A stretch of 64,000 nt of DNA from Alphaproteobacteria bacterium. GTDB lineage: Bacteria; Pseudomonadota; Alphaproteobacteria; SMXQ01. The stretch is from positions 1-64,000 of the forward strand of contig WHSO01000011.1 of NCBI GenBank assembly GCA_009380075.1. The letters are read 5' to 3'. Position numbers and translations under genes: made by a program. The notes under the pieces are model-generated. The model did no database searches. It saw only the letters and a list, made by a program, of their open reading frames with translations, and was not told the DNA's origin. This document shows positions 1 to 64,000 of this stretch, in pieces; the first letter of the stretch is position 1; every line of letters starts with the position of its first letter.

Positions 1-1
1 C

Positions 2-913
2 TTCGGCAGTTCATTCTACAAGCGCTCCCATCCCGACCAGTGGCGCGAACAGTTCCAGATGGTCGACGAAACCAACGCGCTCGGCGGCAAGATGCTGATC
101 CAGGGCACGGCGACGTGGAACGGCTCGCTGCGGTCGTTCGAAACCATGACGCCCTACGACTACATCCCGGTGTGGAAGGATTTCCGCAAGCTCAGCCTGC
201 GCGACCAGGAAGCGGGCCTCCGTGACCCCGAGATGCGGGCCAGGCTGGCAGCGGCGGTCCAGGCCCATACCCACAAGCCCGATCCCGCGTTGCCCAATGC
301 CTTCCAACGTCCGGTGGACTGGGACTGGGTGTTTCCGCTGACCCATCCGCTGCCGCCGTTCCCGTCGATCGGCGACATTGCGCGTCAGCGCGGGCAGGAG
401 CCCCTCGATGTCTTCCTCGACCTCGCGCTGGAGCGGCACCTCAAGCTGTTCTTCATCCAGCCCAGCAACAACGAGGACCAGGAGTTCGTCCGGGCGCTGA
501 TCCGCCACCCGCGCACCGCGGTGACCTTCTCCGATGCGGGCGCGCATGTGGCGACGACGATCAACCCCATCCACGGCCATCTGCTCGGCCACTGGGTCCG
601 CAACGAACAGGCACTGACCCTCGAAGCGGCGATCCGCAAGATCAGCTTCGACATCGCCGCATTCTGGGGTCTCGAAGGCCGCGGCTGGCTGCGCGAGGGC
701 AATTATGCCGACGTCGTGGTGTTCGATCCGGAAACGATCGCTCCGGGCATGCCGGAACTCGTTCATGACCTGCCTGCGGGCGCGCCCCGCATCATCCAGA
801 AGACGAGCGGGATCAAGTGCACCCTGGTCAACGGGGAGGTGTTCATGCGGGAGAACGAGCACACCGGGGCGCTGGCGGGACGGCTGCTGCGCGGCCCGCT
901 CTGCCACAACTAG
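2..913 (+). CDS. N-acyl-D-amino-acid deacylase-like amidohydrolase, C-terminal part (5' end outside window)
   Basis: The reading frame is open from the first bases, so the N-terminal part, including the HxH metal site expected for this superfamily, lies upstream of the window. The visible 303 residues match the C-terminal half of amidohydrolase family 3 enzymes of the D-aminoacylase/N-acyl-D-amino-acid deacylase type. A FSDAGAH segment near visible residues 176-182 is the place where these enzymes carry a conserved catalytic Asp. The end is the usual composite beta-domain (G-x-LREGNYADVVVFDP, then ...VNGEVF). Such enzymes hydrolyse N-acyl groups or cyclic amides; the substrate here is unknown. 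An aldo/keto reductase follows 78 bases downstream on the same strand and may be co-transcribed. Confidence 0.85.
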   Translation, partial: FGSSFYKRSHPDQWREQFQMVDETNALGGKMLIQGTATWNGSLRSFETMTPYDYIPVWKDFRKLSLRDQEAGLRDPEMRARLAAAVQAHTHKPDPALPNAFQRPVDWDWVFPLTHPLPPFPSIGDIARQRGQEPLDVFLDLALERHLKLFFIQPSNNEDQEFVRALIRHPRTAVTFSDAGAHVATTINPIHGHLLGHWVRNEQALTLEAAIRKISFDIAAFWGLEGRGWLREGNYADVVVFDPETIAPGMPELVHDLPAGAPRIIQKTSGIKCTLVNGEVFMRENEHTGALAGRLLRGPLCHN

Positions 914-926
914 CCTTTTGAAATTC

Positions 927-965
927 CCGCCCCCGGCCGGCGCTTCCATGCGCGGGCGGGGGCGG
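927..965 (+). terminator. GC-rich hairpin between amidohydrolase and aldo/keto reductase
   Basis: A 9-base inverted repeat (ccgcccccg at 927-935, cgggggcgg at 957-965) lies just after the amidohydrolase stop. No T-run follows, so it may be an mRNA-stabilising or attenuating hairpin rather than a strong intrinsic terminator. Confidence 0.35.
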
Positions 966-991
966 CGCATTTCCTGAAGGAGATTCCGCCG

Positions 992-1972
992 ATGAAGCGT
1001 GTCACATTCGGTGCCAGCGATCTGAAGGTTTCCCCCATCGGGCTCGGCTGCATGAGCATGTCCGGCTGCTACGGCGCCCAGGACGACGACGAATGCATCC
1101 GCACCATCCATCGCGCGTTTGATGCCGGCATCAATCTTCTCGACACGTCGTCGAACTACGGTAAGGGCCATAACCACCAGTTGATCGCGAAGGCCATCAA
1201 GGGGCGCCGGAACGACGTGGTGATCCACTCCAAGCTGGGCACCATCCGGCCCGACGGCAAGACCCAGGTCGCGGGCTCGCCGGAACACATCCGCAATTCC
1301 ACCGAAGGCGCGCTGAAGCGTCTCGGCATCGACTGTCTCGACGTGATCTGCATCTCGCGCGTCGATCCGGTCATCCCGGTCGAGGAATCGGTCGGAGCCA
1401 TGGCGCAACTGGTGAAGGAAGGGAAGACCCGCTACATCGGCATCTCCAAGAACCTGACGCCCGAACTGCTGGATCGCGCGTGGAAGGTGCACCCCATCGT
1501 TGCCATGCAGGATGAATACTCGCTGTTCGTGCGGGTGCCGGAGGACAAGCTTTTGTCCGCCGCCGCCAAGCACGGCATGGCCTTCATGGCCTTCGCGCCG
1601 TTGGGGCGCGGGATGCTGGCCGGCCTGTTCCATTCGATCCGCGAGATTCCGGAAGGCGACGAGCGGCGCAAGGACGACCGCTACACGCCGGGCAACTTCG
1701 AGCGCAATGTCGCCATGGTCAACGCGCTGGAGGAGATGGCGGCGGAAAAGGGCGTGTCGGTGTCGGCACTGGCGCTGGCCTGGCTGATGCACCGGCCGGA
1801 GCAGGTGATCCCCATCCCCTCGTCCAAGAGCCGCAAGCATCTTGACGAAAACGTCAAGGCGGCGAGCCTGAGCCTGACGGCCGAGGACATGGCGCGCATC
1901 GATCGGATCTGCCCCGACGGTGCCGCCGGGGCGAGCAACCACGAACGCAACCGCGCCGGCGCTGCCCGCTGA
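992..1972 (+). CDS. Aldo/keto reductase family protein lacking the usual catalytic His
   Basis: This 326-residue protein has the full length and (beta/alpha)8 pattern of AKR family oxidoreductases, which reduce aldehydes or ketones with NADPH in the cytoplasm. The tetrad Asp is at about D51 (LLDTSSNYG), Tyr at Y56 and Lys at K81 (IHSKLG). The fourth member, His in the motif normally read as QHRVDP, is Ser at about residue 122 (CISRVDP). The C-terminal cofactor segment (IPIPSSKSRKHLDENV) is intact. The start has an AGGAG ribosome site 9 bases upstream. Activity may be reduced or altered; some divergent AKRs work without this His. It sits between an amidohydrolase and a convergent LysR gene. 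Confidence 0.9.
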   Translation: MKRVTFGASDLKVSPIGLGCMSMSGCYGAQDDDECIRTIHRAFDAGINLLDTSSNYGKGHNHQLIAKAIKGRRNDVVIHSKLGTIRPDGKTQVAGSPEHIRNSTEGALKRLGIDCLDVICISRVDPVIPVEESVGAMAQLVKEGKTRYIGISKNLTPELLDRAWKVHPIVAMQDEYSLFVRVPEDKLLSAAAKHGMAFMAFAPLGRGMLAGLFHSIREIPEGDERRKDDRYTPGNFERNVAMVNALEEMAAEKGVSVSALALAWLMHRPEQVIPIPSSKSRKHLDENVKAASLSLTAEDMARIDRICPDGAAGASNHERNRAGAAR

Positions 1973-1985
1973 GCGCGGCGGTCGG

Positions 1986-2897
1986 TCACGCGGCGGGCTG
2001 GCTCAGGTCCTTGGCGTAGTCCTTCATTCGGTCGGCGAGGAAGTCGATGAACAGGCGCACCCGGGCCGGCGGATGCCGGTCCTTGGGCCGCACGACATGC
2101 AGGGTGCGCTTGTCGAGCTCGTAGCCGTCGAGCAGGCGCACCAGAGACCCCGACCGCAGGTCGTCAAAGACCAGATACTCGCGCAGGATGGCAATGCCGA
2201 GGCCCCTGAGTGCCGCATGCCGGACGATGGTGGAGGTGTTTGCGTGCGGCGTGCCGGATATGCGAATCGCCTTGCGGCCGTCCGGCCCTCGAAACTCCCA
2301 GGTGCTGTGCGGCGCCCCGCTGGGATCGAGGCAGTTGTGGCGGGTCAGTTCAGCCGGGGTCGTCGGGGTTCCGTGCCGTGCCAGGTAATCGGGAGACGCC
2401 ACAAGGATGCGGGGAAGGGTGACGATGGCGCGTGTCACCAACGCCGAATCCCGAATCGGCAGGGTGCGAATGGCAAGATCGAAATTGCCGGCGAAGGGGT
2501 CGAAGCGGCCTTCACCGAGCGTAATATGCACGTCGATGTCGGGATAGAGCGCACAGAACTCCGCCACAAGGGGCGCCAGCACCATCTCGCCGAAGGTCTT
2601 AGTGGCAAGAATGTGCAGTTCCCCTTTGGGCGAAGCAACATTGGCGCGCGTGCGCTCCTCGATGGTGCGGAGGTCCGACAGGAGGGTGGCGCAGCTCTCG
2701 AAGTAGTCGGCCCCAATGCCGGTGACGGCGACGCCGTGGGTGTTGCGGTTGAGCAGACGGGCGCCAACGGTCGACTCCAACTCCTGGATCCGCCGCGACA
2801 CCATGGCGCGGGTGACGCCGAGCTCGCTCGCCGCGCGGGTATAGCTGCCGCTGCGGACCACCGCCGCGTAGGTCTCCATGAGCTTGAATCGGTCCAT
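1986..2897 (-). CDS. LysR-family transcriptional regulator
   Basis: The 303-residue protein has the N-terminal winged helix-turn-helix of LysR regulators at about residues 4-62 (FAAVV-like start, then AASELGVTRAMVSRRIQELE). A substrate-binding domain of the LysR_substrate type follows. It resembles the subgroup with MDRFKLMETYAAVVRSGSYTRA at the N-terminus. It is divergent from the TenA/PqqC-like gene at 3063 and convergent with the aldo/keto reductase. A perfect inverted repeat at 2921-2943 lies 24 bases upstream of its start and is a plausible autoregulatory or target operator. The effector is unknown. Confidence 0.92.
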   Translation of the reverse strand: MDRFKLMETYAAVVRSGSYTRAASELGVTRAMVSRRIQELESTVGARLLNRNTHGVAVTGIGADYFESCATLLSDLRTIEERTRANVASPKGELHILATKTFGEMVLAPLVAEFCALYPDIDVHITLGEGRFDPFAGNFDLAIRTLPIRDSALVTRAIVTLPRILVASPDYLARHGTPTTPAELTRHNCLDPSGAPHSTWEFRGPDGRKAIRISGTPHANTSTIVRHAALRGLGIAILREYLVFDDLRSGSLVRLLDGYELDKRTLHVVRPKDRHPPARVRLFIDFLADRMKDYAKDLSQPAA

Positions 2898-2920
2898 TCC
2901 GGTAACCTCGGGCCCTGCCT

Positions 2921-2943
2921 GGTGTCAAAATATAGTTGACACC
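2921..2943. promoter_or_regulatory. Perfect 8+7+8 inverted repeat, candidate LysR operator
   Basis: Arms ggtgtcaa (2921-2928) and ttgacacc (2936-2943) are exact reverse complements around a 7-base AT-rich centre. The dyad lies in the divergent region between the LysR gene (start 2897) and the gene starting at 3063. The centre reads as a TATATT-like -10 on the minus strand, about 35 bases before the LysR start, which would fit autorepression. The operator role is inferred from position and symmetry. Confidence 0.55.
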
Positions 2944-3062
2944 GCGACAAGCGGAAAGGCCGTTCCTCGAATCGCCGGGGAGTTCTAGTTTGGGACTTTC
3001 ATGACAAGCGGCCCCGGGATTGACGGAGCCGGAGGCGCGTACGCGTAAGGGAGACAGGACCG

Positions 3063-3857
3063 ATGACCAAGATCCGCAGCCCGGAAGAGTTCCAGAACGA
3101 CATTCTCTACCTCCTGCAGAGGTTCCGCTGGGGCACGCCTACGGTGCTGGAAGAGTACCTGCGCAAGCACGTGACCCAGGAGGGCGCGCTGGTCTATGCC
3201 CGGGAACACTGCGTGTTCGCGGCGAATTTCCCTCGCTGGCTCGCCAACATCACCGGTAACTGCCCCCACCTCGAGGTGCGCAAATACCTCATCGAGAACA
3301 TGTTCGTCGAAGAGGTCAAGGACCCCACCATTCCGACCGGCCATTACGAGAGCCTGGTGGACTTCTGCGTCGCCGTCGGTGGCGACCGCGAATACATCTA
3401 TGGTTACAGTGGCGCGGCCGTGACCCGGATGCGCATCACCTATTGCGACTGGGTGAGCCGGCATAAACCCTGGCTCGAAGCCTTTGCCGCCATCGCCGGC
3501 AATGAGGTGGCGCGCGGCAAGGAAATGATCAAGCGTGTCGGCGAACGCGCCCACACGTCGCGCAAGACCTGGGCGTCGCTCAACCTGTCCAAGGAAGCGC
3601 TGGCGCATTGGGACGCCGCCGATTCGGCCGATTCGGGGGACGACGGCCACGGCGACGCGCCGCTCTACTTCCTCAAGAAATACGCTGACACGCGGGAAAA
3701 GCAGGATGCGTGTCTGGCCGCGATGAAGGAACGCCAGGAGGTCAACCGCATCTGGGCCGACCAGGTCGGGGTCTGGGCGTTCGAGGCGTCGGGCCTGAAG
3801 CCGCCGTCTCTCGACGGCCGGCAGGTCCTGCTGCTCAAGGCGGCGCAGGCGGCCTGA
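3063..3857 (+). CDS. TenA/PqqC/heme-oxygenase-like helical protein (iron-containing redox enzyme family-like)
   Basis: The 264-residue protein resembles the PqqC/TenA/heme-oxygenase-like superfamily. Helix 1 has REHCVFAANFPRWLANI at about residues 44-60. The next conserved block has an EE pair (MFVEEVKD) followed by GHYESLVDF, matching the EE-x(n)-H pattern. The third-helix HxxxDxxH ligand motif of diiron family members is not present; the corresponding stretch reads YFLKKYADTREKQ, with Lys where His is expected. An acidic insertion (DAADSADSGDDGHGD) precedes it. It may be a cofactor-independent oxidase like PqqC or a diverged metal enzyme. GGGAGA precedes the ATG. An SDR gene follows in the same direction. 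Confidence 0.7.
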   Translation: MTKIRSPEEFQNDILYLLQRFRWGTPTVLEEYLRKHVTQEGALVYAREHCVFAANFPRWLANITGNCPHLEVRKYLIENMFVEEVKDPTIPTGHYESLVDFCVAVGGDREYIYGYSGAAVTRMRITYCDWVSRHKPWLEAFAAIAGNEVARGKEMIKRVGERAHTSRKTWASLNLSKEALAHWDAADSADSGDDGHGDAPLYFLKKYADTREKQDACLAAMKERQEVNRIWADQVGVWAFEASGLKPPSLDGRQVLLLKAAQAA

Positions 3858-3881
3858 GGAGCCGGCGGCAAGAAAGAATGA

Positions 3882-3905
3882 GCCCGCCTGCATGAACGGG
3901 CGGGC
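3882..3905 (+). terminator. Hairpin after the TenA/PqqC-like gene
   Basis: gcccgcc (3882-3888) and ggcgggc (3899-3905) can pair around a 10-base loop just after the stop at 3857. No T-run follows, so termination strength is doubtful. Confidence 0.3.
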
Positions 3906-3981
3906 CTGAACAGGGACCTGGACCACCGGCGCGCCGCGGCCGCGGCTTGCCGGACTTCCGTCGTCCCGGAAAGGTGGAAAA

Positions 3982-4722
3982 TTGGTCGAGACGCGGTGCG
4001 TGGCCGTGGTGACGGGCGCGGCCTCGGGCATCGGGCTTGCCGTCGCGCGGCATCTGGCCGGGGAAGGCTGGGCGGTGGTCGCCGCCGACTGCGACGAGGC
4101 GGCCTGCGTAAAGGCGCGCGACATGCTGGACGGGAAAATCGTCGTTGCCGACATCGGCACGCCGGCGGGGGCGAAGGCCGCGGTCGATGCCGCGGTCGAA
4201 GCTTTCGGCCGCATCGATCTCCTGTGCAACAATGCCGCCGTGCATCCCCTGGAGGCCATCGAGGATCACGCATTGAAGTCGTGGCGCGAAACCTTCCGGG
4301 TCAATGTCGACGGCACCATGCTGTGCAGCCAGGCGGCGATACCGCACATGAAGCGTGCGGGCGGCGGTGCCATCGTCAATATCGGTTCGATCAGTGGCGT
4401 CGTGCCCTATGCGCGCGGTGGCGCCTACGCCGCGTCCAAGGCCGCGGTGGCGATGCTGACCCGGGTTCTGGCGCTGGAAGCAGGACCCTTCGGCATTACC
4501 GTCAATTGCATCGCCCCCGGTGCCATCCGCCATGGCGAGCGGCCCGAGGCCGAAGCGCCGCCCGCGAACATTCCGGTCGGGCGAGCGGGGACGACGGAGG
4601 ACGTCGCGCATCTCGTGTCGTTTCTCGCGTCCGGCAAGGCCGGCTATGTCAACGGTTCGGTGATCGTGCTCGACGGCGGTGCCACCGCCGGACGGGTGCG
4701 GGCCGGCGGACGCAAGCACTGA
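3982..4722 (+). CDS. Short-chain dehydrogenase/reductase (SDR)
   Basis: This 246-residue classical SDR should catalyse NAD(P)-dependent oxidation of an alcohol or reduction of a ketone in the cytoplasm. Visible motifs are the Rossmann TGAASGIG near residue 10, the NNAA motif (LCNNAAV), catalytic Ser in IGSISG, and YAASK with the Tyr-x3-Lys pair. A substrate loop and the C-terminal NGSVIVLDGG complete the domain. The chosen start is TTG with AAAGGTGG a few bases upstream. The gene lies 25 bases before the M29/NicX-like gene and is probably co-transcribed with it and the Bug protein at 6021. The substrate is unknown. Confidence 0.9.
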   Translation: MVETRCVAVVTGAASGIGLAVARHLAGEGWAVVAADCDEAACVKARDMLDGKIVVADIGTPAGAKAAVDAAVEAFGRIDLLCNNAAVHPLEAIEDHALKSWRETFRVNVDGTMLCSQAAIPHMKRAGGGAIVNIGSISGVVPYARGGAYAASKAAVAMLTRVLALEAGPFGITVNCIAPGAIRHGERPEAEAPPANIPVGRAGTTEDVAHLVSFLASGKAGYVNGSVIVLDGGATAGRVRAGGRKH

Positions 4723-4747
4723 ACAGGACAACAGGGAGAGACCGACC

Positions 4748-5935
4748 GTGACCGTTCAACCTCTGATGCCGCCCGAAGCGGCACAGGCCGTCAACGACAT
4801 GCTCGACAACTGTGCCTGTGTGGAGCGTGACCAGAATGTTCTCATCCTCGCCGCGGTCGACGGCTTGCACGGCGGGCGAAACATCGTCGACGAGACCGTG
4901 ATCGCGTGGATCCAGGCGGGGGTGCAGGCGCGCGGGGCGCATCCTTCCGTCCTCTGGGTGGACATGCCGGTGCGCCGCAACGTGCTGTGGCCGGAGTTCG
5001 CGACCCGCGACACGGTGTGGCGCATCCCGCCGATCGTCAAGAACGCGATGAAGGCGGCCGACCTTTTTATCAATCACGTGCTCGACCTGTCGTCCGAGGA
5101 AGAACTGCGCGAACTGCCCGAGACCCTCAAGGAATTCAAGCTGCCGATGGTGCGCAACATGGCGACCACCGCGCCGCTGATGATGAGCGCCTGGGCCCGC
5201 ACGCCCCACGACTTGATCGCGGAAATTCGCTTCCGCACCGGGGAGATGGTGGTCACCGGCGAGCGCTGGGAGCTGACCCATCCCAACGGCACACACCTGG
5301 AAGGTAAGGTGGGCAAGGCCCCCGGCGGCAAGGAGGTCTATCCCTACTGGCGCAGGAACGGCTACTACCGGCCGTTTCCCGACGGCATCTACCCGGCGGT
5401 CAACCCCGTCGGCTGCGAAGGTGTCTTCATCTTCGACCACATGATGCCGGTCTGGGCGCGCCACATCGGCGTGCCGCCCGCCTTTTCGGAGCCGGTGTGC
5501 CTCACGGTCCGGGACAACAAGGTCGCCAAGGTCGAAGGCGGGGCCGAAGCGGCCGTGCTGCGCGATTTCCTCAAGGCGCTCGCCAATGCCATCGGTGAGG
5601 ACGGCGCCTACGAGATCCGTGCGCCCCACGGTGGTGTGCATCCCTCGGCACTTGTATCGGCCGCCCAGTGCCCGGATCCCGATTACCGCGAATTCATCGC
5701 CTCGTTCCATCCGTCCAGCCTGCACATGCACCTGGGCCAGGCCGGGCACAACCGCGATTTTCCCTACAACCTGCATACGGCGGTGGAGCTGCGTGGCGCG
5801 ACGCTGAAGATCGGCGGCAAGGTGCTGCACGACAACGGCCGGCTCGGCGTCGCCGACGACCCGCGGGTGCAGGCGGTCGCGGCGAAATACCCGGACCGGC
5901 CGGGGCTCGACGGCGCGCGCTGGCTCTATACCTGA
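4748..5935 (+). CDS. M29 aminopeptidase/NicX-like (leucyl aminopeptidase-superfamily) protein of unknown substrate
   Basis: The 395-residue protein is best described as related to the M29 aminopeptidase fold that also contains the dihydroxypyridine ring-cleavage dioxygenase NicX. The evidence is the overall architecture: an N-terminal alpha/beta domain, a central glycine-rich GCEGVFIFD segment, and a C-terminal LHMHLGQAGHN...AVELRGATLKIGGK block like the metal-site region. The exact metal ligands of NicX are not clearly all present. A longer frame starts upstream inside the SDR gene, but the GTG at 4748, preceded by AGGGAGAG, avoids that overlap. Context with an SDR and a Bug binding protein suggests a small catabolic operon. 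The reaction cannot be stated. Confidence 0.6.
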   Translation: MTVQPLMPPEAAQAVNDMLDNCACVERDQNVLILAAVDGLHGGRNIVDETVIAWIQAGVQARGAHPSVLWVDMPVRRNVLWPEFATRDTVWRIPPIVKNAMKAADLFINHVLDLSSEEELRELPETLKEFKLPMVRNMATTAPLMMSAWARTPHDLIAEIRFRTGEMVVTGERWELTHPNGTHLEGKVGKAPGGKEVYPYWRRNGYYRPFPDGIYPAVNPVGCEGVFIFDHMMPVWARHIGVPPAFSEPVCLTVRDNKVAKVEGGAEAAVLRDFLKALANAIGEDGAYEIRAPHGGVHPSALVSAAQCPDPDYREFIASFHPSSLHMHLGQAGHNRDFPYNLHTAVELRGATLKIGGKVLHDNGRLGVADDPRVQAVAAKYPDRPGLDGARWLYT

Positions 5936-6020
5936 GGCATAGGCGGCGGCGAACACGATTTTTCATCCCGGCTGAGTCCGTGGTCAGAGCGGATTGCCGG
6001 ATAAACAGGGAGGTGGCGTG

Positions 6021-7046
6021 ATGAAAACAGGAATGAGTTGGCAGGGGGGATTCGCATTTTCCTTGACGGCACTGATAGGTGCGGTGGCCGCTGCGCCGGC
6101 CGTGGGTGCGGCGGAACTTTACGAAGGCAAGCGGGTGGCGCTGATCATCGGCTTCAAGCCGGGGGGCACGGCCGACGCCGACGGCCGCCTGATCGCCAAG
6201 CACCTGCCCAACCACATCCCCGGCAAGCCGAACTTCGTCGTCCGCAACATGCCGGGCGCCGGCGGGATCAAGGCGACCAACCTCGCCTACAACGTGGCCA
6301 AGCCGGACGGGTTGTCCATCTATCAGCTCGCCAGCGGCCATTACCTGCAGCAGCTGGCGGGATCAAAAGTGGTGCAGTTCGACATCAGCAAGATGCCGAT
6401 CCTCGGCGCCTGGACGCGCAGCCAGTACGCCCTCGTCGTGCGAGCCGACAAGTTCAAGTCGATCGAGGACATGCGCAAGTCGAAGATCCCGGTGCGCATG
6501 GCGACGTCGGGCATCGGTACGGGGACGTATCTCTACACCATCGCCTGGCAGAAGGCGCTCGGCATCAACTTCCATCTAATCACCGGCTACGACAGCGCCG
6601 AGCAGGACCTGGCGCTGGAGCGCGGTGAGGTCGATGCCCGCACGAATTCTGCCAAGAGCGTGGTCAAGAATCATCCGCACTGGATCCAGAAGAACTTCGC
6701 CCCGATCCTCGTCGTCGGCGGCCCGGACCGCGATCCGTTGATCCCGAACGTGCCGACTGTGCAGGAGATCAACCCCAATCCGGGCCCGTTCTTTGAAGCG
6801 GTGAGCGAAGGCCTCTCGGTCGCCCGTCCCTACGCGCTTTCGCCCGGGACGCCGGCGGGGAACCTGAAGGTGCTGCGCGCCGCCTGGCAGAAGATGCTGG
6901 ACGACAAGGAATTCCAGGCCGAGGTAAATAAGCGCAAGTGGGACTTCGTGCCGACGTCCTACGACAAGCTGGAAAGTTTCTACAAAAAAGTGATCAAGGA
7001 GACACCCGCGGACGTGGTCAACGAACTCAAGGCCATCTTTCCATAG
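6021..7046 (+). CDS. Bug/TctC-family periplasmic solute-binding protein
   Basis: The 341-residue protein has an N-terminal signal peptide (hydrophobic segment about residues 12-30, ending AVGAAELYEGK). The Bug-family signature follows: IPGKPNFVVRNMPGAGG near residues 68-84. Such proteins capture carboxylates, often di- or tricarboxylates or aromatic acids, in the periplasm for a tripartite tricarboxylate transporter. No TctA or TctB membrane subunit is in the window. The start has AGGGAGG immediately upstream; an in-frame upstream start without a site was rejected. A hairpin with a T-run follows at 7072, so this gene likely ends the transcript begun at the SDR gene. Confidence 0.9.
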   Translation: MKTGMSWQGGFAFSLTALIGAVAAAPAVGAAELYEGKRVALIIGFKPGGTADADGRLIAKHLPNHIPGKPNFVVRNMPGAGGIKATNLAYNVAKPDGLSIYQLASGHYLQQLAGSKVVQFDISKMPILGAWTRSQYALVVRADKFKSIEDMRKSKIPVRMATSGIGTGTYLYTIAWQKALGINFHLITGYDSAEQDLALERGEVDARTNSAKSVVKNHPHWIQKNFAPILVVGGPDRDPLIPNVPTVQEINPNPGPFFEAVSEGLSVARPYALSPGTPAGNLKVLRAAWQKMLDDKEFQAEVNKRKWDFVPTSYDKLESFYKKVIKETPADVVNELKAIFP

Positions 7047-7071
7047 CGGGACGCCCCCACGGGGGAAATTG

Positions 7072-7098
7072 GGGCGCGGCTCAGTCCGGGCCCTTTTT
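7072..7098 (+). terminator. Intrinsic terminator after Bug protein gene
   Basis: gggcgcgg (7072-7079) pairs with ccgggccc (7086-7093), with one mismatch, around a 6-base loop. A run of six T follows directly, about 25 bases after the stop of the binding-protein gene. Confidence 0.65.
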
Positions 7099-7225
7099 TC
7101 ATCCGGACCGATGGCGGCGGTGTCGCGAGTGTGAATTTTGTCCCCGCCGCATCGCCCTTAACCGTTGTGATGAAGCCTGATAACGTGCCCACCACGGACG
7201 AGACGCGATCACGTGGAGAGAGAGC

Positions 7226-7816
7226 ATGGCGGAAAGCGATATCGACCCCGAGTCCGGATGCCGGCTGCCGCTGGTTCGGCGCGAGGACCTGGACGAGGCG
7301 GGCAAGAAGGTCTTCGACCATCATGTGGCGCCAGGTACCGACTCCTTGGCCGGCCTGCGCGGGCCGGGCGGCGTGCGGCTGCACAGTCCGCAGCTTTCCG
7401 CCCTCCTGCGGCCGGTCGCAAAGTATCTCCGGTTCGATACGGGATTGTCCAACGCGTCACGCGAGATCGCCATCCTGATCGCGGCGCGGGAAATGGATTC
7501 GCGCTTCGAATGGGCAGCCCACGAGCCCGAGGCGCTGCGCCAGGGCGTCTCCCAGGTCACCATCGACGTCATCAAGTACCGCCGTCCGACGACGGGACTG
7601 GCGGAAGAAGAGGCGGTCATCATCGATCTCGGGCGCGAGGCAATGGGGAAACACAAGGTCTCTCCGGAAACCTACCGGCGGGCTATCGCGGCGTTCGGGC
7701 CGAAGAAGCTGGTCGACCTGATCGGCCTGATGGGAAACTACATGGCCACCGCGACGCTGCTCTGCGTCTTCGACAACCAGCCGCCGCCGGACGCACCCAG
7801 GCTGCCGATACCCTGA
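7226..7816 (+). CDS. Carboxymuconolactone decarboxylase/AhpD-like protein
   Basis: The 196-residue protein matches the carboxymuconolactone decarboxylase (CMD) family in length and pattern: an all-helical fold with ASREIAILIAAREMDSRFEWAAHEPEAL at about residues 73-100. The segment EWAAHEPEALRQG is the typical CMD helix with the conserved His. There is no CxxC motif of AhpD, so peroxidase activity is unlikely. Related proteins act in protocatechuate degradation or are of unknown function. GGAGAGAG precedes the ATG. The gene is convergent with the enoyl-CoA hydratase gene, 10 bases apart. Confidence 0.85.
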   Translation: MAESDIDPESGCRLPLVRREDLDEAGKKVFDHHVAPGTDSLAGLRGPGGVRLHSPQLSALLRPVAKYLRFDTGLSNASREIAILIAAREMDSRFEWAAHEPEALRQGVSQVTIDVIKYRRPTTGLAEEEAVIIDLGREAMGKHKVSPETYRRAIAAFGPKKLVDLIGLMGNYMATATLLCVFDNQPPPDAPRLPIP

Positions 7817-7826
7817 TTACGCGCGT

Positions 7827-8657
7827 CTACACGTCGGGTCGCTTGTAGGTGAGGTTCGGCCCGCCCTTCTGGGACTTGAGGTAGCCGTCCACATCGCCGG
7901 TCGGATCGACCGCGCGCCGCAGCCTCTGGCCGACGAGCTGGTCGAGCTGAATTGCCTGGCTGAGGGACAGGTCGCGTCCCATCTGCACCGTGATCTTGGA
8001 ATGTTCGAGCGGCGCCAGGTGACGCGATGCGATGCCGCGCGCAATTTCCAGCGTCGTCGCCTCGAGTTCTTTCGCCGGCACGACGCGCGACACGATGCCG
8101 AGCTGGTCGGCCTCTAGCCCGGAGAGGTTGCGACCGACGAGCTGAAGGTACGCGACCTTCTTCAGCGGGATGCCACCATGCACGAGGGTGCTGGTGACGA
8201 GCTGTCCGAAGGAGCCGCGCAGCACTTCGGGCATGCCGAACTGGGCGTCCTCCGCGGCAATCACGAGGTCGTGGCAGTTCATGATGCCGAGCGCTCCACC
8301 CAGGCAATAGCCGTGCACCTGCGCCATCATGATGCGGGGGAAGGCACGGAGCGCCTCGGCCAGGGCGATGGTGGGCGTCGGCCGGTCCCAGTCGCGCGGC
8401 GCCGAATTGGCCTCCTTGAGGAAATAGAGGTCGAGGCCGGACGAAAACAGCGATCCCGCCCCGCGCGTGATGACGACCTTGAGATCCTTGTCGGCGCGCA
8501 CCAGCTCGAGGGATTCGAAGAACGCCTCCACCATCTCCGCGTTCCAGGCATTGCGCTTTTCGGGGCGGTTCAGGGTGATGCGCGCGACGCCCGCGTCCGC
8601 CAGCCGGTCGAGGATCAGTTCGGGCCACTGTTTCAGTATTTGCCAGTCGTCGCTCAT
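7827..8657 (-). CDS. Enoyl-CoA hydratase/isomerase family protein
   Basis: The 276-residue crotonase-fold protein should act on a CoA thioester. The oxyanion-hole regions are visible: GSLFSSGLDL near residue 68, and HGYCLGGALGIM near residue 115. The candidate acid/base Glu lies in FGMPEVLRGSFG near residue 143. Typical N-terminal (ARITLNRPEKRNAWN) and C-terminal helices are intact. GGAGGAACG precedes the ATG. The Pht5-like gene at 8687-9685 lies 29 bases upstream on the same strand, so the two likely form an operon. The product could be a hydratase, isomerase or ring-cleaving crotonase; the sequence does not decide. Confidence 0.9.
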   Translation of the reverse strand: MSDDWQILKQWPELILDRLADAGVARITLNRPEKRNAWNAEMVEAFFESLELVRADKDLKVVITRGAGSLFSSGLDLYFLKEANSAPRDWDRPTPTIALAEALRAFPRIMMAQVHGYCLGGALGIMNCHDLVIAAEDAQFGMPEVLRGSFGQLVTSTLVHGGIPLKKVAYLQLVGRNLSGLEADQLGIVSRVVPAKELEATTLEIARGIASRHLAPLEHSKITVQMGRDLSLSQAIQLDQLVGQRLRRAVDPTGDVDGYLKSQKGGPNLTYKRPDV

Positions 8658-8686
8658 GATCGTTCCTCCACGCGTGATGTCCGTCC

Positions 8687-9685
8687 TTAGCCGACACCGC
8701 CGGAGACCGGCGCGAGGGTGGTTTCATGGAAAAGGTCTTCCGGCGACAAGCCCGGTTCCGCCAGGTGCTGTTCCGCCGAATAGCGGATCAGCCGTTCCAG
8801 CACATCGCGGTTGCGGGCCAAGCCGTAGGGCCAGTAATCCTTGCCCATGCGGGCCTCCGTCGCCTCGACCTCGGCCTGCAGCCAGGGTAGCGTGGCGGTC
8901 GGCACGGTGCGGAACTTGAGGTCCTCGATGGCGATGTCCTTTGCCCGGGAGAAGGCTTCGTAAAGAGCTTCCGGCAGCCACGGATACGAGGCCACGAGGT
9001 CCTTCTTGACCGCGACCAGGTGCATGACGGGAAACAGCCCGGTACGGCTGTAGTAAGCCTGCTCCTCGCTCCGGTAGTCGGGCCACATGCGGGCGACGTC
9101 GGCAGCGCTGCGCTTGAAGCAGCTCGGGTCGTGGGGGCTGATCAGCGCGTCAATCTCGCCTTTTTCCAGCATATCCGACAGGGTGTTGTCGCCGATCGGC
9201 GCATAGTCGTACTCGGACGGCAGCGTAATCGGGGCCCGCTCCTCGCGGCCTGGCGTTTCAAGCCCTCCGGTGCGCCATTTCATCTCCCAGGATTCAATTC
9301 CGTGGTCGTCCTTCAGAAGACCGCGCAGCCATACCGCAGCCGTCAGCTGGTACTCGGGGCAGCCCACGACCTTACCCCGAAGGTCCCCGGGCCCGCTGAT
9401 GCCGCGGTCGGTCCGGATGAACAGGTTGGATTGGCGGAAGCTGCGCGAGAGAAACACCGGGATCGCCGTATAGGGCGACACGCCGCGGCGTACCTGCAGC
9501 ATGTAGCTCGAAATCGATAGCTCGGTCACATCGAACTCGGCGTAGCGGATGGCGCGAAAGAACAACTCCTGAGGCTGCATCTTGAGATAGGTGACGTTGC
9601 AGCCGTCGACCTTGACGCGCCCGTCGGCAATGGGGCGCGTGCGGTCGTAATCGCCGCCGGCGATGGTGATATCGATCGTGTTCAT
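8687..9685 (-). CDS. 4,5-dihydroxyphthalate decarboxylase (Pht5)-like protein, copy 1
   Basis: The 332-residue protein is similar to the Pht5/4,5-dihydroxyphthalate decarboxylase family, which shares the periplasmic-binding-protein type II fold. It starts ITIAGGDYDRTRPIADGRV and ends with KDYWPYGLARNRDVLERLI...EDLFHET, both shared with copies at 11529 and 31549. There is no signal peptide, so it is probably cytoplasmic. It may be a decarboxylase or a cytoplasmic ligand-binding protein; family annotations mix both. A strong GGGGGAAG site precedes the ATG. It is upstream of the enoyl-CoA hydratase gene and divergent from the GMC oxidoreductase gene. Confidence 0.8.
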   Translation of the reverse strand: MNTIDITIAGGDYDRTRPIADGRVKVDGCNVTYLKMQPQELFFRAIRYAEFDVTELSISSYMLQVRRGVSPYTAIPVFLSRSFRQSNLFIRTDRGISGPGDLRGKVVGCPEYQLTAAVWLRGLLKDDHGIESWEMKWRTGGLETPGREERAPITLPSEYDYAPIGDNTLSDMLEKGEIDALISPHDPSCFKRSAADVARMWPDYRSEEQAYYSRTGLFPVMHLVAVKKDLVASYPWLPEALYEAFSRAKDIAIEDLKFRTVPTATLPWLQAEVEATEARMGKDYWPYGLARNRDVLERLIRYSAEQHLAEPGLSPEDLFHETTLAPVSGGVG

Positions 9686-9880
9686 GCTTCCCCCCTGAAT
9701 CGCGATCTCTTGCCTTCCGGTTGCGGCTCAGCGGCCGTCCGTCCGGGATGCCCGGAGCTGCATTTTCGACGCCGCGTATCCTACCCGCCAGCCGCGTCCG
9801 GGTCGCCCTCGAATTTTGTTTCCCTGCCGCCGGTATGCTACAAACCGGCAGGCGGGCGGGAGACCCGCAAGGGGGAAACG

Positions 9881-11506
9881 TTGTCGGAATACGACTACAT
9901 CATCGTCGGCGCCGGTTCGGCCGGATGCGTGCTGGCGCTGCGCCTCGCGGAGGGTTCGGCCGGCGCCCGGATTCTTGTGCTCGAGGCCGGCGGACGCGAC
10001 ATCGATCCGCTGATCCAGGTGCCGCTCGGCATCGGTGTCATGCACGAACGCCGCAGCCACGACTGGGGCTACGACACGGAGCCCGAGCCCGGCCTCGGCG
10101 GCCGCTCCATCGAGGCGATGCGCGGCAAGGTCGTCGGCGGGTCGAGCGCGATCAACCACATGAGCTGGGTACGCGGCAACCGCGGCGATTACGACCGCTG
10201 GGCGCGGGTGGGCCTCAGGGGATGGTCGTACCGGGAGGTTTTGCCCTATTTCCGCCGGTCGGAAACCTGGGAGGGCGGCGCCGATGCCTATCGCGGCGGG
10301 GACGGCCCCATTCACGTGCAGGCGGCGCGCACGACGGACCCGCTGTTCGACGCCTACCGCGAAGCAGCCGAGGCCCAAGGCTACGTTTTCACGCCGGATC
10401 ACAACGGTGCCCGTCAGGAAAGCATCAGCCACGCGCAATCGACGATATATCGCGGCCGCCGGCAATCGGTATCCGTCGCCTATCTGCGCCCGGCGCTGGC
10501 GACCGGCAACGTCGACCTCCTGCCGAACGCACATGCCACCCGCATCGTCCTCGAAAGGAACCGTGCGGTAGCCGTCGAATATCACCACCGGGGGAAAACG
10601 CACGTCGCCCGCGCCGGTCGCGAGGTGATTGTGTCCGGCGGCGTCTTCAACTCGCCACAACTGCTGATGCTGTCGGGGATCGGCCCCGCCGACCACCTGA
10701 GGGCTACGGGGATCGAACCGCTGGTCGATCTGCCGGGAGTCGGCGGCAACCTTCAGGATCACATCTCCGCCATGGTCACCGGGACGCGGCCGGAACACGG
10801 CCCCTTCGTACGTGAGATGCGTGTGGATCGCATGCCGTTCAGCATGGTGCGGGCCTATCTCTTTGGCAGCGGCCCGGCGACCGTCCTGCCGAGCGGTCTA
10901 CATGGATACATCCGTACAGAATCCGGTCTCGATGCGCCGGACATCCAGTTGATCTACCGCGGCGTCTCGACCGCGCCGCATCTGTGGTTTCCCGGCCTCC
11001 GCGCGCCGGAGCCCGACCGCTGCGGCGTACGGCCGATCCTGCTCCATCCCGAAAGCCGCGGGACCGTGCGGCTGCGGTCCCCCGACCCGTTCGCACCCGT
11101 CGCGATCCTCCAGAACTTCTTCGCCGTCGACCGCGACATCGCGCGCCTGCGGCGCGGCGTGCGGCTGGCGCGCGACCTTCTCGCGGAAAAGGCGCTCGAC
11201 GGCTTCCGCGGGGCGGAAATCGCTCCCGGTCCCAATCGCCAGAGCGACGCCGACCTAGACGCCTGGATTCGCACCACGGCGCTGACCGCGCATCATCCGT
11301 CCGGCACCTGCGCCATGGGTACGGGCAGCACGGCCGTGCTCGATGGCGAGCTCCGTGTGCGCGGAACCGACGGCCTGCACGTGGTCGATGCTTCCGCCAT
11401 GCCCGACCTCGTGTCCGGCAACATCAACGCCTGTGTCGTCATGATTGCAGAGAAGGCGGCCGATTCGATCCTCGGCCACACACCCCTGCCGGTGGCCGCG
11501 GTCTAG
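9881..11506 (+). CDS. GMC-family FAD oxidoreductase (choline dehydrogenase-like)
   Basis: The 541-residue flavoprotein should oxidise an alcohol. The N-terminal dinucleotide fold YIIVGAGSAGCVLALRL is at residues 5-21. The GMC signatures follow: GGSSAINHMSWVRGN near residues 86-100 and GVFNSPQLLMLSGIGP near residues 253-268. The active-site His lies in TAHHPSGTCAMG, and Asn in LVSGNINACV. The frame extends 57 codons upstream, but that part is arginine- and proline-rich and lacks a ribosome site. TTG at 9881 follows AAGGGGGAAA and immediately precedes the Rossmann fold, so it is preferred. It is divergent from the Pht5-like gene and convergent with the next one. Confidence 0.92.
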   Translation: MSEYDYIIVGAGSAGCVLALRLAEGSAGARILVLEAGGRDIDPLIQVPLGIGVMHERRSHDWGYDTEPEPGLGGRSIEAMRGKVVGGSSAINHMSWVRGNRGDYDRWARVGLRGWSYREVLPYFRRSETWEGGADAYRGGDGPIHVQAARTTDPLFDAYREAAEAQGYVFTPDHNGARQESISHAQSTIYRGRRQSVSVAYLRPALATGNVDLLPNAHATRIVLERNRAVAVEYHHRGKTHVARAGREVIVSGGVFNSPQLLMLSGIGPADHLRATGIEPLVDLPGVGGNLQDHISAMVTGTRPEHGPFVREMRVDRMPFSMVRAYLFGSGPATVLPSGLHGYIRTESGLDAPDIQLIYRGVSTAPHLWFPGLRAPEPDRCGVRPILLHPESRGTVRLRSPDPFAPVAILQNFFAVDRDIARLRRGVRLARDLLAEKALDGFRGAEIAPGPNRQSDADLDAWIRTTALTAHHPSGTCAMGTGSTAVLDGELRVRGTDGLHVVDASAMPDLVSGNINACVVMIAEKAADSILGHTPLPVAAV

Positions 11507-11528
11507 GCGCCTTTTTCTACAGGACGGC

Positions 11529-12524
11529 TTAGACCCGGAACGTCGTCCGCGTCTCCGGGGCGAACAGGTCTTCCGGCTTCATCGGGCGCCGGGCGATGCC
11601 CTGCTCGACGCACCACTTTAGATAGACTTCGAGGGTGCGGCGGTTCTCCTCGATGCCGTAAGGGAAGAAATCCTTGCCGAGGACCTTGCGCGTCTCCTCG
11701 GCGTAGTCGGCGATCCACGGCACGAACAGGCGCGACGCCTGGCGGTCGAAGATGCGCGCGAGGCTCGCCGTCCGTGCGGCATGGAACGCCTTGTAGAGGT
11801 TCTGCGCGATCCAGGGATTCGCCTCGTACACGGGACGCCGGAGCGCGATGGTGTGCATGATCGGGAACACGCCGGTCTTGCGGAAATATTCCGTTTCCAC
11901 CGCGCGCGCGTCCGGGAAGAGCGGCACGATCATCGCATGAGAGCCGTGAATGCCGGCCGGCGGCCGTGCGGAAAAAACGGTATCGACCGCCCCGTCGCGC
12001 AGCATGTCGCGGAGCGACCTTTCCGGTTCGGCGATCAGGGTGATGCCTTCGGGCAGCCTGAGCTTCACCTGTTCCTGCCGCCCCGGCTCATTGAGGCCGG
12101 CCTGAACCCAGGTGACGTCGCCGAGCCCGATGCCGAGGTCGTCGGTCATCCAGCCGCGGGTATAGATCGCCGCCGTCTGTGCCCATTCGGGAATACCGAT
12201 GCGCTTGCCCGCGAGGTCGGCGCCGGTCTTCACCGACCCATTGGCGTTGACGTAGATGGAGGCAAGCCGAAACATGCGCGACGTGAACACCGGCAGGCCG
12301 ATGATGTCGGGTGCATCGCCAGACATGACGGAGACGAACTTGGCAAACGACATCTCCGACACGTCCCATTCCCGGTACTGGGTGAAGCGGAAGAACGTCT
12401 CCTCGATCGGATAGATCTGGTAGTTGAGGGTGATGCCCTCGGCCGTCACGCGGCCCAGCGCGATGTCGCGCACGTGGTCGTAATCGGCGGTGGCGATGTT
12501 GAGGTGTAATCGCGTCACGGTCAT
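11529..12524 (-). CDS. 4,5-dihydroxyphthalate decarboxylase (Pht5)-like protein, copy 2
   Basis: This 331-residue protein aligns along its length with the protein at 8687-9685. The two share IATADYDHVRDIALGRV at the N-terminus, the FFRFTQYREWDVSEMSF region, and a GKDFFPYGIEENRRTLE...PEDLFAPET C-terminus. It has no signal peptide. The start lies 10 bases after the stop of the ThDP-enzyme gene on the same strand, with GAGGATGCC upstream, so both are probably translated from one mRNA. A decarboxylase role is plausible next to a ThDP enzyme and a PcaD-like hydrolase. A ligand-binding role cannot be excluded. Confidence 0.8.
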   Translation of the reverse strand: MTVTRLHLNIATADYDHVRDIALGRVTAEGITLNYQIYPIEETFFRFTQYREWDVSEMSFAKFVSVMSGDAPDIIGLPVFTSRMFRLASIYVNANGSVKTGADLAGKRIGIPEWAQTAAIYTRGWMTDDLGIGLGDVTWVQAGLNEPGRQEQVKLRLPEGITLIAEPERSLRDMLRDGAVDTVFSARPPAGIHGSHAMIVPLFPDARAVETEYFRKTGVFPIMHTIALRRPVYEANPWIAQNLYKAFHAARTASLARIFDRQASRLFVPWIADYAEETRKVLGKDFFPYGIEENRRTLEVYLKWCVEQGIARRPMKPEDLFAPETRTTFRV

Positions 12525-12534
12525 GGGGGCATCC

Positions 12535-14325
12535 TCAGTCGGCGTAGCCCGGCGTCACGGCGACGTCCAGCAGCACGCGCCCGCCGCCCTTCACGTCCTC
12601 CGCCGCCGCGTCGAGGGCGGCGCGCAATTCGGAGGCATCCTCTACCCGGCGCCCGTCGAAGCCATAGGCGGCGGCAAGGTGGCCAAGGTCCACCGCAGGA
12701 TGGGTCATGAACTGGCCGATCCACTTGTTTTCCCGGGGGCGTCCGCGCTTCACCGCGACCTGGTCCTGGTGGACGACGTCGTTGAAATAGGCCTGGTTGT
12801 TGGCGACCACGACCAGAAGCGGGATGTCCATGTGCGCCGCCGTCCACAGCGCGTTCGATCCCATGACGAAATCGCCGTCGCCGACCAGCGCCACCGGCAA
12901 CCGGCCGGTGCCCTTCAGCGCCAGCGCCGCGCCCACCGCGATCCCCGGCCCGGCGCCGATGCCGGCCCCGCCGTTGGAGCCGAAGAAATCGAGGGGCCCG
13001 TCGATGCCGACGCAGTCGCCGGGCCATCCCAGCGGCATCGAGATCAGACTCACGTCGTCGCGGGAATCGCGGAAGGCCCGCCAGATCAGCGCCATGTCGC
13101 GCAGTCCCATGGCGCCGCGGGGGACCGGCTCGGTCTTGTCGGGATTGCGGTTCTCGATCCTGAGGCCGAGGGGGCGCGGCCCGGTGGCACCGCGGCGGGC
13201 CAGTTCCTCCAGCAGCGCCGCGACGAAGGCGTCCGGGGTGGTGAGAACGCGCAGGTCGGCGACCGGCAGGATATGGTAGTCCATGCTCCAGCCGCGATGG
13301 ACGTACTGGTCCACCGAAACGTGGACGACCTTGGACGCAACCTTGTCGGGCCCGCCCGCGCGCCTGACCCAGCCGCCGAGGTCCATCCAGTCGAGGCTGA
13401 GGATCACGTCCGCCTGCCGGAAGGCGTCGAGGTGCTGGTCGCGCGGATGGAACCGGGGCTCGAAAACGTGCAGGGGATGCTCCGACGGGAAGGCCGCCGA
13501 ATTGTGCAGGTCGGTCACCACCAGGGCGCCCAGGGCCTCGGCCAGCTTGACGCGGTTGTCGAACACCGCCGGATCGCGCAGCCCGCGGCCCGCCATGATC
13601 ATCGGGCGCTCGGCCGCGAACAGCCAGTCCGCCACTTGGCGCACGTCGTCGGCGCCCGGGGCGGCAGGATTCGCGGGCCGGTAGCGGGCGGCGTCGGGAA
13701 ACGCGACCTCTTTCCCGATCTTCGCTTCCTGCAGTTCCTCGTCGAGGCAGATGTAGGTGGGTCCCATCGGCGCAGTGCGCGTGATCTGGTTGGCGCGCAG
13801 GATCGATTCGAGGGCGGCGGGCACCGAACGCGGGGAATCGTCCCACTTGGTGTAATCGCGCACGATGGCGCCCTGGTCGGCCGATGTGTGAATCCATTCG
13901 ATCCACGGGCGGCGCTTGTCGGCGTCCTGCGGTCCGTTGGCCCCGAACACGATCATCGGCTTGCGGTCGCACCAGGCATTGAACACCGCCATGCAGGCGT
14001 GCATCAGGCCGACGTTGGTGTGGAGCGCCACAGCCATCGGCGCGTCGGTCACCTTGGCATAGCCGTGCGCGATGGCGACGGCGTGTTCCTCATGCAGGCA
14101 GACCAGCATCTGCGGGTTGGTGTTGCCGAGGAAGTTCACCACCGAATCGTGGAAGCCCCGGTAGCTCGCGCCGGGGACGAGCGCGATGTACTTGAGGTCG
14201 AGCCGGCGCACCATCTCGGCGATGGCGTCGGAATTCCATTCCATGCGCGGGTTGCCGATGTCGGCGGGACGGTCGATGTCGTCGAAACGGGCGGTGCCGG
14301 GTGCGGCGCCTTTCGGGGAAGCCAA
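12535..14325 (-). CDS. Thiamine-diphosphate-dependent enzyme (acetolactate synthase/benzoylformate decarboxylase-like)
   Basis: The 596-residue protein has the three-domain layout of ThDP enzymes. The catalytic Glu is in CLHEEHAVAIAHGYAK near residue 80. The ThDP/Mg motif GDGDFVMGSNALWTAA near residue 480 is followed by NN about 30 residues on (VVVANNQAY). The middle domain (ERPMIMAGRG) is present. Such enzymes decarboxylate or ligate 2-oxo acids; this one is not close enough to biosynthetic IlvB to name. The start is TTG with AGGAGAG 8 bases upstream; a later ATG at MEWNSDA is an alternative. A PcaD-like hydrolase gene precedes it and the Pht5-like copy 2 follows. Confidence 0.9.
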   Translation of the reverse strand: MASPKGAAPGTARFDDIDRPADIGNPRMEWNSDAIAEMVRRLDLKYIALVPGASYRGFHDSVVNFLGNTNPQMLVCLHEEHAVAIAHGYAKVTDAPMAVALHTNVGLMHACMAVFNAWCDRKPMIVFGANGPQDADKRRPWIEWIHTSADQGAIVRDYTKWDDSPRSVPAALESILRANQITRTAPMGPTYICLDEELQEAKIGKEVAFPDAARYRPANPAAPGADDVRQVADWLFAAERPMIMAGRGLRDPAVFDNRVKLAEALGALVVTDLHNSAAFPSEHPLHVFEPRFHPRDQHLDAFRQADVILSLDWMDLGGWVRRAGGPDKVASKVVHVSVDQYVHRGWSMDYHILPVADLRVLTTPDAFVAALLEELARRGATGPRPLGLRIENRNPDKTEPVPRGAMGLRDMALIWRAFRDSRDDVSLISMPLGWPGDCVGIDGPLDFFGSNGGAGIGAGPGIAVGAALALKGTGRLPVALVGDGDFVMGSNALWTAAHMDIPLLVVVANNQAYFNDVVHQDQVAVKRGRPRENKWIGQFMTHPAVDLGHLAAAYGFDGRRVEDASELRAALDAAAEDVKGGGRVLLDVAVTPGYAD

Positions 14326-14380
14326 GGTCTACTCTCCTGCAATCATTGGGTTTGGTTGATGATGGAAGGAATTCAAATTG

Positions 14381-15193
14381 TTATGCGACGTCGGCCAGAA
14401 AGGCGCCGAGCTCGCGGTTGAAGACGTCGGGTTGTTCGAGGTTTGTCATGTGCGCCGCATCGGCGATGACCACATGGCGCGCATCGGCGATGCGGCCCGC
14501 GAGGTCGGCCATCAGCGCCGGCGGAGCCGGAGGGTCGAAGGCGCCGCCCATGGCCAGCACGGGAAAGCGGATATGGCCGAGCCGTTCGACTGTGTCGATG
14601 CCCTTCAGCGCCTCGGCGCAGCCGATGTACCCGGCGACGGAGGTATTGCGAATCATGGTGCGGATCTTTTCGAGCTCCGGCGGGCTGCGGTCGCGGAACG
14701 AGGCCGTGAACCAGCGCTCGACGGTCGGGCCCACCAGCGCGTCCATGCCGCGGGTGCGGGCAAGCGCGATACGCGGCGCCCAGGCGGCGGCGAATTCCGG
14801 CGTCGCGGTATGGCGGCAGTCGCAGGCGGCGAGGGAGAGGACACGCCCGGGATGCGCGGCGGCCAGCTCCAGCCCGGTGGTGCCGCCGAGCGACAGGCCG
14901 ACGACGTGGGACTCCCGGATGCCGAGCGCGTCCCAGATCGCAACCACGTCGGCCGCGAGGCACTGCATGTCCCAGGCGCCGGGGCTCGCCCCAGTGGCAC
15001 CGTGGCCACGGGTGTCGTAACGGAGGATGCGGAAGTCCCGGCCGAGGATCGCGGCCTGGCTGTCCCAGAGGTGAAGCTCGGTGGCGTGGGAATTGCTGAA
15101 GGTGAGCCACGGCGCGGTCTCGCCCGCACCCTCGGTGCGGACGTTGAAGGCGATGCCGCCGATGTCGATCCGCCGGTCCGCGGTCGTGGTCAT
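14381..15193 (-). CDS. Alpha/beta hydrolase, 3-oxoadipate enol-lactonase (PcaD)-like
   Basis: The 270-residue protein has the alpha/beta hydrolase fold. The oxyanion region is LTFSNSHATELHLWD, the nucleophile elbow is GLSLGGTTG (Ser near residue 102), an acid follows in the GGAFDPPAP region, and His lies in DAAHMTN. The pattern DYRILRYDTRGHGAT and the family length agree with PcaD-type enol-lactonases of the beta-ketoadipate pathway. Broader carboxylesterase activity is possible. The frame extends 58 codons upstream, but the ATG at 15193 has GGTGAGAG nearby and begins the folded domain. It heads the minus-strand set running through the ThDP enzyme and Pht5-like copy 2. Confidence 0.85.
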   Translation of the reverse strand: MTTTADRRIDIGGIAFNVRTEGAGETAPWLTFSNSHATELHLWDSQAAILGRDFRILRYDTRGHGATGASPGAWDMQCLAADVVAIWDALGIRESHVVGLSLGGTTGLELAAAHPGRVLSLAACDCRHTATPEFAAAWAPRIALARTRGMDALVGPTVERWFTASFRDRSPPELEKIRTMIRNTSVAGYIGCAEALKGIDTVERLGHIRFPVLAMGGAFDPPAPPALMADLAGRIADARHVVIADAAHMTNLEQPDVFNRELGAFLADVA

Positions 15194-15373
15194 GATGTCT
15201 CTCACCAACGCCTCTTGCCCTGCTTGCGAGACCCGGAAAAGCCCGCCGCCGCCCGGAACCGGACATACATACCGGCAAGCGGAACGGTCGGTGAAGGCCA
15301 ATAGACTCTCAAAATGAGCAGCAATAGCGTCGGAACGTCCGGGATTTCGGTGCCGGGGTCCCGCCAATTCGAG

Positions 15374-15401
15374 TTGACCGCCCTGAAGCCGATGCTAGCA
15401 T
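15374..15401 (+). promoter_or_regulatory. Candidate sigma70-type promoter for the Bug gene at 15471
   Basis: ttgacc (15374-15379) resembles a -35 element and tagcat (15396-15401) a -10 element, 16 bases apart. They lie in the 277-base divergent region, about 70 bases before the binding-protein start. Confidence 0.4.
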
Positions 15402-15407
15402 ACCGGG

Positions 15408-15423
15408 AATAATACAATAATAC
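15408..15423. repeat. 8-base tandem direct repeat in the divergent intergenic region
   Basis: aataatac occurs twice head to tail (15408-15415 and 15416-15423), just downstream of the candidate promoter. This AT-rich tract stands out in the GC-rich window and could bind a regulator. No function is shown. Confidence 0.4.
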
Positions 15424-15470
15424 ATGACGGCGCCGTCCGGCCCGTCATCCCCTATGACAGGAGAGTTCAG

Positions 15471-16481
15471 ATGAGGATAGATTGGCGTGTGACGCCCGCG
15501 GCGCTGGCCGTCGCAGGGCTCATGGGCGCGGCTGGCCCGGCCCAGGCGCAGGATTTCACCGGCGGCAAGAACATGCGTATCGTGGTCGGCTCGTCCGCGG
15601 GCGCGGGCTTCGACGCCTTCGGCCGCATGGTCGGCCGTCACCTCGGCGCAAACATTCCGGGAAAACCCTCCATCGTCGTCAGCAACATGCCGGGCGCCGG
15701 CTCGCTCAAGGCCGTGCAGTCGCTGAAGGCGGCCCCGGCCGATGGTACCTACATGGTGCTGTTCAATCCCGGCGCGGTGCTCAATTCCCTGCTGCAGCCG
15801 AAGAAGGTCAAGGTGAACTTCACCAAGGAGGTTCATTTCATCGGCAGCGCCACCGCCGACGCCCGCGTCTGCCACGCCTGGCACACAACCGGCGTGAAGA
15901 CCCTTCAGGACCTGCTCAAGCGCAAGCAGTTCACCACCGGGCATACCGGCAACACCGCGGCCACCTACATCGACGCGGCGATCCTCAAGAACGTCTTCGG
16001 CGCCAAGATCAAGCAGATCGTCGGCTACCCCGGCGCGACCGAACAGCGCCTCGCGGTCGAGCGCGGCGAGCTCGACGGCGACTGCGGCACTTGGGAAAGC
16101 GTGCCGGCTAACTGGATCAAGGACAAGAAGACCACCATCTTCATCCGCATTTCCAAGGTCAACGTGCCGGAATTGAAGGGCGTGCCGCACGTGAGCGAGT
16201 TCGCCAACGCCGAGCAGAAGAAGATCATCGATCTGCTCACCACCCACAACCTCATGTTCCGGCCCTTCATCGTTTCCAGCAAGGTGCCGATGGACAAGGT
16301 CAAGGTCCTGCGCGACGCTTTCTGGAAGACCATCCAAAGCGAGCCCTTCCGGGCCGACGCGAAGAAATCCAAGCGCGGCATCATCGACCCGCTGCGCGGG
16401 GAGGACCTGACCAAGCTGGTGGCGAACCTCTACGCCGCGCCCAAGGACCTGATTCCGAAGGCGGCGGCCGCGGTGAAGTAG
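15471..16481 (+). CDS. Bug/TctC-family periplasmic solute-binding protein
   Basis: The 336-residue protein begins with a signal peptide (RIDWRVTPAALAVAGLMGAAG, cleavage likely after AQA near residue 27). The family core follows with GSSAGAGFDAFGRMVGRHL and IPGKPSIVVSNMPGAGS near residues 62-78. It should bind a carboxylate in the periplasm. CHAWHTTGVKT and CGTWES carry extra cysteines not seen in the other copies here. No TctA/TctB subunits are nearby. An HpcH-type aldolase gene follows, but a good terminator at 16503 separates the two. Confidence 0.9.
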   Translation: MRIDWRVTPAALAVAGLMGAAGPAQAQDFTGGKNMRIVVGSSAGAGFDAFGRMVGRHLGANIPGKPSIVVSNMPGAGSLKAVQSLKAAPADGTYMVLFNPGAVLNSLLQPKKVKVNFTKEVHFIGSATADARVCHAWHTTGVKTLQDLLKRKQFTTGHTGNTAATYIDAAILKNVFGAKIKQIVGYPGATEQRLAVERGELDGDCGTWESVPANWIKDKKTTIFIRISKVNVPELKGVPHVSEFANAEQKKIIDLLTTHNLMFRPFIVSSKVPMDKVKVLRDAFWKTIQSEPFRADAKKSKRGIIDPLRGEDLTKLVANLYAAPKDLIPKAAAAVK

Positions 16482-16502
16482 CCGCCCGATCGCGGGACGA
16501 CA

Positions 16503-16532
16503 GGGGGCCGGGGCGACCCGGCCCTCTTTTTT
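16503..16532 (+). terminator. Intrinsic terminator after Bug gene
   Basis: A GC-rich stem (gggccggg paired with cccggccc) around a GCGA loop at about 16506-16525 is followed by a T-run at 16527-16532. This is one of the clearest intrinsic terminators in the window. Confidence 0.8.
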
Positions 16533-16586
16533 CGTCCGGGGGACTGCTATAACCACACGAACCGACAAACGGAAACAGGGGCTGAG

Positions 16587-17390
16587 ATGGCCGACGGCAC
16601 AGACAATCCGGGACTTCTCGGCGCGGCGATGAAGCGCCGCATGGCCGCGGGCGGGCTGGTCCTGTGCGCGACGGTGCGCATGTCGCGCACGGTGGAGATC
16701 GTCCAGGTCGCGAAGATCGCGGGCTACGACGCGCTCTATTGCGACCTCGAACATTCCACCCTGGGCCTCGACACCATGGCGCAGATCGCCCAGGCGGCGG
16801 CGCTGGCCGGCGTCGTGCCGATGGCGCGGGTGCCGTCCCACGACCACGACTGGATCAGCCGGGTGCTCGACGGCGGCTGCCACGGCGTCATCGTGCCGCA
16901 CGTGGACGACGCGAAGGCGGCGTCCGCCTGTGTCCGGGCGTGCCGCTACCCGCCGCTCGGTGCGCGGTCGCTGGCGGGCTATGGGCCACTTGCCGGGCAG
17001 TCGGTGGGGATCGAGGACTCTTACGCGCTCATCAACGGAAATACGGTGCTGGTGGTCATGCTCGAAAGCCCCGACGCGATCGCCAACGCCGAGGCCATCG
17101 CCGCCGTGGACGGCGTCGACATGCTGCTGATCGGCACCAACGACCTGTGCGCGGAGCTCGGCATTCCCGGCCAGCTCGACCATCCCAAGGTCATCGACGC
17201 CTACCGCCGTGCGGCGGACGCCTGCACGAAGCACGGCAAGGCGCTCGGTGTCGGCGGCATCAAGGAAGGCCCCGTGCTCGACCAGGTGGTCGGCATGGGC
17301 GCGCGCTTCCTGATGGGCCGGGTCGACGGCGTCCTGCTGCAGCAGGCGGCCTCGGCCGAGGTCAAGGCGCTGAGGAAGCTGGTGAATTAG
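16587..17390 (+). CDS. HpcH/HpaI-family class II aldolase
   Basis: The 267-residue protein matches the HpcH/HpaI aldolase family (2-oxo-3-deoxy or 4-hydroxy-2-oxo acid aldolases, divalent-metal dependent). Visible features are the catalytic His in CDLEHSTLGLD, Arg in MARVPS, and the metal ligands Glu in VVMLESPDA and Asp in IGTNDLCAEL. The usual GAQG..VP motif reads GCHGVIVP, with His replacing Gln. Length is normal. It is convergent with the cupin gene at 17408. It would release pyruvate or a related oxo acid from a 4-hydroxy-2-oxo acid. The exact substrate is not determinable. Confidence 0.9.
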   Translation: MADGTDNPGLLGAAMKRRMAAGGLVLCATVRMSRTVEIVQVAKIAGYDALYCDLEHSTLGLDTMAQIAQAAALAGVVPMARVPSHDHDWISRVLDGGCHGVIVPHVDDAKAASACVRACRYPPLGARSLAGYGPLAGQSVGIEDSYALINGNTVLVVMLESPDAIANAEAIAAVDGVDMLLIGTNDLCAELGIPGQLDHPKVIDAYRRAADACTKHGKALGVGGIKEGPVLDQVVGMGARFLMGRVDGVLLQQAASAEVKALRKLVN

Positions 17391-17407
17391 GAAGAAGTGC
17401 CGCAGCC

Positions 17408-17881
17408 TCAGTGCCCCAGCGTCGGGTGCAGGGTCTTCGTCGGCGCCTTGCCGTCGATCAGCACGAAGGCCAGCCGGCAGGTGTTGCCGGAACGGTTCTC
17501 CCAGCCGTGCCAGGTACCCTTCTGGATCAGGATATCACCCTGCCGCAGCGTCACTTCTTTGTCATCATCCATCTTCATCACGCATTCGCCCTGCAGCACG
17601 ATGCAGTAGTCGACCGAATCGGTGCGGTGCATGAAGGCCGGCTTGTGCGGCACCAGCTCGAGGATGCGCAGTACCGTGCCGTTCTTCGGCGGCGGCAGGT
17701 CGCGGTCCTTGGCGGCGGGATCGGCGGCGACGTTGGGATCGGCGGGCGTCCCCTCGGTCGCCCACATGACGCAGCCGCTGTGGCCCGACGGCATGACCTT
17801 GACGTTGGTCATGAGACCGTCCTGTTCGACCATGGCCTTGCCGTCCTTGTCGTGGCCGATGATGACGCGGCGGATTTCCAT
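17408..17881 (-). CDS. Cupin-domain protein
   Basis: The 157-residue protein is a single-domain cupin. The first motif is in FMHRTDSVDYCIVLQGECVMKMD, where HRTDSVD replaces the usual HxH...E, and the second in GTWHGWENRSGNTCRL. Small cupins of this type may be binding proteins, isomerases or oxygenases. The start at 17881 is chosen because GGGGGAG lies about 8 bases upstream. An earlier ATG at 17902 overlaps the stop of the preceding gene (ATGA) and has no site of its own. It is the last gene of the operon with the molybdenum hydroxylase and NMT1-like protein. Confidence 0.8.
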   Translation of the reverse strand: MEIRRVIIGHDKDGKAMVEQDGLMTNVKVMPSGHSGCVMWATEGTPADPNVAADPAAKDRDLPPPKNGTVLRILELVPHKPAFMHRTDSVDYCIVLQGECVMKMDDDKEVTLRQGDILIQKGTWHGWENRSGNTCRLAFVLIDGKAPTKTLHPTLGH

Positions 17882-17898
17882 CGCAATGCTCCCCCTGC

Positions 17899-18822
17899 TC
17901 ATGCGCCCTTGAGGGCGTCGTCGTAGAAACTGGTGTCGATATAGCGCGCGGGGTCGGCGTTGGCCTTGCCGCCGCCGTAGCGCCGGCGCAGTTCCAGCAC
18001 CGTCGCCACGCCTTCGGGTAGGAACGCGCCCCTGGGCGTCAGGCCCGAGCGCGGGTTGACCAGATTAGCCACGACCCTGGGTGCGACCTCGGGCTTGATG
18101 GCGTCCATGTTCGCGAGCAGGAGTTTGGTCGCTTCGTCCCGGTTGGCGGGATCGAGGGTCCAGTCGAGCCCGGCGAGGTAGCCGCGGATGAACCCCTTGA
18201 CCGCATCGGCGTTGTCGCGTGCCCAGGAATATTTCGCAGCGAAGGACCCGCCCTGGTAGGCGGCGAAGATATTGGTGCTGGTCTCGACCACGTTGAAGCC
18301 CTGGGCCCGGGCGATGGAGGTGAAGGGCTCGATGGTCAGGGTGGCGGCGTGGGTGCCGGCGCGCACCGATTCCCAGCGCTGCGGCGTGGCGCCGACCGCC
18401 ACCATGGTGACGTCCTCCTGCGTGAGGCCCGCTCGCGCCAGCATCTCGTAGAGTACGAAGGCGAAGCCGGTTGCCAGCGCGTCGAGCGCCACCGAGCGCC
18501 CCTTGAGGCCCGCGACCGTGATGACGTCCTTGGCCGCGACCAGGGCGAGCTCGATCTGGGTCGCGCCCATAAAGGCGAAGAAATCGGGCACCGGGTCGAT
18601 CACCACGGCGCCCTGCTTCTCGCGGTAGGCGACGACGTTGTCGAAGGCGGTGCCGGCGATGTGGAAGGTGCCGTTGGCGAGGTTCTCGGCCTGAAACGCC
18701 GAGCTCGGCGTCGTCGTCAGGGCGACGGCGACGCCGTTGTCGGCGAACCAGCCCTTCTCGATGGCGGCGAAGATCGGCAGGTTGGGCGCGCCCGGGAAAC
18801 AGATCACCTTGAGGTCGGTCAT
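17899..18822 (-). CDS. NMT1/SsuA-type ABC binding-protein-like, without signal peptide
   Basis: The 307-residue protein has the periplasmic-binding-protein type II fold of the NMT1/SsuA family. It begins LKVICFPGAPNLPIFAAIEKGWFADNGV and contains the family pattern NLANGTFHIAGTAFDN. No signal peptide or membrane segment is present, so it is predicted to be cytoplasmic. It could be an enzyme of the THI5/Pht5-like branch or a ligand sensor. Its ATG overlaps the stop of the molybdenum-hydroxylase gene (ATGA at 18819-18822), which indicates translational coupling. The cupin gene follows. No cognate ABC permease or ATPase is adjacent. Confidence 0.8.
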   Translation of the reverse strand: MTDLKVICFPGAPNLPIFAAIEKGWFADNGVAVALTTTPSSAFQAENLANGTFHIAGTAFDNVVAYREKQGAVVIDPVPDFFAFMGATQIELALVAAKDVITVAGLKGRSVALDALATGFAFVLYEMLARAGLTQEDVTMVAVGATPQRWESVRAGTHAATLTIEPFTSIARAQGFNVVETSTNIFAAYQGGSFAAKYSWARDNADAVKGFIRGYLAGLDWTLDPANRDEATKLLLANMDAIKPEVAPRVVANLVNPRSGLTPRGAFLPEGVATVLELRRRYGGGKANADPARYIDTSFYDDALKGA

Positions 18823-21236
18823 TCCGCGGCAGTCCTTTTCTTCTTTCTTGCATCCTGGATGGCGCGCCACACCGTCACCGGCGTCAGCGGCATCTTGATG
18901 TCGCGCACGCCGAGCGGCCACAGCGCATCGATCACCGCGTTGGTCACCACCGAGAGCGCGGGCGTGGTGCCGCCTTCGCCGCCCGCCTTGATGCCCAGCG
19001 GGTTGGTCGGCGACAGCACCTCGACGATCTCGCTCGCGATGGAGGGGATGTTGTCGGAGCGCGGCATGCCGTAGTCCATGAAGGTGCCGACCAGCGGCTG
19101 GCCCGATTCCGGGTCGACGACGCATTGCTCCCACATCGCCTGGCCGACGCCCTGGGCGACGCCGCCGTGGGTCTGGCCGTGGACGATCAGGGGGTTGATG
19201 CAGCGCCCGACATCGTCGACGGAGGTATAGCGCACCAGATCGACGCGCCCGGTCTCGGGATCGACCTCGACCTCGCATGCGGCGCAGCCGTTGGGGAAGA
19301 CGGGCTCGTGCATCTCGTTCTCGCGGTTGACCGAAAGCCCGTCGGCAAGGTCGTCGGGCAGGCTGGCCTTCGCCGCCTCCTTCGCAAGGTCGAAGACCCC
19401 GAGCGAGTGATTTGTGCCGGGAAGCGTGAACCGCCCGTCCTCCCACACCACCGCGTCGGCTTCGGCGCCCCAGATGAAGGCGGCGAGGCGCTTGCCCTTC
19501 TTGATGAGATCGTCGGAGGCCATGCTCATCACCGTGCCGGCGTGGCGCATGGAGCGGCCGGAATGGCTGCCGCCGCCGGCCTTCACCACGTCGGTGTCGC
19601 CGATGATGATGCGCACGGCGGAGAACGGCACGCCGAGGCGATCGGCGACGACCTGGGAGAAGCTCGTCTCGTGCCCCTGGCCTGACGGCTGGGTGCCGAT
19701 GATGACATTGACGACGCCCTCCTCCTTCACCGAAATATCGGCCCGCTCCTTGGGCGAGCCGATGGAGCTTTCGACGTAATGGCCGAGGCCGAGTCCGCGC
19801 AGCCGGCCCCGTGCTTCGCTCTCCTGGCGCCGCCGGGCGAATCCATCCCAGCCCGCCGTCTTCATGGCGAGGTCGAGGTTGGCTTCGTAGGTGCCGCTGT
19901 CGTAGCGCGCGCCAACGGCATTGGTGTAGGGCATCTTCTCCGGCGGCACGAAGTTCCGCCGCCGCAGTTCGATGCGGTCGAAGCCGAGTTCCCGCGCCGC
20001 CGTGTCGATCAGGCGCTCGAGGGCGAAATTCACCTCGGGCCGCCCGGACGAACGGTAGGCCTGGGTGCACATGGTGTTGGTGAACACTGCCCGCGCCCGC
20101 AGCGTCGCCGCCGGGATGTCGTAGGAGCCGGTGATCAGGGCCGAGCCCTTGCCCAGCGGCGACAGCGACACGCAGCGGGCGCCGACGTTGGAGATGTTGT
20201 CCGCGCGCATGGCGAGGAAGCGGCCGGTCTTGTCCAGCGCCAGCGACACGCGGGTCACCAGGTCGCGGCCCTGGTAGTCGCTGAGGAAGGCTTCCGAGCG
20301 GGTCGCCGTGAACTTGACCGGGCGCTTGAGCTTGCCCGCCGCCCACAGCACCAGGCCGAACTCGACATAGACGCGGTTGCGGGTGCCGAAATTGCCGCCG
20401 ACATCGAAGGACAGAACGCGCAGGCGGTCCGCCGGGATGCCGAGCACGCCCGCGAGCTCGCTCTTCTGGCGCACGGCGCCGCCCGACCCTGCCCACAGGG
20501 TGTAATGGCCGGTTTCGGCGTCGAAATCGGCGAGCGCGGCCCGCGGTTCCAGCGGCACGCCGGTGACGCGGTCGACGTGGAAGTCCATGGAGAAGGCATG
20601 ATCGGCCCCGGCGAAGGCAGCGTCGGTCGCTTCCCGGTCGCCGAACAAGGTGTCGATCAGGGTATTGTCGGGTACCTCGTCCCACACCGCGGGTGCGCCG
20701 GGCGCCACCGCTTCCGCCGTGCCGGTGACGAAGGGCAGGATCTCGTAGTCGATCTCCAGCGCCTCGGCCGCGTCCTCGGCCTGGGCCCGGGTCTCGGCGA
20801 CGACCATGGCGACGGCTTCGCCGACGTGGCGGGCACGGTCGGCAGGCAGCAGGTAATGGGGGCCGATAAATACGTTGGCGCTGCCGTCCGGCGCCCGCAG
20901 CTTCATGTCGTATTTGGTGGACGGTACCGGGTCGTGGGGGATGGCGCCGAGCCCGTCGGCACGGGCGTCCGCGCCGGTGAAGACGCCGAGCACACCGGGC
21001 ATGCCGAGAACGCTGTCCTTGGGGATGGCGCGGATGCGGGCATGGGGATGGGGGGAGCGCACCATCACGGCGTAGGTCTGCCCGGGGCAGGCGAAATCAT
21101 CGGTAAACCGGCCTTGGCCGGTCAGCAGCCGGGCGTCTTCCTTGCGCCGGATCGGCTGGCCGATGGCACGGAATCCCTCGTCATCCGGGGCGTCGAGTTC
21201 GGTTTCGAGGCTGGCGTGATGGGCGTCCTTGGGCAT
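18819..21236 (-). CDS. Xanthine dehydrogenase/CoxL-family molybdopterin-binding large subunit
   Basis: The 805-residue protein is the catalytic subunit of a molybdenum hydroxylase, which hydroxylates a substrate with water-derived oxygen. It has the N-terminal aldehyde oxidase a/b hammerhead domain (GRFTDDFACPGQTYAV...). The Mo-cofactor domain follows, with DVGGNFGTRNRVYVE near residue 263, AYRSSGRPEVNFALERL near residue 386, GQGHETSFSQ near residue 525, and the catalytic Glu in KAGGEGGTTPAL near residue 748. The loop reads AYRSSGRPE, not the AYRCSFR of CO dehydrogenase, so a CO-oxidising role is unlikely. The small [2Fe-2S] subunit lies at 28218, and no FAD subunit is in the window. It heads a three-gene operon. 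Confidence 0.92.
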   Translation of the reverse strand: MPKDAHHASLETELDAPDDEGFRAIGQPIRRKEDARLLTGQGRFTDDFACPGQTYAVMVRSPHPHARIRAIPKDSVLGMPGVLGVFTGADARADGLGAIPHDPVPSTKYDMKLRAPDGSANVFIGPHYLLPADRARHVGEAVAMVVAETRAQAEDAAEALEIDYEILPFVTGTAEAVAPGAPAVWDEVPDNTLIDTLFGDREATDAAFAGADHAFSMDFHVDRVTGVPLEPRAALADFDAETGHYTLWAGSGGAVRQKSELAGVLGIPADRLRVLSFDVGGNFGTRNRVYVEFGLVLWAAGKLKRPVKFTATRSEAFLSDYQGRDLVTRVSLALDKTGRFLAMRADNISNVGARCVSLSPLGKGSALITGSYDIPAATLRARAVFTNTMCTQAYRSSGRPEVNFALERLIDTAARELGFDRIELRRRNFVPPEKMPYTNAVGARYDSGTYEANLDLAMKTAGWDGFARRRQESEARGRLRGLGLGHYVESSIGSPKERADISVKEEGVVNVIIGTQPSGQGHETSFSQVVADRLGVPFSAVRIIIGDTDVVKAGGGSHSGRSMRHAGTVMSMASDDLIKKGKRLAAFIWGAEADAVVWEDGRFTLPGTNHSLGVFDLAKEAAKASLPDDLADGLSVNRENEMHEPVFPNGCAACEVEVDPETGRVDLVRYTSVDDVGRCINPLIVHGQTHGGVAQGVGQAMWEQCVVDPESGQPLVGTFMDYGMPRSDNIPSIASEIVEVLSPTNPLGIKAGGEGGTTPALSVVTNAVIDALWPLGVRDIKMPLTPVTVWRAIQDARKKKRTAAE

Positions 21237-21334
21237 CTGGCTTGCCGGGTTTCAGGCTCGTCTCTGGACAGGAGTGCCGCAACAAAACTTGCATGGGCGG
21301 GCACGGAAGGTGGACTCATTTTTTAGTATTACAT

Positions 21335-21347
21335 TATGATCGTCATA
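21335..21347. promoter_or_regulatory. Perfect 5+3+5 inverted repeat upstream of the Mo-hydroxylase operon
   Basis: tatga (21335-21339) and tcata (21343-21347) flank three bases in an AT-rich tract. The tract lies about 100 bases upstream of the molybdenum hydroxylase start and also upstream of the divergent VOC gene. The size and symmetry fit a GntR/FCD-type operator, but there is no direct evidence. Confidence 0.3.
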
Positions 21348-21453
21348 TTCAACCGAAATGAAAATCGGTAACCAGGGAGACAACCTTGGTAAAGTGATTG
21401 CGCCCCGCCCGACGGTACGGCGGGGGGTCTAGAATCGGACGGGAGGAGACCGC

Positions 21454-21918
21454 ATGGCGCGAATCAAGCATCTGGTGTTCAACACGACCGATCCGGAACG
21501 GCTCGCCCGGTTCTACGTTGACGTCATGGGACTGAAGATCGTCCACCGCCAGCGCAACGGCGGGATCTCTCTCACCGACGGGTACCTCAACCTGGCGATC
21601 CATACCAACAAGATGGACGGCAAGATCTCGGGCTTCAACCACTTCGGGTTCGAAGTGGACGACAGCGATAAGTACGTCCGCCGTGCCAGGAAGTTCGGCT
21701 ACATCCCGCCGGAGAAGCGCCCGGGCGACCGCCACTACACCGAATACCGGGGCATGGACCCGGACGGCAACAACTTCGATCTCAGCACCAACGGCTACGA
21801 CATGATCCGGCCCGACCGGGTGACGCCCCTGAAGGTGAAGCGCATGCCGCCGCCGGTCTCGCCGCCGCCGAAGACGAAACGCGCCGGCGCGCGCAAGACG
21901 GCACGGAAGTGCGCCTAG
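21454..21918 (+). CDS. VOC-superfamily protein (glyoxalase/extradiol-type)
   Basis: The 154-residue protein has the vicinal oxygen chelate fold in a single module. It begins IKHLVFNTTDPERLARFYVDVMGL with the first metal His, continues FNHFGFEVDD with a second His, and ends MDPDGNNFDLS, where the usual Glu ligand is Asp. Functions in the family range from glyoxalase and epimerase to dioxygenase and resistance. The last 25 residues are a proline, lysine and arginine-rich tail (SPPPKTKRAGARKTARK). GGAGGAG precedes the ATG. The gene is convergent with the aminotransferase pseudogene. Confidence 0.85.
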   Translation: MARIKHLVFNTTDPERLARFYVDVMGLKIVHRQRNGGISLTDGYLNLAIHTNKMDGKISGFNHFGFEVDDSDKYVRRARKFGYIPPEKRPGDRHYTEYRGMDPDGNNFDLSTNGYDMIRPDRVTPLKVKRMPPPVSPPPKTKRAGARKTARKCA

Positions 21919-21940
21919 CGGCGCTTCCCGGCCGTCGTTT

Positions 21941-23114
21941 CTATGCCGTCTCCGCGAGGTAGCGCAGCGCCGCGTTGACGCCGCCGGTCTGGTGCGGCAC
22001 GCCGGCGAGGCCGAGGCCCATTTCCACCCCGCACAGGGTCGTCGCCAGGGTGAGGTCGTTGAGGTCGCCGAGGTGGCCGATGCGGAACACCGTGCCCGCG
22101 AGCTTGCCGAGGCCGGTGCCGAGGGACAGGTCGAAGCGGTCGAGGATGAGCTTGCGCAAGCGGTCGGCGTCGTGCCCGTCGGGCAGGCGCACGGCGGTCA
22201 GCACGCTCGAGTATTCCTTCGGCTCGAGGCATTGCAGCTCGAGCCCCCAGCCCGCCGCGGCGCGCCGCGTCGCCTCGGCAAGACGGTCATGGCGGGCGAA
22301 GACGTTGTCCATGCCCTCCTCCTCCAGCATGGCAAGCGCCTCGTCCAGTGCATAAAGAAGGTTTGTTGCCGGCGTGTACGGGAACGATCCGTCGCCGTTG
22401 GCCTTGATCATGGCGCCCCAGTCCCAGTACGAGCGCGGCAGTTTCGCCTCCTTGCCGGCGGCGATGGCTTTCGCGCTGACGGCGTTGAAGCTCAGCCCCG
22501 GCGGCAGCATGAGGCCCTTCTGGGACGCCGCGACGGTCACATCGACGCCCCAGGCGTCGTGTTGGTACGGTATGGAACCGAGCGACGATACCGTATCGAC
22601 CATCAAAAGCGCCGGATCCTGGCCGAATCCATCGCCTTGCGGACGTCGTTGATGCGGCTGGTGACGCCGGTGGAGGTCTCGTTGTGGACGACACAGACGG
22701 GGCCTTGGTTGTTCTGTCCGTGTCCGCCTTGAGGCGGGTTTCGATCGCATTCGCGTCGATGCCGCGGCGCCAGTCGCCGGGAATCAGCTCGATCACGAGG
22801 CCGAATCGCTTCGCGACCTCACGCCACAGGGTCGCGAACTGGCCAGTGTCGCACATGAGCACGTGGTCGCCCGGCGACAGGGTATTGACCAGCGCCGCCT
22901 CCCACGCGCCGGTGCCGGACCCCGGGTAGATCAATACCTGCCCCTTGGTAGTGCCGAAAACCGGCTTGAGTTTGTCGAAAAGGCGCCGTGCCAGCACCGT
23001 GAATTCAGGGCCGCGATGGTCGATGGTCGGGCGGTCCATGGCGCGCAGGATTCGGTCGGGCACGTTGGACGGTCCGGGAATTTGCAGAAAATGGCGTCCC
23101 CGCCTCACCGTCAT
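21941..23114 (-). pseudogene. Class V aminotransferase (serine/alanine-glyoxylate type), frameshifted twice
   Basis: The N-terminal part (MTVRRGRHFLQIPGPSNVPDRI... to LKADTDRTTKAP) and the C-terminal part (QDPALLMVDTVSSLGSIPYQHD to AALRYLAETA) are in different frames. About 26 residues between them, starting VCVVHNETSTGVTSRIND, are in the third frame. Two apparent one-base deletions, near 22699-22702 and 22618-22624, reconcile all three into one aminotransferase of about 390 residues. The catalytic PLP Lys lies in AASQKGLMLPPG near 22518. The closest family is the serine-glyoxylate and alanine-glyoxylate aminotransferases. Either the gene is dead or the assembly carries two indels within 80 bases. 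Confidence 0.85.
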
Positions 23115-23303
23115 GGTGTTCCCCTTTTGGTGAAAGACCGGCGGCCCGCGGCGGGGCCGGCGATGGGACGGCGATTATGGCGGTGGGCCAGGACCCACGA
23201 CAAGGTGATATTGTCCGACCGTCCGACATGGACTCCTTGGTTTTCACCATGTTACCCTTGGCCAAAGCCGCGACGACGGTTCGAATCGCGTTCGGGAGGT
23301 CCT

Positions 23304-23789
23304 ATGGCAACGGCAGGAGACAAGGCTCGCGCGCGCCCGCGCGGTGCGGCGAAGAAGGAAGCTTTCTTCCGCGCGACCGAGGAAAGCATCCAGACATTTT
23401 CGCTCGCGGATGCGGACGCGCTGGCGCGCGATGCGCGGACCAGCTTCCGTGTCTGCGACGGTGAGGTGGTGCGGGCCCGCGCCCAGACCCTGCCGCCGGG
23501 GTTCGCCAACACCCTGCACTACCATCCGCTCTACGAAGGCATTTGGATGGTGCTGCGCGGCCGGGTACGCTTCTACGGGCCGGACGAAACGGTGATCGGC
23601 GAATTCGGACCGCTCGAGGGCGTCTACATTCCGCGCAACGGCCGCTACTGGTTCGCCCAGGTCGGCGAAAAGGCGGCGCAGATCCTCCAGATCCGCGGCG
23701 ACGCCCGCGACGGTTCCAACAAGCGCGTGGACCTCGAGGAACGCAGCAAGGACTACGGTACCAAGCCCGTCGTCGATCTTCCGGGCTGA
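23304..23789 (+). CDS. Single-domain cupin protein
   Basis: The 161-residue protein has the cupin barrel with LHYHPLYEGIWMVLRGRVRFYG (HxH...E type first motif, near residues 72-93) and a second motif around GVYIPRNGRYWFAQVGE. The N-terminal 20 residues are rich in Ala, Lys and Arg. GGGAGGT precedes the ATG. A longer upstream frame overlapping the divergent aminotransferase was rejected. A Bug binding-protein gene follows 43 bases downstream, so the two are likely co-transcribed with the UbiD gene further on. The substrate is unknown. Confidence 0.82.
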   Translation: MATAGDKARARPRGAAKKEAFFRATEESIQTFSLADADALARDARTSFRVCDGEVVRARAQTLPPGFANTLHYHPLYEGIWMVLRGRVRFYGPDETVIGEFGPLEGVYIPRNGRYWFAQVGEKAAQILQIRGDARDGSNKRVDLEERSKDYGTKPVVDLPG

Positions 23790-23832
23790 CCGGTCCAATC
23801 ATAACGTCGATACGAACGTGAGGGAGCACACC

Positions 23833-25056
23833 ATGAAGAAAATCCTTGCCGTCACCGCCGCCAGCGCCGCCTTTGCCATGGCCGCCACCGGCGCGACCGC
23901 CGCCGATGGCGCCGACTTCTACAAGGGCAAGACCGTGACCTACATCGTCGCCACCGGAGCCGGCGGTGGGGCCGACTGGTACGGCCGCCTAGCGACGCGC
24001 CACATGGAAAAGGCCATGCCCGGCGCGACTTTCATCGTCCGCAACGTGCCGGGGGCGGGCCACATCATCGGCGCCAACCTGATCTACACCTCGAAGCCCG
24101 ACGGGCTCACCATCGGCTCCTTCACCACCGGGCTTACCTACGCGCAGATGGTCGGCCGCAAGGGGGTCAAGTACGACCTCGCCAGCATGTCCTGGGTCGG
24201 CAAGGCGGCGACCGACATCCGCGTCCTCTACATGAGCGCGAAGTCCGGCTACAAGACCTTCGACGACGTGCTCAAGACCAAGCGCACGATCAAGCTCGGC
24301 ACGTCCGGCGTCGGCTCCGGTGCCTTCAACGAATCCCACATGATCGCCCACGCCTTCGGCGTTCCCATCGAGGTGCTTGCCGGCTACTCGGGGGCGGAAC
24401 GTGTCATGGGCATGCTGCGCGGCGAGATCGACGGCCAGGTCGGCGGCTTGAGCTCGACCCAGGAATCGACCAGCGCCGATCCCGGTGCCATCGTGCTGCA
24501 ATTCGGCGATTCGCTTCCCAAGATTCCCAACGCGGAAAAGATGGTCAAGACGCCGCTGGGCAAGGCCATCGCCCGGTTCATGCGCAACCAGTCCATGATC
24601 TCGCGCTTCGCCGCCGGGCCGCCCGAGATGGTGCCCGAACGCCTCGCGGTGCTGCGCGCGGCCTACAAGACGGCGTTCGAGAGCAAGGCGCTGCTGGACG
24701 AGGCAAAGAAGGCGGGCCGGCCCATCGATCCGCTTTACGGTGAGGACGTGGCCCAGCTCGTGCGCGAGATCATCTCGCCGCCGCCGGAGATGACGGCGCT
24801 TCTCAAGAAGATCACGTCGATCAAGGTGAAAATGCTCAAGAACACCGGCAAGGTCTCGGCCGTCGTCGACGGCGGGCGCAGCTTCAAGGTGATGGAGGAC
24901 GGCAAGGAACTGACCGTCCGCATTTCCAAGTCCCGCACGCAAATCACGCTCGGCGGCAAGAAGGCCAAGCGCGACAAGGTCAAGGTCGGCATGACCTGCG
25001 AAATTTCCTGGCTCAAGGTCAACGGCGAGGCAAACCTGCTCGCCTGCAAGGAGTGA
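23833..25056 (+). CDS. Bug/TctC-family solute-binding protein with C-terminal extension domain
   Basis: This 407-residue protein is about 80 residues longer than usual Bug proteins. It has a signal peptide (KKILAVTAASAAFAMAATGATAA), the family core TGAGGGADWYGRLATRHM and RNVPGAGHIIGAN, and a periplasmic body to about residue 320. Residues about 338-407 form an extra beta-rich domain (SKSRTQITLGGKKAKRDKVK, GMTC, then LACKE). Cys389 and Cys405 are 16 residues apart and could form a disulfide. The same domain, with the same spacing, ends the Bug protein at 62138. The UbiD gene follows 52 bases downstream. The ligand is unknown; the extension may contact a partner. Confidence 0.88.
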   Translation: MKKILAVTAASAAFAMAATGATAADGADFYKGKTVTYIVATGAGGGADWYGRLATRHMEKAMPGATFIVRNVPGAGHIIGANLIYTSKPDGLTIGSFTTGLTYAQMVGRKGVKYDLASMSWVGKAATDIRVLYMSAKSGYKTFDDVLKTKRTIKLGTSGVGSGAFNESHMIAHAFGVPIEVLAGYSGAERVMGMLRGEIDGQVGGLSSTQESTSADPGAIVLQFGDSLPKIPNAEKMVKTPLGKAIARFMRNQSMISRFAAGPPEMVPERLAVLRAAYKTAFESKALLDEAKKAGRPIDPLYGEDVAQLVREIISPPPEMTALLKKITSIKVKMLKNTGKVSAVVDGGRSFKVMEDGKELTVRISKSRTQITLGGKKAKRDKVKVGMTCEISWLKVNGEANLLACKE

Positions 25057-25108
25057 AGGCTCGGACGATGATGACGACACCGGCGATGCCGACGTTTCGG
25101 GGGGCGTA

Positions 25109-26815
25109 ATGGCCGTCAAAGCCAAGAGGCGCAGCGTAACAAAGGTCAAGCGTACAGTCCCCGCGCGCAAGGCATCGCCGGCGGTCCCGGCACGTGGCTA
25201 TCGCGACCTGCAGGAACACCTCGCCGCGCTCGACGCGGCGGGCCTGCTGCAGGTCATCGACGCTCCGGTCAACAAGGACACGGAGCTACACCCCCTGGTG
25301 CGCTGGCAGTTCCGCGGCGGCCTCAAGGAAAGCGAACGCAAGGCTTTCCTGTTCACCAACGTCACCGATTCCCGCGGGCGCAGGTTCGACATGCCGGTGG
25401 TGGTCGGCGCGCTCGCCGCCAACCAGGACATCTATGCCATCGGCATGAACGCGCCGCTCAAGGACATCGGCGCGCGCTGGGAACGCGGCATGGCGAAGCC
25501 GATCCCGCCAAGGGTTGTGAAGACCGCGCCGTGCCAGGAGGTGGTGTGGACCGGCAAGGACCTGATCGGCGACAACAAGGGGCTCGACGCCCTGCCGGTG
25601 CCGGTCTCGACGCCGGGCTTCGACGCCGCGCCGTATTTCACCGCGACCAACGTCGTCACCAAGGATCCCGAAACCGGGGTGCAGAACATGGGCACCTATC
25701 GCGCCGGGCTCAAGGCGACCAACCGGCTCGCGGTACGCATGGCCTCGCGCGAAGGGGGCGCGGGCGGCTACCTGCACTGGCTCAAGTACCAGAAGCAGGG
25801 GGCGAAGACGATGCCCTGCGCCATCGTCGTCGGCGCGCCGCCGGTCGTCGCCTACCTGGGGCCGCAGAAGCTCGGCGCCCATCGCGACGAGGCTGAGGTC
25901 GCGGGCGGCATCGCCGGCGTCCCGATCAACATGGTCAAGTGCAAGACGCTGGACCTGCTGGTACCGGCCGAAGCCGAAATGGTGATCGAGGGTCAGGTCG
26001 ACGCGACCTATCTGGAACCCGAAGCGCCTTTCGGCGAATCCCATGGCCACGTCGCGCTCGAGGATTTCAACATGATCTTCGACGTCACCGCCATCACCAT
26101 GAAAAAGAAGCCGGTGCTGGCGTCGATCATCTCCCAGGTGACGCCGAGCGAATCGAGCGTCATCAAGCGCGTCGCCTACGAACCCATGTTCCTCGCCCAT
26201 TTGCGCGACCAGCTCGGCATCCGCGGGGTCAAGCGCGTGTCGCTGCACGAGCCGCTCACCAATATCCGCAAGGTGATCTTCCTGGTCATGGACCGGTCGA
26301 CCTCGCGCACGGAAGTCTGGCGGGCGCTATACGGCGCCGCGGTGCTGCGCGCCGATTGCGGCAAGTACGTCATCGCGGTCAACGACGACATCGAGCCCGA
26401 CGACGGCGACGCCGTGTTCTGGGCGCTGGCCTATCGCGCCAACGTGCTGACGGATGTGGAAGTGCTGCACCACCGCCCGCGCGGCCATGGCCCGAAGTCC
26501 GGCAACGTGAACGAGGACGGCAGCCTGCTCATCGATGCGACGCTGAAGGGCGACATGCCGCCGCTGGCGTTGCCGAAGAAGGAATACATGGAAGGGGCGC
26601 GGGACCTGTGGAACAAGCTGGGCCTGCCGCCACTCAAGGAGCAATCGCCCTGGCACGGCTACGATATGGGCGACTGGTTCGAGGCCTGGGACCGCGCGGC
26701 AGAACGCGCGGTCCGGGGCGATTACGCCGAGAACGGCCGGCGCACGGCACAGCGCCGCGCCTCCGGCATCATTCCCGAAACCCCCTGCCGCGAGGTGGAG
26801 GGCGACCCGAAATAG
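25109..26815 (+). CDS. UbiD-family prenylated-FMN-dependent (de)carboxylase
   Basis: The 568-residue protein is a UbiD-family decarboxylase, an enzyme type that uses prenylated FMN made by UbiX to remove or add CO2 on aromatic or alpha,beta-unsaturated acids. The catalytic region shows NMGTYRAGLKATNRLAVRM (prFMN-binding Arg) and VIEGQVDATYLEPEAPFGES (the Glu residues of the R-E-E triad). About 30 Lys/Arg-rich residues precede the conserved RGYRDLQEHLAALDAAG start. No UbiX gene is present in the window. It sits between two Bug binding proteins, which suggests that the imported acid is its substrate. Length is typical, apart from the N-terminal extension. Confidence 0.92.
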   Translation: MAVKAKRRSVTKVKRTVPARKASPAVPARGYRDLQEHLAALDAAGLLQVIDAPVNKDTELHPLVRWQFRGGLKESERKAFLFTNVTDSRGRRFDMPVVVGALAANQDIYAIGMNAPLKDIGARWERGMAKPIPPRVVKTAPCQEVVWTGKDLIGDNKGLDALPVPVSTPGFDAAPYFTATNVVTKDPETGVQNMGTYRAGLKATNRLAVRMASREGGAGGYLHWLKYQKQGAKTMPCAIVVGAPPVVAYLGPQKLGAHRDEAEVAGGIAGVPINMVKCKTLDLLVPAEAEMVIEGQVDATYLEPEAPFGESHGHVALEDFNMIFDVTAITMKKKPVLASIISQVTPSESSVIKRVAYEPMFLAHLRDQLGIRGVKRVSLHEPLTNIRKVIFLVMDRSTSRTEVWRALYGAAVLRADCGKYVIAVNDDIEPDDGDAVFWALAYRANVLTDVEVLHHRPRGHGPKSGNVNEDGSLLIDATLKGDMPPLALPKKEYMEGARDLWNKLGLPPLKEQSPWHGYDMGDWFEAWDRAAERAVRGDYAENGRRTAQRRASGIIPETPCREVEGDPK

Positions 26816-26950
26816 CACGCGTCCATGACGGAGTAAGGAGGAATGTCCCGCTTGGCCGGCACGTCCGGCCTTCTCAACCCGGTCCCGGCAAGAATGTCCC
26901 GACAAGGGACGCCGATCGAGGACACCAACAGGAAAGATGGGAGAAGACTC

Positions 26951-28054
26951 ATGCGCGAATTCCCGAAACTCGTATCCCTCGCTTGCGGGGCCGTAGTAGC
27001 GGTCGCGATGGCCGTGGCCGGCCCGCTGCCCGCCAAGGCGGACGCGGTGGAAGATTTCTACAAGGGCAAGACCCTGAAGATCCTGGTCGGCTATCCGCCG
27101 GCCGGATCCTACACCGCCTATGCCCAGTTGGCGTCCCGCCATTACGGCAAGTTCATTCCGGGCAAGCCCAATGTCATCGTCCAGAACATGGCCGGTGCCG
27201 GAAGCCTCGTCGCCGCCAACTACTTCACCAACGTGGCGCCGAAGGACGGCTCCATGATCGGCATGTTCGCCGATACGCTCGCCGTCAGCCAGCTCCTGTT
27301 CCCGGACAAGGTGAAGTTCGATGCCACCGACATGCCCTATATCGGCAGCTTCACCCCGATTAATCCGGTACTTATGGTCCGGGCGGATGCAGGCGTGAAG
27401 GAGTTCAAGGACGTGCTGTCCAAGCAGATCGTCGTCGGCTGCACCGGCGCCGGATCCCAGAGCTACATCATGCCGCGGGCAATGATGTCGCAGCTTGGCG
27501 CCAAGTTTCAGTTGATCTGCGGCTATCGCGGCTCGGCGGCGCAGACCCTCGCCCTGGTGCGTGGCGAAATCGATGCCCAGTCGAGCGCCTGGGCGAGCTG
27601 GCGCATCCGCTATCTCGACGACATCAAGAAGGGCAAGCTGGTCCCGATCGTCCAGGTGGGGATCGAGCGGGAGAAGGAACTGCCGAACCTCGTGCTGATG
27701 CATGAGCTCACAAAGGATGCGGACAAGCAGAAGATCCTCAAGTTCCTCTCCATCGGCGGCGCCATCGGCCGGGGTTTCAACGCGCCCAAGGGCATCGACA
27801 AGGACAAGCTCGCGGCTCTGCGGTCCGGCTTCATGGCGATGACCAGGGACGCAGCCTTCCTCGCCGATGCGAAGAAACAGCGGGCCAATATCGACCCGAC
27901 GACGGGGACAAAGCTCGACGCGCTCACCAAGGAAGCGCTGGCGACGCCGGAAAACCTGGTCGCCGAGGCGCGTGAGTCCATGAAGGGCTACAAGAAGAAC
28001 TGCACCAAGAACTGCGCGAGCCCGAAGAAGAAAAAGAAGAAGAAGAAAGAGTAG
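26951..28054 (+). CDS. Bug/TctC-family solute-binding protein with poly-lysine C-terminus
   Basis: The 367-residue protein has a signal peptide (FPKLVSLACGAVVAVAMAVAG, cleavage likely near KADA). The Bug signature VGYPPAGSYTAYAQLASRHYG and IPGKPNVIVQNMAGAGS follows. After the normal end near residue 345 there is a tail, MKGYKKNCTKNCASP, then eight Lys and a Glu. The tail has two Cys close together (KNCTKNC). The chosen start is ATG at 26951, because a hydrophobic leader follows at once; the frame continues upstream without a signal sequence. It lies downstream of UbiD and upstream of the [2Fe-2S] subunit gene. No TctA/TctB genes are adjacent. Confidence 0.88.
   Translation: MREFPKLVSLACGAVVAVAMAVAGPLPAKADAVEDFYKGKTLKILVGYPPAGSYTAYAQLASRHYGKFIPGKPNVIVQNMAGAGSLVAANYFTNVAPKDGSMIGMFADTLAVSQLLFPDKVKFDATDMPYIGSFTPINPVLMVRADAGVKEFKDVLSKQIVVGCTGAGSQSYIMPRAMMSQLGAKFQLICGYRGSAAQTLALVRGEIDAQSSAWASWRIRYLDDIKKGKLVPIVQVGIEREKELPNLVLMHELTKDADKQKILKFLSIGGAIGRGFNAPKGIDKDKLAALRSGFMAMTRDAAFLADAKKQRANIDPTTGTKLDALTKEALATPENLVAEARESMKGYKKNCTKNCASPKKKKKKKKE
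28025..28051 (+). repeat. AAG/AAA codon run encoding a poly-lysine tail
   Basis: Eight consecutive lysine codons (aag or aaa), then gag and the stop, close the Bug gene. The purine-only run is a simple repeat and could vary in length by slippage. Confidence 0.7.
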
Positions 28055-28074
28055 CCGAATGAAGTCCGGGACAA

Positions 28075-28105
28075 GGACGCCCCCGTCCCGGCGATGGGGG
28101 CGTCC
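28075..28105 (+). terminator. Hairpin after Bug gene
   Basis: ggacgccccc (28075-28084) and gggggcgtcc (28096-28105) form a perfect 10-base stem with an 11-base loop, 20 bases after the stop. The following bases (atccctcc) are not a strong T-run, so it may be a weak terminator or an mRNA-end hairpin. Confidence 0.45.
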
Positions 28106-28217
28106 ATCCCTCCAGTGATGTACAGTCAGGTTTCAAGGCGATGAATGGTACCGCTGTTCCCGGTCTTTTTCCTGAGGACGGCGCGCGACGCCGGCGGCCG
28201 GAACGTATGAGGTTTTC

Positions 28218-28697
28218 ATGGCGATGATGCGCGTTACCATGACCGTCAACGGGAAGGAGGTGTCCGAGGAGGTGGAGCCGCGTCTTCTGCTGGTCGAATT
28301 CCTGCGCGAGCGCCTGCGCCTGACCGGGACCCATGTCGGCTGTGATACCAGCCAGTGCGGGGCCTGCACGGTCCATGTCGATGGCGAGGCGGTCAAGGCC
28401 TGCACGTACCTTGCGGTGCAGGCCTCCGGCGCGACGGTTACCACCATCGAAGCCGTGGCTCGGGACGGCCGCCTGCATCCGTTGCAGCAGGCGTTCCATA
28501 CCGAACACGGGCTGCAATGCGGGTTCTGCACCCCCGGCATGGTGATGAGCGCGCTCGATCTCCTCCGCCGCAACCCCGATCCGACCGAAGCCGAGATCCG
28601 CCACCACCTCGCGGGAAACCTGTGCCGCTGCACCGGCTATCACAATATCGTCCGCGCGGTGCAGGTGGCGGCGCGGGAAATGGGGGCGCGGACCTGA
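28218..28697 (+). CDS. [2Fe-2S] small subunit of a molybdenum hydroxylase (CoxS/xanthine dehydrogenase type)
   Basis: The 159-residue protein has the two-domain layout of molybdenum-hydroxylase small subunits. The plant-type ferredoxin motif [21 protein letters not shown] is near residues 42-62, and the helical second domain has CGFC (residues about 101-104) and CRCTG near residue 137. It passes electrons from the Mo centre towards FAD. The catalytic subunit is at 18819-21236, over 7 kb away on the other strand, and no FAD subunit is seen. The GntR regulator gene follows 57 bases downstream. It could partner the Mo subunit in this window or one elsewhere. Confidence 0.93.
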
Positions 28698-28754
28698 CCA
28701 GCGCGATGGCGCCGTTCGCAGGCGCATGACATTTGAAAGACGAAGGACCTGTCG

Positions 28755-29492
28755 ATGAATGAATCGGGAGTCGTTGCCAAGCTGCCTGCCCTCAAGGCGG
28801 AGTTCGCGCCCTTGCGCCAGAAGATCATCGCCGCGCTCCGGCGCGCGATCGAGATGGGCGTGCTCAAGCCGGGGGAACGGCTGATCGAAAAGGACCTCTG
28901 TGCCCAGCTCAACGTCAGCCGCACCTGCCTGCGCGAGGCCCTGCGCGAGCTCGAGGCCCAGCGCGTCATCGCCAACTCGGCGGTCCGCGGCCTGGTGGTG
29001 ACGCCGATCACCACCGAGGACGCCGCCAACATCTACAGCGTGCGCGCCGAACTCGAGGCCCTGATCGCCGAACAGTTCATCGAGCGCGCCGAGAGCGACG
29101 ACATGGAGGCCTTCAGCGCCGCCGCGGACGGCCTCAAGCAGGCCTACGTGTCGCAAAAGCTGGAGAATATCCTCGACGCCAAGAAGGCCTATTACGACGC
29201 CTTCTGCGCCGGCGCGCGCAATCCGGTCGTCTTTGACCTGTTGATGACGCTGCACCTGCGCACCAGCCAGCTTCGGGCCGCGTCGCTGTCGCGCGACGAA
29301 CGCAAGACCCAGAGCATCGACGAGATCGATGACCTGGTCGGCGCCATCGTGCGACGCGACAGCGACGCGGCCCGCGCCGCCGCCCGGCGGCACGTGGAGA
29401 ACGCCGCACAGTCTGCATTCATCGCCACCGGACGTGACCCGGACGACGTGGGCGCGTCATCCTCGCGCCGCAGGGCCGGCGGCCGGGGCTAA
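28755..29492 (+). CDS. GntR-family (FCD-domain) transcriptional regulator
   Basis: The 245-residue protein has an N-terminal GntR winged helix at about residues 20-85 (MGVLKPGERLIEKDLCAQLNVSRTCLREALREL) and a C-terminal all-helical FCD ligand-binding domain. FCD regulators usually respond to carboxylic acids and repress neighbouring catabolic genes. Likely targets here are the molybdenum-hydroxylase small subunit upstream, or the convergent ABC-Rieske-aldolase operon (by vicinity only). GAAGGA precedes the ATG. The stop is 4 bases before the end of the aldolase gene on the opposite strand. Confidence 0.92.
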   Translation: MNESGVVAKLPALKAEFAPLRQKIIAALRRAIEMGVLKPGERLIEKDLCAQLNVSRTCLREALRELEAQRVIANSAVRGLVVTPITTEDAANIYSVRAELEALIAEQFIERAESDDMEAFSAAADGLKQAYVSQKLENILDAKKAYYDAFCAGARNPVVFDLLMTLHLRTSQLRAASLSRDERKTQSIDEIDDLVGAIVRRDSDAARAAARRHVENAAQSAFIATGRDPDDVGASSSRRRAGGRG

Positions 29493-29496
29493 GGCG

Positions 29497-30246
29497 TCAG
29501 CTCCAGCCCCGGGTCCACCGCTCGCCCCTGGCGATGCGGTTCTTGTAGTAGAGCCATTCGTTGGTGTAGCCGCCGCGGCTCCGCCGGTATTCGTCATTGT
29601 GCGCGCCGGTCAGGGCGGCACGGCTGCCGATCATTTCCTCGACGAATCCGGGCTCCGTGGTCTGGAAGCCGAGGGTCCGGGCGAGCCCCATGATCTTGGC
29701 CGTGCGTTCCATGTACATGTTGTTCATGCAGGCCTCGTCGATGGTGCGCCCGACGCTGACGACCCCGTGGCCCTTGATCATCACCGCCTTGGCCCCACCC
29801 AGCGCCTGGGCCAGCGCCTGGCCTTCCTCCCGGTCCTTGATGTGGATCGGCCGCGGGTAGGTGGGGATCGGCTTCGGGAACTTGGCCGACTGCATGTGCA
29901 CGGGCTGGATATCCACGTCCACGAGGCTGAGCGCGATGCAGGCGGGCATATGGGCGTGGGCGATGGCCTGCACGTCGGGCCGCGCGGCGAAAATCTCGGT
30001 GTACATGGGCCATTCCATCGGCGGGCCGCCGGTGCCGCGGATCTTCTTCGCGTCCCAGTCGAAATGCACGCGCCAGTCGGGTTCGGTGATCGACGCCGGC
30101 CGGAACGCCTTGCAGGCGACACCCGACCCGTCCGGCAGGCGCATGCCGACGTGGCCGAAAATGTCGCCCGATTCCCATTCGAGGATGTTGCAGGCGATGC
30201 CGAGGTCTTCCTCGATCCGGGCGAGGCTGTTGCTGTCGTGGCTCAT
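29497..30246 (-). CDS. Class II aldolase/adducin-family protein, copy 1
   Basis: The 249-residue protein is a zinc-dependent class II aldolase-fold enzyme. Metal-ligand His are in AHAHMPAC near residue 98 and KGHGVVSVG near residue 160. The usual roles are aldol cleavage (fuculose-phosphate type) or decarboxylation. Its ATG overlaps the stop of the Rieske oxygenase gene (ATGA at 30243-30246), so it is translationally coupled to it. It is the last gene of a six-gene operon beginning with the ABC binding protein at 36526. The other copies are at 47717 and 58336. It may act on the Rieske product or a decarboxylation intermediate. Confidence 0.9.
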   Translation of the reverse strand: MSHDSNSLARIEEDLGIACNILEWESGDIFGHVGMRLPDGSGVACKAFRPASITEPDWRVHFDWDAKKIRGTGGPPMEWPMYTEIFAARPDVQAIAHAHMPACIALSLVDVDIQPVHMQSAKFPKPIPTYPRPIHIKDREEGQALAQALGGAKAVMIKGHGVVSVGRTIDEACMNNMYMERTAKIMGLARTLGFQTTEPGFVEEMIGSRAALTGAHNDEYRRSRGGYTNEWLYYKNRIARGERWTRGWS

Positions 30247-31538
30247 GTACCGGTTCCTGTTTCGCGCTTGAGGTGGATTTCGGGGTCGTGGAACGGCGGT
30301 AGGGTCACGCCGGGCACGGCCTTGGGCGCCGCCACATGGGGCAGCCAGTCGTGCCAGTCGGCGTTCTGGGGGATGGTCACCTGACAGGTATCGACATGGG
30401 TGAAGACGTTGCCGGCTTCGTCGGTCACCACCTGGGGCGGCTCAATGCCCTTCTGCAGGTCCTTGATGGTCTTGATCATCAGGTTGCGCACGGCGACGAT
30501 GCCGGCGTCGCTCTGCCCCAGGTATTCGCGCGAACGGTCGAAGCGCGGGCCCATGCTCTCGGTGACGCAGGAATCCTGAGCGAGGAACCCCTTCATCCCT
30601 GTGAAGTTGTCGGTCTTCTGCATGGCCCGGTCCTGCAGGTAGTCGTTCGTCCTGTTCGGGATCTTGCGGAAGTCGGCGTCGAGGAACTGGCCGCGGTCGT
30701 CGATGCTGGGCGTTTCGCTGACCGGATGGTCGAGCACGCCGAGATCGAAGCGCCAGCTGTGGGTGTCGTCGGCCGGCACATGCATGTGGACCTCGCGGTT
30801 GCGGGCCGGGACCCAGCAGCCGTAGGGCAGAACGAAGGACGACACCCGGACGTAGAGCCGGTCATCCTCGGTGATCCGCGTGGCGATCAGGCGGATGCCG
30901 AAATCCGTGCGCTCATAGGAATAGGCGGGCTTACGGCTGGTGAAGATGGTGCGCTTCGCCAGCGGGCCGCGCAGCGCCCGGTGCAGGAACGACAGGTGCG
31001 CCGAATCGCACTCGCCCTCCAGCCCCTGCAGGTAATTGCAGTCCTGCAGCGACTTGGTGACGTAGGCGTGGCTCGCCGGCACCTGGGTGAAGCGGTAGGC
31101 GGGGAACAGCGGTTTCTTCTCCACCGGGCCCAGGTAGGCGAAGACGATGCCCGCGACCTCGTGGGTGGGATAGGCGATGGCGCGCGCGTCGCGGCAGATG
31201 ATGCCGGGGTCGGGCTCCGCCGGTGCGTCGAGCACCCGGCCTTCGCGGTTCATCAGCCAGCCGTGGTAGAGGCAGCGCAGGCCGCCGTCTTCGTTGCGCC
31301 CGAAATAGAGCGACGCGCCCCGGTGCGGGCAGTGCTCGCCCAGGAGGCCGACGTTGCCGTCACGGTCGCGGAAGGCGACCAGGTCCTCGCCCAGCAGCCG
31401 GACCCGGACCGGCGCGCCGTCGCGCTCGGGCAGTTCCGCCGACAGGCAGGCGGGAATCCAGAAGCGGCGGAACATCTCGCCGCCGGGCGTGCCGGGCCCG
31501 GTCAATGTGATGAGGTCGTTGTTTTCCTGCGAAAGCAT
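30243..31538 (-). CDS. Rieske non-heme iron oxygenase alpha subunit, copy 1 (phthalate-4,5-dioxygenase/VanA-like)
   Basis: The 431-residue protein has an N-terminal Rieske domain with CPHRGASLYFGRNEDGGLRC and then LYHGW (C-x-H ... C-x2-H) at about residues 70-95. The catalytic domain has the iron site EGECDSAHLSFLH near residue 188. This layout fits hydroxylases or O-demethylases of aromatic acids that work without a beta subunit. No ferredoxin or reductase gene is adjacent. ATG at 31538 with AGGGAA upstream is preferred over a longer arginine-rich extension. The Pht5-like gene precedes it by 10 bases and the class II aldolase follows by overlap. Confidence 0.93.
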   Translation of the reverse strand: MLSQENNDLITLTGPGTPGGEMFRRFWIPACLSAELPERDGAPVRVRLLGEDLVAFRDRDGNVGLLGEHCPHRGASLYFGRNEDGGLRCLYHGWLMNREGRVLDAPAEPDPGIICRDARAIAYPTHEVAGIVFAYLGPVEKKPLFPAYRFTQVPASHAYVTKSLQDCNYLQGLEGECDSAHLSFLHRALRGPLAKRTIFTSRKPAYSYERTDFGIRLIATRITEDDRLYVRVSSFVLPYGCWVPARNREVHMHVPADDTHSWRFDLGVLDHPVSETPSIDDRGQFLDADFRKIPNRTNDYLQDRAMQKTDNFTGMKGFLAQDSCVTESMGPRFDRSREYLGQSDAGIVAVRNLMIKTIKDLQKGIEPPQVVTDEAGNVFTHVDTCQVTIPQNADWHDWLPHVAAPKAVPGVTLPPFHDPEIHLKRETGTGT

Positions 31539-31548
31539 GAGTCGTTCC

Positions 31549-32523
31549 CTAGGTGTCCAGCGTCCCTTTGGCGAAGATGCGTTCGAGCGGTAGAGCCGTC
31601 CGAATGGCGCCGTCGGCGACATTGTAGCGGATCAGGGCGTCGATGGCTTTCCGGTTTGCGCCGATCCCGTAGGGCCAGAGGTCGCCGAAACGGGCCTCCT
31701 CGGCCTTGACCGCGTCGCGCAGCCAGGCGATGGCGAAGCCGGCGCGGTCCGACAGCACGTCGTCGCGTGCCATCTGCCTGGCGCGCACAAAGGCATCGAA
31801 GATGCACCGCGCCAGCGAGGGATCGGCCTCGTCGCGTTCGCGGCTCAGGATCATGACATGGACCGGCGCGTAGTACCCAGCCTCGGTCACCATCCGCGCT
31901 TCCTCCCCGGCATAGTTGGGGAAGAGGCGGTGGACGCCCGGGTCCGATTCCAGCCTGGCGAAGGCCGCGGCGTCGGAGATGTCGGTGATGAGGGCGTCCG
32001 TCTCCCCCGCGAGGAAACGCTCGACGATGCCGGGCTCCGGCGGCACGTAGTCGACGGCGGGCGGTGTCCCGGCGAAGGGGAAGACCTCCGGCACCTGGGC
32101 GGTCCAGCGCAGCTTCGCGACATCGACGCCGTAATGCTCGGCGAGCCAGCCCCGCGCCCACAGCGTCAGCGCGGTGCGGTACTGGCGGGTGCCGACGCGC
32201 GTGCCCTCGAGGTCGCGGGGCGTGGCTATGCCCGCGCTTTTCCGGCAGAAGATGAAGCCGAGCGGTCCCTTGCGCTTGGCGAAGACGGGCAGGGCGACGA
32301 ACTTCCATCCGGCCGCTATGGCGGCGCAGAGATAGCCGAGGTTGAGCTCGGCCAGGCCGAAGCGGCCCTCGCGCATCTCCGGCACGTCCTTGAACACCAT
32401 GGAGGAGATTTTCGCGGGTTTCAGCGTCACGCCGTCGATGCCGACACGCCCGTCGGCGAGCGGCAGGGTGATGTCGTAGCGCAGCGCCGGAAAGCCGAGG
32501 TCGATTGCGTCTTCGCGGGCCAT
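31549..32523 (-). CDS. 4,5-dihydroxyphthalate decarboxylase (Pht5)-like protein, copy 3
   Basis: The 324-residue protein resembles the copies at 8687 and 11529. It has RYDITLPLADGRVGIDGVTL near the start, the PRDLEGTRVGTRQYRTALTLWARGWL middle, and FGDLWPYGIGANRKAIDALIRYNVAD near the end. It lacks a signal peptide. Position directly between an ABC permease and a Rieske oxygenase, as in phthalate operons where Rieske dioxygenase and Pht5 act in order, supports a decarboxylase role. The fold is equally a binding-protein fold. ATG at 32523 is 8 bases after the permease stop. The substrate is unknown. Confidence 0.82.
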   Translation of the reverse strand: MAREDAIDLGFPALRYDITLPLADGRVGIDGVTLKPAKISSMVFKDVPEMREGRFGLAELNLGYLCAAIAAGWKFVALPVFAKRKGPLGFIFCRKSAGIATPRDLEGTRVGTRQYRTALTLWARGWLAEHYGVDVAKLRWTAQVPEVFPFAGTPPAVDYVPPEPGIVERFLAGETDALITDISDAAAFARLESDPGVHRLFPNYAGEEARMVTEAGYYAPVHVMILSRERDEADPSLARCIFDAFVRARQMARDDVLSDRAGFAIAWLRDAVKAEEARFGDLWPYGIGANRKAIDALIRYNVADGAIRTALPLERIFAKGTLDT

Positions 32524-32530
32524 GCCGTTT

Positions 32531-34255
32531 TCAGTTGCGGATGCCGACCCGCAGGCCGAGCGCACGGGCGAGCAGCGCGATCCCCGTCGAGAGAATAATG
32601 ACGATGAAGGAGGTCACGGCCGCCGTCTCGTAGCGGCCTTCCACCATGTAGTCGAGCTGCAGCAGCGCCAGGGTCTTGGTCTCCGCCGTCGCCACCAGGG
32701 CGACCGAAGCGATGTCACGGGCGGCCGAGATGAAATTCATGACGCCGACCAGGAGCAGCACCGGCATCAGGATCGGCAGCACCACCCGGGTGAAGGTCCG
32801 CCACCAGGTCGCCCCGGTCACGCGCGAGGCTTCCTCCAGCTCGTGGCCGAGCTGCATCATGTTGGACTTGATGATCTGGGTGCCCAGCGTCATCGAGCTG
32901 ATGACGGTGGCCAGGATCAGCAGCCACATGGTCCCGTAGAGCGGGCGGAACAGCGGCGATTCGAGGAACACGAACAGCAATCCGACGCCGAACAGGATGC
33001 CCGGCACCGCGAACGGCAGCCAGGAGACGAAGTCCAGCAGGGCACGCGCCCGGAAGGTGGTGCGGACGGTGAAATAGGCGACCAGCGAGAACAGCACCAC
33101 CGAGAAGATCCCGGCGCCCCCCGCCATCGCCAGCGTGTTGCCGACGGCCTGCAGGAAGGTCTCGTCGTTCAGCAGGGCGACCCAGTGATCGAGGGTATAG
33201 GGGTCGGGAATGTTGAAGAAGCCGAACAGATTCATGGTCGAGGCGAGGCCGACGAACACCAGGGGCAGGATGGTCAGCACCAGGACGACCGTGAGCACGC
33301 CGAGGAAGACCGGAGTCCGCCATGGGCCGAGGCGCACCGGCTGGGTCTGCAGCTTGCCGGTCAGCGTCGTGTACTGGCGGCGCATGGCGAGCCAGCGCTG
33401 GGCGAAGATCAGCGGCAGGATGGCGGCGAGGCCGAGGGTGGCGAGAGCCGAGGCGGGGCCGAACTCCGGCGGCTCCTGCGCGATCAGGGCATAGACCTTG
33501 GTCGAATAGACGTAGAACTGGAACGGCGGGCCCAGCACCATCTCGATCTCGAAGGATTGCATGGCGCGGATCATCGCCATCAGCAGGATCGCGATCAGCG
33601 CCGGCATCATCGCCGGCACGACGATGCGTGCCAGCGTGCCGAGGCGGCCGGCCCCGGCGACGCGCGACGCCTCCTCCAGCGACGAATCGATGTTGCGGAA
33701 CGTCGGCGTCAGCAGCATTACTTTGACGGCGATGGAATTGGCGCCGATATGAGCCCAGACGATCCCCCAGAAGGAATAGATGTTGAACGGTGCCTCCTCC
33801 ACGAACGGCAGCAGCATCACCAGCTTGTTGAGCAGGCCGTATTCGGGGTCGAGGCACATGATCCAGCCCAGCGTCACCGACAGCGACGGCAGGAAGAACG
33901 AGATCCAGAACATGAACTCGAGCCCGTTGCGCCACGGGATGTCGGTCCGCGCCAGCACCCACGACACGATCACCGCGACGGGAAAGGAAATGACGTTGAT
34001 CGCCACCAGCAGCTTGATGGTGTTGACGATGGTGCCGAACATCGCCGGCTCGCTCAGCGCCCGCTTCCAGGCGTCGAGCCCGAAGACGAAATCGGCCCCC
34101 GTCTCGGCGACCGAGAAGCTGTAGAAGACGATCAGCAGGACCGGGTAGAGGACGAGGAACAGCGTCACCAGCAGCACCACCGCGAACAGCACGGTGCGGA
34201 ACTCGAACATCCGGCGCACGCGCCCGCCGAGCGGTGGCAGGGCTATCTCGGCCAT
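32531..34255 (-). CDS. ABC transporter permease, two fused transmembrane domains, copy 1 (iron-type)
   Basis: The 574-residue protein contains two tandem binding-protein-dependent permease domains, as in Fe3+-type (FbpB/SfuB) importers. Each has about six transmembrane segments. The coupling EAA loops are seen as EEASRVAGAGRLGTLARIVVPAMMPA near residue 208 and EEASRVTGATWWRTFTRVVLP near residue 480. The cytoplasmic loops should dock on the ATPase. The gene overlaps the ATPase gene upstream by 13 bases and precedes the Pht5-like gene. ATG at 34255 was taken because the longer frame is an unlikely Arg/Pro-rich extension. The imported substrate may be a carboxylate or an iron complex. Confidence 0.93.
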   Translation of the reverse strand: MAEIALPPLGGRVRRMFEFRTVLFAVVLLVTLFLVLYPVLLIVFYSFSVAETGADFVFGLDAWKRALSEPAMFGTIVNTIKLLVAINVISFPVAVIVSWVLARTDIPWRNGLEFMFWISFFLPSLSVTLGWIMCLDPEYGLLNKLVMLLPFVEEAPFNIYSFWGIVWAHIGANSIAVKVMLLTPTFRNIDSSLEEASRVAGAGRLGTLARIVVPAMMPALIAILLMAMIRAMQSFEIEMVLGPPFQFYVYSTKVYALIAQEPPEFGPASALATLGLAAILPLIFAQRWLAMRRQYTTLTGKLQTQPVRLGPWRTPVFLGVLTVVLVLTILPLVFVGLASTMNLFGFFNIPDPYTLDHWVALLNDETFLQAVGNTLAMAGGAGIFSVVLFSLVAYFTVRTTFRARALLDFVSWLPFAVPGILFGVGLLFVFLESPLFRPLYGTMWLLILATVISSMTLGTQIIKSNMMQLGHELEEASRVTGATWWRTFTRVVLPILMPVLLLVGVMNFISAARDIASVALVATAETKTLALLQLDYMVEGRYETAAVTSFIVIILSTGIALLARALGLRVGIRN

Positions 34256-35331
34256 AGGCTGATCGCTTCCGCCGGCAGCACCAGGGTGACGTCGCGGCCC
34301 CGGAGGCCGGCTGCCTCGGGCGGGCCGTAGATGGTCAGCAGCTCCTCGCCTACCCGCACCAGGCATTCGGTGCGCTCGCCCTGGTAGAGGACGGTTTCGA
34401 TGCGCCCGGGAAGACCGCCGTTGCCGCCCTCGACGGCGATCCGCACCTTCTCCGGACGGATCGCCACCATCACGTCGGTTCCCGCGGCGGGAAAGGCACG
34501 CGCACCGGCCGCGCAGGCGAGGGATCCCGGCGCGCGGGCGAGCTCGACGCGCGCGCCGCCGTTCTCCAGCGCCGCGACGCGGCCCGCCAGCGTGATGGTC
34601 TTGCCGAGGAAGTCACGGACGAATTCGGTCGCCGGGTTCTCGTACAGGTCGCGCGGCGGACCCAACTGTTCGATGCGGCCGAAGTTCATCAGCGCGATGC
34701 GGTCGGACAGGCTCAGCGCCTCGGACTGGTCGTGGGTGACGTAGATGAGCGTGAGGCCGAGGCGTTCCTGCAGGAGCTTGAGCTCGAACCGCATCTGCTC
34801 GCGCAGCTTGACGTCGAGGTTCGACAGCGGCTCGTCGAGCAGAAGGACCTCGGGTTCGTAGACCAGCGCGCGGGCCAGCGCCACGCGCTGCTGCTGGCCG
34901 CCCGACAGCTTGGGTGCATCGCGGTCGGCCTGGGCCTCGAGATCCACCAGCTTGAGGGCGCGCGCGACGCGGTCGCGGATGTCGGCGCCGGAGACGCCGC
35001 GAAGCTTGAGCGGATAGGCGACGTTGGCGGCCACCGTCATGTGCGGCCAGATGGCGTAGGACTGGAACACCATGCCCATGTTGCGTTTTTCCGGCGGCAG
35101 GTTGATGTGCCGTTCGGAGGAGAAGATCGTGTTGCCGGCGAGGCGGATCTCGCCCGCTTCGGCGTCCTCCAGACCCGCGATGATGCGGAGTGTCGTGGAC
35201 TTGCCGCACCCGGATGGGCCGAGGAGGGTGAACACCTCGCCCTTGCCGATGGAAAAGCCGATGTCCTCCAGCGCCCTGACGGAGCCGAACGACTTGCTGA
35301 GGCCGCGGATTTCGATTATCGGCTCGGGCAT
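34243..35331 (-). CDS. ABC transporter ATP-binding protein, copy 1 (iron/polyamine type)
   Basis: The 362-residue ATPase has Walker A GPSGCGKST near residue 39, the Q-loop FQSYAIWPHMT, signature LSGGQQQRVALARAL near residue 135, and Walker B VLLLDEPLSNLD. The C-terminal TOBE-like regulatory segment (GRVAALENGGARVELA ... VAIRPEKVRI) is typical of the FbpC/PotA group. It energises the permease at 32531. ATG at 35331 is preferred; a TTG 7 codons upstream is an alternative. It sits between the binding-protein and permease genes and is close to the copy at 41865. Confidence 0.94.
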   Translation of the reverse strand: MPEPIIEIRGLSKSFGSVRALEDIGFSIGKGEVFTLLGPSGCGKSTTLRIIAGLEDAEAGEIRLAGNTIFSSERHINLPPEKRNMGMVFQSYAIWPHMTVAANVAYPLKLRGVSGADIRDRVARALKLVDLEAQADRDAPKLSGGQQQRVALARALVYEPEVLLLDEPLSNLDVKLREQMRFELKLLQERLGLTLIYVTHDQSEALSLSDRIALMNFGRIEQLGPPRDLYENPATEFVRDFLGKTITLAGRVAALENGGARVELARAPGSLACAAGARAFPAAGTDVMVAIRPEKVRIAVEGGNGGLPGRIETVLYQGERTECLVRVGEELLTIYGPPEAAGLRGRDVTLVLPAEAISLWPR

Positions 35332-35398
35332 CGGTGCGCCGGACCGCGGCAAAGGGGCGCCGCGGTCCGTCCTGGTCTTGTGAACTCGTGAAGCGAGG

Positions 35399-36526
35399 CT
35401 ACTCTTTTTTCTTGGACCGCTTCTTCTTCTTTTTCGGCATCTCGGCCGTGATCGTCTCCTTGGCGATTTCCTGCAGCCGCATGCGGGTCTTGAAGCGGGA
35501 TTCTTCCTGGCCGTTGAAATACGTGACGCCCGGTCGCGGCGCCAAAGTGGGGTCGCCGGGCTTCACGTCGACGCGGCGCGAATTGCGCGGGACTCCGGCC
35601 CAGGCTTCCTGCCCCGCCTTGCTGAGCAGCCAGTTGACGTAAACCGCGGCTGCGTTCGGGTGCGGCGCCCTGTCGACGACACCCAGCGCCCCGAAACCCG
35701 AGCTCTGCTGCTGAATCTTGTAGAAGCTGTCGGGTAGGGGTTCCACGTTTTTGCCGAGGCCCTGCTTCTGGAAGACGGCGAGATCGTTCTCACCGACGCC
35801 GATACCGATGGGATAGCGTCCACGCACGACCCATTCCGCGAGCTGGCGGCGATTGGTTACGAAGACGATTTTCTGCTTGTAGAGGGCGCGGAGAAAATCC
35901 TCGCCGAAATTCTCGTAGATCGTCTGCGACGAGCCGTTGCCCGAGCCGTTGAAACGCGGATCGTCCCACACGATTTTCCCGGCGAACTCGGGCTTCAGCA
36001 GGTCCTTGATCGAGGTGATGGAGGACTTCTTGACGAAATCCCAGTTCACCTGGATCGGGTTCTGGGTCGTGCCATCGAACGTGTAGTAGTATTTTTTCTC
36101 GACATCCATCCAGCCGGCGTCGAACCCGCCCTGCCAGTGCTTGTCGTCCATCGTGTCCTTGGTCAGATACTGCCTGAGCGGCTGAAATACGCCGAGCGGC
36201 TTGAGCCGGCCGACCGCCGTGGACGGACCCGAAATCCATACGTCCCAGGCATAGATGTTGGCCTTTCGCTCGCGCAAAAGTTTGGGAGTATCGACGCGGC
36301 CGGAGGCCCCGGAAAACTGCACCCTGATGTCGGGGTGGGCCTTGTTGAAGGCGCCGACCAGGGCCTCGGCGTAACGCTTGCCGGGCGCGCCGTGGACGAC
36401 GACGGTACCTTCCTCGCGCGCCTTGGCGAGGACCGTGTTCCAGTCGTCCAGCGCCCGCGCTTCGCTTACCGGCCACGCCAGAATCGTCGCCGCGAGGGCG
36501 GCGATGGAGAGCTTGGAAAGATGCAT
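35399..36526 (-). CDS. ABC solute-binding protein (family 1, iron-type), poly-lysine C-terminus
   Basis: The 375-residue binding protein has a signal peptide (MHLSKLSIAALAATILAWPV, cleavage near ARA), then the family 1 core (VLAKAREEGTVVVHGAPGK, IVWDDPRFNGSGNGSS, PHPNAAAVYVNWLLSKAGQEAW). It is the likely receptor for the ATPase at 34243 and permease at 32531. The last 15 residues are MPKKKKKRSKKKE-like, unusual for a periplasmic protein. The typical Fe-binding Tyr pair of FbpA is not obvious, so iron transport is uncertain. ATG at 36526 follows GGGGAA. This is the first gene of the six-gene operon. Confidence 0.9.
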   Translation of the reverse strand: MHLSKLSIAALAATILAWPVSEARALDDWNTVLAKAREEGTVVVHGAPGKRYAEALVGAFNKAHPDIRVQFSGASGRVDTPKLLRERKANIYAWDVWISGPSTAVGRLKPLGVFQPLRQYLTKDTMDDKHWQGGFDAGWMDVEKKYYYTFDGTTQNPIQVNWDFVKKSSITSIKDLLKPEFAGKIVWDDPRFNGSGNGSSQTIYENFGEDFLRALYKQKIVFVTNRRQLAEWVVRGRYPIGIGVGENDLAVFQKQGLGKNVEPLPDSFYKIQQQSSGFGALGVVDRAPHPNAAAVYVNWLLSKAGQEAWAGVPRNSRRVDVKPGDPTLAPRPGVTYFNGQEESRFKTRMRLQEIAKETITAEMPKKKKKRSKKKE

Positions 36527-36746
36527 TTTCGGTTCCCCTGCCAGCGATTTTTCTTGTCGCATTTTGAGCGGCATTTATAGCCGACGCGAGCGTCGATGTC
36601 GAACCCCGCCCACTCCCAAACCTTGGTAGACCGTCATCGCCTGCCGATTTCCAAGCGCTTCGGCATGATTGCCTGTGACCGCGAAAATCTGTTTTGCGTT
36701 GCCGACGCTTACCCGTATGCCCGTTCCGGATGAGGGTCGGGTGCGC

Positions 36747-37964
36747 TCAGCCGCCCCGGACGAGGCCGGCCCGGCGCATGGTCGAGAGCGCCGGTACCAG
36801 CATCAGCATCAGCACCGCGCCGGTTATGTAGAACGCGAGTTCGATCCCGACGCCCTGCATCAGCGCGCCCATGCCGATGGGGACGACGACACCGATCAGG
36901 CGGTTCGTCGTGGTGCGCAGGCCCACCGCGTGGCCCTGACGGCTGCCGCTCGACTTCGACATGATCGAGATCATCAGCGGCTGGCTCATGCCCATGGTGA
37001 CGCCGCGCGTCGCCGTGACGAGCAGCAGCACGACGAAGGTCGTGAACATCGGCGTGATCGCGATCAGGACCACCGACAGCGCCACGGTGACGAACAGCAG
37101 GATCGGCGCACGCATGATCCGCGTCGCCGCCCGCGTCGCGAGGGCGGAAAAGCTTCCGGTCAGCGAATTGGCCGAGGCGAGAATGCCGATCAGCGTCCCC
37201 GTCATGCCGATCTCGTTCAGGTAGACGATGTAGAAGGACGATTTGATCCCGTTCCCCGAAATGCGGACCGCCGCCATCAACACGACGAAGGCGACCGCCG
37301 GCAGCGCCAGCATGCGGAACGCCTCGACATAGTCGGACGGTCGCGGCAGCAGGTCGCGCAGGCGCAGGCCGGTCGCGCCGCTTTCCTGCAGGATCGGTGC
37401 GTCCGGCGGCAGGATCTGCGCCGCCCACCACATGGCGATGCCGGGAAGGGTCAGGAGCGCGAAGCATGGCCACGGACCGAACAGGTCCCAGATCACGCCG
37501 ACCGCGGGCGGGCCGCCGAAAGAGCCGATGCGGCTGGCGAAGCTGAGCCTCCCCGAATGGCGGGTCGAGCCGCGCATGACCTGGCCGATCAGGGTCTGGG
37601 CACCGACCCAGCCCATGGTCGCGGCGAGGCCGTTGAGCATCTGCAGTGCGATCAGCGCCGGGATGAACGGCATCGCCGGGTAGAGCGGCGTCGTTATGAT
37701 CGCCACGAGGCCGAAGAACAGCAGCACCCGGCGGGTACCGATGCGGTCCATCAGCGCGCCGCCGTGAATGGCCAGCAGCAGCGGCAGGAACGAGCGCGCG
37801 CCGAGGATGAGGCCCAGGGTCAGCGGCGTCGGGTCCAGCGCCAGCGCCCACAGCGGCACCACGATGTTCATCATGTTGCTGATGCTGTTGGAGAACAGGC
37901 CCGCGCCATAGACCGCGAGCGTGGTCTTGAGCGGCAGGTCGTCGCCCGCGCGGATTTCGGTCAT
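36747..37964 (-). CDS. MFS transporter
   Basis: The 405-residue protein shows about 12 predicted transmembrane segments, with the MFS loop signature GGALMDRIGTRRVLLFFG near residues 60-77. It likely moves a small organic substrate across the inner membrane. It is similar over its length to the MFS protein at 56685 (shared GGAL-DR-G-R, GW-GAQTL motifs), suggesting duplication. ATG at 37964 follows GGGGAAGG; a longer frame was rejected. It lies divergently upstream of the interrupted LigB-like gene. The substrate is unknown. Confidence 0.92.
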   Translation of the reverse strand: MTEIRAGDDLPLKTTLAVYGAGLFSNSISNMMNIVVPLWALALDPTPLTLGLILGARSFLPLLLAIHGGALMDRIGTRRVLLFFGLVAIITTPLYPAMPFIPALIALQMLNGLAATMGWVGAQTLIGQVMRGSTRHSGRLSFASRIGSFGGPPAVGVIWDLFGPWPCFALLTLPGIAMWWAAQILPPDAPILQESGATGLRLRDLLPRPSDYVEAFRMLALPAVAFVVLMAAVRISGNGIKSSFYIVYLNEIGMTGTLIGILASANSLTGSFSALATRAATRIMRAPILLFVTVALSVVLIAITPMFTTFVVLLLVTATRGVTMGMSQPLMISIMSKSSGSRQGHAVGLRTTTNRLIGVVVPIGMGALMQGVGIELAFYITGAVLMLMLVPALSTMRRAGLVRGG

Positions 37965-37997
37965 GGGCCTTCCCCAAGGGCGCACCGACAAGACTGT

Positions 37998-38017
37998 ATT
38001 GCTTATTGTTGTGCAAT
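37998..38017. promoter_or_regulatory. Imperfect operator-like inverted repeat upstream of MFS gene
   Basis: attgc (37998-38002) and gcaat (38013-38017) are reverse complements around 10 AT-rich bases, in the divergent region between the MFS start (37964) and the LigB-like gene (38176). No binding protein is indicated. Confidence 0.25.
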
Positions 38018-38175
38018 CATGGGGCTCCGTCGGAGCCATGCGGCGCTTGAATCCACGTAATCGCGGATGCACAATCCCGTCAATCGCCAAAATTCATAAA
38101 CCGTCCGCGACCTTCGAAAAACCTTCGCGCCGGAAACAAAAACAACACGGCGCGGCCTGCGCCATGGAGGAAGAG

Positions 38176-39087
38176 ATGGCCAGGATCGTCGGCTGCATGG
38201 CCATGTCCCACGGGCCGCAACTACTGACACCGTCGGACAAGTGGCCGGAACTCCCGGCCCGTGCCAAGGGGCCCTTCAATCCGAAGCCCGGCATCGCCGG
38301 CTAAATCACCCTCGACGCCATGCGCGCCCACCAGGACCGCTGCAACGACGCGATCGCGAAGCTGCGCGACCAGCTCCAGGCGTGGAAGCCTGACACCATC
38401 GTCATCGTCGGCGACGACCAGCACGAGAACCTTCTCGACGACAACATCCCGCCCTTCACCCTGTTCATCGGGGACGAGGTCGACGCGACCCGCAAATATC
38501 GCTACTTCGGCACCGACATCGCAAGCCAGGCGATCCACTACAAGTCGAATGGCGCCCTCGCGCGCGAGATGCTGGAGGGCCTGATGGATGCGGGCTTCGA
38601 TCCGGCCTGGTCGAGGAAGACGCGCATGGAAGGCGGGCTCGGCCACGCCTTCGGGCGGGTGCTGGAATTCGTGCTGCCCCAGGCCGACGTGCCCATCGTC
38701 GCCATCATGGTGAATACCTACTATCCGCCGGCCCCCACGGCGGCGCGTTGTGTCGCGTTCGGCAAGGTGATCGGTGCCGTCGCGCGCCGTTCCGCCAATG
38801 CCGGGCGCGTCGTGTTCATCGGCTCGGGCGGGCTCAGCCACACCAGGATCGACGAAAAGCTCGACGCCGATTTCATCGCCGCGCTGGAATCGAACGACCT
38901 CGACTTCATGGCGTCGCTGCCGAACGATATCCTGGTCGCGGGCACGTCGGAGATCCGCAACTGGATGATTGCCGCGGCGGCGGCCGGGTCGGGCGGGCGA
39001 ATGGTGGATTACGTCCCCTGCTACCGCAATCCCGACGGGGTCGGCTGCGCCATGGGCTTCGCGTTCTGGGAGAAGACGGCGGCCTGA
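38176..39087 (+). pseudogene. LigB-family class III extradiol ring-cleavage dioxygenase, interrupted by an in-frame TAA
   Basis: Reading from ATG at 38176 (GGAGGAAGAG just before it), the frame begins MARIVGCMAMSHGPQLL, the usual N-terminus of LigB-type dioxygenases with the first iron-ligand His (about 12). It ends at TAA at 38302-38304 (codon 43). The same frame then continues without a gap as ITLDAMRAHQDRCNDAIAK to the stop at 39087. A second His is near residue 83 (DDQHEN) and a GSGGLSH motif near residue 222. Without the TAA the protein would be about 303 residues, the family length. Either a nonsense mutation, a sequencing error or stop readthrough is involved. These enzymes cleave protocatechuate, gallate or similar rings. 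Confidence 0.85.
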
Positions 39088-39110
39088 TCCGTCCGGGCCG
39101 GCCGGACAAG

Positions 39111-39141
39111 AAAAGGGCGGCACCGGAATCCGGTGCCGCCC
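39111..39141 (-). terminator. Strong intrinsic terminator between convergent genes
   Basis: A 13-base perfect stem (39115-39127 with 39129-39141) is followed on the minus strand by TTTT (39111-39114 read in reverse). It lies between the LigB-like gene and the end of the ABC binding-protein gene, and would end transcription of the latter. Confidence 0.85.
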
Positions 39142-39164
39142 TTCGTCGCGTTGCCGGTGCGCTG

Positions 39165-40277
39165 CTACTTGACCAGCTCGCGGATCAGGTTCTTGGCCTC
39201 GAGCATCGCGCCGGTGAAATCCTCGGTCTGACCGGACACCGCCTTCTTGTAGTTTTTCCAGTCGAGAAGACGGTTCGGATCGGCGACCGGAACGTCCTTG
39301 CGGCGGCTGTTGACCTTGACCTTCGGCATGATGTTCGCCTGAACCTTCTTCGACAGGATCCAGTTGACGAAGACGATGGTCGCGTTCGGGTGCGGCCGCG
39401 GGTTGAGGACCTGCAGCCCGTTGACGCCGACCGACCAGATGTCGAGGCCGGAAATCTTGCCCATGTCGAGTTTCACGCCGCGCTTGCGATAGGCGATGAT
39501 CTGGGAGTTGGGCAGGCCGATGCCGATCGGGTACTTGCCCGAGACGAACCAGTCCATGAGCTGGCGCGAATTCCTGACGATCACCGGCTGCTGCTTGGTG
39601 AAGAAGTCGCGGATGAAGTCGGCACCGAACGTCTTGTAGAGAAGCGCCATGCTGACTGCGGTCGAGCCGCCGCGCGGATTGGCCATGGCGACCTTGCCCT
39701 TCCACTTGGGGTCGAGCAGCTCGCGGATGTCCTTGATCTCGCCGTCCTTGATGAAGGCCCGGTTGGTGTGGGCGAGGGGGCTTTCGTAGGCGCCGAAGGA
39801 CGGCACGTATTTCCTGGCATTGTCCAGGAACATGTGGTCGAAGCCGCCGTGCCAGTTCGATTCGTCCGCCACCTCCGGCAGGATGAACATGGCACGGACG
39901 TCGGCCAGCCCGCCCGCCTTGGCGAGCGGATAGACCTGGGTGTCGGCGCCGCCGACGCGAAGGTCCCACAGATGCTTGCCGACCTCGCGCTCCTTGAGGA
40001 CACGCGGCCGGAAGTCGCGGCTGTTGAAGGGCGTAACCTTGATCCTGATCTTCGGATAGTCCTTGCCGAATTCCATCAGAAGCTGCTGCCACTGGCGTCC
40101 GGACGGACCGGCGACATCGAGCCCGCCCTCCTTGTTGGCGGCGGCGACGGTCTTGTCCCAGCGCGCCTTCCAGTCGTTCGCGGCGGCGGCCGGCAGCGCG
40201 GCAAGCACTGCCGCGGTGGCGGCGGCTCCGACAAGGGCGCGGGCGAAACCGCGTCGGCTCAGGCAAAGATGTCTCAT
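39165..40277 (-). CDS. ABC solute-binding protein (family 1, iron-type), Tat-exported, copy 2
   Basis: The 370-residue protein begins with a twin-arginine leader (LSRRGFARALVGAAATAAVLAAL), so it is probably exported folded. The binding-protein body follows (PSGRQWQQLLMEFGKDYPKIRIK, YPIGIGLPNSQIIAYRKRG, RPHPNATIVFVNWILS). It resembles the binding protein at 35399 in the second half and probably serves the ATPase and permease at 41865-44695, although it lies on the opposite strand. ATG at 40277 with GGGAGA upstream is preferred over an earlier ATG at 40301. The Rieske gene precedes it on the same strand; the terminator at 39111 follows. Confidence 0.88.
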   Translation of the reverse strand: MRHLCLSRRGFARALVGAAATAAVLAALPAAAANDWKARWDKTVAAANKEGGLDVAGPSGRQWQQLLMEFGKDYPKIRIKVTPFNSRDFRPRVLKEREVGKHLWDLRVGGADTQVYPLAKAGGLADVRAMFILPEVADESNWHGGFDHMFLDNARKYVPSFGAYESPLAHTNRAFIKDGEIKDIRELLDPKWKGKVAMANPRGGSTAVSMALLYKTFGADFIRDFFTKQQPVIVRNSRQLMDWFVSGKYPIGIGLPNSQIIAYRKRGVKLDMGKISGLDIWSVGVNGLQVLNPRPHPNATIVFVNWILSKKVQANIMPKVKVNSRRKDVPVADPNRLLDWKNYKKAVSGQTEDFTGAMLEAKNLIRELVK

Positions 40278-40328
40278 CGTAAAGTCTCCCGTTCCTTTCA
40301 AACCTGCTTCAGGCCCCAGCCGGCGCCG

Positions 40329-41609
40329 CTACTCCGCCGCCTGCGGCTTCTGGACCCGCGATTTCCAGTATTCCTTGGGATCGACGCCCTTTGGAATCAC
40401 CTCCGACACGACGACGACATGGGAGCGGTCGCGCCTGGCGGGATCGCGGATGACGCCGCGGGGCTCCTTGCCTTCCGCAACGTCGGCGATCGCCTCGAGG
40501 ATCTGGTGCCGCGCCCGCACGATGATGCGGTCGCTGGTGGCCAGATGCTCCTGGGTGCGGTCGCTGATGGGGCCCATGCTTTCGGTGGCGAAGGCGTCGT
40601 GGACGTTGAACGACCCGCCCATGCCGGTGAAGTTTTCCGTCCGCATCGCTTCCCGGCTCTGGAAGTAGCGATTGTCCAGGCTGCGGCGGGTCACGCCGTC
40701 GGGGCCGGTCACATTGCCGATGCGGGTGCGGTACTTTTCCTTGTCCAGCGGCCGCACGCGGTTGTAGACGAAATCGAACCGCATGTTGTGATAGTCGTCG
40801 ATGGGCACGTGCCAGTGCACCGCATAGCCTTCGTTCACGCGCCCCTCGTTGCCGACGATGGCGGCGGAACACGGCATGATGAAGTTGGTGATGCGCAGGT
40901 ATTGCTTGTCGTCGTCGGCGCCGCGTACGGAGAAGATCCGGATTCCGTAGTCGGTCGGTTCCAGATCGAGACGCGGGCGGCGTTCCTCGGCGTAGAACAC
41001 GTCGGCGGACTTGGTGCTGCCGGGGACCGGCCGGGTATCCACCCGCGTGAGCGGCCGGTGCAGGTAGCTGAGGTGCACCGGGTCGATGTTGCCTTCCAGT
41101 GCCTGGAGGTAATTGCACTCGATCACGGTCCGCAGGTGGAAGCGGTGCGCTTCCGGCGCGTTGAGGAATTCCCAGTCGGGAAATTCCGGCGGTGTGTCCC
41201 TGCCGAGGTAGGCGAAGATCATCCCGCCCTTCTCGACCAGAGGATAGGACAGCGCCTTGACCTCGTTCTTGTAGGTGCTTTCCGGCGGCTCGCCCGGTTG
41301 CTCCAGGCAGTTACCGGCAACGTCGTAAAGCCACCCGTGGTAAAGGCAGCGCAGCCCGCCGTCCTCGATGCGCCCGAAGCTTAGGTCGGCGCAGCGATGC
41401 GGGCAGCCACGCTGCAACAGCCCGACCCGGCCCGCTTCGTCGCGGAACAGTACCAGCCTCTCGCTCAGGATCGTGACCGGCAACGGTGCCCCGCCCTGGG
41501 GCAGTTCCTCGCTCAGCCCGACCGGCAGCCAGTAGCGGCGCATCATGTTGCCGCCGGGCGTGCCGGGACCGGTGCGACACATCAATTCGGTTTCTTCACG
41601 CGTGGTCAT
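40329..41609 (-). CDS. Rieske non-heme iron oxygenase alpha subunit, copy 2
   Basis: The 426-residue protein has the Rieske motif CPHRCADLSFGRIEDGGLRC, then LYHGW, near residues 69-93, and the catalytic iron site EGNIDPVHLSYLH near residue 184. Overall similarity to the copies at 30243 and 48503 is clear. It is closest in layout to copy 1 (both with the TGPGTPGG N-terminus). It should hydroxylate or demethylate an aromatic carboxylate. No reductase gene is nearby, so electrons must come from a partner encoded elsewhere. TGAGGAAT precedes the ATG. It is divergent from the ABC ATPase at 41865 and upstream of the Tat-exported binding protein. Confidence 0.93.
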   Translation of the reverse strand: MTTREETELMCRTGPGTPGGNMMRRYWLPVGLSEELPQGGAPLPVTILSERLVLFRDEAGRVGLLQRGCPHRCADLSFGRIEDGGLRCLYHGWLYDVAGNCLEQPGEPPESTYKNEVKALSYPLVEKGGMIFAYLGRDTPPEFPDWEFLNAPEAHRFHLRTVIECNYLQALEGNIDPVHLSYLHRPLTRVDTRPVPGSTKSADVFYAEERRPRLDLEPTDYGIRIFSVRGADDDKQYLRITNFIMPCSAAIVGNEGRVNEGYAVHWHVPIDDYHNMRFDFVYNRVRPLDKEKYRTRIGNVTGPDGVTRRSLDNRYFQSREAMRTENFTGMGGSFNVHDAFATESMGPISDRTQEHLATSDRIIVRARHQILEAIADVAEGKEPRGVIRDPARRDRSHVVVVSEVIPKGVDPKEYWKSRVQKPQAAE

Positions 41610-41864
41610 GGAAAATTCCTCACCGTTCCGCCAAGCCTTGTCCGGCAGGTCATTTTTGATTTGGGAAAACGCTTTCGAATACTAAAGTACGGAAGATAAA
41701 ATGCGGGGTCAAGAAACCGCGCGGTTGCAGATCCCGCCGCCGCAGGTGTCGTGCCGCGTCCGCCGGACGCAGATGCGAAGCGTTTTCGCCGTTTTTCCGG
41801 CCGGGCCGGCGGCGAGCAATAGTGAAGGGCCGGGGCATACCCGGCCGGGGGGAGGCCTGTCATA

Positions 41865-42974
41865 GTGACCGCCGGCGACGCGTCGCCTTTTCTCGGGCTG
41901 GCGCATATCTCCAAGCTGTTCGGCTCGTTCCGTGCCGTCGACGACCTCAGCCTCGGTATCGTCGAGGGCGAGGTCTATGCCCTGCTCGGGCCTTCGGGCT
42001 GCGGCAAGTCGACGACGTTGCGCCAGATCGCCGGTCTCGACTCCCCCGATACCGGCACCATCACGCTCCGCGGCAACGTGCTTTTTTCCGCGGCCGACGA
42101 CGTCTTCGTGCCGCCACAGAAGCGCAACATGGGAATGGTGTTCCAGTCCTACGCCATCTGGCCGCACCTGACGGTGGGGGAGACGGTGGCCTACCCGCTT
42201 CGGCTGCGGCGCGTCGCCGGTGCCGAGGTCGAACGTGCCGTGCACGGCATCCTCGCCCAGGTCGGCCTCGACGGTTTTGCCGACCGGCCCTCGACCACGC
42301 TGTCCGGCGGCCAGCAGCAACGTGTCGCGCTGGCCCGGGCGCTGGTCTACAAACCGGACGTTCTCCTGCTCGATGAACCCTTCAGCAATCTCGACGTCAA
42401 GTTGCGCGAACAGATGCGCGTCGAGCTCAAGCTGCTGCAGCGCCAGGTCGGCGTGACCGTGATCCTAGTCACCCACGACCAGTCGGAGGCGCTGTCGCTG
42501 GCCGACCGCGTCGCGGTCATGAACGCGGGCCGCATCGAGCAGGTGGGCGATCCGGTGGAGCTCTACGAAAATCCTGTGAGCCCCTTCGTGCGCGATTTCA
42601 TCGGGCTATCCACGTGCTTTGACGTGACCGTCAGCGCGCAGCGCGGGGACGAGGCCGAAGTGCGATTTGACGGCGGCGACACCTCCTTCGTCTCCGGCGC
42701 CTTTCGCGGGGTGACGCCGGTTCCGGGTGCGAAGCTTGTCGCCGCCATACGCCCCGAAAGCATCGAGATCGTGCGCGGCTCCGGTGCTGTGGGCGCCAAC
42801 CGCCTTGCCGGCACTGTCGAAACGCTCCTCTTCATCGGCGACCGGTTCGAATGTCACGTACGGGCGGGTGGGCTCCGCTTCCTCGTCTATGTGCCGCGGA
42901 GCGATCGCCTGCGCGAAGGCGACGCCGTGACGCTTCATGTTCCGAAGGATGCGCTTTCGCTATGGCCGAAGTAG
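41865..42974 (+). CDS. ABC transporter ATP-binding protein, copy 2 (iron/polyamine type)
   Basis: The 369-residue ATPase has Walker A GPSGCGKSTTLRQ near residue 46, FQSYAIWPHLT (Q-loop), signature LSGGQQQRVALARAL near residue 146, and Walker B VLLLDEPFSNLDVKL. A C-terminal TOBE-like region follows. It is very similar in layout to the ATPase at 34243. The start is GTG with GGGGGGAGG upstream. The gene overlaps the fused permease by 13 bases and begins the eleven-gene plus-strand cluster. The natural binding-protein partner is likely the Tat-exported protein at 39165. Confidence 0.93.
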   Translation: MTAGDASPFLGLAHISKLFGSFRAVDDLSLGIVEGEVYALLGPSGCGKSTTLRQIAGLDSPDTGTITLRGNVLFSAADDVFVPPQKRNMGMVFQSYAIWPHLTVGETVAYPLRLRRVAGAEVERAVHGILAQVGLDGFADRPSTTLSGGQQQRVALARALVYKPDVLLLDEPFSNLDVKLREQMRVELKLLQRQVGVTVILVTHDQSEALSLADRVAVMNAGRIEQVGDPVELYENPVSPFVRDFIGLSTCFDVTVSAQRGDEAEVRFDGGDTSFVSGAFRGVTPVPGAKLVAAIRPESIEIVRGSGAVGANRLAGTVETLLFIGDRFECHVRAGGLRFLVYVPRSDRLREGDAVTLHVPKDALSLWPK

Positions 42975-44695
42975 CCTCGCCCGGCGCCGCCGCGCGGTCG
43001 CCGTTCCGCCGGTTGCGGCCGGGGACGCTCGGCGCCTCGGTGGTGCTGCTGGTCATGCTGGTGCTGGTCGCCTATCCGCTGGTGCTCCTGGTGGAAGCGA
43101 GCTTCCTCGTCGAGGGCGCCGGCGGCGCCAAGGCCTATGGGTTCGAGCTGTGGCGCACGGCGTGGGATGCCCCCGGACTCGTGCCCTCCATCGTCAACAC
43201 CTTCTACCGCGTGGTGGTGACCGAGGTCATCGCCTTTCCCGCCGCGATCCTGATCGCCTGGGCGGTGGCGAGGACCGACCTTCCGGGCAAGAAGCTGATC
43301 GACGCCTTTTTCTGGATCGCCTTCTTCCTGCCGGCTCTGCCGGTGCTGATGGGATGGATACTGTTGTTCGACCCGCAGTACGGGCTCGCCAACCAGGCCT
43401 GGGCCTATCTGTTCGGCGTGGAAAAGGGGCCGTTCGACATCTACACCTTCTCCGGCATCATTTTCGCCCATATCGCCGCGCGGTCGGTCGCGGCGAAATA
43501 CATCTTCCTGTCGCCAGCCTTCCGTAACCTCGACGGGGCGATGGAGGAAGCGTCCCGCATCGCCGGGGCGAGCCCGCTGCGCACCTTGTTGCGCATCGTC
43601 ATTCCGGTGTTGATGCCGGCGTTCCTCATCACGCTGTGCATTTCGCTGATCCACTCGCTCGAATCCTTCGAGATCGAGCTGGTGCTCGGCCCGCCCACCA
43701 ATTTCTACGTCTTCTCCACAAAGATCTACCAGTTCATCCAGGAAGATCCGCCGATGTTCGGCGTCGCGACGGTGCTTGGGCTCGCCATCCTGGCCAGCAT
43801 GCTGCCGTTGATCTTCTGGCAGCAGTACCTGTCACATCAAAGAAGCTACGTCACGGTGACCAGCCATTTTTCGCTCAACATCCTGCGCCTGCGCGGCTGG
43901 CGCTGGCCGACCTTCGCCACCATCGCCGCCTTCGGCACGCTGATCACCGTGGTACCAGTGGTGTTCCTGGTCATGGGCACGTTCATGAGCCTCTACGGCC
44001 ACTTCGGCCTCGCCGAGGCATGGACGCTCGATCACTGGGAGACGGTGCTCGCCGACCCGCCCATGCTGCGCGCGACCGGCAACACCCTGATCATGGGCGG
44101 CGCGGCGGCGCTGTTCGGCGTGTTCTGGTATTCGCTGGTGGCCTATATCTCGGTGCGCACCCGCTTCGCGGCGCGCGGCGTCCTCGACTTCCTGTCGTGG
44201 CTGCCGGCGAGCCTGCCGGGAATCATCCTCGGCCTCGCGCTGCTGTGGGTGTTCCTCAATGTCGAGCTGTTCCAGCCGCTTTACGGGACCATCGTCGTGC
44301 TGGTGGTGGCGTGCATCCTCAACAGCATTTCGACCGGCGTGCAGCTCGTCAAAAGCAACATGGTGCAGCTCGGCCGCGACCTCGAGGAAGCGTCCTTCAT
44401 CACCGGCGGATCGTGGGCCTATACGTTTCGGCGTATCGTGCTGCCGCTGCTCGGCCCGGTGCTGATCGCCGTCGGCCTGTTGACCTTTGTTTCCGCGGCG
44501 CGCAACGTATCGACCATCGCCATGCTGGTGGCGTCCGACAACCGGCCCCTCGCCATGCTGCAGGTCGACCATATCGTCGACGGCACGTTCGAGGCGGGGG
44601 CGGTCGTGGGCGTCCTCATCGTGCTGCTGACCCTCGGCATCGCCGTCATCGCCCGGATGATCGGGCGGCGCTTCGGATTTTCGGGACTGAGATAG
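42962..44695 (+). CDS. ABC transporter permease, two fused transmembrane domains, copy 2
   Basis: The 577-residue protein has two tandem permease domains like the one at 32531, with similar EAA loops (MEEASRIAGASPLRTLLRIVIPVL near residue 196; EEASFITGGSWAYTFRRIVLPLL near residue 475). About 12 transmembrane segments are expected. The ATG at 42962 lies within the end of the ATPase gene, giving a 13-base overlap, which is shared with the first system and supports common ancestry. The amidohydrolase gene follows 35 bases downstream, linking transport to catabolism in this operon. Confidence 0.94.
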   Translation: MAEVASPGAAARSPFRRLRPGTLGASVVLLVMLVLVAYPLVLLVEASFLVEGAGGAKAYGFELWRTAWDAPGLVPSIVNTFYRVVVTEVIAFPAAILIAWAVARTDLPGKKLIDAFFWIAFFLPALPVLMGWILLFDPQYGLANQAWAYLFGVEKGPFDIYTFSGIIFAHIAARSVAAKYIFLSPAFRNLDGAMEEASRIAGASPLRTLLRIVIPVLMPAFLITLCISLIHSLESFEIELVLGPPTNFYVFSTKIYQFIQEDPPMFGVATVLGLAILASMLPLIFWQQYLSHQRSYVTVTSHFSLNILRLRGWRWPTFATIAAFGTLITVVPVVFLVMGTFMSLYGHFGLAEAWTLDHWETVLADPPMLRATGNTLIMGGAAALFGVFWYSLVAYISVRTRFAARGVLDFLSWLPASLPGIILGLALLWVFLNVELFQPLYGTIVVLVVACILNSISTGVQLVKSNMVQLGRDLEEASFITGGSWAYTFRRIVLPLLGPVLIAVGLLTFVSAARNVSTIAMLVASDNRPLAMLQVDHIVDGTFEAGAVVGVLIVLLTLGIAVIARMIGRRFGFSGLR

Positions 44696-44730
44696 AAACA
44701 CCGCACCAAAAAGCTACCTGGGGAGAAACC

Positions 44731-45714
44731 ATGATCATCGACGCCCATACTCACTACCACGCCCACGGCATCCTCAATGCCGTGTTCAACCACCTCTACG
44801 GGCATAACTACGCACCCATCCGTCCCGCCCACGGCGACGAGGAACTGCACCTCAAGCTGATGGACGAACGCGGCTACGACATGCAGATCATCTCCCAGCC
44901 GCCGTTCACCCAGGTCCACGACCAGAAGGCCTACCTCGGCATCGCCCAGGCCAGGGCCTTCAACACCTCGATGGCGAAATGCGTCGAGGAGCATCCCGGC
45001 AAGTTCCGCGCCGTCGCGTCGCTGCCGCTCCAGGACATTCCCGCGTCGGTGAAGGAGATGAACCGCGCGATCAAGGAACTCGGCATGATCGGCTGCATGC
45101 TCAACGTCGACATCTCCCGCCGCGGCACGGCGCCGACCAACGACGAGGAATACTGGTTCCCCATTTACGAGGAAGCCTGCAAGCTGAACGTCCCGCTGTT
45201 CGTCCATCCGGGCTCGTCCGGCCTGCCGCGCCACCAGAAGTATTCGCTGGCGCTGCACCTCGGCTTCATCTTCGGCGAGACCGAATTCCTGACCACCTTC
45301 ATCTACGGCGACGTGTTCAAGCGCTTCCCCGATCTCAAGATCCTGTGCTCGCACGGCGGCGGCGCGATCCCCTATCAGGTCGGGCGCTTCCAGGCCTCGA
45401 CCTGCCCCGACCTCAAGGGCGAACGCGGCCCCCGCATCCCGATCGACGGTACCTTCCTCGACAACCTGCGCAAGATGCACTTCGACACCTGCATGTATTC
45501 GCCCGAAGGCATCGAATGCCTGATCAAGGTCGTCGGCGTCGATCAGGTCCTGTTCGGCACCGAATGCCCGGGCATGGGCATGGCGCGTCGCCCCGACGGC
45601 CGGTCCTATGATAACGTGGAAGACTATATCAACGGCTTCGGCTGGCTGAGCGAGGCCGAGAAGGCCAAGATATTCTCCGGCAACGCCATCAAGCTGTTCA
45701 AGATCAAGGTCTGA
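44731..45714 (+). CDS. Amidohydrolase-superfamily protein, LigJ/ACMSD-like
   Basis: The 327-residue protein is an amidohydrolase of the ACMSD/LigJ branch (decarboxylases such as gamma-resorcylate decarboxylase, and the hydratase LigJ acting on 4-oxalomesaconate). The metal motif DAHTHYHAHG is at the N-terminus, His in FVHPGSS near residue 162, His in CSHGGG near residue 206, and the final acidic position is Glu in FGTECPGMGMA rather than the more usual Asp. The Glu and PGMG context resemble LigJ-type hydratases. GGGGAG precedes the ATG. Three LigK/RraA-family genes follow, which matches the hydratase-aldolase order of the protocatechuate 4,5-cleavage and gallate pathways. Confidence 0.8.
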   Translation: MIIDAHTHYHAHGILNAVFNHLYGHNYAPIRPAHGDEELHLKLMDERGYDMQIISQPPFTQVHDQKAYLGIAQARAFNTSMAKCVEEHPGKFRAVASLPLQDIPASVKEMNRAIKELGMIGCMLNVDISRRGTAPTNDEEYWFPIYEEACKLNVPLFVHPGSSGLPRHQKYSLALHLGFIFGETEFLTTFIYGDVFKRFPDLKILCSHGGGAIPYQVGRFQASTCPDLKGERGPRIPIDGTFLDNLRKMHFDTCMYSPEGIECLIKVVGVDQVLFGTECPGMGMARRPDGRSYDNVEDYINGFGWLSEAEKAKIFSGNAIKLFKIKV

Positions 45715-45734
45715 GAAAAGGAGGGTACGACAGG

Positions 45735-46403
45735 ATGGCACGCGACGCGTTGGTGGATCGCCTTTCGAAGCTCGACGCCTGCACGGTTTCCGATGCGCTC
45801 GATGCATTGGGCATCAAGGGCGCGACGCTGGGCATCCGGCCGCAGTGGCTGTGCCCGCGTATCGCGGGCCGTGCGGTGACCCTGAAGCTGAAGCCGCAGG
45901 GGACGGAAAAGCCCACCCGCCACCTCGGCACCGAGGCGATCGAGGCCGCCGATCCCGGCGACGTACTGGTCATGGAACTGGCCGGGCGCACCGACGTCCC
46001 GGGCTGGGGCGGGCTCCTGTCGCTCGCGGCGGCGACCAAGGGGATCGCCGGTATCGTCATCGACGGGGCCTGCCGCGACATCGACGATTCGGCCGCCGCC
46101 GGGTTCCCGGTCTACGCCCGCGCCGTGGTGCCGATCACCGCCCGCGGGCGCGTCATCCAGGACAGCGTCAACGCGGAGATCCAGTTCGCCGGCGTCCAGG
46201 TCCACCCCGGCGACTACGTCGTCGCCGACGGTTCCGGTACCATCATCATCCCCCAGGCGCGCGCCGAAGAGGCGATCGCAAAGGGCGAGGAAATCGGCGC
46301 CCGCGAGGCGCGCATGGCCGAGGCGGTGCGCAAGGGCGCGTCCATCGTCACGGTGATGGAACAGGGCGGCTACGAACAGATGCTCAACAAGGACAAGAAG
46401 TAG
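45735..46403 (+). CDS. RraA/LigK-family aldolase-like protein, copy 1
   Basis: The 222-residue protein belongs to the RraA-like family, which includes the class II pyruvate aldolases HMG/CHA aldolase (LigK/ProA) and the RNase E inhibitor RraA. GWGGLLSLAAATKGIAGIVIDGACRDIDD at residues 94-122 contains the G...DGxxRD catalytic motif of the aldolases. AGGAGG precedes the ATG. It follows the LigJ-like gene by 20 bases and precedes two more members of the family. It probably cleaves a hydroxy-oxo-acid to oxo acids. An RNase regulator is unlikely in this setting. Confidence 0.85.
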   Translation: MARDALVDRLSKLDACTVSDALDALGIKGATLGIRPQWLCPRIAGRAVTLKLKPQGTEKPTRHLGTEAIEAADPGDVLVMELAGRTDVPGWGGLLSLAAATKGIAGIVIDGACRDIDDSAAAGFPVYARAVVPITARGRVIQDSVNAEIQFAGVQVHPGDYVVADGSGTIIIPQARAEEAIAKGEEIGAREARMAEAVRKGASIVTVMEQGGYEQMLNKDKK

Positions 46404-46411
46404 GACAGTTC

Positions 46412-47059
46412 ATGGACGCGATCATCGAAGGTTTCAAGAAACTCGCCAGTGCGTCGATCTCCGACGCGCTCGACCGTCTCGGCATCCACGGCATGGCCCT
46501 GGGCATCGGCCCGCTCGCCAACGGCCATCACGTGGTCGGCCGCGCCTTCACGCTCAAGTACCGCCCCTGCGGCCTCGTCAAGGGGACCGTCGGCGACTAC
46601 ATCGACGACGTGCCACCGGGCGGCGTGGTGGTGCTGGATAACGCCGGTCGCCTCGACTGCACCGTGTGGGGCGATATCCTGACCACCACGGCGAAGCAAC
46701 GCGGCGTCGCCGGCACCGTCATCCACGGCGTCTGCCGCGATGTTGCGGGGTCGCTGGAAGTGGGCTACCCGATCTTCTCGCGCGGGCGCTTCATGCGCAC
46801 CGGCAAGGACCGGGTCGAGGTCGACGGCACCAACGTCACCGTCTCGCTCGGCGACGTGCAGGTCCGGCCGGGCGATATCGTGGTCGGCACCGATGACGGC
46901 GTTCTCGTCGTGCCGGTGGAGAAGGAAAAGGACGTCCTCGACATCGCCTCTGCCGTCGCCGAAGCCGAGGCGCGCATCGTCGCTGACGTGAAGGCGGGCG
47001 TGAAGCTGGCCGCCGCCCGCAAGAAACACGGCTATCACAGTCTCCAGACCAAGAGGTAG
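46412..47059 (+). CDS. RraA/LigK-family aldolase-like protein, copy 2
   Basis: The 215-residue paralog contains GDILTTTAKQRGVAGTVIHGVCRDVAG, where the usual D of VIDG is His but the RD pair remains. The rest of the domain (ASISDALDRLGIHGMALGIG) aligns well with copy 1. AGGA precedes the ATG, 8 bases after the previous stop. Whether it is an active aldolase, a subunit of a hetero-oligomer or a regulator cannot be told. The tandem of three suggests a shared complex or different substrates. Confidence 0.85.
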   Translation: MDAIIEGFKKLASASISDALDRLGIHGMALGIGPLANGHHVVGRAFTLKYRPCGLVKGTVGDYIDDVPPGGVVVLDNAGRLDCTVWGDILTTTAKQRGVAGTVIHGVCRDVAGSLEVGYPIFSRGRFMRTGKDRVEVDGTNVTVSLGDVQVRPGDIVVGTDDGVLVVPVEKEKDVLDIASAVAEAEARIVADVKAGVKLAAARKKHGYHSLQTKR

Positions 47060-47066
47060 GAACCCC

Positions 47067-47714
47067 ATGAATCTCAATTTTCCCCGGCCCGACGCCGCCC
47101 TGCTGGCGCGCGCGGCCAAGCTCCCGTCCGCCACCATCCACGAGGCCATGGGCCGTAAGGGCGCGCTTCCCGCCGCCATCAAGCCGGTTTCGTCGCGCTG
47201 GAAGATCTGCGGCCCGGCGCTGACCGTGAAGGCGAAGCCCTTCAACAACATCAACATCCATCGCGCCATCTACCTGGCGAAACCCGGTGACGTCCTCGTC
47301 GTCGACGTCGGCGGCGGCTACGAGGCGGGCTACTTCGGCGAGATCATGGCCCATGCGTGCAAGGTGCGCGGGCTCGGCGGCCTCGTCATCGACGGCTGCG
47401 TGCGCGACGCGGACCTGCTGGAAGAGATCGGGTTTCCCGTTTTTGCCCGCGGCCTCGCCATACAGGGCACGACCAAGGACGAAGGCGGCGCGATCGCCGA
47501 AGCTCTCACCATCGGCAACGTCACCGTCGTGCCCGGCGACGTCATCAACGGCGACCGCGACGGTGTGGTGGTGGTGGCCAAGGCCAATCTCGCCGCGGCG
47601 CTCGACGCCTCGGAAGCGCGTGAGGACAAGGAAGCCGGGACGATCGCGGCGCTCAAATCGGGCAAGTCCACGATCGAGCTCTACGGCTGGGCGCCGCTGC
47701 CCAAGGGCCAATAG
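47067..47714 (+). CDS. RraA/LigK-family aldolase-like protein, copy 3 (4-carboxy-4-hydroxy-2-oxoadipate aldolase-like)
   Basis: The 215-residue protein is the most LigK/ProA-like of the three. GYFGEIMAHACKVRGLGGLVIDGCVRDADLLEEIGFPVFARG has the complete VIDGxxRD active-site motif and the following substrate loop (GTTKDEGGAI). Such enzymes cleave 4-carboxy-4-hydroxy-2-oxoadipate into pyruvate and oxaloacetate after LigJ. AGGA precedes the ATG, 7 bases after copy 2. It is followed after 2 bases by the class II aldolase gene. Confidence 0.87.
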   Translation: MNLNFPRPDAALLARAAKLPSATIHEAMGRKGALPAAIKPVSSRWKICGPALTVKAKPFNNINIHRAIYLAKPGDVLVVDVGGGYEAGYFGEIMAHACKVRGLGGLVIDGCVRDADLLEEIGFPVFARGLAIQGTTKDEGGAIAEALTIGNVTVVPGDVINGDRDGVVVVAKANLAAALDASEAREDKEAGTIAALKSGKSTIELYGWAPLPKGQ

Positions 47715-47716
47715 CG

Positions 47717-48490
47717 ATGAGCGATCTGTCGGGCGAACGCGAACTCGTCGCCAGGGCGTGCCGCATGATCGGCAACCTCGGCGTGACCAAGGCCGCGACC
47801 GGGCATATCAGCCGGCGGGTGGACGGCGGCTTCCTGGTGCGCGCCCGCGGGCCGGACGAGGTCGGCGTGCGCTACACGACGGCGGACGAAGTCATCAAGG
47901 TGGACGCCGACGGCAGGAAGCTCGACGGGCCCGAAGGGCTCAAGGCGCCGCAGGAGGTGTTCATCCATTCCTGGCTGTACAAGTCGCGGCCCGACGTGAA
48001 CAGCGTCGTGCACGTCCACCCCGCCACGGTGGTGTTATTCACCATCACGGAAAAACAGATTTTACCGGTGATCGGTGCCTACGACCCGACCGGACTGCGT
48101 CTCGCCATCGAGGGACCAGCGCTCTATGATCGCGCCATCCTCATTAAGGATGATGCGCTCGGCAAGGAATTCGCCGGAGTCATGGGGCGGGCGCGGATCT
48201 GTCTCATGCGTGGTCACGGCATCACCACGGTGGGACCCACGGTGGAGGAAGCCACGCTCGCGGCGATCAAGATCAACGAACTGGCGGAAATGAACTATCA
48301 GGCCTATCATTTGGGCACTCCCCGGCCGATCTCCGACGACGATATCCGGACCTTCGTGCCCGGGTACAAGTTGGACGGTCAGGGCAAGAAGGCGTCGGAC
48401 GGTCCCATGGCGCCGCTGACAGGGAACATCCGTTCCTCGTGGCGCTACTACGCGACGCTGGCGGGTGAAAAGGATTCCGCCGACGGGTAA
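47717..48490 (+). CDS. Class II aldolase/adducin-family protein, copy 2
   Basis: The 257-residue protein is a class II aldolase-fold enzyme. Metal His are in SVVHVHPATVV near residue 98 and RGHGITTVG near residue 160. It starts 2 bases after the stop of the RraA copy 3 gene, so translation is probably coupled. It precedes the Rieske gene by 12 bases. Together with the aldolases at 29497 and 58336, it shows that each oxygenase-containing cluster here carries one such gene. The reaction (retro-aldol or decarboxylation) is not deducible. Confidence 0.9.
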   Translation: MSDLSGERELVARACRMIGNLGVTKAATGHISRRVDGGFLVRARGPDEVGVRYTTADEVIKVDADGRKLDGPEGLKAPQEVFIHSWLYKSRPDVNSVVHVHPATVVLFTITEKQILPVIGAYDPTGLRLAIEGPALYDRAILIKDDALGKEFAGVMGRARICLMRGHGITTVGPTVEEATLAAIKINELAEMNYQAYHLGTPRPISDDDIRTFVPGYKLDGQGKKASDGPMAPLTGNIRSSWRYYATLAGEKDSADG

Positions 48491-48502
48491 TTGGAGGAAG
48501 AC

Positions 48503-49678
48503 ATGCTGTCCCATGAGGTGAACGAGTCGATGACGCGCGTCGGGCGCGGCACGCCGGCGGGCGAGCTCCTGCGCCGCTACTGGCAGCCGGTCGCGGCCGA
48601 GGCGGAACTGGCCGACGACAACCCCAAGCTGCGCATCCGCGCGCTGGGCGAGGACCTGGTCCTGTTCCGCGACGGCTCCGGCCGCCTCGGCCTGGTCGAG
48701 GAACAGTGCTGTCATCGTTCGGCGTCGCTCTTCTACGGCTTCGTCGAGGACGACGGAATCCGCTGCCCGTACCATGGCTGGAAATACGATTGCACGGGTG
48801 CGTGCATCGAGCAGCCGTTCGAGCCGAAGGACTCGACCCTCAAGGATCGCGTGAAGCAGCGCGCCTATCCGGTCGAGACGCTGGGTGGCATGGTCTGGGC
48901 CTACATGGGACCGGCGCCGGCGCCGCTTTTGCCGCGCTGGGGGCAGCTCCTGCGCGAGGATGGCGTGCGCGGCATCTACGTGCAGCCGGTGCTCGAGTGC
49001 AACTGGCTCCAGGTCATGGAGAACTCCGTCGACCCCTGCCACACCTATTACCTGCATGCCCATACGCTGATGCTTAAGGGCAAAGGTAATTATGGCGCCT
49101 ACTACTATCGCCCGATCGAGAAGATGCATTTCGAGATTGTCGAGGAACCGAACTGGGTCGGCGTGCGCAAGCAGCGCATCTACGGTGGCGACAAGGCCGA
49201 GGAAGAAGAGGGCCATCCGGTGATCTTCCCGAATTACCTGCTGTCGCCCCAGCGCGAGCACATCGTCATGCACATGCGTCTGCCGGTGGATGACACCCAC
49301 ACCAAGGTCTTCCGTTACCAGTTCACGCCCACGGTTGATGGCAGCCGTGTGGAGCAACCCGTTCCGGTGCCGGTCGCCTATATGCCGCCGATCAAGGACG
49401 CGGACGGTGCCTATCACATGGACAACTTCGCCTCCCACGACGGTATGGCGTGGGAGACCCAGGGCCCGATCACCGACCGCGCGCGCGAGAACCTCGGCAC
49501 CACGGACGCCGGCATCGCGCTCTACCGGCGCCTGCTGCGCGACCAGATCAAGCGCGTACAAGACGGCAAGGACCCGCTCGGCCTCATCCGCGATCCGCAG
49601 TTGAACGAATACATCGACATCCCGGTCTCCACCGGCCAGGCGCGCGTCGCGCGTGAAGGCGGAAGCGTCAGTGCATGA
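48503..49678 (+). CDS. Rieske non-heme iron oxygenase alpha subunit, copy 3
   Basis: The 391-residue protein, shorter than copies 1 and 2, has the Rieske ligands in EQCCHRSASLFYGFVEDDGIRC followed by PYHGW near residues 68-94; the first motif is C-C-H rather than C-P-H. The catalytic iron motif is ENSVDPCHTYYLH near residue 173. It is likely an aromatic-acid hydroxylase or demethylase. GGAGG lies 6-10 bases before ATG 48503; a TTG four codons upstream is an alternative. Its stop overlaps the start of the first bicupin (ATGA), so the oxygenase and the bicupin are translationally coupled. Confidence 0.92.
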   Translation: MLSHEVNESMTRVGRGTPAGELLRRYWQPVAAEAELADDNPKLRIRALGEDLVLFRDGSGRLGLVEEQCCHRSASLFYGFVEDDGIRCPYHGWKYDCTGACIEQPFEPKDSTLKDRVKQRAYPVETLGGMVWAYMGPAPAPLLPRWGQLLREDGVRGIYVQPVLECNWLQVMENSVDPCHTYYLHAHTLMLKGKGNYGAYYYRPIEKMHFEIVEEPNWVGVRKQRIYGGDKAEEEEGHPVIFPNYLLSPQREHIVMHMRLPVDDTHTKVFRYQFTPTVDGSRVEQPVPVPVAYMPPIKDADGAYHMDNFASHDGMAWETQGPITDRARENLGTTDAGIALYRRLLRDQIKRVQDGKDPLGLIRDPQLNEYIDIPVSTGQARVAREGGSVSA

Positions 49679-50787
49679 GTAAAGCGTCTCGTCCGGCGGC
49701 GCCGAACGATCCGGAAGCACAGGTCTTCAAGCGCCCGCCCCAGTACTACAATGTCTGGCAGCGGGGCGAGGGCATTCCCGTCCACGAGACCTTCCACGTC
49801 GAGAGCCTGCAGGACGTGGGGGTCGGGCCGTGGAAGCGGTTCGGCGCCAACGGCTGCTTCATCAACCTGACCGACAGTTTCCTGGTCGGTGCCTTCGTGC
49901 TGGAAATCCCGCCGGGCAAGACGCTCAATCCCATGCACCACCTGTTCGAAGGCACGACCTACGTCGTCGCCGGCGCGGGGGAAACGGTGATCGAGCAGAA
50001 GGGCAGCCCGACGCGCAAGGTCACCTGGGCGGAACGGTCGCTGTTCGCGCCCCCGCTCAACACCACCTACCAGCACCGCAACACCGATTCCGACCGGCCG
50101 GCGCGGCTCCTCGTCGTCAACAACGCGCCCCTGGTGCTGAGCCTCTATCACGACGACGACTTTGTCTTCGGTTCCGACTACATGTTCAGGTGTCGCTACG
50201 AGGGCGAGGACAACTATTTCGACGGCATCCCCGAATACCTCGGCAGCCGCCTGTCGCGGGTCAACTACATCCGCGACGTCGGCACCTACGAGCTCTACAA
50301 CTGGGAAATGCGCGGCAAGGGCGCCAAGACCGCGTTCATGTCGCTGTCGTCGGGCACGCTGGCCGCGCATATTTCGTCGTTCGAGGTGGGGACCTACAAG
50401 AAGGCGCACCGGCACGGGGCCGGCGCCCATGTGGTGATGCTGGATGGCGAGGGCTATTCGCTGCTGTGGAAGGAAGGCGACCGCCCGACCCGCGTCAACT
50501 GGCGCGCCGGCACGATGTTCGCGCCGCCCGAATGGTGGTACCACCAGCATTTCAACACCGGCAAGGAGCCGGCGCGTTACCTCGCCATCCGCAACAACAA
50601 TCCGGAGCATCCGCTCCGCTTGGGCATGCCGCGCATCCGCGACAGCGGCGAGGGCATGACCCAGTTCGGCAAGGCCCAGATCGACTTCAGTGAGGAGGAT
50701 CCCGCCATCTTTGCCGAATACGCGGCCGAACTCACCGCCAAGGGGGTCGAACTGCGCCAGGCGAGGCCCGTCTACCGCTCGGCCTGA
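49675..50787 (+). CDS. Bicupin, copy 1 (gentisate-dioxygenase-like)
   Basis: The 370-residue protein has two cupin domains. Domain 1: PGKTLNPMHHLFEGTTYVVAGAGE, and PPLNTTYQHRNTD. Domain 2: YKKAHRHGAGAHVVMLDGEG near residues 240-259, then PPEWWYHQHFNTG. The second site has HRH like gentisate 1,2-dioxygenase; the first lacks the first His of the HxH motif. These features suggest one Fe(II) site in domain 2 and ring-cleaving activity, unproven. The start overlaps the Rieske stop (ATGA). Two close paralogs follow at 50960 and 52111, and a part of a fourth lies at 63533. Confidence 0.88.
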   Translation: MSKASRPAAPNDPEAQVFKRPPQYYNVWQRGEGIPVHETFHVESLQDVGVGPWKRFGANGCFINLTDSFLVGAFVLEIPPGKTLNPMHHLFEGTTYVVAGAGETVIEQKGSPTRKVTWAERSLFAPPLNTTYQHRNTDSDRPARLLVVNNAPLVLSLYHDDDFVFGSDYMFRCRYEGEDNYFDGIPEYLGSRLSRVNYIRDVGTYELYNWEMRGKGAKTAFMSLSSGTLAAHISSFEVGTYKKAHRHGAGAHVVMLDGEGYSLLWKEGDRPTRVNWRAGTMFAPPEWWYHQHFNTGKEPARYLAIRNNNPEHPLRLGMPRIRDSGEGMTQFGKAQIDFSEEDPAIFAEYAAELTAKGVELRQARPVYRSA

Positions 50788-50959
50788 CGCGGGGGGATTC
50801 GCCTTTCCGGAAAGGAAATGTTGCCTAAAATGGCGGTAATCACCGCCGGTTCCGCCTGTTAGCCTGCGGCGGACAACGAGCAAGACAAGGCGCCCCGGGA
50901 AGGGAAGCGCAGGACAGGTATGCCGGGGGCCACGCGGCATCCGGGGAGGGAACATCATC

Positions 50960-52093
50960 ATGGCAATTGTCGATAATTTCAACGCGTCCCAGGGCGGGCC
51001 GGAGACGCAGAAATTCAAGCGGCCGAAGCCGTTCTACGAACTGTGGCAGGCCAAGCAGGGCATTCCGTCCTACACCACCTTCCACGTGCAGGACCTCGCC
51101 GCGGTCGAGCTCGCGCACTGGGACCTGCTCGGCGTCGACGGCTGCTTCATGAACCTCGAGGACCCCTTCCTCATTTCCTCCATGATCATCGAGCTCAAGC
51201 CCGGCCAGAAGACCAAGCCGCTGAAGCACATGTTCGAGACCTGGATCTTCGTCATCAAGGGCAAGGGCGAAACCCTGATCCGGCAGGACGGCGTCAAGGA
51301 TTCGGTCATTCCGTGGCAGTCGCGCTCGCTGTTCGGGCCGCCGTTGAACACCACCTACCAGCACCGCAATACCGACAGCACCGAAACCGCCCGCATCCTG
51401 ATGGTGACCAATGCGCCGTTGACGATGAACCTCTATCACAACGAACGCTACGTGTTCGACAACCCGTTCGTGTTCGAGGACCGCTATTCGGGCCAGCAGG
51501 GCTACTTCAACCCGACCTACGAAATCATCGCCCAGCGTTACGTGCGCACCAATATGATCACGGATGTGCGCGATTATTACCTGCACGAATGGAAGGAGCG
51601 CGGCATCGGCGCGCGCACGGTGTTCCTCACCGGCATGAGTCACCACACCGTCGGTGCCCATGTCTCGGAGTTCGAGCCGGGTACCTACAAGAAGGCGCAT
51701 CGGCACGGGCCGGGCGCGCATGTGATCATTCTGGAAGGCGAAGGCTATTCGCTGAACTGGAAGGAAGGCGACAAGCCGACGCGGGTGGACTGGCACGAGA
51801 ACTCCATGTTTTCGCCGCCGGACATGTGGTACCACCAGCATTTCAACACGGGAAAGGGACCGGCACGCTACCTCGCGCTCAAGAGCAAGGGCGCGCCGGA
51901 ACACCTCTGCCGCATCGGCGCGCCGGGACCCAACTCCGATCCCGATTTCGCCCAGAAGCACCAGATCGAGCACGAGGACGAGGATCCCGCGATTTACGAC
52001 GAATTTGCGGCCGAACTGAGGAAAACCGGCGCGGAACTGCGCCAGCCGCGGCCCGAGTACGGAAATCGTCACGCAGCCCCCGGCAGGCCGTAA
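50960..52093 (+). CDS. Bicupin, copy 2
   Basis: The 377-residue paralog has the same two-domain plan: PGQKTKPLKHMFETWIFVIKGKGE and PPLNTTYQHRNTD in domain 1, and YKKAHRHGPGAHVIILEGEG and PPDMWYHQHFNTG in domain 2. Domain 1 again reads K-H rather than H-x-H, so only domain 2 has the full His set. A 172-base gap separates it from copy 1, with no hairpin seen and possible read-through. GGGGAGGGAAC precedes the ATG. The three copies keep identical spacing of the main motifs, which points to tandem duplication with later divergence. Confidence 0.88.
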   Translation: MAIVDNFNASQGGPETQKFKRPKPFYELWQAKQGIPSYTTFHVQDLAAVELAHWDLLGVDGCFMNLEDPFLISSMIIELKPGQKTKPLKHMFETWIFVIKGKGETLIRQDGVKDSVIPWQSRSLFGPPLNTTYQHRNTDSTETARILMVTNAPLTMNLYHNERYVFDNPFVFEDRYSGQQGYFNPTYEIIAQRYVRTNMITDVRDYYLHEWKERGIGARTVFLTGMSHHTVGAHVSEFEPGTYKKAHRHGPGAHVIILEGEGYSLNWKEGDKPTRVDWHENSMFSPPDMWYHQHFNTGKGPARYLALKSKGAPEHLCRIGAPGPNSDPDFAQKHQIEHEDEDPAIYDEFAAELRKTGAELRQPRPEYGNRHAAPGRP

Positions 52094-52110
52094 CCCGATG
52101 GAGGAATGCC

Positions 52111-53193
52111 TTGAATGACACACTGAATACTGTAGCTGTGGAAAAGAAATTCGTCCGGCCCAAGCCGTTTTTCGAACTGTGGCAGAAGGGCGAAGGCATT
52201 CCCGTCTACGATCTCTTCTATGTCGAGGACATGATGAAGGTCGAACTCGGTCACTGGGATCGTTTCGGCTGCAACGGGGCCTTCGTCAACCTCGCCGATC
52301 CGTTCCTCACGTCGGCCGTCATCATCGAGATCGCGCCGGGCGGGAAGACCAAGCCGGTACGCCACATGTTCGAAACCTGGTGCTTCATCGTCGAGGGCGA
52401 AGGCGAGACGATCATCGAACAGGACGGCAGCCCGACGAATACGGTTTCCTGGGGCAAGCGTGCGCTGTTCGGACCTCCGTTGAACACGACCTACCAGCAC
52501 GTCAATCTCGACAGGAAGCGGCCGGCCCGAATCCTCATGGTGACCAACGCGCCGTTGACCATGAACCTCTACCACAACGAGCGGTACGTTTTCGAAAACA
52601 AGTTCATCTTCGACGACCGCTACAAGGGTGAGAACAGCTTTTTCAACGGTGAGACCGAATACCTCGGCGGACGCGTCACCCGGATCAACCTGATCCCTGA
52701 TACGCTTCAGTTCCGCCTCATCAACTGGAAGGATCGCGGTTTCGGCGCCAAGTCGTTCCACATGTCGATGTCGGGACACACCATGGCGTGCCACCTGTCG
52801 GAATTCGAGGTCGGTACCTACAAGAAGTGCCATCGCCACGGGCCCGGCGCCCACGTCATCATCCTGGCAGGGCAGGGCTATTCGCTGCTGTGGAAGGAAG
52901 GCGATCCGCCGACCCGCGTCGACTGGAAGGAAAACTCGCTGTTCGCGCCGCCGGAGTGGTGGTTCCACCAGCACTTCAATACCGGACCGGAGCCGGCGCG
53001 CTATCTGGCCCTGCGCCGTGGCGGCAGCCCGGAGCATCCGATCCGCCTCGGCATGTCGGCGGAGGGCGGCGGGCCCGACCAGATCGAGTACGAGCAGGAA
53101 GATCCCGGCATCTATGATACCTATGCCGCCCAACTGAAGAAGAACGGAGTCGAAATCCGGCAGCCGCGTCCGACTTACGTCGGGAAAGACTGA
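52111..53193 (+). CDS. Bicupin, copy 3
   Basis: The 360-residue paralog has PGGKTKPVRHMFETWCFIVEGEGE and PPLNTTYQHVNLD in domain 1, then YKKCHRHGPGAHVIILAGQG and PPEWWFHQHFNTG in domain 2. The start is taken as TTG at 52111 with GGAGGA about 10 bases upstream, 18 bases after the stop of copy 2. The upstream frame is only the antisense continuation of the copy 2 region. It is the last gene of the plus-strand cluster and converges on the pirin gene. Enzyme or binding role is not known. Confidence 0.85.
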   Translation: MNDTLNTVAVEKKFVRPKPFFELWQKGEGIPVYDLFYVEDMMKVELGHWDRFGCNGAFVNLADPFLTSAVIIEIAPGGKTKPVRHMFETWCFIVEGEGETIIEQDGSPTNTVSWGKRALFGPPLNTTYQHVNLDRKRPARILMVTNAPLTMNLYHNERYVFENKFIFDDRYKGENSFFNGETEYLGGRVTRINLIPDTLQFRLINWKDRGFGAKSFHMSMSGHTMACHLSEFEVGTYKKCHRHGPGAHVIILAGQGYSLLWKEGDPPTRVDWKENSLFAPPEWWFHQHFNTGPEPARYLALRRGGSPEHPIRLGMSAEGGGPDQIEYEQEDPGIYDTYAAQLKKNGVEIRQPRPTYVGKD

Positions 53194-53265
53194 CGCCGGA
53201 CCGTCACGCCGGACGTGCCGTCGCCGGGCGGCCTCGCCGGGGCACGGCAGCCGGCAAGGCCCACG

Positions 53266-54138
53266 TCAGTTTTCCGGAAGGGGAATGAACTCGTTGTCGT
53301 CGGGGACACTGGCGAAGCGGCCCTGTTTCCAGTCGTCCTTGGCCCGTTCGATGCGCGCCTCGCTGCTCGAGACGAAATTCCACCAGATGTAGCGCGGCCC
53401 CTCCAGTGCGGCACCGCCCAGCAGCATGGCCCGGCAGGCCGCGGTCGCGACGACTGCGGCATCGGCGCCCTCGGCCAGGACCGCCATCTCCCCGGCCACG
53501 ATCTCCACGCCGCCGAGGGACAGCGCCCCGTCGACCACATGGACCGCGCGCTGGCCGAGGGCCACGGGCAATTCGACGCGCCCGCCCGCGTCGAAGTGGG
53601 CCTCGAGGTAGAACGTCGGCGAAAAGGTGCGGACCGGCGACTGCTGTCCGGCAAAGGCCCCGGCAATGAGGGTGAGACGCGCGCCATCCGTCGCGATTTC
53701 GGGCAGCGAGGCAGCGGGATGGTGCCAAAAACCGGGTGTGCGTTCCTCCTCTGCCAGCGGCAGCGCGAGCCAGGCCTGGATCCCGTGCAGGCGCGGGCCT
53801 CGCGCTTTCTCCTCGGGCGCGGTGCGCTCGGAATGGGCAATGCCGCGTCCCGCCACCATCCAGTTGACGTCACCGGGCCGGATCGGCTGGATGAAGCCGA
53901 GGCTGTCGCGGTGGACGATCTCGCCCTCGAACAGGTAGGTCACGGTAGCGAGACCGATATGGGGGTGCGGGCGTACGTCCACGCCGTGGCCTGCCGGAAA
54001 CCGGGCCGGCCCAATGTGATCGAAAAACACGAAGGGGCCGACGCCGCGCCCGCCCGCGTAAGGCAGGATTCGGCGGACGGAGAATCCGCCCAGGTCGCGT
54101 TCGCGCGGGCGAAGGTGCTGTTCGATGAGCGTGCTCAT
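53266..54138 (-). CDS. Pirin-family protein
   Basis: The 290-residue protein has the pirin bicupin fold. Metal ligands are seen in RPHPHIGLATVTYLFEGE (two His) near residues 56-73, and GRGIAHSERT near residue 101 (His and Glu). Bacterial pirins of this kind may act as quercetin-type dioxygenases or redox regulators. ATG at 54138 gives the family length. A longer upstream frame would overlap the divergent MFS gene. It is convergent with the bicupin gene at 52111, 72 bases apart. Confidence 0.9.
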   Translation of the reverse strand: MSTLIEQHLRPRERDLGGFSVRRILPYAGGRGVGPFVFFDHIGPARFPAGHGVDVRPHPHIGLATVTYLFEGEIVHRDSLGFIQPIRPGDVNWMVAGRGIAHSERTAPEEKARGPRLHGIQAWLALPLAEEERTPGFWHHPAASLPEIATDGARLTLIAGAFAGQQSPVRTFSPTFYLEAHFDAGGRVELPVALGQRAVHVVDGALSLGGVEIVAGEMAVLAEGADAAVVATAACRAMLLGGAALEGPRYIWWNFVSSSEARIERAKDDWKQGRFASVPDDNEFIPLPEN

Positions 54139-54286
54139 GGTCCATTCCACGTAATTCCGGGAACACAGTAATGCGCCTCGGGGCGGAATGAAACACAAGG
54201 CCTCGTGAGCACCCGTCGCGCTTCTCTTTTCCGCCTGCTTCGGCGATGATCGACCGGGGGAAACCACCGACAAGCAAGAAGGACCC

Positions 54287-55582
54287 ATGAAAATCCCGGG
54301 AGGATGGCTGGCGCTGCGGCGCTCCTTCGCCATTCGCGACTACCGCCTGTTCACGATCGGCAACCTGACGTCCAACGTCGGGCTGTGGGCGCAGCGCGTC
54401 GCACTCGGCTGGCTGACATGGGAACTGACCCATTCGACCGCCTGGCTCGGTGGCATCGCCGTCGCGGAATCGTTGCCGACCTTCGTGCTCGGCCTGATCG
54501 CCGGTACTGTGGTCGACCGCGCCAACTACCTCAAGCTGCTCCGTACCACCCAGGCGCTTTCACTCGCCTATTCCCTGTTGATGACCGCTCTGGTGCTGGC
54601 AGGCTGGATAAACATCTGGCTGCTCCTTTTCCTGGTCCTGATCCGGGGTTCGCTCGGCGCCTTCAACCGGCCATCGCGCATGACGGTGATCTTCGCCCTG
54701 GTCGGGCGCGACCTTCTGACGACCGCGGTCACCGTAAATTCGATCGTCTTCAATATCTCGCGGTTCATCGGCCCGGCGGTGGGGGGCTGGATCATCGTCG
54801 CCGCTGGCATCGGCTGGGCCTATGCCGCCGCCGCCGCGATGTTCGCCGTTTTCACGCTGGTCCTCGCCCTGATCAAGACGGAATTCGCCGAACCGCCCGC
54901 CCGTGCCGCGTCGACGCTCGCCGCGGACGCGGTAGCCGGACTGCGCTACATGGTGACCCATCCCGGCATCGGCGTGATGATGGGGGTGCTGGTCGTCGTC
55001 GCTTTCCTGGTCAAGCCCCTGACCGACCTGTTGCCCGGATTCGTCGGCGAGGTTTTCGCGCGCGGTCCCGACGGCCTGGCCGCGCTGATGAGCGCGCATG
55101 GCGCTGGCGCCATGGCCGCGGCGGCGTACCTCGCCAGCCGCGGCCGCGGCATTCAGGGTCTCACCCGAGTCAACCTCTGCGGCATCGCGCTCGCGTCGGT
55201 GGCGGCGCTGGCTTTTGCCGTGATTTCGGCGTTCTGGATGGCACTGGTTCTGGTCGCAGTGATCGGCTTTGCCTTCATCCTGCAAAACGTCTCCAACCAG
55301 ACGCTGCTGCAGGCGGCGGCGGACCCGTCCATGCGCGGGCGCGTCATCAGTAACTACGGCCTGGTCAACCAGGGTGTGCCGGCCATCGGGGCACTGGTGA
55401 TCGGCGGTATTGCCGAGCATACCGGCCTCAACGGACCGGTGGCGGTGGGGGCCGTGCTCTGCATCGGGGCCTGGGCATGGGCCTGGCGGCTGCGCCATCG
55501 GCTGGCCGACAATCTCGAGGTTGAAAAGGAACACCATCGCACTACGTTCGCATCGGGACAAGAACGGGAGGCCCCCACATGA
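54287..55582 (+). CDS. MFS transporter (EntS/DUF894-like)
   Basis: The 431-residue protein is a 12-transmembrane MFS protein of the EntS-like group. It has NVGLWAQRVALGWLTWELTHS near residue 25 and QTLLQAAADPSMRGRVISNYGLV in the second half. The probable role is export of a small molecule. AAGGA precedes the ATG. The stop overlaps the start of the MetE-like gene (ATGA at 55579-55582), so both are one transcript. It is divergent from the pirin gene. Confidence 0.9.
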   Translation: MKIPGGWLALRRSFAIRDYRLFTIGNLTSNVGLWAQRVALGWLTWELTHSTAWLGGIAVAESLPTFVLGLIAGTVVDRANYLKLLRTTQALSLAYSLLMTALVLAGWINIWLLLFLVLIRGSLGAFNRPSRMTVIFALVGRDLLTTAVTVNSIVFNISRFIGPAVGGWIIVAAGIGWAYAAAAAMFAVFTLVLALIKTEFAEPPARAASTLAADAVAGLRYMVTHPGIGVMMGVLVVVAFLVKPLTDLLPGFVGEVFARGPDGLAALMSAHGAGAMAAAAYLASRGRGIQGLTRVNLCGIALASVAALAFAVISAFWMALVLVAVIGFAFILQNVSNQTLLQAAADPSMRGRVISNYGLVNQGVPAIGALVIGGIAEHTGLNGPVAVGAVLCIGAWAWAWRLRHRLADNLEVEKEHHRTTFASGQEREAPT

Positions 55583-56589
55583 CATTCGCGCCCTTGACTC
55601 CGACGAGCGTCGGCAGCTTCCCGCGGCCGGGCTGGCTTGCCGAGACCAACCGGTCGCGTGCCAAATTTCGTCTTGAGGGTGAGGCCCTGCGCGAGGCCCA
55701 GGACGATGCCACGGTGCTGTGCCTGCACGAGCAGGAGGACCTCGGCCTCGAGCTCCTGACCGACGGCGAACAGCGTCGCGAGAGCTTCGTCTATCACGCC
55801 GCCTCCACCTGGGACGGCGTCGACATGGCCCGGAAGGGGCACAAGGAAACCTACCGTGGCCGTCACAATCCCCATACGGTGCCGCGCATCGTCGGCCCGG
55901 TGCGCCGGCGGTCTCCAGCCGTCGTCGACGACCTGCGGTTTGCCCGGGCGCACACCCGGTTGCCGCTGAAGATGGCGGTGGCGGGCCCAATGACCATGAT
56001 CGACAGCACCCTGAACGAGGCCTACGACGACGAAGGCCATCTGGCGATGGACATCGCCGACGCGGTGAACGCGGAGCTGCGCGAGCTGCAAGCGGCGGGC
56101 TGCGACGTGCTGCAGATCGACGAGCCGGCGATGACCCGCTATCACCGGAAGGTGTTCGACTACGGCGCGCGTGCGCTCGACCGCTGTCTCGACGGCATTA
56201 CCGTGCCGACCCTGGTGCATTTGTGTTACGGCTATCCCGGCGGGGACAAGCCCCAGCACGAGCATACCTACCCGGAACTGCTCGATTCGCTGATGACGAC
56301 GCGGATTTCCGGCTTCACCGTCGAATTCGGGCGCAGCGACTATGACCCGAAGCTGCTGGCTGCCTATGGCGACCGCCTGATCATGTTCGGCTGCATCGAT
56401 CCGGGAAATACCCCGGCGCCCACCGTCGACGAGGTGAAGCGCCGGATCGGGGGGCTGCTCGATCATGTCGATCCGTCCCGGGTTCTTCTCGGTCCCGATT
56501 GCGGCCTCATGACCATCAGCCGCGAGCTCGCCCGGGAGAAGCTGCGGGCGATGGTGGGAGCGGCACGGGCCCTGCGCGCCGAGCTTTAG
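55579..56589 (+). CDS. MetE C-terminal-domain-like (cobalamin-independent) methyltransferase
   Basis: The 336-residue protein corresponds to the catalytic C-terminal domain of MetE. It begins TSVGSFPRP, has the zinc ligands in VHLCYG near residue 214 and GPDCGL near residue 305, and EFG in between. It lacks the MetE N-terminal domain. Stand-alone proteins of this type may demethylate methylated substrates or transfer a methyl group to a thiol; roles vary. Coupling to an MFS exporter by ATGA overlap suggests a transport-linked step. It is unlikely to be housekeeping methionine synthase. Confidence 0.85.
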   Translation: MTFAPLTPTSVGSFPRPGWLAETNRSRAKFRLEGEALREAQDDATVLCLHEQEDLGLELLTDGEQRRESFVYHAASTWDGVDMARKGHKETYRGRHNPHTVPRIVGPVRRRSPAVVDDLRFARAHTRLPLKMAVAGPMTMIDSTLNEAYDDEGHLAMDIADAVNAELRELQAAGCDVLQIDEPAMTRYHRKVFDYGARALDRCLDGITVPTLVHLCYGYPGGDKPQHEHTYPELLDSLMTTRISGFTVEFGRSDYDPKLLAAYGDRLIMFGCIDPGNTPAPTVDEVKRRIGGLLDHVDPSRVLLGPDCGLMTISRELAREKLRAMVGAARALRAEL

Positions 56590-56684
56590 CCCTGTCGCGC
56601 CGCCCGGCCCGGTGTAAACTGCCCCGAAATCACGCCTGACTGCCGCGCCCGGTCCCATCGCGCGGTCAACGGGAGGACAACCGC

Positions 56685-57959
56685 TTGAGCACCGACACGG
56701 GCGGCGCCATCGCGCCGCGTACCCAGTTGCTGGTCTACGCGGTGGCGTTCTTCACCGGCAGCCAGGTCCTCATCGTTTCCGTCATCCTGCCGTTGTGGGC
56801 GCTCAGCCTCGATGCTTCGCCGGTGGTGATCGGCCTCATCATTTCGGCGCGCCAGGTCCTGGTGGTGGCCTTTTCCATTCACGGCGGCGCGCTGCAGGAC
56901 CGATTCGGCCCGCGCGCCGTGATCATCGTCATGGGGATCGCCGGGGCGGCCGTCTACGTCCTCTATCCGCTGACCCCGACCGTGTGGGGCACCGTCGCGC
57001 TGCAAATGGTCTCGGGATTTCTCGAGGTCACCGGCTGGATCGGCGCCCAAACGCTGGTCGGCGGCCTCCTGCGCGGCGAGCCGGTCTACGCCGGCCGCAT
57101 GACCGCTGCGACCCGCCTCGGCGGGTTCTGCGCGCCGATCCTCGCCGGACTGTCGTGGCAGTACTTCGGCCCGGCCTTCGCCTTCGTCGCCACGGCAGGC
57201 TGGGTGCTGGTCGGGACAGCCGTCGCCTGGATGCTGCCCGATACGCGACCGCGGCCCGCACCGGCCCCCCCGCCGCCGTCCGAGGCGGCGCCCGCGCCCG
57301 TGGCTGCATCCGGCGTGGCTTCGCAGGGGCGCAGCATGCTGCCCAGTTTTTCCGATTACGTCACCACTTTCCGCCTGCTCGCGCTTCCGGCGGTCGCCCT
57401 GGTCATTGCCTGCACCTTCATGCGCCAGGCGGGATCGGGCGTGCAGAACTCGTTCTACGGGGTGTGGCTGAAGCAAGTCGGGTTCGATGCCGGCGCCATC
57501 GGGCTTCTGCTCGGCATTTCCAACGGCATCTCCGCTGTCGCGGCGCTGTCGGTCGGCTGGTTCAGCAAGCGCGTCAAGGGTCACTGGCTGCTGATCGCGA
57601 TGACCATGATGGCGGTGGTCGCCATCGCCGTCACGCCTCTTCTCGGCACGTTTTTCGCGCTCGCCATCGCCATTGGCCTGCGCGGGGTCGGGCAAGGCTA
57701 CAATTTCCCGCTCATGCTGACGATTGCGTCCAAGGCGGTGGGCCCCGGGTTGCAGGGCCGGGTGGCGGCGCTGCGCATTTCCTTCAACAAGTTCGGCAGT
57801 TCGCTCGTCCCGTTCTTCATGGGGGCGGTGGCCGAGTTCGCCGGCCTCGAGGCGGCGTTCTACCTGATCGGCGCGATCGGCGTGGTGGCGCTGATGGGGC
57901 TCGGCGTCTGGGCGGCGCGATCGCCCGCCTTCAGGACCCGCTCGCCCGGTCCGGGCTAG
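56685..57959 (+). CDS. MFS transporter
   Basis: The 424-residue protein has about 12 transmembrane segments. The loop GGALQDRFGPRAVIIVMG is near residue 66, and a proline/alanine-rich central loop (PRPAPAPPPPSEAAPAPVAA) is near residues 184-203. It is clearly related to the MFS protein at 36747. The start is TTG with GGGAGGAC upstream. It lies 95 bases after the MetE-like gene on the same strand and converges with a small coiled-coil gene. The substrate is unknown. Confidence 0.9.
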   Translation: MSTDTGGAIAPRTQLLVYAVAFFTGSQVLIVSVILPLWALSLDASPVVIGLIISARQVLVVAFSIHGGALQDRFGPRAVIIVMGIAGAAVYVLYPLTPTVWGTVALQMVSGFLEVTGWIGAQTLVGGLLRGEPVYAGRMTAATRLGGFCAPILAGLSWQYFGPAFAFVATAGWVLVGTAVAWMLPDTRPRPAPAPPPPSEAAPAPVAASGVASQGRSMLPSFSDYVTTFRLLALPAVALVIACTFMRQAGSGVQNSFYGVWLKQVGFDAGAIGLLLGISNGISAVAALSVGWFSKRVKGHWLLIAMTMMAVVAIAVTPLLGTFFALAIAIGLRGVGQGYNFPLMLTIASKAVGPGLQGRVAALRISFNKFGSSLVPFFMGAVAEFAGLEAAFYLIGAIGVVALMGLGVWAARSPAFRTRSPGPG

Positions 57960-57987
57960 GGACGGCCGCTCGTCGTGAAACCCCGGC

Positions 57988-58275
57988 TCAGGACTTGGCC
58001 GAGGAACGCCTTTTCCGTTCGGCGGTGTCCAGGTTCTGCAGGGCCAGTCGCGCGCGTTCCATCTCCTCGAACTGCTCGCGCAGCCGGTGCAGCTCCTGGA
58101 ACGTCTCGGGCTTGACCGGGCGTCCGGCCTTGATGGCGCCGGCAAGGCTGACCGCGGTGCTCAGCCAGGCGCGCTGAAGCGCCACGGCGGCCGGTTGCAC
58201 GTGCTGGGCCGCGCGCTTGGCGGACAGTTCCGTCGGCTTCGCTCCTTCGGAAGATTGGGTGGTTTCGCTACTCAT
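57988..58275 (-). CDS. Small coiled-coil protein of unknown function
   Basis: The 95-residue protein has an alanine-rich helix (QPAAVALQRAWLSTAVSLAG) and a charged coiled-coil-like stretch (ETFQELHRLREQFEEMERARLAL), ending in a basic tail (ERKRRSSAKS). It has no signal peptide and is predicted to be mostly helical. The composition recalls small phasin-like proteins, but the resemblance is not diagnostic. GGCAGGAT precedes the ATG. It is the last gene of the minus-strand operon from 64000 to 57988. Function unknown. Confidence 0.65.
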   Translation of the reverse strand: MSSETTQSSEGAKPTELSAKRAAQHVQPAAVALQRAWLSTAVSLAGAIKAGRPVKPETFQELHRLREQFEEMERARLALQNLDTAERKRRSSAKS

Positions 58276-58335
58276 ATCCTGCCTCCGCTTGTGATATCGG
58301 CCCCTCTTGGATACGCGCGCAGGGTAAAGGAATCG

Positions 58336-59112
58336 TTAGTCGCTGAAATCGGGGGCGATGCGGGCGGCCAGGCGCAGGCACGACGTCCAGTCCTTGCCGC
58401 CGCCGGAGGCCCGCTCGGCATTGCGGCGGGACTGGTCCGCCATGTAAGCGACGACTTCGGGCGCGATGTGAATGACCTCGCTGCCGCCTGCGAGCGCCGC
58501 GACCTGTGCCTCGCACGCCATGTTGAGGTTGTGGTGGGCGACGAAGACTTCCCCGACGGAGCCGCCGCACACCAGCGAGCCATGATTGCGCAACAGTGCG
58601 ATGTTGCGGTCGCCGAGGTCGCGAATCAGCGGCGCCCGTTGCTTCATGTCGAATTCAAACCCGCCGAAATCGTGATAGGCGATCTTCCCGTGGAAGCGGA
58701 TGCCGTGTTGGGTGATGGGAAGCAGCCCGTGCTTCTGGCACGCCACGCCGATGGTCGCGGGCGTGTGGGTATGGAAGATGCATTGGATGTCGGCGCGCGC
58801 AGCGAACAGGCCGGCGTGGATGATCAGTCCCCCGCCGGCCAGCCTTTTCTCGAGGCCGGGCTGGGCAGGGTTGCCGTCGAAGTCGTATTTCTCGAGCGCC
58901 GAAGCGGTCACTTCCTCGAACATGGCGTCGGCGCCCTTGATCAGCATGTGGCCGGGCTCGCCCGGTACGCGCGCCGTGAGGTGATTGTGGGTCAGGTCGC
59001 ACACGCCGAAATGGGCCAGGAGCCTGTGCGCCGCGGCGAGTTCGACGCGGGTCTTCCATTCCGCTTCGCTCACCGACGCGCGTACCGATGTATCGACGGT
59101 TTGAACGCTCAT
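58336..59112 (-). CDS. Class II aldolase/adducin-family protein, copy 3
   Basis: The 258-residue protein is a class II aldolase-fold enzyme with metal His in CIFHTHTPATIG near residue 106 and LRNHGSLVCGG near residue 168. The N-terminal region has CDLTHNHLTARVPG and resembles the adducin/aldolase branch. GGGGAGG lies close to the ATG at 59112; a longer frame was rejected. It is downstream of the metallo-beta-lactamase-fold gene on the same strand. It may cleave a product of the FAD monooxygenase pathway. The substrate is unknown. Confidence 0.88.
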   Translation of the reverse strand: MSVQTVDTSVRASVSEAEWKTRVELAAAHRLLAHFGVCDLTHNHLTARVPGEPGHMLIKGADAMFEEVTASALEKYDFDGNPAQPGLEKRLAGGGLIIHAGLFAARADIQCIFHTHTPATIGVACQKHGLLPITQHGIRFHGKIAYHDFGGFEFDMKQRAPLIRDLGDRNIALLRNHGSLVCGGSVGEVFVAHHNLNMACEAQVAALAGGSEVIHIAPEVVAYMADQSRRNAERASGGGKDWTSCLRLAARIAPDFSD

Positions 59113-59271
59113 GCTGACCTCCCCAGGTTCCCTCGCTGCACCCGGTCCCTTGCTCCGGCGTGTCGTGCGGGATCGAGTGTACACCCGGTCGTCCGCGCTC
59201 GTCACGGTGGCGCAGGAAACCCCGCGGAACCGCGATGGGGCGGGTGCCGCTGGGTTGGGATTGTGCGGCGC

Positions 59272-60708
59272 TTAGGGCGCCTGGCCACCCGCCATCCGGA
59301 CCTGCGCGAAGTCCATCATGGCGCCGTGCAGCGGCAGCACCTTGGCGACGTCGAGCTTCAGCCGGGCGATATTCTCGAGCAGGTTGGTCGCGGCATGCTC
59401 CGGCTCGGCGACCGGGGCGGACAGGTGCTCGCGGCCACTGTAGGCATCGGCGACGATGAGGATCTTGTGGGCCGGCATGTAGCCGATGATCAGGCCGGTA
59501 TTGTGCGTGCTGCCCTTCAGCAGATGCAACTCCAGCGCGTTGTCGCCGGCGCCCATCACGTGCTTGTCCCCGATGCCGACAAACTTCGCCGTCTTGCGCG
59601 ACGTCGCCAGCAGGTCGGGGTCGACCGTGCGTGGTGCGCGATAGGCCTGCTGATAGAACGACACGTTGATCTTGTGGGTAACCACGGTCGCCCCTTCGTT
59701 GACGAAACCGCGCAGGCCGCCGGAATGGTCGAAGTGATGGTGGCTGTTGACGACGAAGCGGATCGGCTTGCCGGGAATGGTCTTCTTCACCGCCGCGATC
59801 ACCGCCATCGAGCGGCCGTCGTTGAGCGGACCTTCCACGACGGTGACGTGGTCGCCGTGGTCGATGGCGACGGAGTTGTGGGAGCCGCCCGCGACGAACC
59901 ACACACCCTTCGCCGCCTCTTCCATCGTCACCCGATGACCGGGCCGGCGGAGGCCTTCAGGCGCCTTGATTTCGGCCGGAGCGTTCGGCGTGATTTTTGA
60001 AACCCGAAGGTCGAGCAGTGGCTGGCCCTCGGCGATCACCCGGATGCGCATCGGGAACGCGATCCCGTCCACCGTCTTGTAGTCGGAGTAGTGGGAGGTG
60101 ACCTTCATGTCCCCGTAGACCGGATTGGCGACCCGCGCATCGACGCCGCGCAGCACATTGGTCTTGTCGAACCATCCGATGGCGCTGAACGCGCCCTTGC
60201 GGGCGAAGGCGACGGTCTTGTACTCCTTCCCGTCGACGGTCTTTATGACGATGGGTGACTTCTGGGCCAGCGCCGCCTTGATCACTCCGTGGGGCGACGT
60301 CCACAGTGCGTGGATCAGCGGTGCCGTCTCGCGCGCGGGCGTCGGCCGCGCGGACGGCGACCAGCCGATCTCGCCGGCGATGGCGCCCGACCGGCTCTGC
60401 TTGCCCTTCACGGGTTGGCGGCCGCCGCCCCGCGGCGGGTGTTCGCCCTGGATGACCAGGATGCGCTGGATCATCGCGCCGTCGCCGCCGTAATTGATGG
60501 TCGCCTTGTACTCGACCATCTTGAACAGGGGCCAGCGGTCGCCCGGCTGCAGGCTCTGCCCGAGCGCGTGGAAATCGCCGGTGCCGGCGTATTCGATCGT
60601 CGTGATCCTGTCGGCGCCCATCGCCTTGGCAATGTCTTCGAGGCTCTGTGCGAGGGCCAGACCGGGCAGGAACGAAATCCCGACTGCCGCGGCAAGAATC
60701 TTGTGCAT
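59272..60708 (-). CDS. Metallo-beta-lactamase-fold hydrolase with N-terminal extension
   Basis: The 478-residue protein starts with a likely signal peptide (HKILAAAVGISFLPGLALAQ) and has a long N-terminal region of about 265 residues. The metallo-beta-lactamase domain has the metal motif NSHHHFDHSGG near residue 320, His in KGSTHNTG near residue 401, and Asp in LIVADAYSG near residue 425. It may be periplasmic. Possible activities are lactone or ester hydrolysis. It lies between the FAD monooxygenase and aldolase genes on the same strand. The GGGAG site before the ATG is clear. Confidence 0.88.
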   Translation of the reverse strand: MHKILAAAVGISFLPGLALAQSLEDIAKAMGADRITTIEYAGTGDFHALGQSLQPGDRWPLFKMVEYKATINYGGDGAMIQRILVIQGEHPPRGGGRQPVKGKQSRSGAIAGEIGWSPSARPTPARETAPLIHALWTSPHGVIKAALAQKSPIVIKTVDGKEYKTVAFARKGAFSAIGWFDKTNVLRGVDARVANPVYGDMKVTSHYSDYKTVDGIAFPMRIRVIAEGQPLLDLRVSKITPNAPAEIKAPEGLRRPGHRVTMEEAAKGVWFVAGGSHNSVAIDHGDHVTVVEGPLNDGRSMAVIAAVKKTIPGKPIRFVVNSHHHFDHSGGLRGFVNEGATVVTHKINVSFYQQAYRAPRTVDPDLLATSRKTAKFVGIGDKHVMGAGDNALELHLLKGSTHNTGLIIGYMPAHKILIVADAYSGREHLSAPVAEPEHAATNLLENIARLKLDVAKVLPLHGAMMDFAQVRMAGGQAP

Positions 60709-60864
60709 CGTGAATGCTCCCGGTTTGTCGCGAGGGAACCGGGTTGACGGCGGGCGGCCTCGTCCCGGCGGGTTGTTGGCGGTCGATCCTAACGGGCACC
60801 CCGTCCGCCCCGCCGTTCACAAAGTCGTGATCGGGGGCAGGACCACCGCGGTATCGAAGCGCGT

Positions 60865-62103
60865 TCAGCTTGCGCGCGCGGCGGCATCCCCGCCGATATG
60901 CTCGGCCTGGAGGCCGATGCCGATGAGCCGCGCGATCCTGCGCTTGACCGGCGGCCGCGCCAACAGCCACGGCAGCCAGAACGGTGGCCGAATGGGCCGG
61001 TTGCCGGCGAGCGCGGTGCCGATGACCCGGCGCTGGGCGATGCGCTGCAGGAGCTGGGTCCGGGCGGTGGGCTTTTCCCGCCGCGTCTGCACGGCGGCGA
61101 GATGGTCCCGGCTCACCGCGCCGGCCCGGAGGGGTCCCGCCAGGATATTCGCAGCGGCGACGGCGTCCTGAATCGCGAGATTGATCCCGATGCCGCCGAC
61201 CGGCGACATGGCGTGGGAGGCGTCGCCGATCAGCAGCAGCCCCGGCCGGTGCCACGTCTCGAGGCGGTTGATCTCGACCACCAGGGTCTTGACGTCGTCC
61301 CAGCTTTTGATCGCCTCGACGCGCGCCGGCTCCCGGAACGGGCACAGGTCGCGCACCGATTGGCGAAACGCCTCGATACCGCGAGCGCGCACCTTCGCGT
61401 CCGTTCCCTTGGGGATCAGGTAAGCCATCTGCCAGTAGTCGCCGCGGTCGATCATGACGAGCATGCGCCCGCGCTCCAGGTGCGCGCCCGTGTCCACGCC
61501 TTCGTCGCCTGAGCGCGGCAGACGGAACCACATGACGTCCATCGGCGCGCCGTACCGGCGGGGTTCGAGGCTCCAGGCGCGGCGCAGGGTCGAATCCCGG
61601 CCGTCGCAGGCGACCGTCAGGTCGGCGCCGATGGTGTGCATTTCATCGTTCTTGCGATAGACCACGCCGTCGGTGCGGTCGCCAGCGCGGATCACGCCGA
61701 CCGCTTCGGTGTTCATGTGCAGGTGAAAGCCGGGATACTTCTTTGCTTCGGTTGCGATGAAGTTGAGGAAGTCCCATTGCGGCATGAACAGGATGTAGGG
61801 ATGGGGTCCATCGAGCGCGCTGAAATCGCAGATGCGGACACGGGTCTTCCCCACCAGGGCCGAAAGCTCGCGGGCCTTCTGGTGAGGCAACTGGAGGAAC
61901 CGTTCGCCGAGGCCGAGCTCCTCCATCAGCGTGATGGTCGAGGTATGGATCGTATCGCCGCGGAAGTCGCGCAAGAAATCGCCGTGCTTTTCCAGCACGG
62001 TCACGTCGATGCCGGCGCGGGCCAGCAGCAGGCCCAGCATCATCCCGGCCGGCCCGCCGCCCGCGATGCAGCAGGTGGTGGTTTGTTCCTTTCGTTCGGT
62101 CAT
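60865..62103 (-). CDS. FAD-dependent aromatic monooxygenase (PobA/TfdB-like)
   Basis: The 412-residue flavoprotein has the class A monooxygenase motifs: GGGPAGMMLGLLLARAG near residue 15, the DG motif VACDGRDSTLRRA near residue 166, and LLLIGDASHAMSPVGGIGINLAIQDA near residue 286. It should hydroxylate a phenolic or aromatic substrate using NAD(P)H and O2. It lies 35 bases after the Bug gene stop and upstream of the metallo-beta-lactamase-fold gene. No strong ribosome site is seen, so translation may be partly coupled. The exact substrate is unknown. Confidence 0.92.
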   Translation of the reverse strand: MTERKEQTTTCCIAGGGPAGMMLGLLLARAGIDVTVLEKHGDFLRDFRGDTIHTSTITLMEELGLGERFLQLPHQKARELSALVGKTRVRICDFSALDGPHPYILFMPQWDFLNFIATEAKKYPGFHLHMNTEAVGVIRAGDRTDGVVYRKNDEMHTIGADLTVACDGRDSTLRRAWSLEPRRYGAPMDVMWFRLPRSGDEGVDTGAHLERGRMLVMIDRGDYWQMAYLIPKGTDAKVRARGIEAFRQSVRDLCPFREPARVEAIKSWDDVKTLVVEINRLETWHRPGLLLIGDASHAMSPVGGIGINLAIQDAVAAANILAGPLRAGAVSRDHLAAVQTRREKPTARTQLLQRIAQRRVIGTALAGNRPIRPPFWLPWLLARPPVKRRIARLIGIGLQAEHIGGDAAARAS

Positions 62104-62137
62104 GCGGAGCCGGTCCGCGCGGCCGACCGCGCCACGG

Positions 62138-63451
62138 TCACTTGCGGCAGGCGAGTGTAGAGGCCTCCGAATCGTCGCCTTCGTAGGTCACGGCGCAGGT
62201 CATGCCAGTCTTGATGTCGTCGCGTTTGGCCGGATTGCCGTCGATGGTTATCCTGGTCCGCCGCGAATGGACCCGCACCGTCGCGTCCTTCCCGCCATCC
62301 TTGATGACGATTCGGTTGCCCTTCTTGTTGCGCGACACCACGGCGGAGGTGATGGTGGTGAGCTTCACCACCTTCTGTTCCGCTTCCTTGCCTTGGGGCG
62401 TCATGTAGACATTGACGCGGTCGATCAGGGTCTTGGGGGCGTTCACGATCTCGGTGATGATGGCCTGGACGTCCTCGCCCGGCTGGTAGCCGATTTCGGC
62501 GCGCTGCTCGCCGGCCGCCTTGCGGAACGCGGGGTCCTTCATCGTGTCGCCGCAGGCCTTGCGCAGCGCAGCGACGCGCTCCGCCGGGACCCCGGGCGTC
62601 GCCGCGATCGGCCGGCCGACGACATTGGCCAGGGTCAGGAAGCGGGCGACCTGTTCGCGCTCCTTGTCGCCCTTCACCAGATCGATCAGCAGCGGCACAT
62701 CGGGCAGTTCGGGATCGCGCTTGAGGCCGAGCTGCATCAGGAAATTGAGCTTCTTGTCCCTGATCCACTCGGGATTGGTCGACTTCCAGCTCGCGAGGTT
62801 GTTGGTGGCGCGGCCCTCGACCTCGCCGCGCTCCATCGCCAGGTTGACGTCGCCGCCGCCCTTGTAGCCGAAGATCACCTTGAGCCTGGCGTCGAGCAGC
62901 CGGTTGTAGGCCACGGGGATCTGTACCGATATGGAGCCCGCACCCGTGGCGCCGATGAGGGTGACGCGCTTCTTCGCGTCCTCGATCGTCCTGGTCGGCG
63001 ATGTGTGGAAGGTGACGAGCAGCGGGTTCGAATCGCTGAGGTCGCAGATCCAGTGGAACTTGCGCACGTCGCCCTTGAACTTGTCGCCGCCGGTGACCTG
63101 GTACATGGGCAGGCCGCGGCTGACGATGGTGAGCACCGTGCCGTCCTTGGGCGCGACATTGGCGACGTAGTTCGCCGCCTGCAGCCCGCCGCCGCCCGGC
63201 ATGTTGACCGGGATCATCTTCCCGGGCGGTCCCGGAATGTGCCTGACGATATGGACCGCGAGAAGGCGGGCGTAGGTGTCGTAGCCGCCCCCCGGGGCGG
63301 AGCGGATGATCATCTTCATCTGCTTGCCCTTGTAGAAATCGGCGACCGCATCGGCCTGCGCCGCGTCCGGCGCAGCGCTCATGCCTGCGACGATACCGGC
63401 GCCGGCGATGACGATGGTGCCCAGTATTCCCCGTGTGACGTTTCGTGCCAT
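62138..63451 (-). CDS. Bug/TctC-family solute-binding protein with shared C-terminal domain
   Basis: The 437-residue protein has a signal peptide (ARNVTRGILGTIVIAGAGIVAG) and the Bug core (RSAPGGGYDTYARLLAVHI, IPVNMPGGGGLQAANY). After the normal Bug body, residues about 362-437 form the same extra domain as in the protein at 23833. It has HSRRTRITIDGNPAKRDDIK, GMTC and LACRK, with the two Cys 16 residues apart. ATG at 63451 follows GGAGG; an earlier ATG at 63463 is rejected. The FAD monooxygenase gene follows, pairing uptake with oxidation. No TctA/TctB is adjacent. Confidence 0.9.
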   Translation of the reverse strand: MARNVTRGILGTIVIAGAGIVAGMSAAPDAAQADAVADFYKGKQMKMIIRSAPGGGYDTYARLLAVHIVRHIPGPPGKMIPVNMPGGGGLQAANYVANVAPKDGTVLTIVSRGLPMYQVTGGDKFKGDVRKFHWICDLSDSNPLLVTFHTSPTRTIEDAKKRVTLIGATGAGSISVQIPVAYNRLLDARLKVIFGYKGGGDVNLAMERGEVEGRATNNLASWKSTNPEWIRDKKLNFLMQLGLKRDPELPDVPLLIDLVKGDKEREQVARFLTLANVVGRPIAATPGVPAERVAALRKACGDTMKDPAFRKAAGEQRAEIGYQPGEDVQAIITEIVNAPKTLIDRVNVYMTPQGKEAEQKVVKLTTITSAVVSRNKKGNRIVIKDGGKDATVRVHSRRTRITIDGNPAKRDDIKTGMTCAVTYEGDDSEASTLACRK

Positions 63452-63532
63452 GACAGCCTCCATCCCCCGTTGTTCTTGTCATGTAATCATCGCGCCGCGA
63501 AGGGCCGACCGTCAAAGTGCTTTCCGCTACCG

Positions 63533-64000
63533 TCAGAACGTGGCGCCGCCCCAGGCCTTGGTCTTCTCGTTGTTGGGGTCGTAGAGCTCCGGCTCCATCC
63601 GCGTCCTGGCGTCGTTGCGCTCCAGCGTCGCCTCGTACTCCTGGCGGATGAAGGGGTCTTCCATGTCGTAGGGGATGGCGTTGCCGCCGGCGCGCATGTC
63701 GATGGCGCCGGCGTCGATCTGCTTGGCGCCGGGCAGGCCCGGCTTGCGCCCGCGCGCATTGTTGGGTCCCATCCAGGCGCTGAGGCGGAGCGGTTCCTTG
63801 CTGACGCCGAAGTGCTGGTGGAACCAGTCGCCGCTCATCGGCGCGGCGGAGATCATGCCGACCGGCTCGTAATCGACGCGCTTCACGTATTCCGCCTTGC
63901 CGTCCTTCCACGGCGTCGGCCCGATGTCCTTGGGCCAGGTGTAGGAATAGCCCTTGCCCTTGACGCAGACCAGCACCGCCGCCGAGCCGTGATAATGGGC
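63533..64000 (-). CDS. Bicupin, copy 4, C-terminal part (5' end outside window)
   Basis: The frame is open to the right edge. The visible 155 residues begin AHYHGSAAVLVCVKGKGYSY and include MSGDWFHQHFGVSKEP, which match domain 2 of the bicupins at 49675-53193. The C-terminus has an extra region (NNARGRKPGLPGAKQIDAG ... YDPNNEKTKAWGGATF). It is the first visible gene of the minus-strand operon with Bug protein and FAD monooxygenase, so each oxygenase-rich cluster here has bicupin genes. The N-terminal domain and start are outside the window. Confidence 0.85.
   Translation of the reverse strand, partial: AHYHGSAAVLVCVKGKGYSYTWPKDIGPTPWKDGKAEYVKRVDYEPVGMISAAPMSGDWFHQHFGVSKEPLRLSAWMGPNNARGRKPGLPGAKQIDAGAIDMRAGGNAIPYDMEDPFIRQEYEATLERNDARTRMEPELYDPNNEKTKAWGGATF

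Follow-up and report, generated by a model that had tools for sequence, protein, structure and literature searches.

The locus and its genes

The window, a 64,000-nucleotide stretch of contig WHSO01000011.1 (assembly GCA_009380075.1) from an alphaproteobacterial MAG, carries three consecutive genes for bicupin proteins, BIC1, BIC2 and BIC3, located behind a Rieske oxygenase gene at the end of a tight gene run, and the C-terminal part of a fourth. The features are as follows:

38320..39087, plus strand: LigB-family extradiol dioxygenase
41865..42974, plus strand: ABC ATPase
42962..44695, plus strand: ABC permease, opening the tight gene run 35 nt before the amidohydrolase
44731..45714, plus strand: amidohydrolase-2, nearest solved relatives LigY (meta-cleavage product hydrolase) and LigJ
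45735..46403, plus strand: RraA-like aldolase 1
46412..47059, plus strand: RraA-like aldolase 2
47067..47714, plus strand: RraA-like aldolase 3
47717..48490, plus strand: class II aldolase family protein, near PhtC (3,4-dihydroxyphthalate decarboxylase)
48503..49678, plus strand: Rieske oxygenase (Rieske2) with a LigXa_C-type C-terminal match
49675..50787, plus strand: bicupin copy 1 (BIC1), 370 aa, with a Cupin_2 match and orthologs
50319..50580 (approximate), plus strand: BIC1 domain 2 core (HRHG...HQHFN), predicted 3-His metal site
50960..52093, plus strand: bicupin copy 2 (BIC2), 377 aa, with a Cupin_2 match and an AlphaFold2 model
51698..51706, plus strand: BIC2 H247-R-H249, predicted metal ligands 1 and 2 (coordinates derived from the residue numbering)
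51833..51841, plus strand: BIC2 H292-Q-H294, predicted ligand 3 and second-shell His (coordinates derived from the residue numbering)
52111..53193, plus strand: bicupin copy 3 (BIC3), starting at TTG 52111 or GTG 52138
63533..64000, minus strand: bicupin copy 4, C-terminal 155 aa, cut by the window edge and outside the operon

The ATG of BIC1 overlaps the TGA of the Rieske gene by 4 nt, and the open reading frames bear out the sequence-only reading of three tandem bicupins following a Rieske oxygenase, with a fourth at the window edge. Copy 4 is whole in the contig (L021:3534-4766), where its gene runs to about base 64765. BIC1, BIC2 and BIC3 belong to the cupin superfamily, scoring 42.9, 40.2 and 38.0 bits against Pfam Cupin_2 (gathering cut-off 27.2), and the 155-aa fragment of copy 4 gives no Cupin_2 match in the Pfam search. 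The class II aldolase reaches 187.7 bits against the PhtC model, which is below the cut-off of 200.

The proposed coupling of the bicupins to the Rieske oxygenase is supported by the genomes G001, G004 and G005, in which orthologs of the Rieske protein (66-77%) are encoded immediately upstream of orthologs of BIC1 (72-81%). The operon conserved across genera comprises LigB, the LigY-like hydrolase, the three RraA-like aldolases, the class II aldolase, the Rieske oxygenase and the bicupins. LigB homologs are directly joined to it in G005 and G004, the ABC permease has an 87% match upstream of the first RraA gene in G001, and in G001 and G005 the bicupin genes are separated by genes for solute-binding proteins.

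Predicted metal-ligand positions in the two cupin domains

The first domain of copies 1 to 3 contains the motifs PMHHLFEG, PLKHMFET and PVRHMFET, respectively, in which Met, Leu and Val take the place of the first His of HxH, while the second domain keeps AHRHG followed by WYHQHFN or WFHQHFN; this division had been noted from the sequence and is confirmed for all three copies. Domain 1 has in addition Gly or Thr in place of Glu and Tyr in place of the motif-2 His, which leaves one of the four canonical ligand positions. Copy 4 differs, its full-length form having Glu-His-Glu-His at the canonical positions of domain 1. In an alignment of 107 family members the first domain-1 His is missing from 106, and its absence is a family-wide trait that is not special to copies 1 to 3; a recent lesion is ruled out as its origin because the relatives share it.

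Conservation of domain 2 in the same alignment is close to complete, with H247, H292 and H294 present in all 107 members and H249 in 105; together with the 22 family members of the host genome this shows that the pattern did not arise by chance. The Glu position is occupied by Ala in 83 of the 107, and the H/H/A/H/H pattern as a whole is found in 81, most of the others pairing His-His with another non-Glu residue. Domain 2 thereby carries the signature of the 3-His cupin dioxygenases (HxH...H, no Glu ligand, second-shell His). The earlier suggestion of a single-site bicupin is thus upheld for copies 1 to 3, with the predicted site in domain 2 only. The AlphaFold2 model of BIC2 is a confident bicupin (pLDDT 90.9).

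Orthologous groups and spread of the family

Copies 1, 2 and 3 represent three orthologous groups which are kept across genera in a conserved operon. These groups are older than the genera, which rules out a recent local triplication, and dN/dS ratios of 0.08-0.21 point to purifying selection on the bicupins; BIC1 to BIC3 are old, non-interchangeable members of their family. The sequence-only reading of an expanded enzyme family holds in so far as the expansion is strong, and fails for copy 4, which belongs to a distant clade and a different subfamily and is excluded as a member of the same expansion. The host genome encodes 22 family members at E<=1e-38, and genomes of its GTDB family have between 6 and 27 copies. 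Up to 33 copies each are found in Chloroflexota/SAR202, Binatia and deltaproteobacterial genomes, including 14 in a SAR202 genome of 1.7 Mb and 26 in a Dehalococcoidia genome of 2.8 Mb. A literature search found no characterised member, and the family is large and apparently unstudied.

In the host's genome a UbiD gene occurs five times at a distance of no more than 5 kb from a family member, where 0.6 would be expected (P 3e-4); for Rieske genes the count is four, with 1.0 expected (P 0.02), and the SDR control gave 0. The commonest neighbours are solute-binding protein genes, in a tally that took in about nine genes for proteins resembling gentisate dioxygenase (GDO) as bicupins. GDO-like genes accompany family members in 10 related loci. 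A count of conventional ring-cleaving enzymes in the own genome, restricted to types other than the VOC extradiol enzymes, gives 4 LigB and 3 intradiol matches; a further 6 proteins are GDO-like within the loci examined. Since a separate ring-cleaving dioxygenase (LigB, GDO-like) is often present, ring cleavage need not be the task of the bicupin family, and the bicupins look to work beside, not instead of, the usual ring-opening enzymes.

Candidate functions of the bicupins

The locus is best explained, tentatively and with a likelihood somewhat short of even, as an operon with which an uncultivated alphaproteobacterium breaks down aromatic acids and in which the bicupins would be single-Fe(II) enzymes that use O2 to cleave C-C bonds. 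The operon combines ABC uptake, a LigY/LigJ-like hydrolase, three RraA-like aldolases, a class II aldolase-type decarboxylase, the Rieske oxygenase and the three bicupins, and is joined in sister genera by a LigB extradiol dioxygenase. The N-terminal cupin of copies 1 to 3 has lost its metal site and is probably structural, and one Fe(II) per copy would most likely be bound at the 3-His site of the C-terminal cupin, in which Ala replaces the Glu of other cupins and a second-shell His is present. This pattern of three His and Ala is as in the GDO/SDO-type centre and was counted in favour of the proposal. Also in its favour are the similarity to the C-terminal cupin of 3bu7, the confident bicupin model, the conserved operon with its orthologous groups under purifying selection, and the excess of UbiD and Rieske neighbours; against it stand the separate ring-cleaving dioxygenases, the lack of the second-shell residues of GDO and the fold searches, which do not discriminate. 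Each copy would chelate a carboxylated hydroxyaromatic compound, or a ring-fission product in its enol form, with O2 used for cleavage of the C-C bond, and the three copies may each act on a different intermediate or form a mixed oligomer. Our best guess for the bicupins themselves is that they are mononuclear metal enzymes, probably Fe(II)- and O2-dependent, which cleave C-C bonds of carboxylated aromatics or of their ring-fission products. A heme-copper oxidase is encoded by 15 of the 16 host genomes tested, with which O2 dependence of the family is compatible.

The main rival to this Fe(II)/O2 proposal, by analogy with LumY, is that the bicupins are non-oxidative hydratases, isomerases or tautomerases which would receive a LigB/LigY-type product and supply the RraA aldolases; it is considered somewhat unlikely. 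LumY, a cupin of riboflavin catabolism, is a dienedioate hydratase whose reaction falls between those of a pyrone hydrolase and a retro-aldolase; it performs that very step in a pathway of similar order, to which Rieske, extradiol dioxygenase, hydrolase and aldolase reactions also belong (PMC12746152). The present operon likewise unites Rieske oxygenase, extradiol dioxygenase, LigY/LigJ-like hydrolase and aldolases with no recognised dienoate hydratase, and members of the family are found alongside GDO and LigB genes and do not take their place. However, LumY is a 16 kDa monocupin which is likened to the bicupins by its cupin type and its pathway, RraA and LigB are absent from the clusters of most family members, and LigJ-type amidohydrolases can act as hydratases too. 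The LigX-LigZ-LigY module of biphenyl (DDVA) breakdown resembles the operon in combining a LigXa_C Rieske protein, a LigB-type dioxygenase and a LigY-like hydrolase; that pathway is not known to include a bicupin.

An expanded but otherwise ordinary family of ring-cleaving dioxygenases of the gentisate/salicylate type is improbable. GDO and salicylate-type enzymes (SDO; 3bu7, 2d40, 2phd) are bicupins of aromatic catabolism and have in common with the family a 3-His site in which Ala replaces Glu and the third ligand is followed by a second-shell His. The nearest solved sequence in the PDB is the C-terminal cupin of the gentisate dioxygenase 3bu7 (E 2e-9 with the family profile, 4e-10 with domain 2), and Rieske, UbiD and amidohydrolase genes are among the neighbours. 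In GDO and SDO, however, the iron sits in the N-terminal cupin (PMC4019311), whereas the predicted site of the family is C-terminal, and in a motif-anchored, ungapped mapping their catalytic second-shell residues Gln108, Arg127 and Asp174/175 are unmatched, with Ser236, Val255 and Ala306 in the family. Both bicupin domains are closest to the C-terminal cupin of GDO, which is the single domain that aligns, with no end-to-end homology. The family shows an internal duplication of its own, from a cupin resembling that domain. In the tree the family is a clade separate from the GDO-like proteins (marked 100), which have genes of their own in the same genome and clusters.

TIGR02272 (gentisate 1,2-dioxygenase, cut-off 442) scores copy 1 at 13.3 bits and copy 2 at 13.6 and does not match copy 3, and the best NCBIfam match, of the C-terminal domain to MabB, a 5-aminosalicylate 1,2-dioxygenase (NF049978), is 27.8 bits, far under its cut-off of 650. 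Pfam and NCBIfam otherwise return generic cupin matches only, and the PDB sequence search yields one GDO domain and distant cupins. The term gentisate-dioxygenase-like, proposed at first, finds no support in that form, given the TIGR02272 scores, the lack of end-to-end alignment, the site in the other domain, the unmatched second-shell residues and the LigB and GDO-like genes alongside; as judged from sequence the family is not a gentisate dioxygenase by descent, and that annotation would be misleading. The model matches known bicupins with TM-scores of just 0.45-0.5, the top whole-model matches being to the bicupin oxalate decarboxylase (OxdC/MncA, about 0.49), which differs in having 3-His-1-Glu in both cupins, while domain 2 of the family lacks the Glu ligand and domain 1 of copies 1 to 3 is degenerate. 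Searches with the whole model and with domain 2 are non-discriminating, recovering storage proteins as well as oxidases, isomerases and lyases (oxalate decarboxylase, vicilins, TM1459, phosphoglucose isomerase, DddK, auxin-binding protein). Homogentisate 1,2-dioxygenase is a bicupin too, and its active site is in the C-terminal domain, but it uses 2-His-1-carboxylate as opposed to 3-His and is absent from the sequence matches.

That the bicupins are no enzymes themselves but metal- or ligand-binding uptake helpers, or subunits that partner the Rieske oxygenase or the decarboxylase, is very improbable: solute-binding genes are their commonest neighbours and mixed assemblies are suggested by tandem arrays in which the copies are unlike, but solute-binding genes are very numerous in the host genomes anyway and the conserved 3-His-plus-His site of domain 2 looks catalytic.

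The proposal of C-C-cleaving oxygenases may extend beyond this operon. The family could constitute an unrecognised class of 3-His bicupin oxygenases with a C-terminal site, present in 14-33 copies in uncultivated degraders (SAR202, other Chloroflexota, Binatia, deltaproteobacterial MAGs and the alphaproteobacterial family of the host), that cleaves C-C bonds in carboxyl-rich aromatics or ring-fission compounds, often from arrays of unlike paralogs and possibly as mixed oligomers; this wider claim is speculative and unlikely to hold in full. The breakdown of refractory carboxyl-rich matter by uncultivated bacteria has so far been put down to expanded families of monooxygenases, ring-hydroxylating dioxygenases and enolases, in an account whose main text makes no mention of cupins (PMC6946804). 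The bicupin family, of comparable size relative to the genome, is an overlooked candidate for this process. Cultured relatives that carry the family include Streptomyces sp. AcH 505 or S. odonnellii, in which a tandem pair is flanked by GDO and FAH genes, and Marinobacter algicola DG893. With three conserved copies in a defined operon and orthologs in several genera, its role is directly testable by expression.

Dozens of copies of the family occur in many uncultivated bacteria of soil, groundwater and ocean.

Three tandem bicupins and their operon

The window holds three complete bicupin genes behind a Rieske gene, and reading of the open frames bears out the positions proposed for all four:

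48503-49678, plus strand, Rieske oxygenase
49675-50787, plus strand, bicupin copy 1 (BIC1)
50960-52093, plus strand, bicupin copy 2 (BIC2)
52111 or 52138 to 53193, plus strand, bicupin copy 3 (BIC3)
63533-64000, minus strand, copy 4, a bicupin of a different subfamily cut by the window edge (full length in the sequence stretch L021)

The BIC1 start shares 4 nt with the Rieske stop, and gaps are at most 35 nt throughout the series permease, amidohydrolase, RraA1, RraA2, RraA3, class II aldolase, Rieske and BIC1; intergenic spacing is 172 nt between BIC1 and BIC2 and 17 nt between BIC2 and BIC3. The Rieske protein is of phthalate 4,5-dioxygenase-type likeness and matches LigXa_C, the nearest relatives of the amidohydrolase are LigY and LigJ, RraA2 is nearest to 3k4i and more distantly related to 4-carboxy-4-hydroxy-2-oxoadipate aldolase, and the class II aldolase scores slightly below the PhtC cut-off. 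With these assignments uptake, oxygenation, decarboxylation, extradiol cleavage, hydrolysis and aldol cleavage are covered without the bicupins; the amidohydrolase may act on a LigB product.

BIC1, BIC2 and BIC3 form three supported orthologous groups across the host family (70-88% identity inside each group, 50-61% between groups), with dN/dS values against the sister species of 0.21, 0.14 and 0.08, respectively. LigB, RraA1, RraA2, RraA3, Rieske and BIC1 to BIC3 are collinear on one strand in the related genome G005, and the order in G004 is LigB, amidohydrolase, class II aldolase, one further gene, Rieske, BIC1 and BIC2. A solute-binding protein gene separates BIC2 from BIC3 in G001, and each copy from the next in G005. 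That divergent tandem copies are kept suggests separate substrates or a mixed oligomer. Solute-binding protein-like ORFs lie amid tandem bicupins in the stretches L124 (9708-11227, 12324-13805) and L123 (11039-12548) of related genomes, which is not so in the window.

Copy 4 is adjoined by a TctC-like protein of 441 aa (62138-63463, minus strand) with a C-terminal extension beyond the 274-position TctC profile. The window also encodes three paralogs of about 330 aa (8687-9685, 11529-12524 and 31549-32565, all minus strand), possibly decarboxylase- or binding-protein-like, none of which has an NCBIfam match at 1e-5 and the second of which also lacks a Pfam match. Such paralogs also adjoin a bicupin triplet in L028.

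The predicted metal site and gentisate dioxygenase

Domain 1 and domain 2 are duplicates of each other (hhalign 99.7%, E 1e-25, 101 columns). As the sequence-only reading had it, the first His of domain 1 is replaced by Met, Leu or Val in copies 1-3, and domain 2 keeps HRH and HQHFN. Across the 107-member alignment (BIC2 numbering) H247, H292 and H294 of domain 2 are invariant and H249 is present in 105, the usual Glu position is Ala in 83, and Y243, K245, W278 and R303 are near-invariant; the first ligand position of domain 1 is His in just one member. A candidate alternative set of four ligands in domain 1 is kept in 27 relatives, copy 4 among them, and one of its four positions is left in copies 1-3. 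The AlphaFold2 model is a bicupin of high confidence (pLDDT 90.9), which all known bicupins match at a TM of only about 0.45-0.5, so that there is no close solved relative; domain 2 modelled alone (pLDDT 84) matches the fold of many cupins.

In gentisate and salicylate 1,2-dioxygenases (GDO/SDO) the iron sits in the N-terminal cupin (PMC4019311), with ligands His119, His121 and His160 and assisting residues Gln108, Arg127, His162 and Asp174/175, whereas the predicted site of the bicupin family lies in the C-terminal domain. Counted ungapped from the two HxH motifs, His294 corresponds to His162, but Ser236, Val255 and Ala306 stand for Gln108, Arg127 and Asp174. The C-terminal cupin of GDO is the best match for both family domains, no full-length alignment of the family with GDO formed, and in the tree the host's separate GDO-like proteins branch outside the family at full support. 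The ligand and second-shell mapping, the domain matches and the separate GDO-like clade thus argue for a 3-His-dioxygenase-like centre in an independent bicupin. The proposed single-site, gentisate-dioxygenase-like enzyme is partly supported. It stands as regards the predicted centre, but by descent the family is not a GDO, judged by the missing full-length alignment, the site in the other domain and the GDO-like proteins outside the family.

Possible reactions

We tentatively favour a reading in which each bicupin would be an enzyme that uses Fe(II) and O2 at the predicted C-terminal 3-His site. Four points speak for it: the ligand set, the His in the second shell, the most similar sequence and hosts that are aerobic, 15 of 16 encoding a heme-copper oxidase. 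The strongest rival, which we consider somewhat less likely, is a non-oxidative hydratase or isomerase. Fold comparison favours neither reading over the other. LumY of riboflavin breakdown is a cupin that hydrates a ring-fission product between a hydrolase and an aldolase (PMC12746152), and by analogy a bicupin could do likewise; the locus offers no other candidate for a hydration step between these two enzymes. Ten loci have a GDO-like gene close to a family member, and two Streptomyces genomes have the order FAD monooxygenase, GDO-like, FAH family, solute-binding protein and two family members (in one of them an unrelated minus-strand gene directly follows the FAD monooxygenase). The family is thus found alongside ring-cleaving dioxygenases and may not itself cleave rings.

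Family size and genomic neighbours

The host genome (3.54 Mb MAG, 97% complete) encodes 22 family members, and each of the 11 genomes in its GTDB family carries 6-27. Tandem runs hold 69 of the 153 listed bicupin genes of that family, and 13 arrays consist of three or four genes. Three-bicupin arrays are common, and arrays of four occur in sister genomes (G010 C240, G008 C22). A BIC2 query at E<=1e-20 had no match in 50 single genomes that represent other families of the class, although members are found on some Sinorhizobium and Phyllobacterium plasmids and in one other alphaproteobacterial MAG. Relatives are encoded on at least 570 stretches of public genomes, from deltaproteobacterial and Binatia MAGs, Chloroflexota including SAR202, Tectomicrobia, Actinobacteria and Marinobacter, with 14 copies in 1.7 Mb in SAR202, 26 in 2.8 Mb in a Dehalococcoidia genome and 33 in a further genome of 8.3 Mb. 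The family is widely expanded with a conserved operon context and is apparently uncharacterised; no description of it was found in the literature searched, the coverage of which was incomplete.

Neighbours family-wide include solute-binding proteins, EutA-like proteins, UbiD, amidohydrolase-2 and Rieske genes. In the host genome, UbiD genes occur within 5 kb of family members more often than expected (5 against 0.62, P 3e-4), and Rieske-domain genes are more weakly enriched there (4 against 1.04, P 0.02). One of these four Rieske genes is a short Rieske-type match whose open frame has a match to a glyoxalase-type family as well. For amidohydrolase-2 the enrichment is not significant (3 against 1.24), and the SDR control shows none. 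Near another bicupin, a glyoxalase/FosA-type ORF (L022:5385-6245) overlaps a weak Rieske match (32 bits), possibly a fusion or a frame neighbour. The commonest immediate neighbour, in 14 of 113 runs, is a EutA-like protein of the ethanolamine ammonia-lyase reactivating factor family (L028, L033, L049, L057, L058, L079, L103, L108, L119, L120 and L122:11208-12713), also on a Phyllobacterium plasmid. Heme-oxygenase-like proteins (PF14518, just under the cut-off), possibly diiron enzymes, adjoin some bicupin arrays (L026:7808-8548, L028:13976-14758, L055 and L113).
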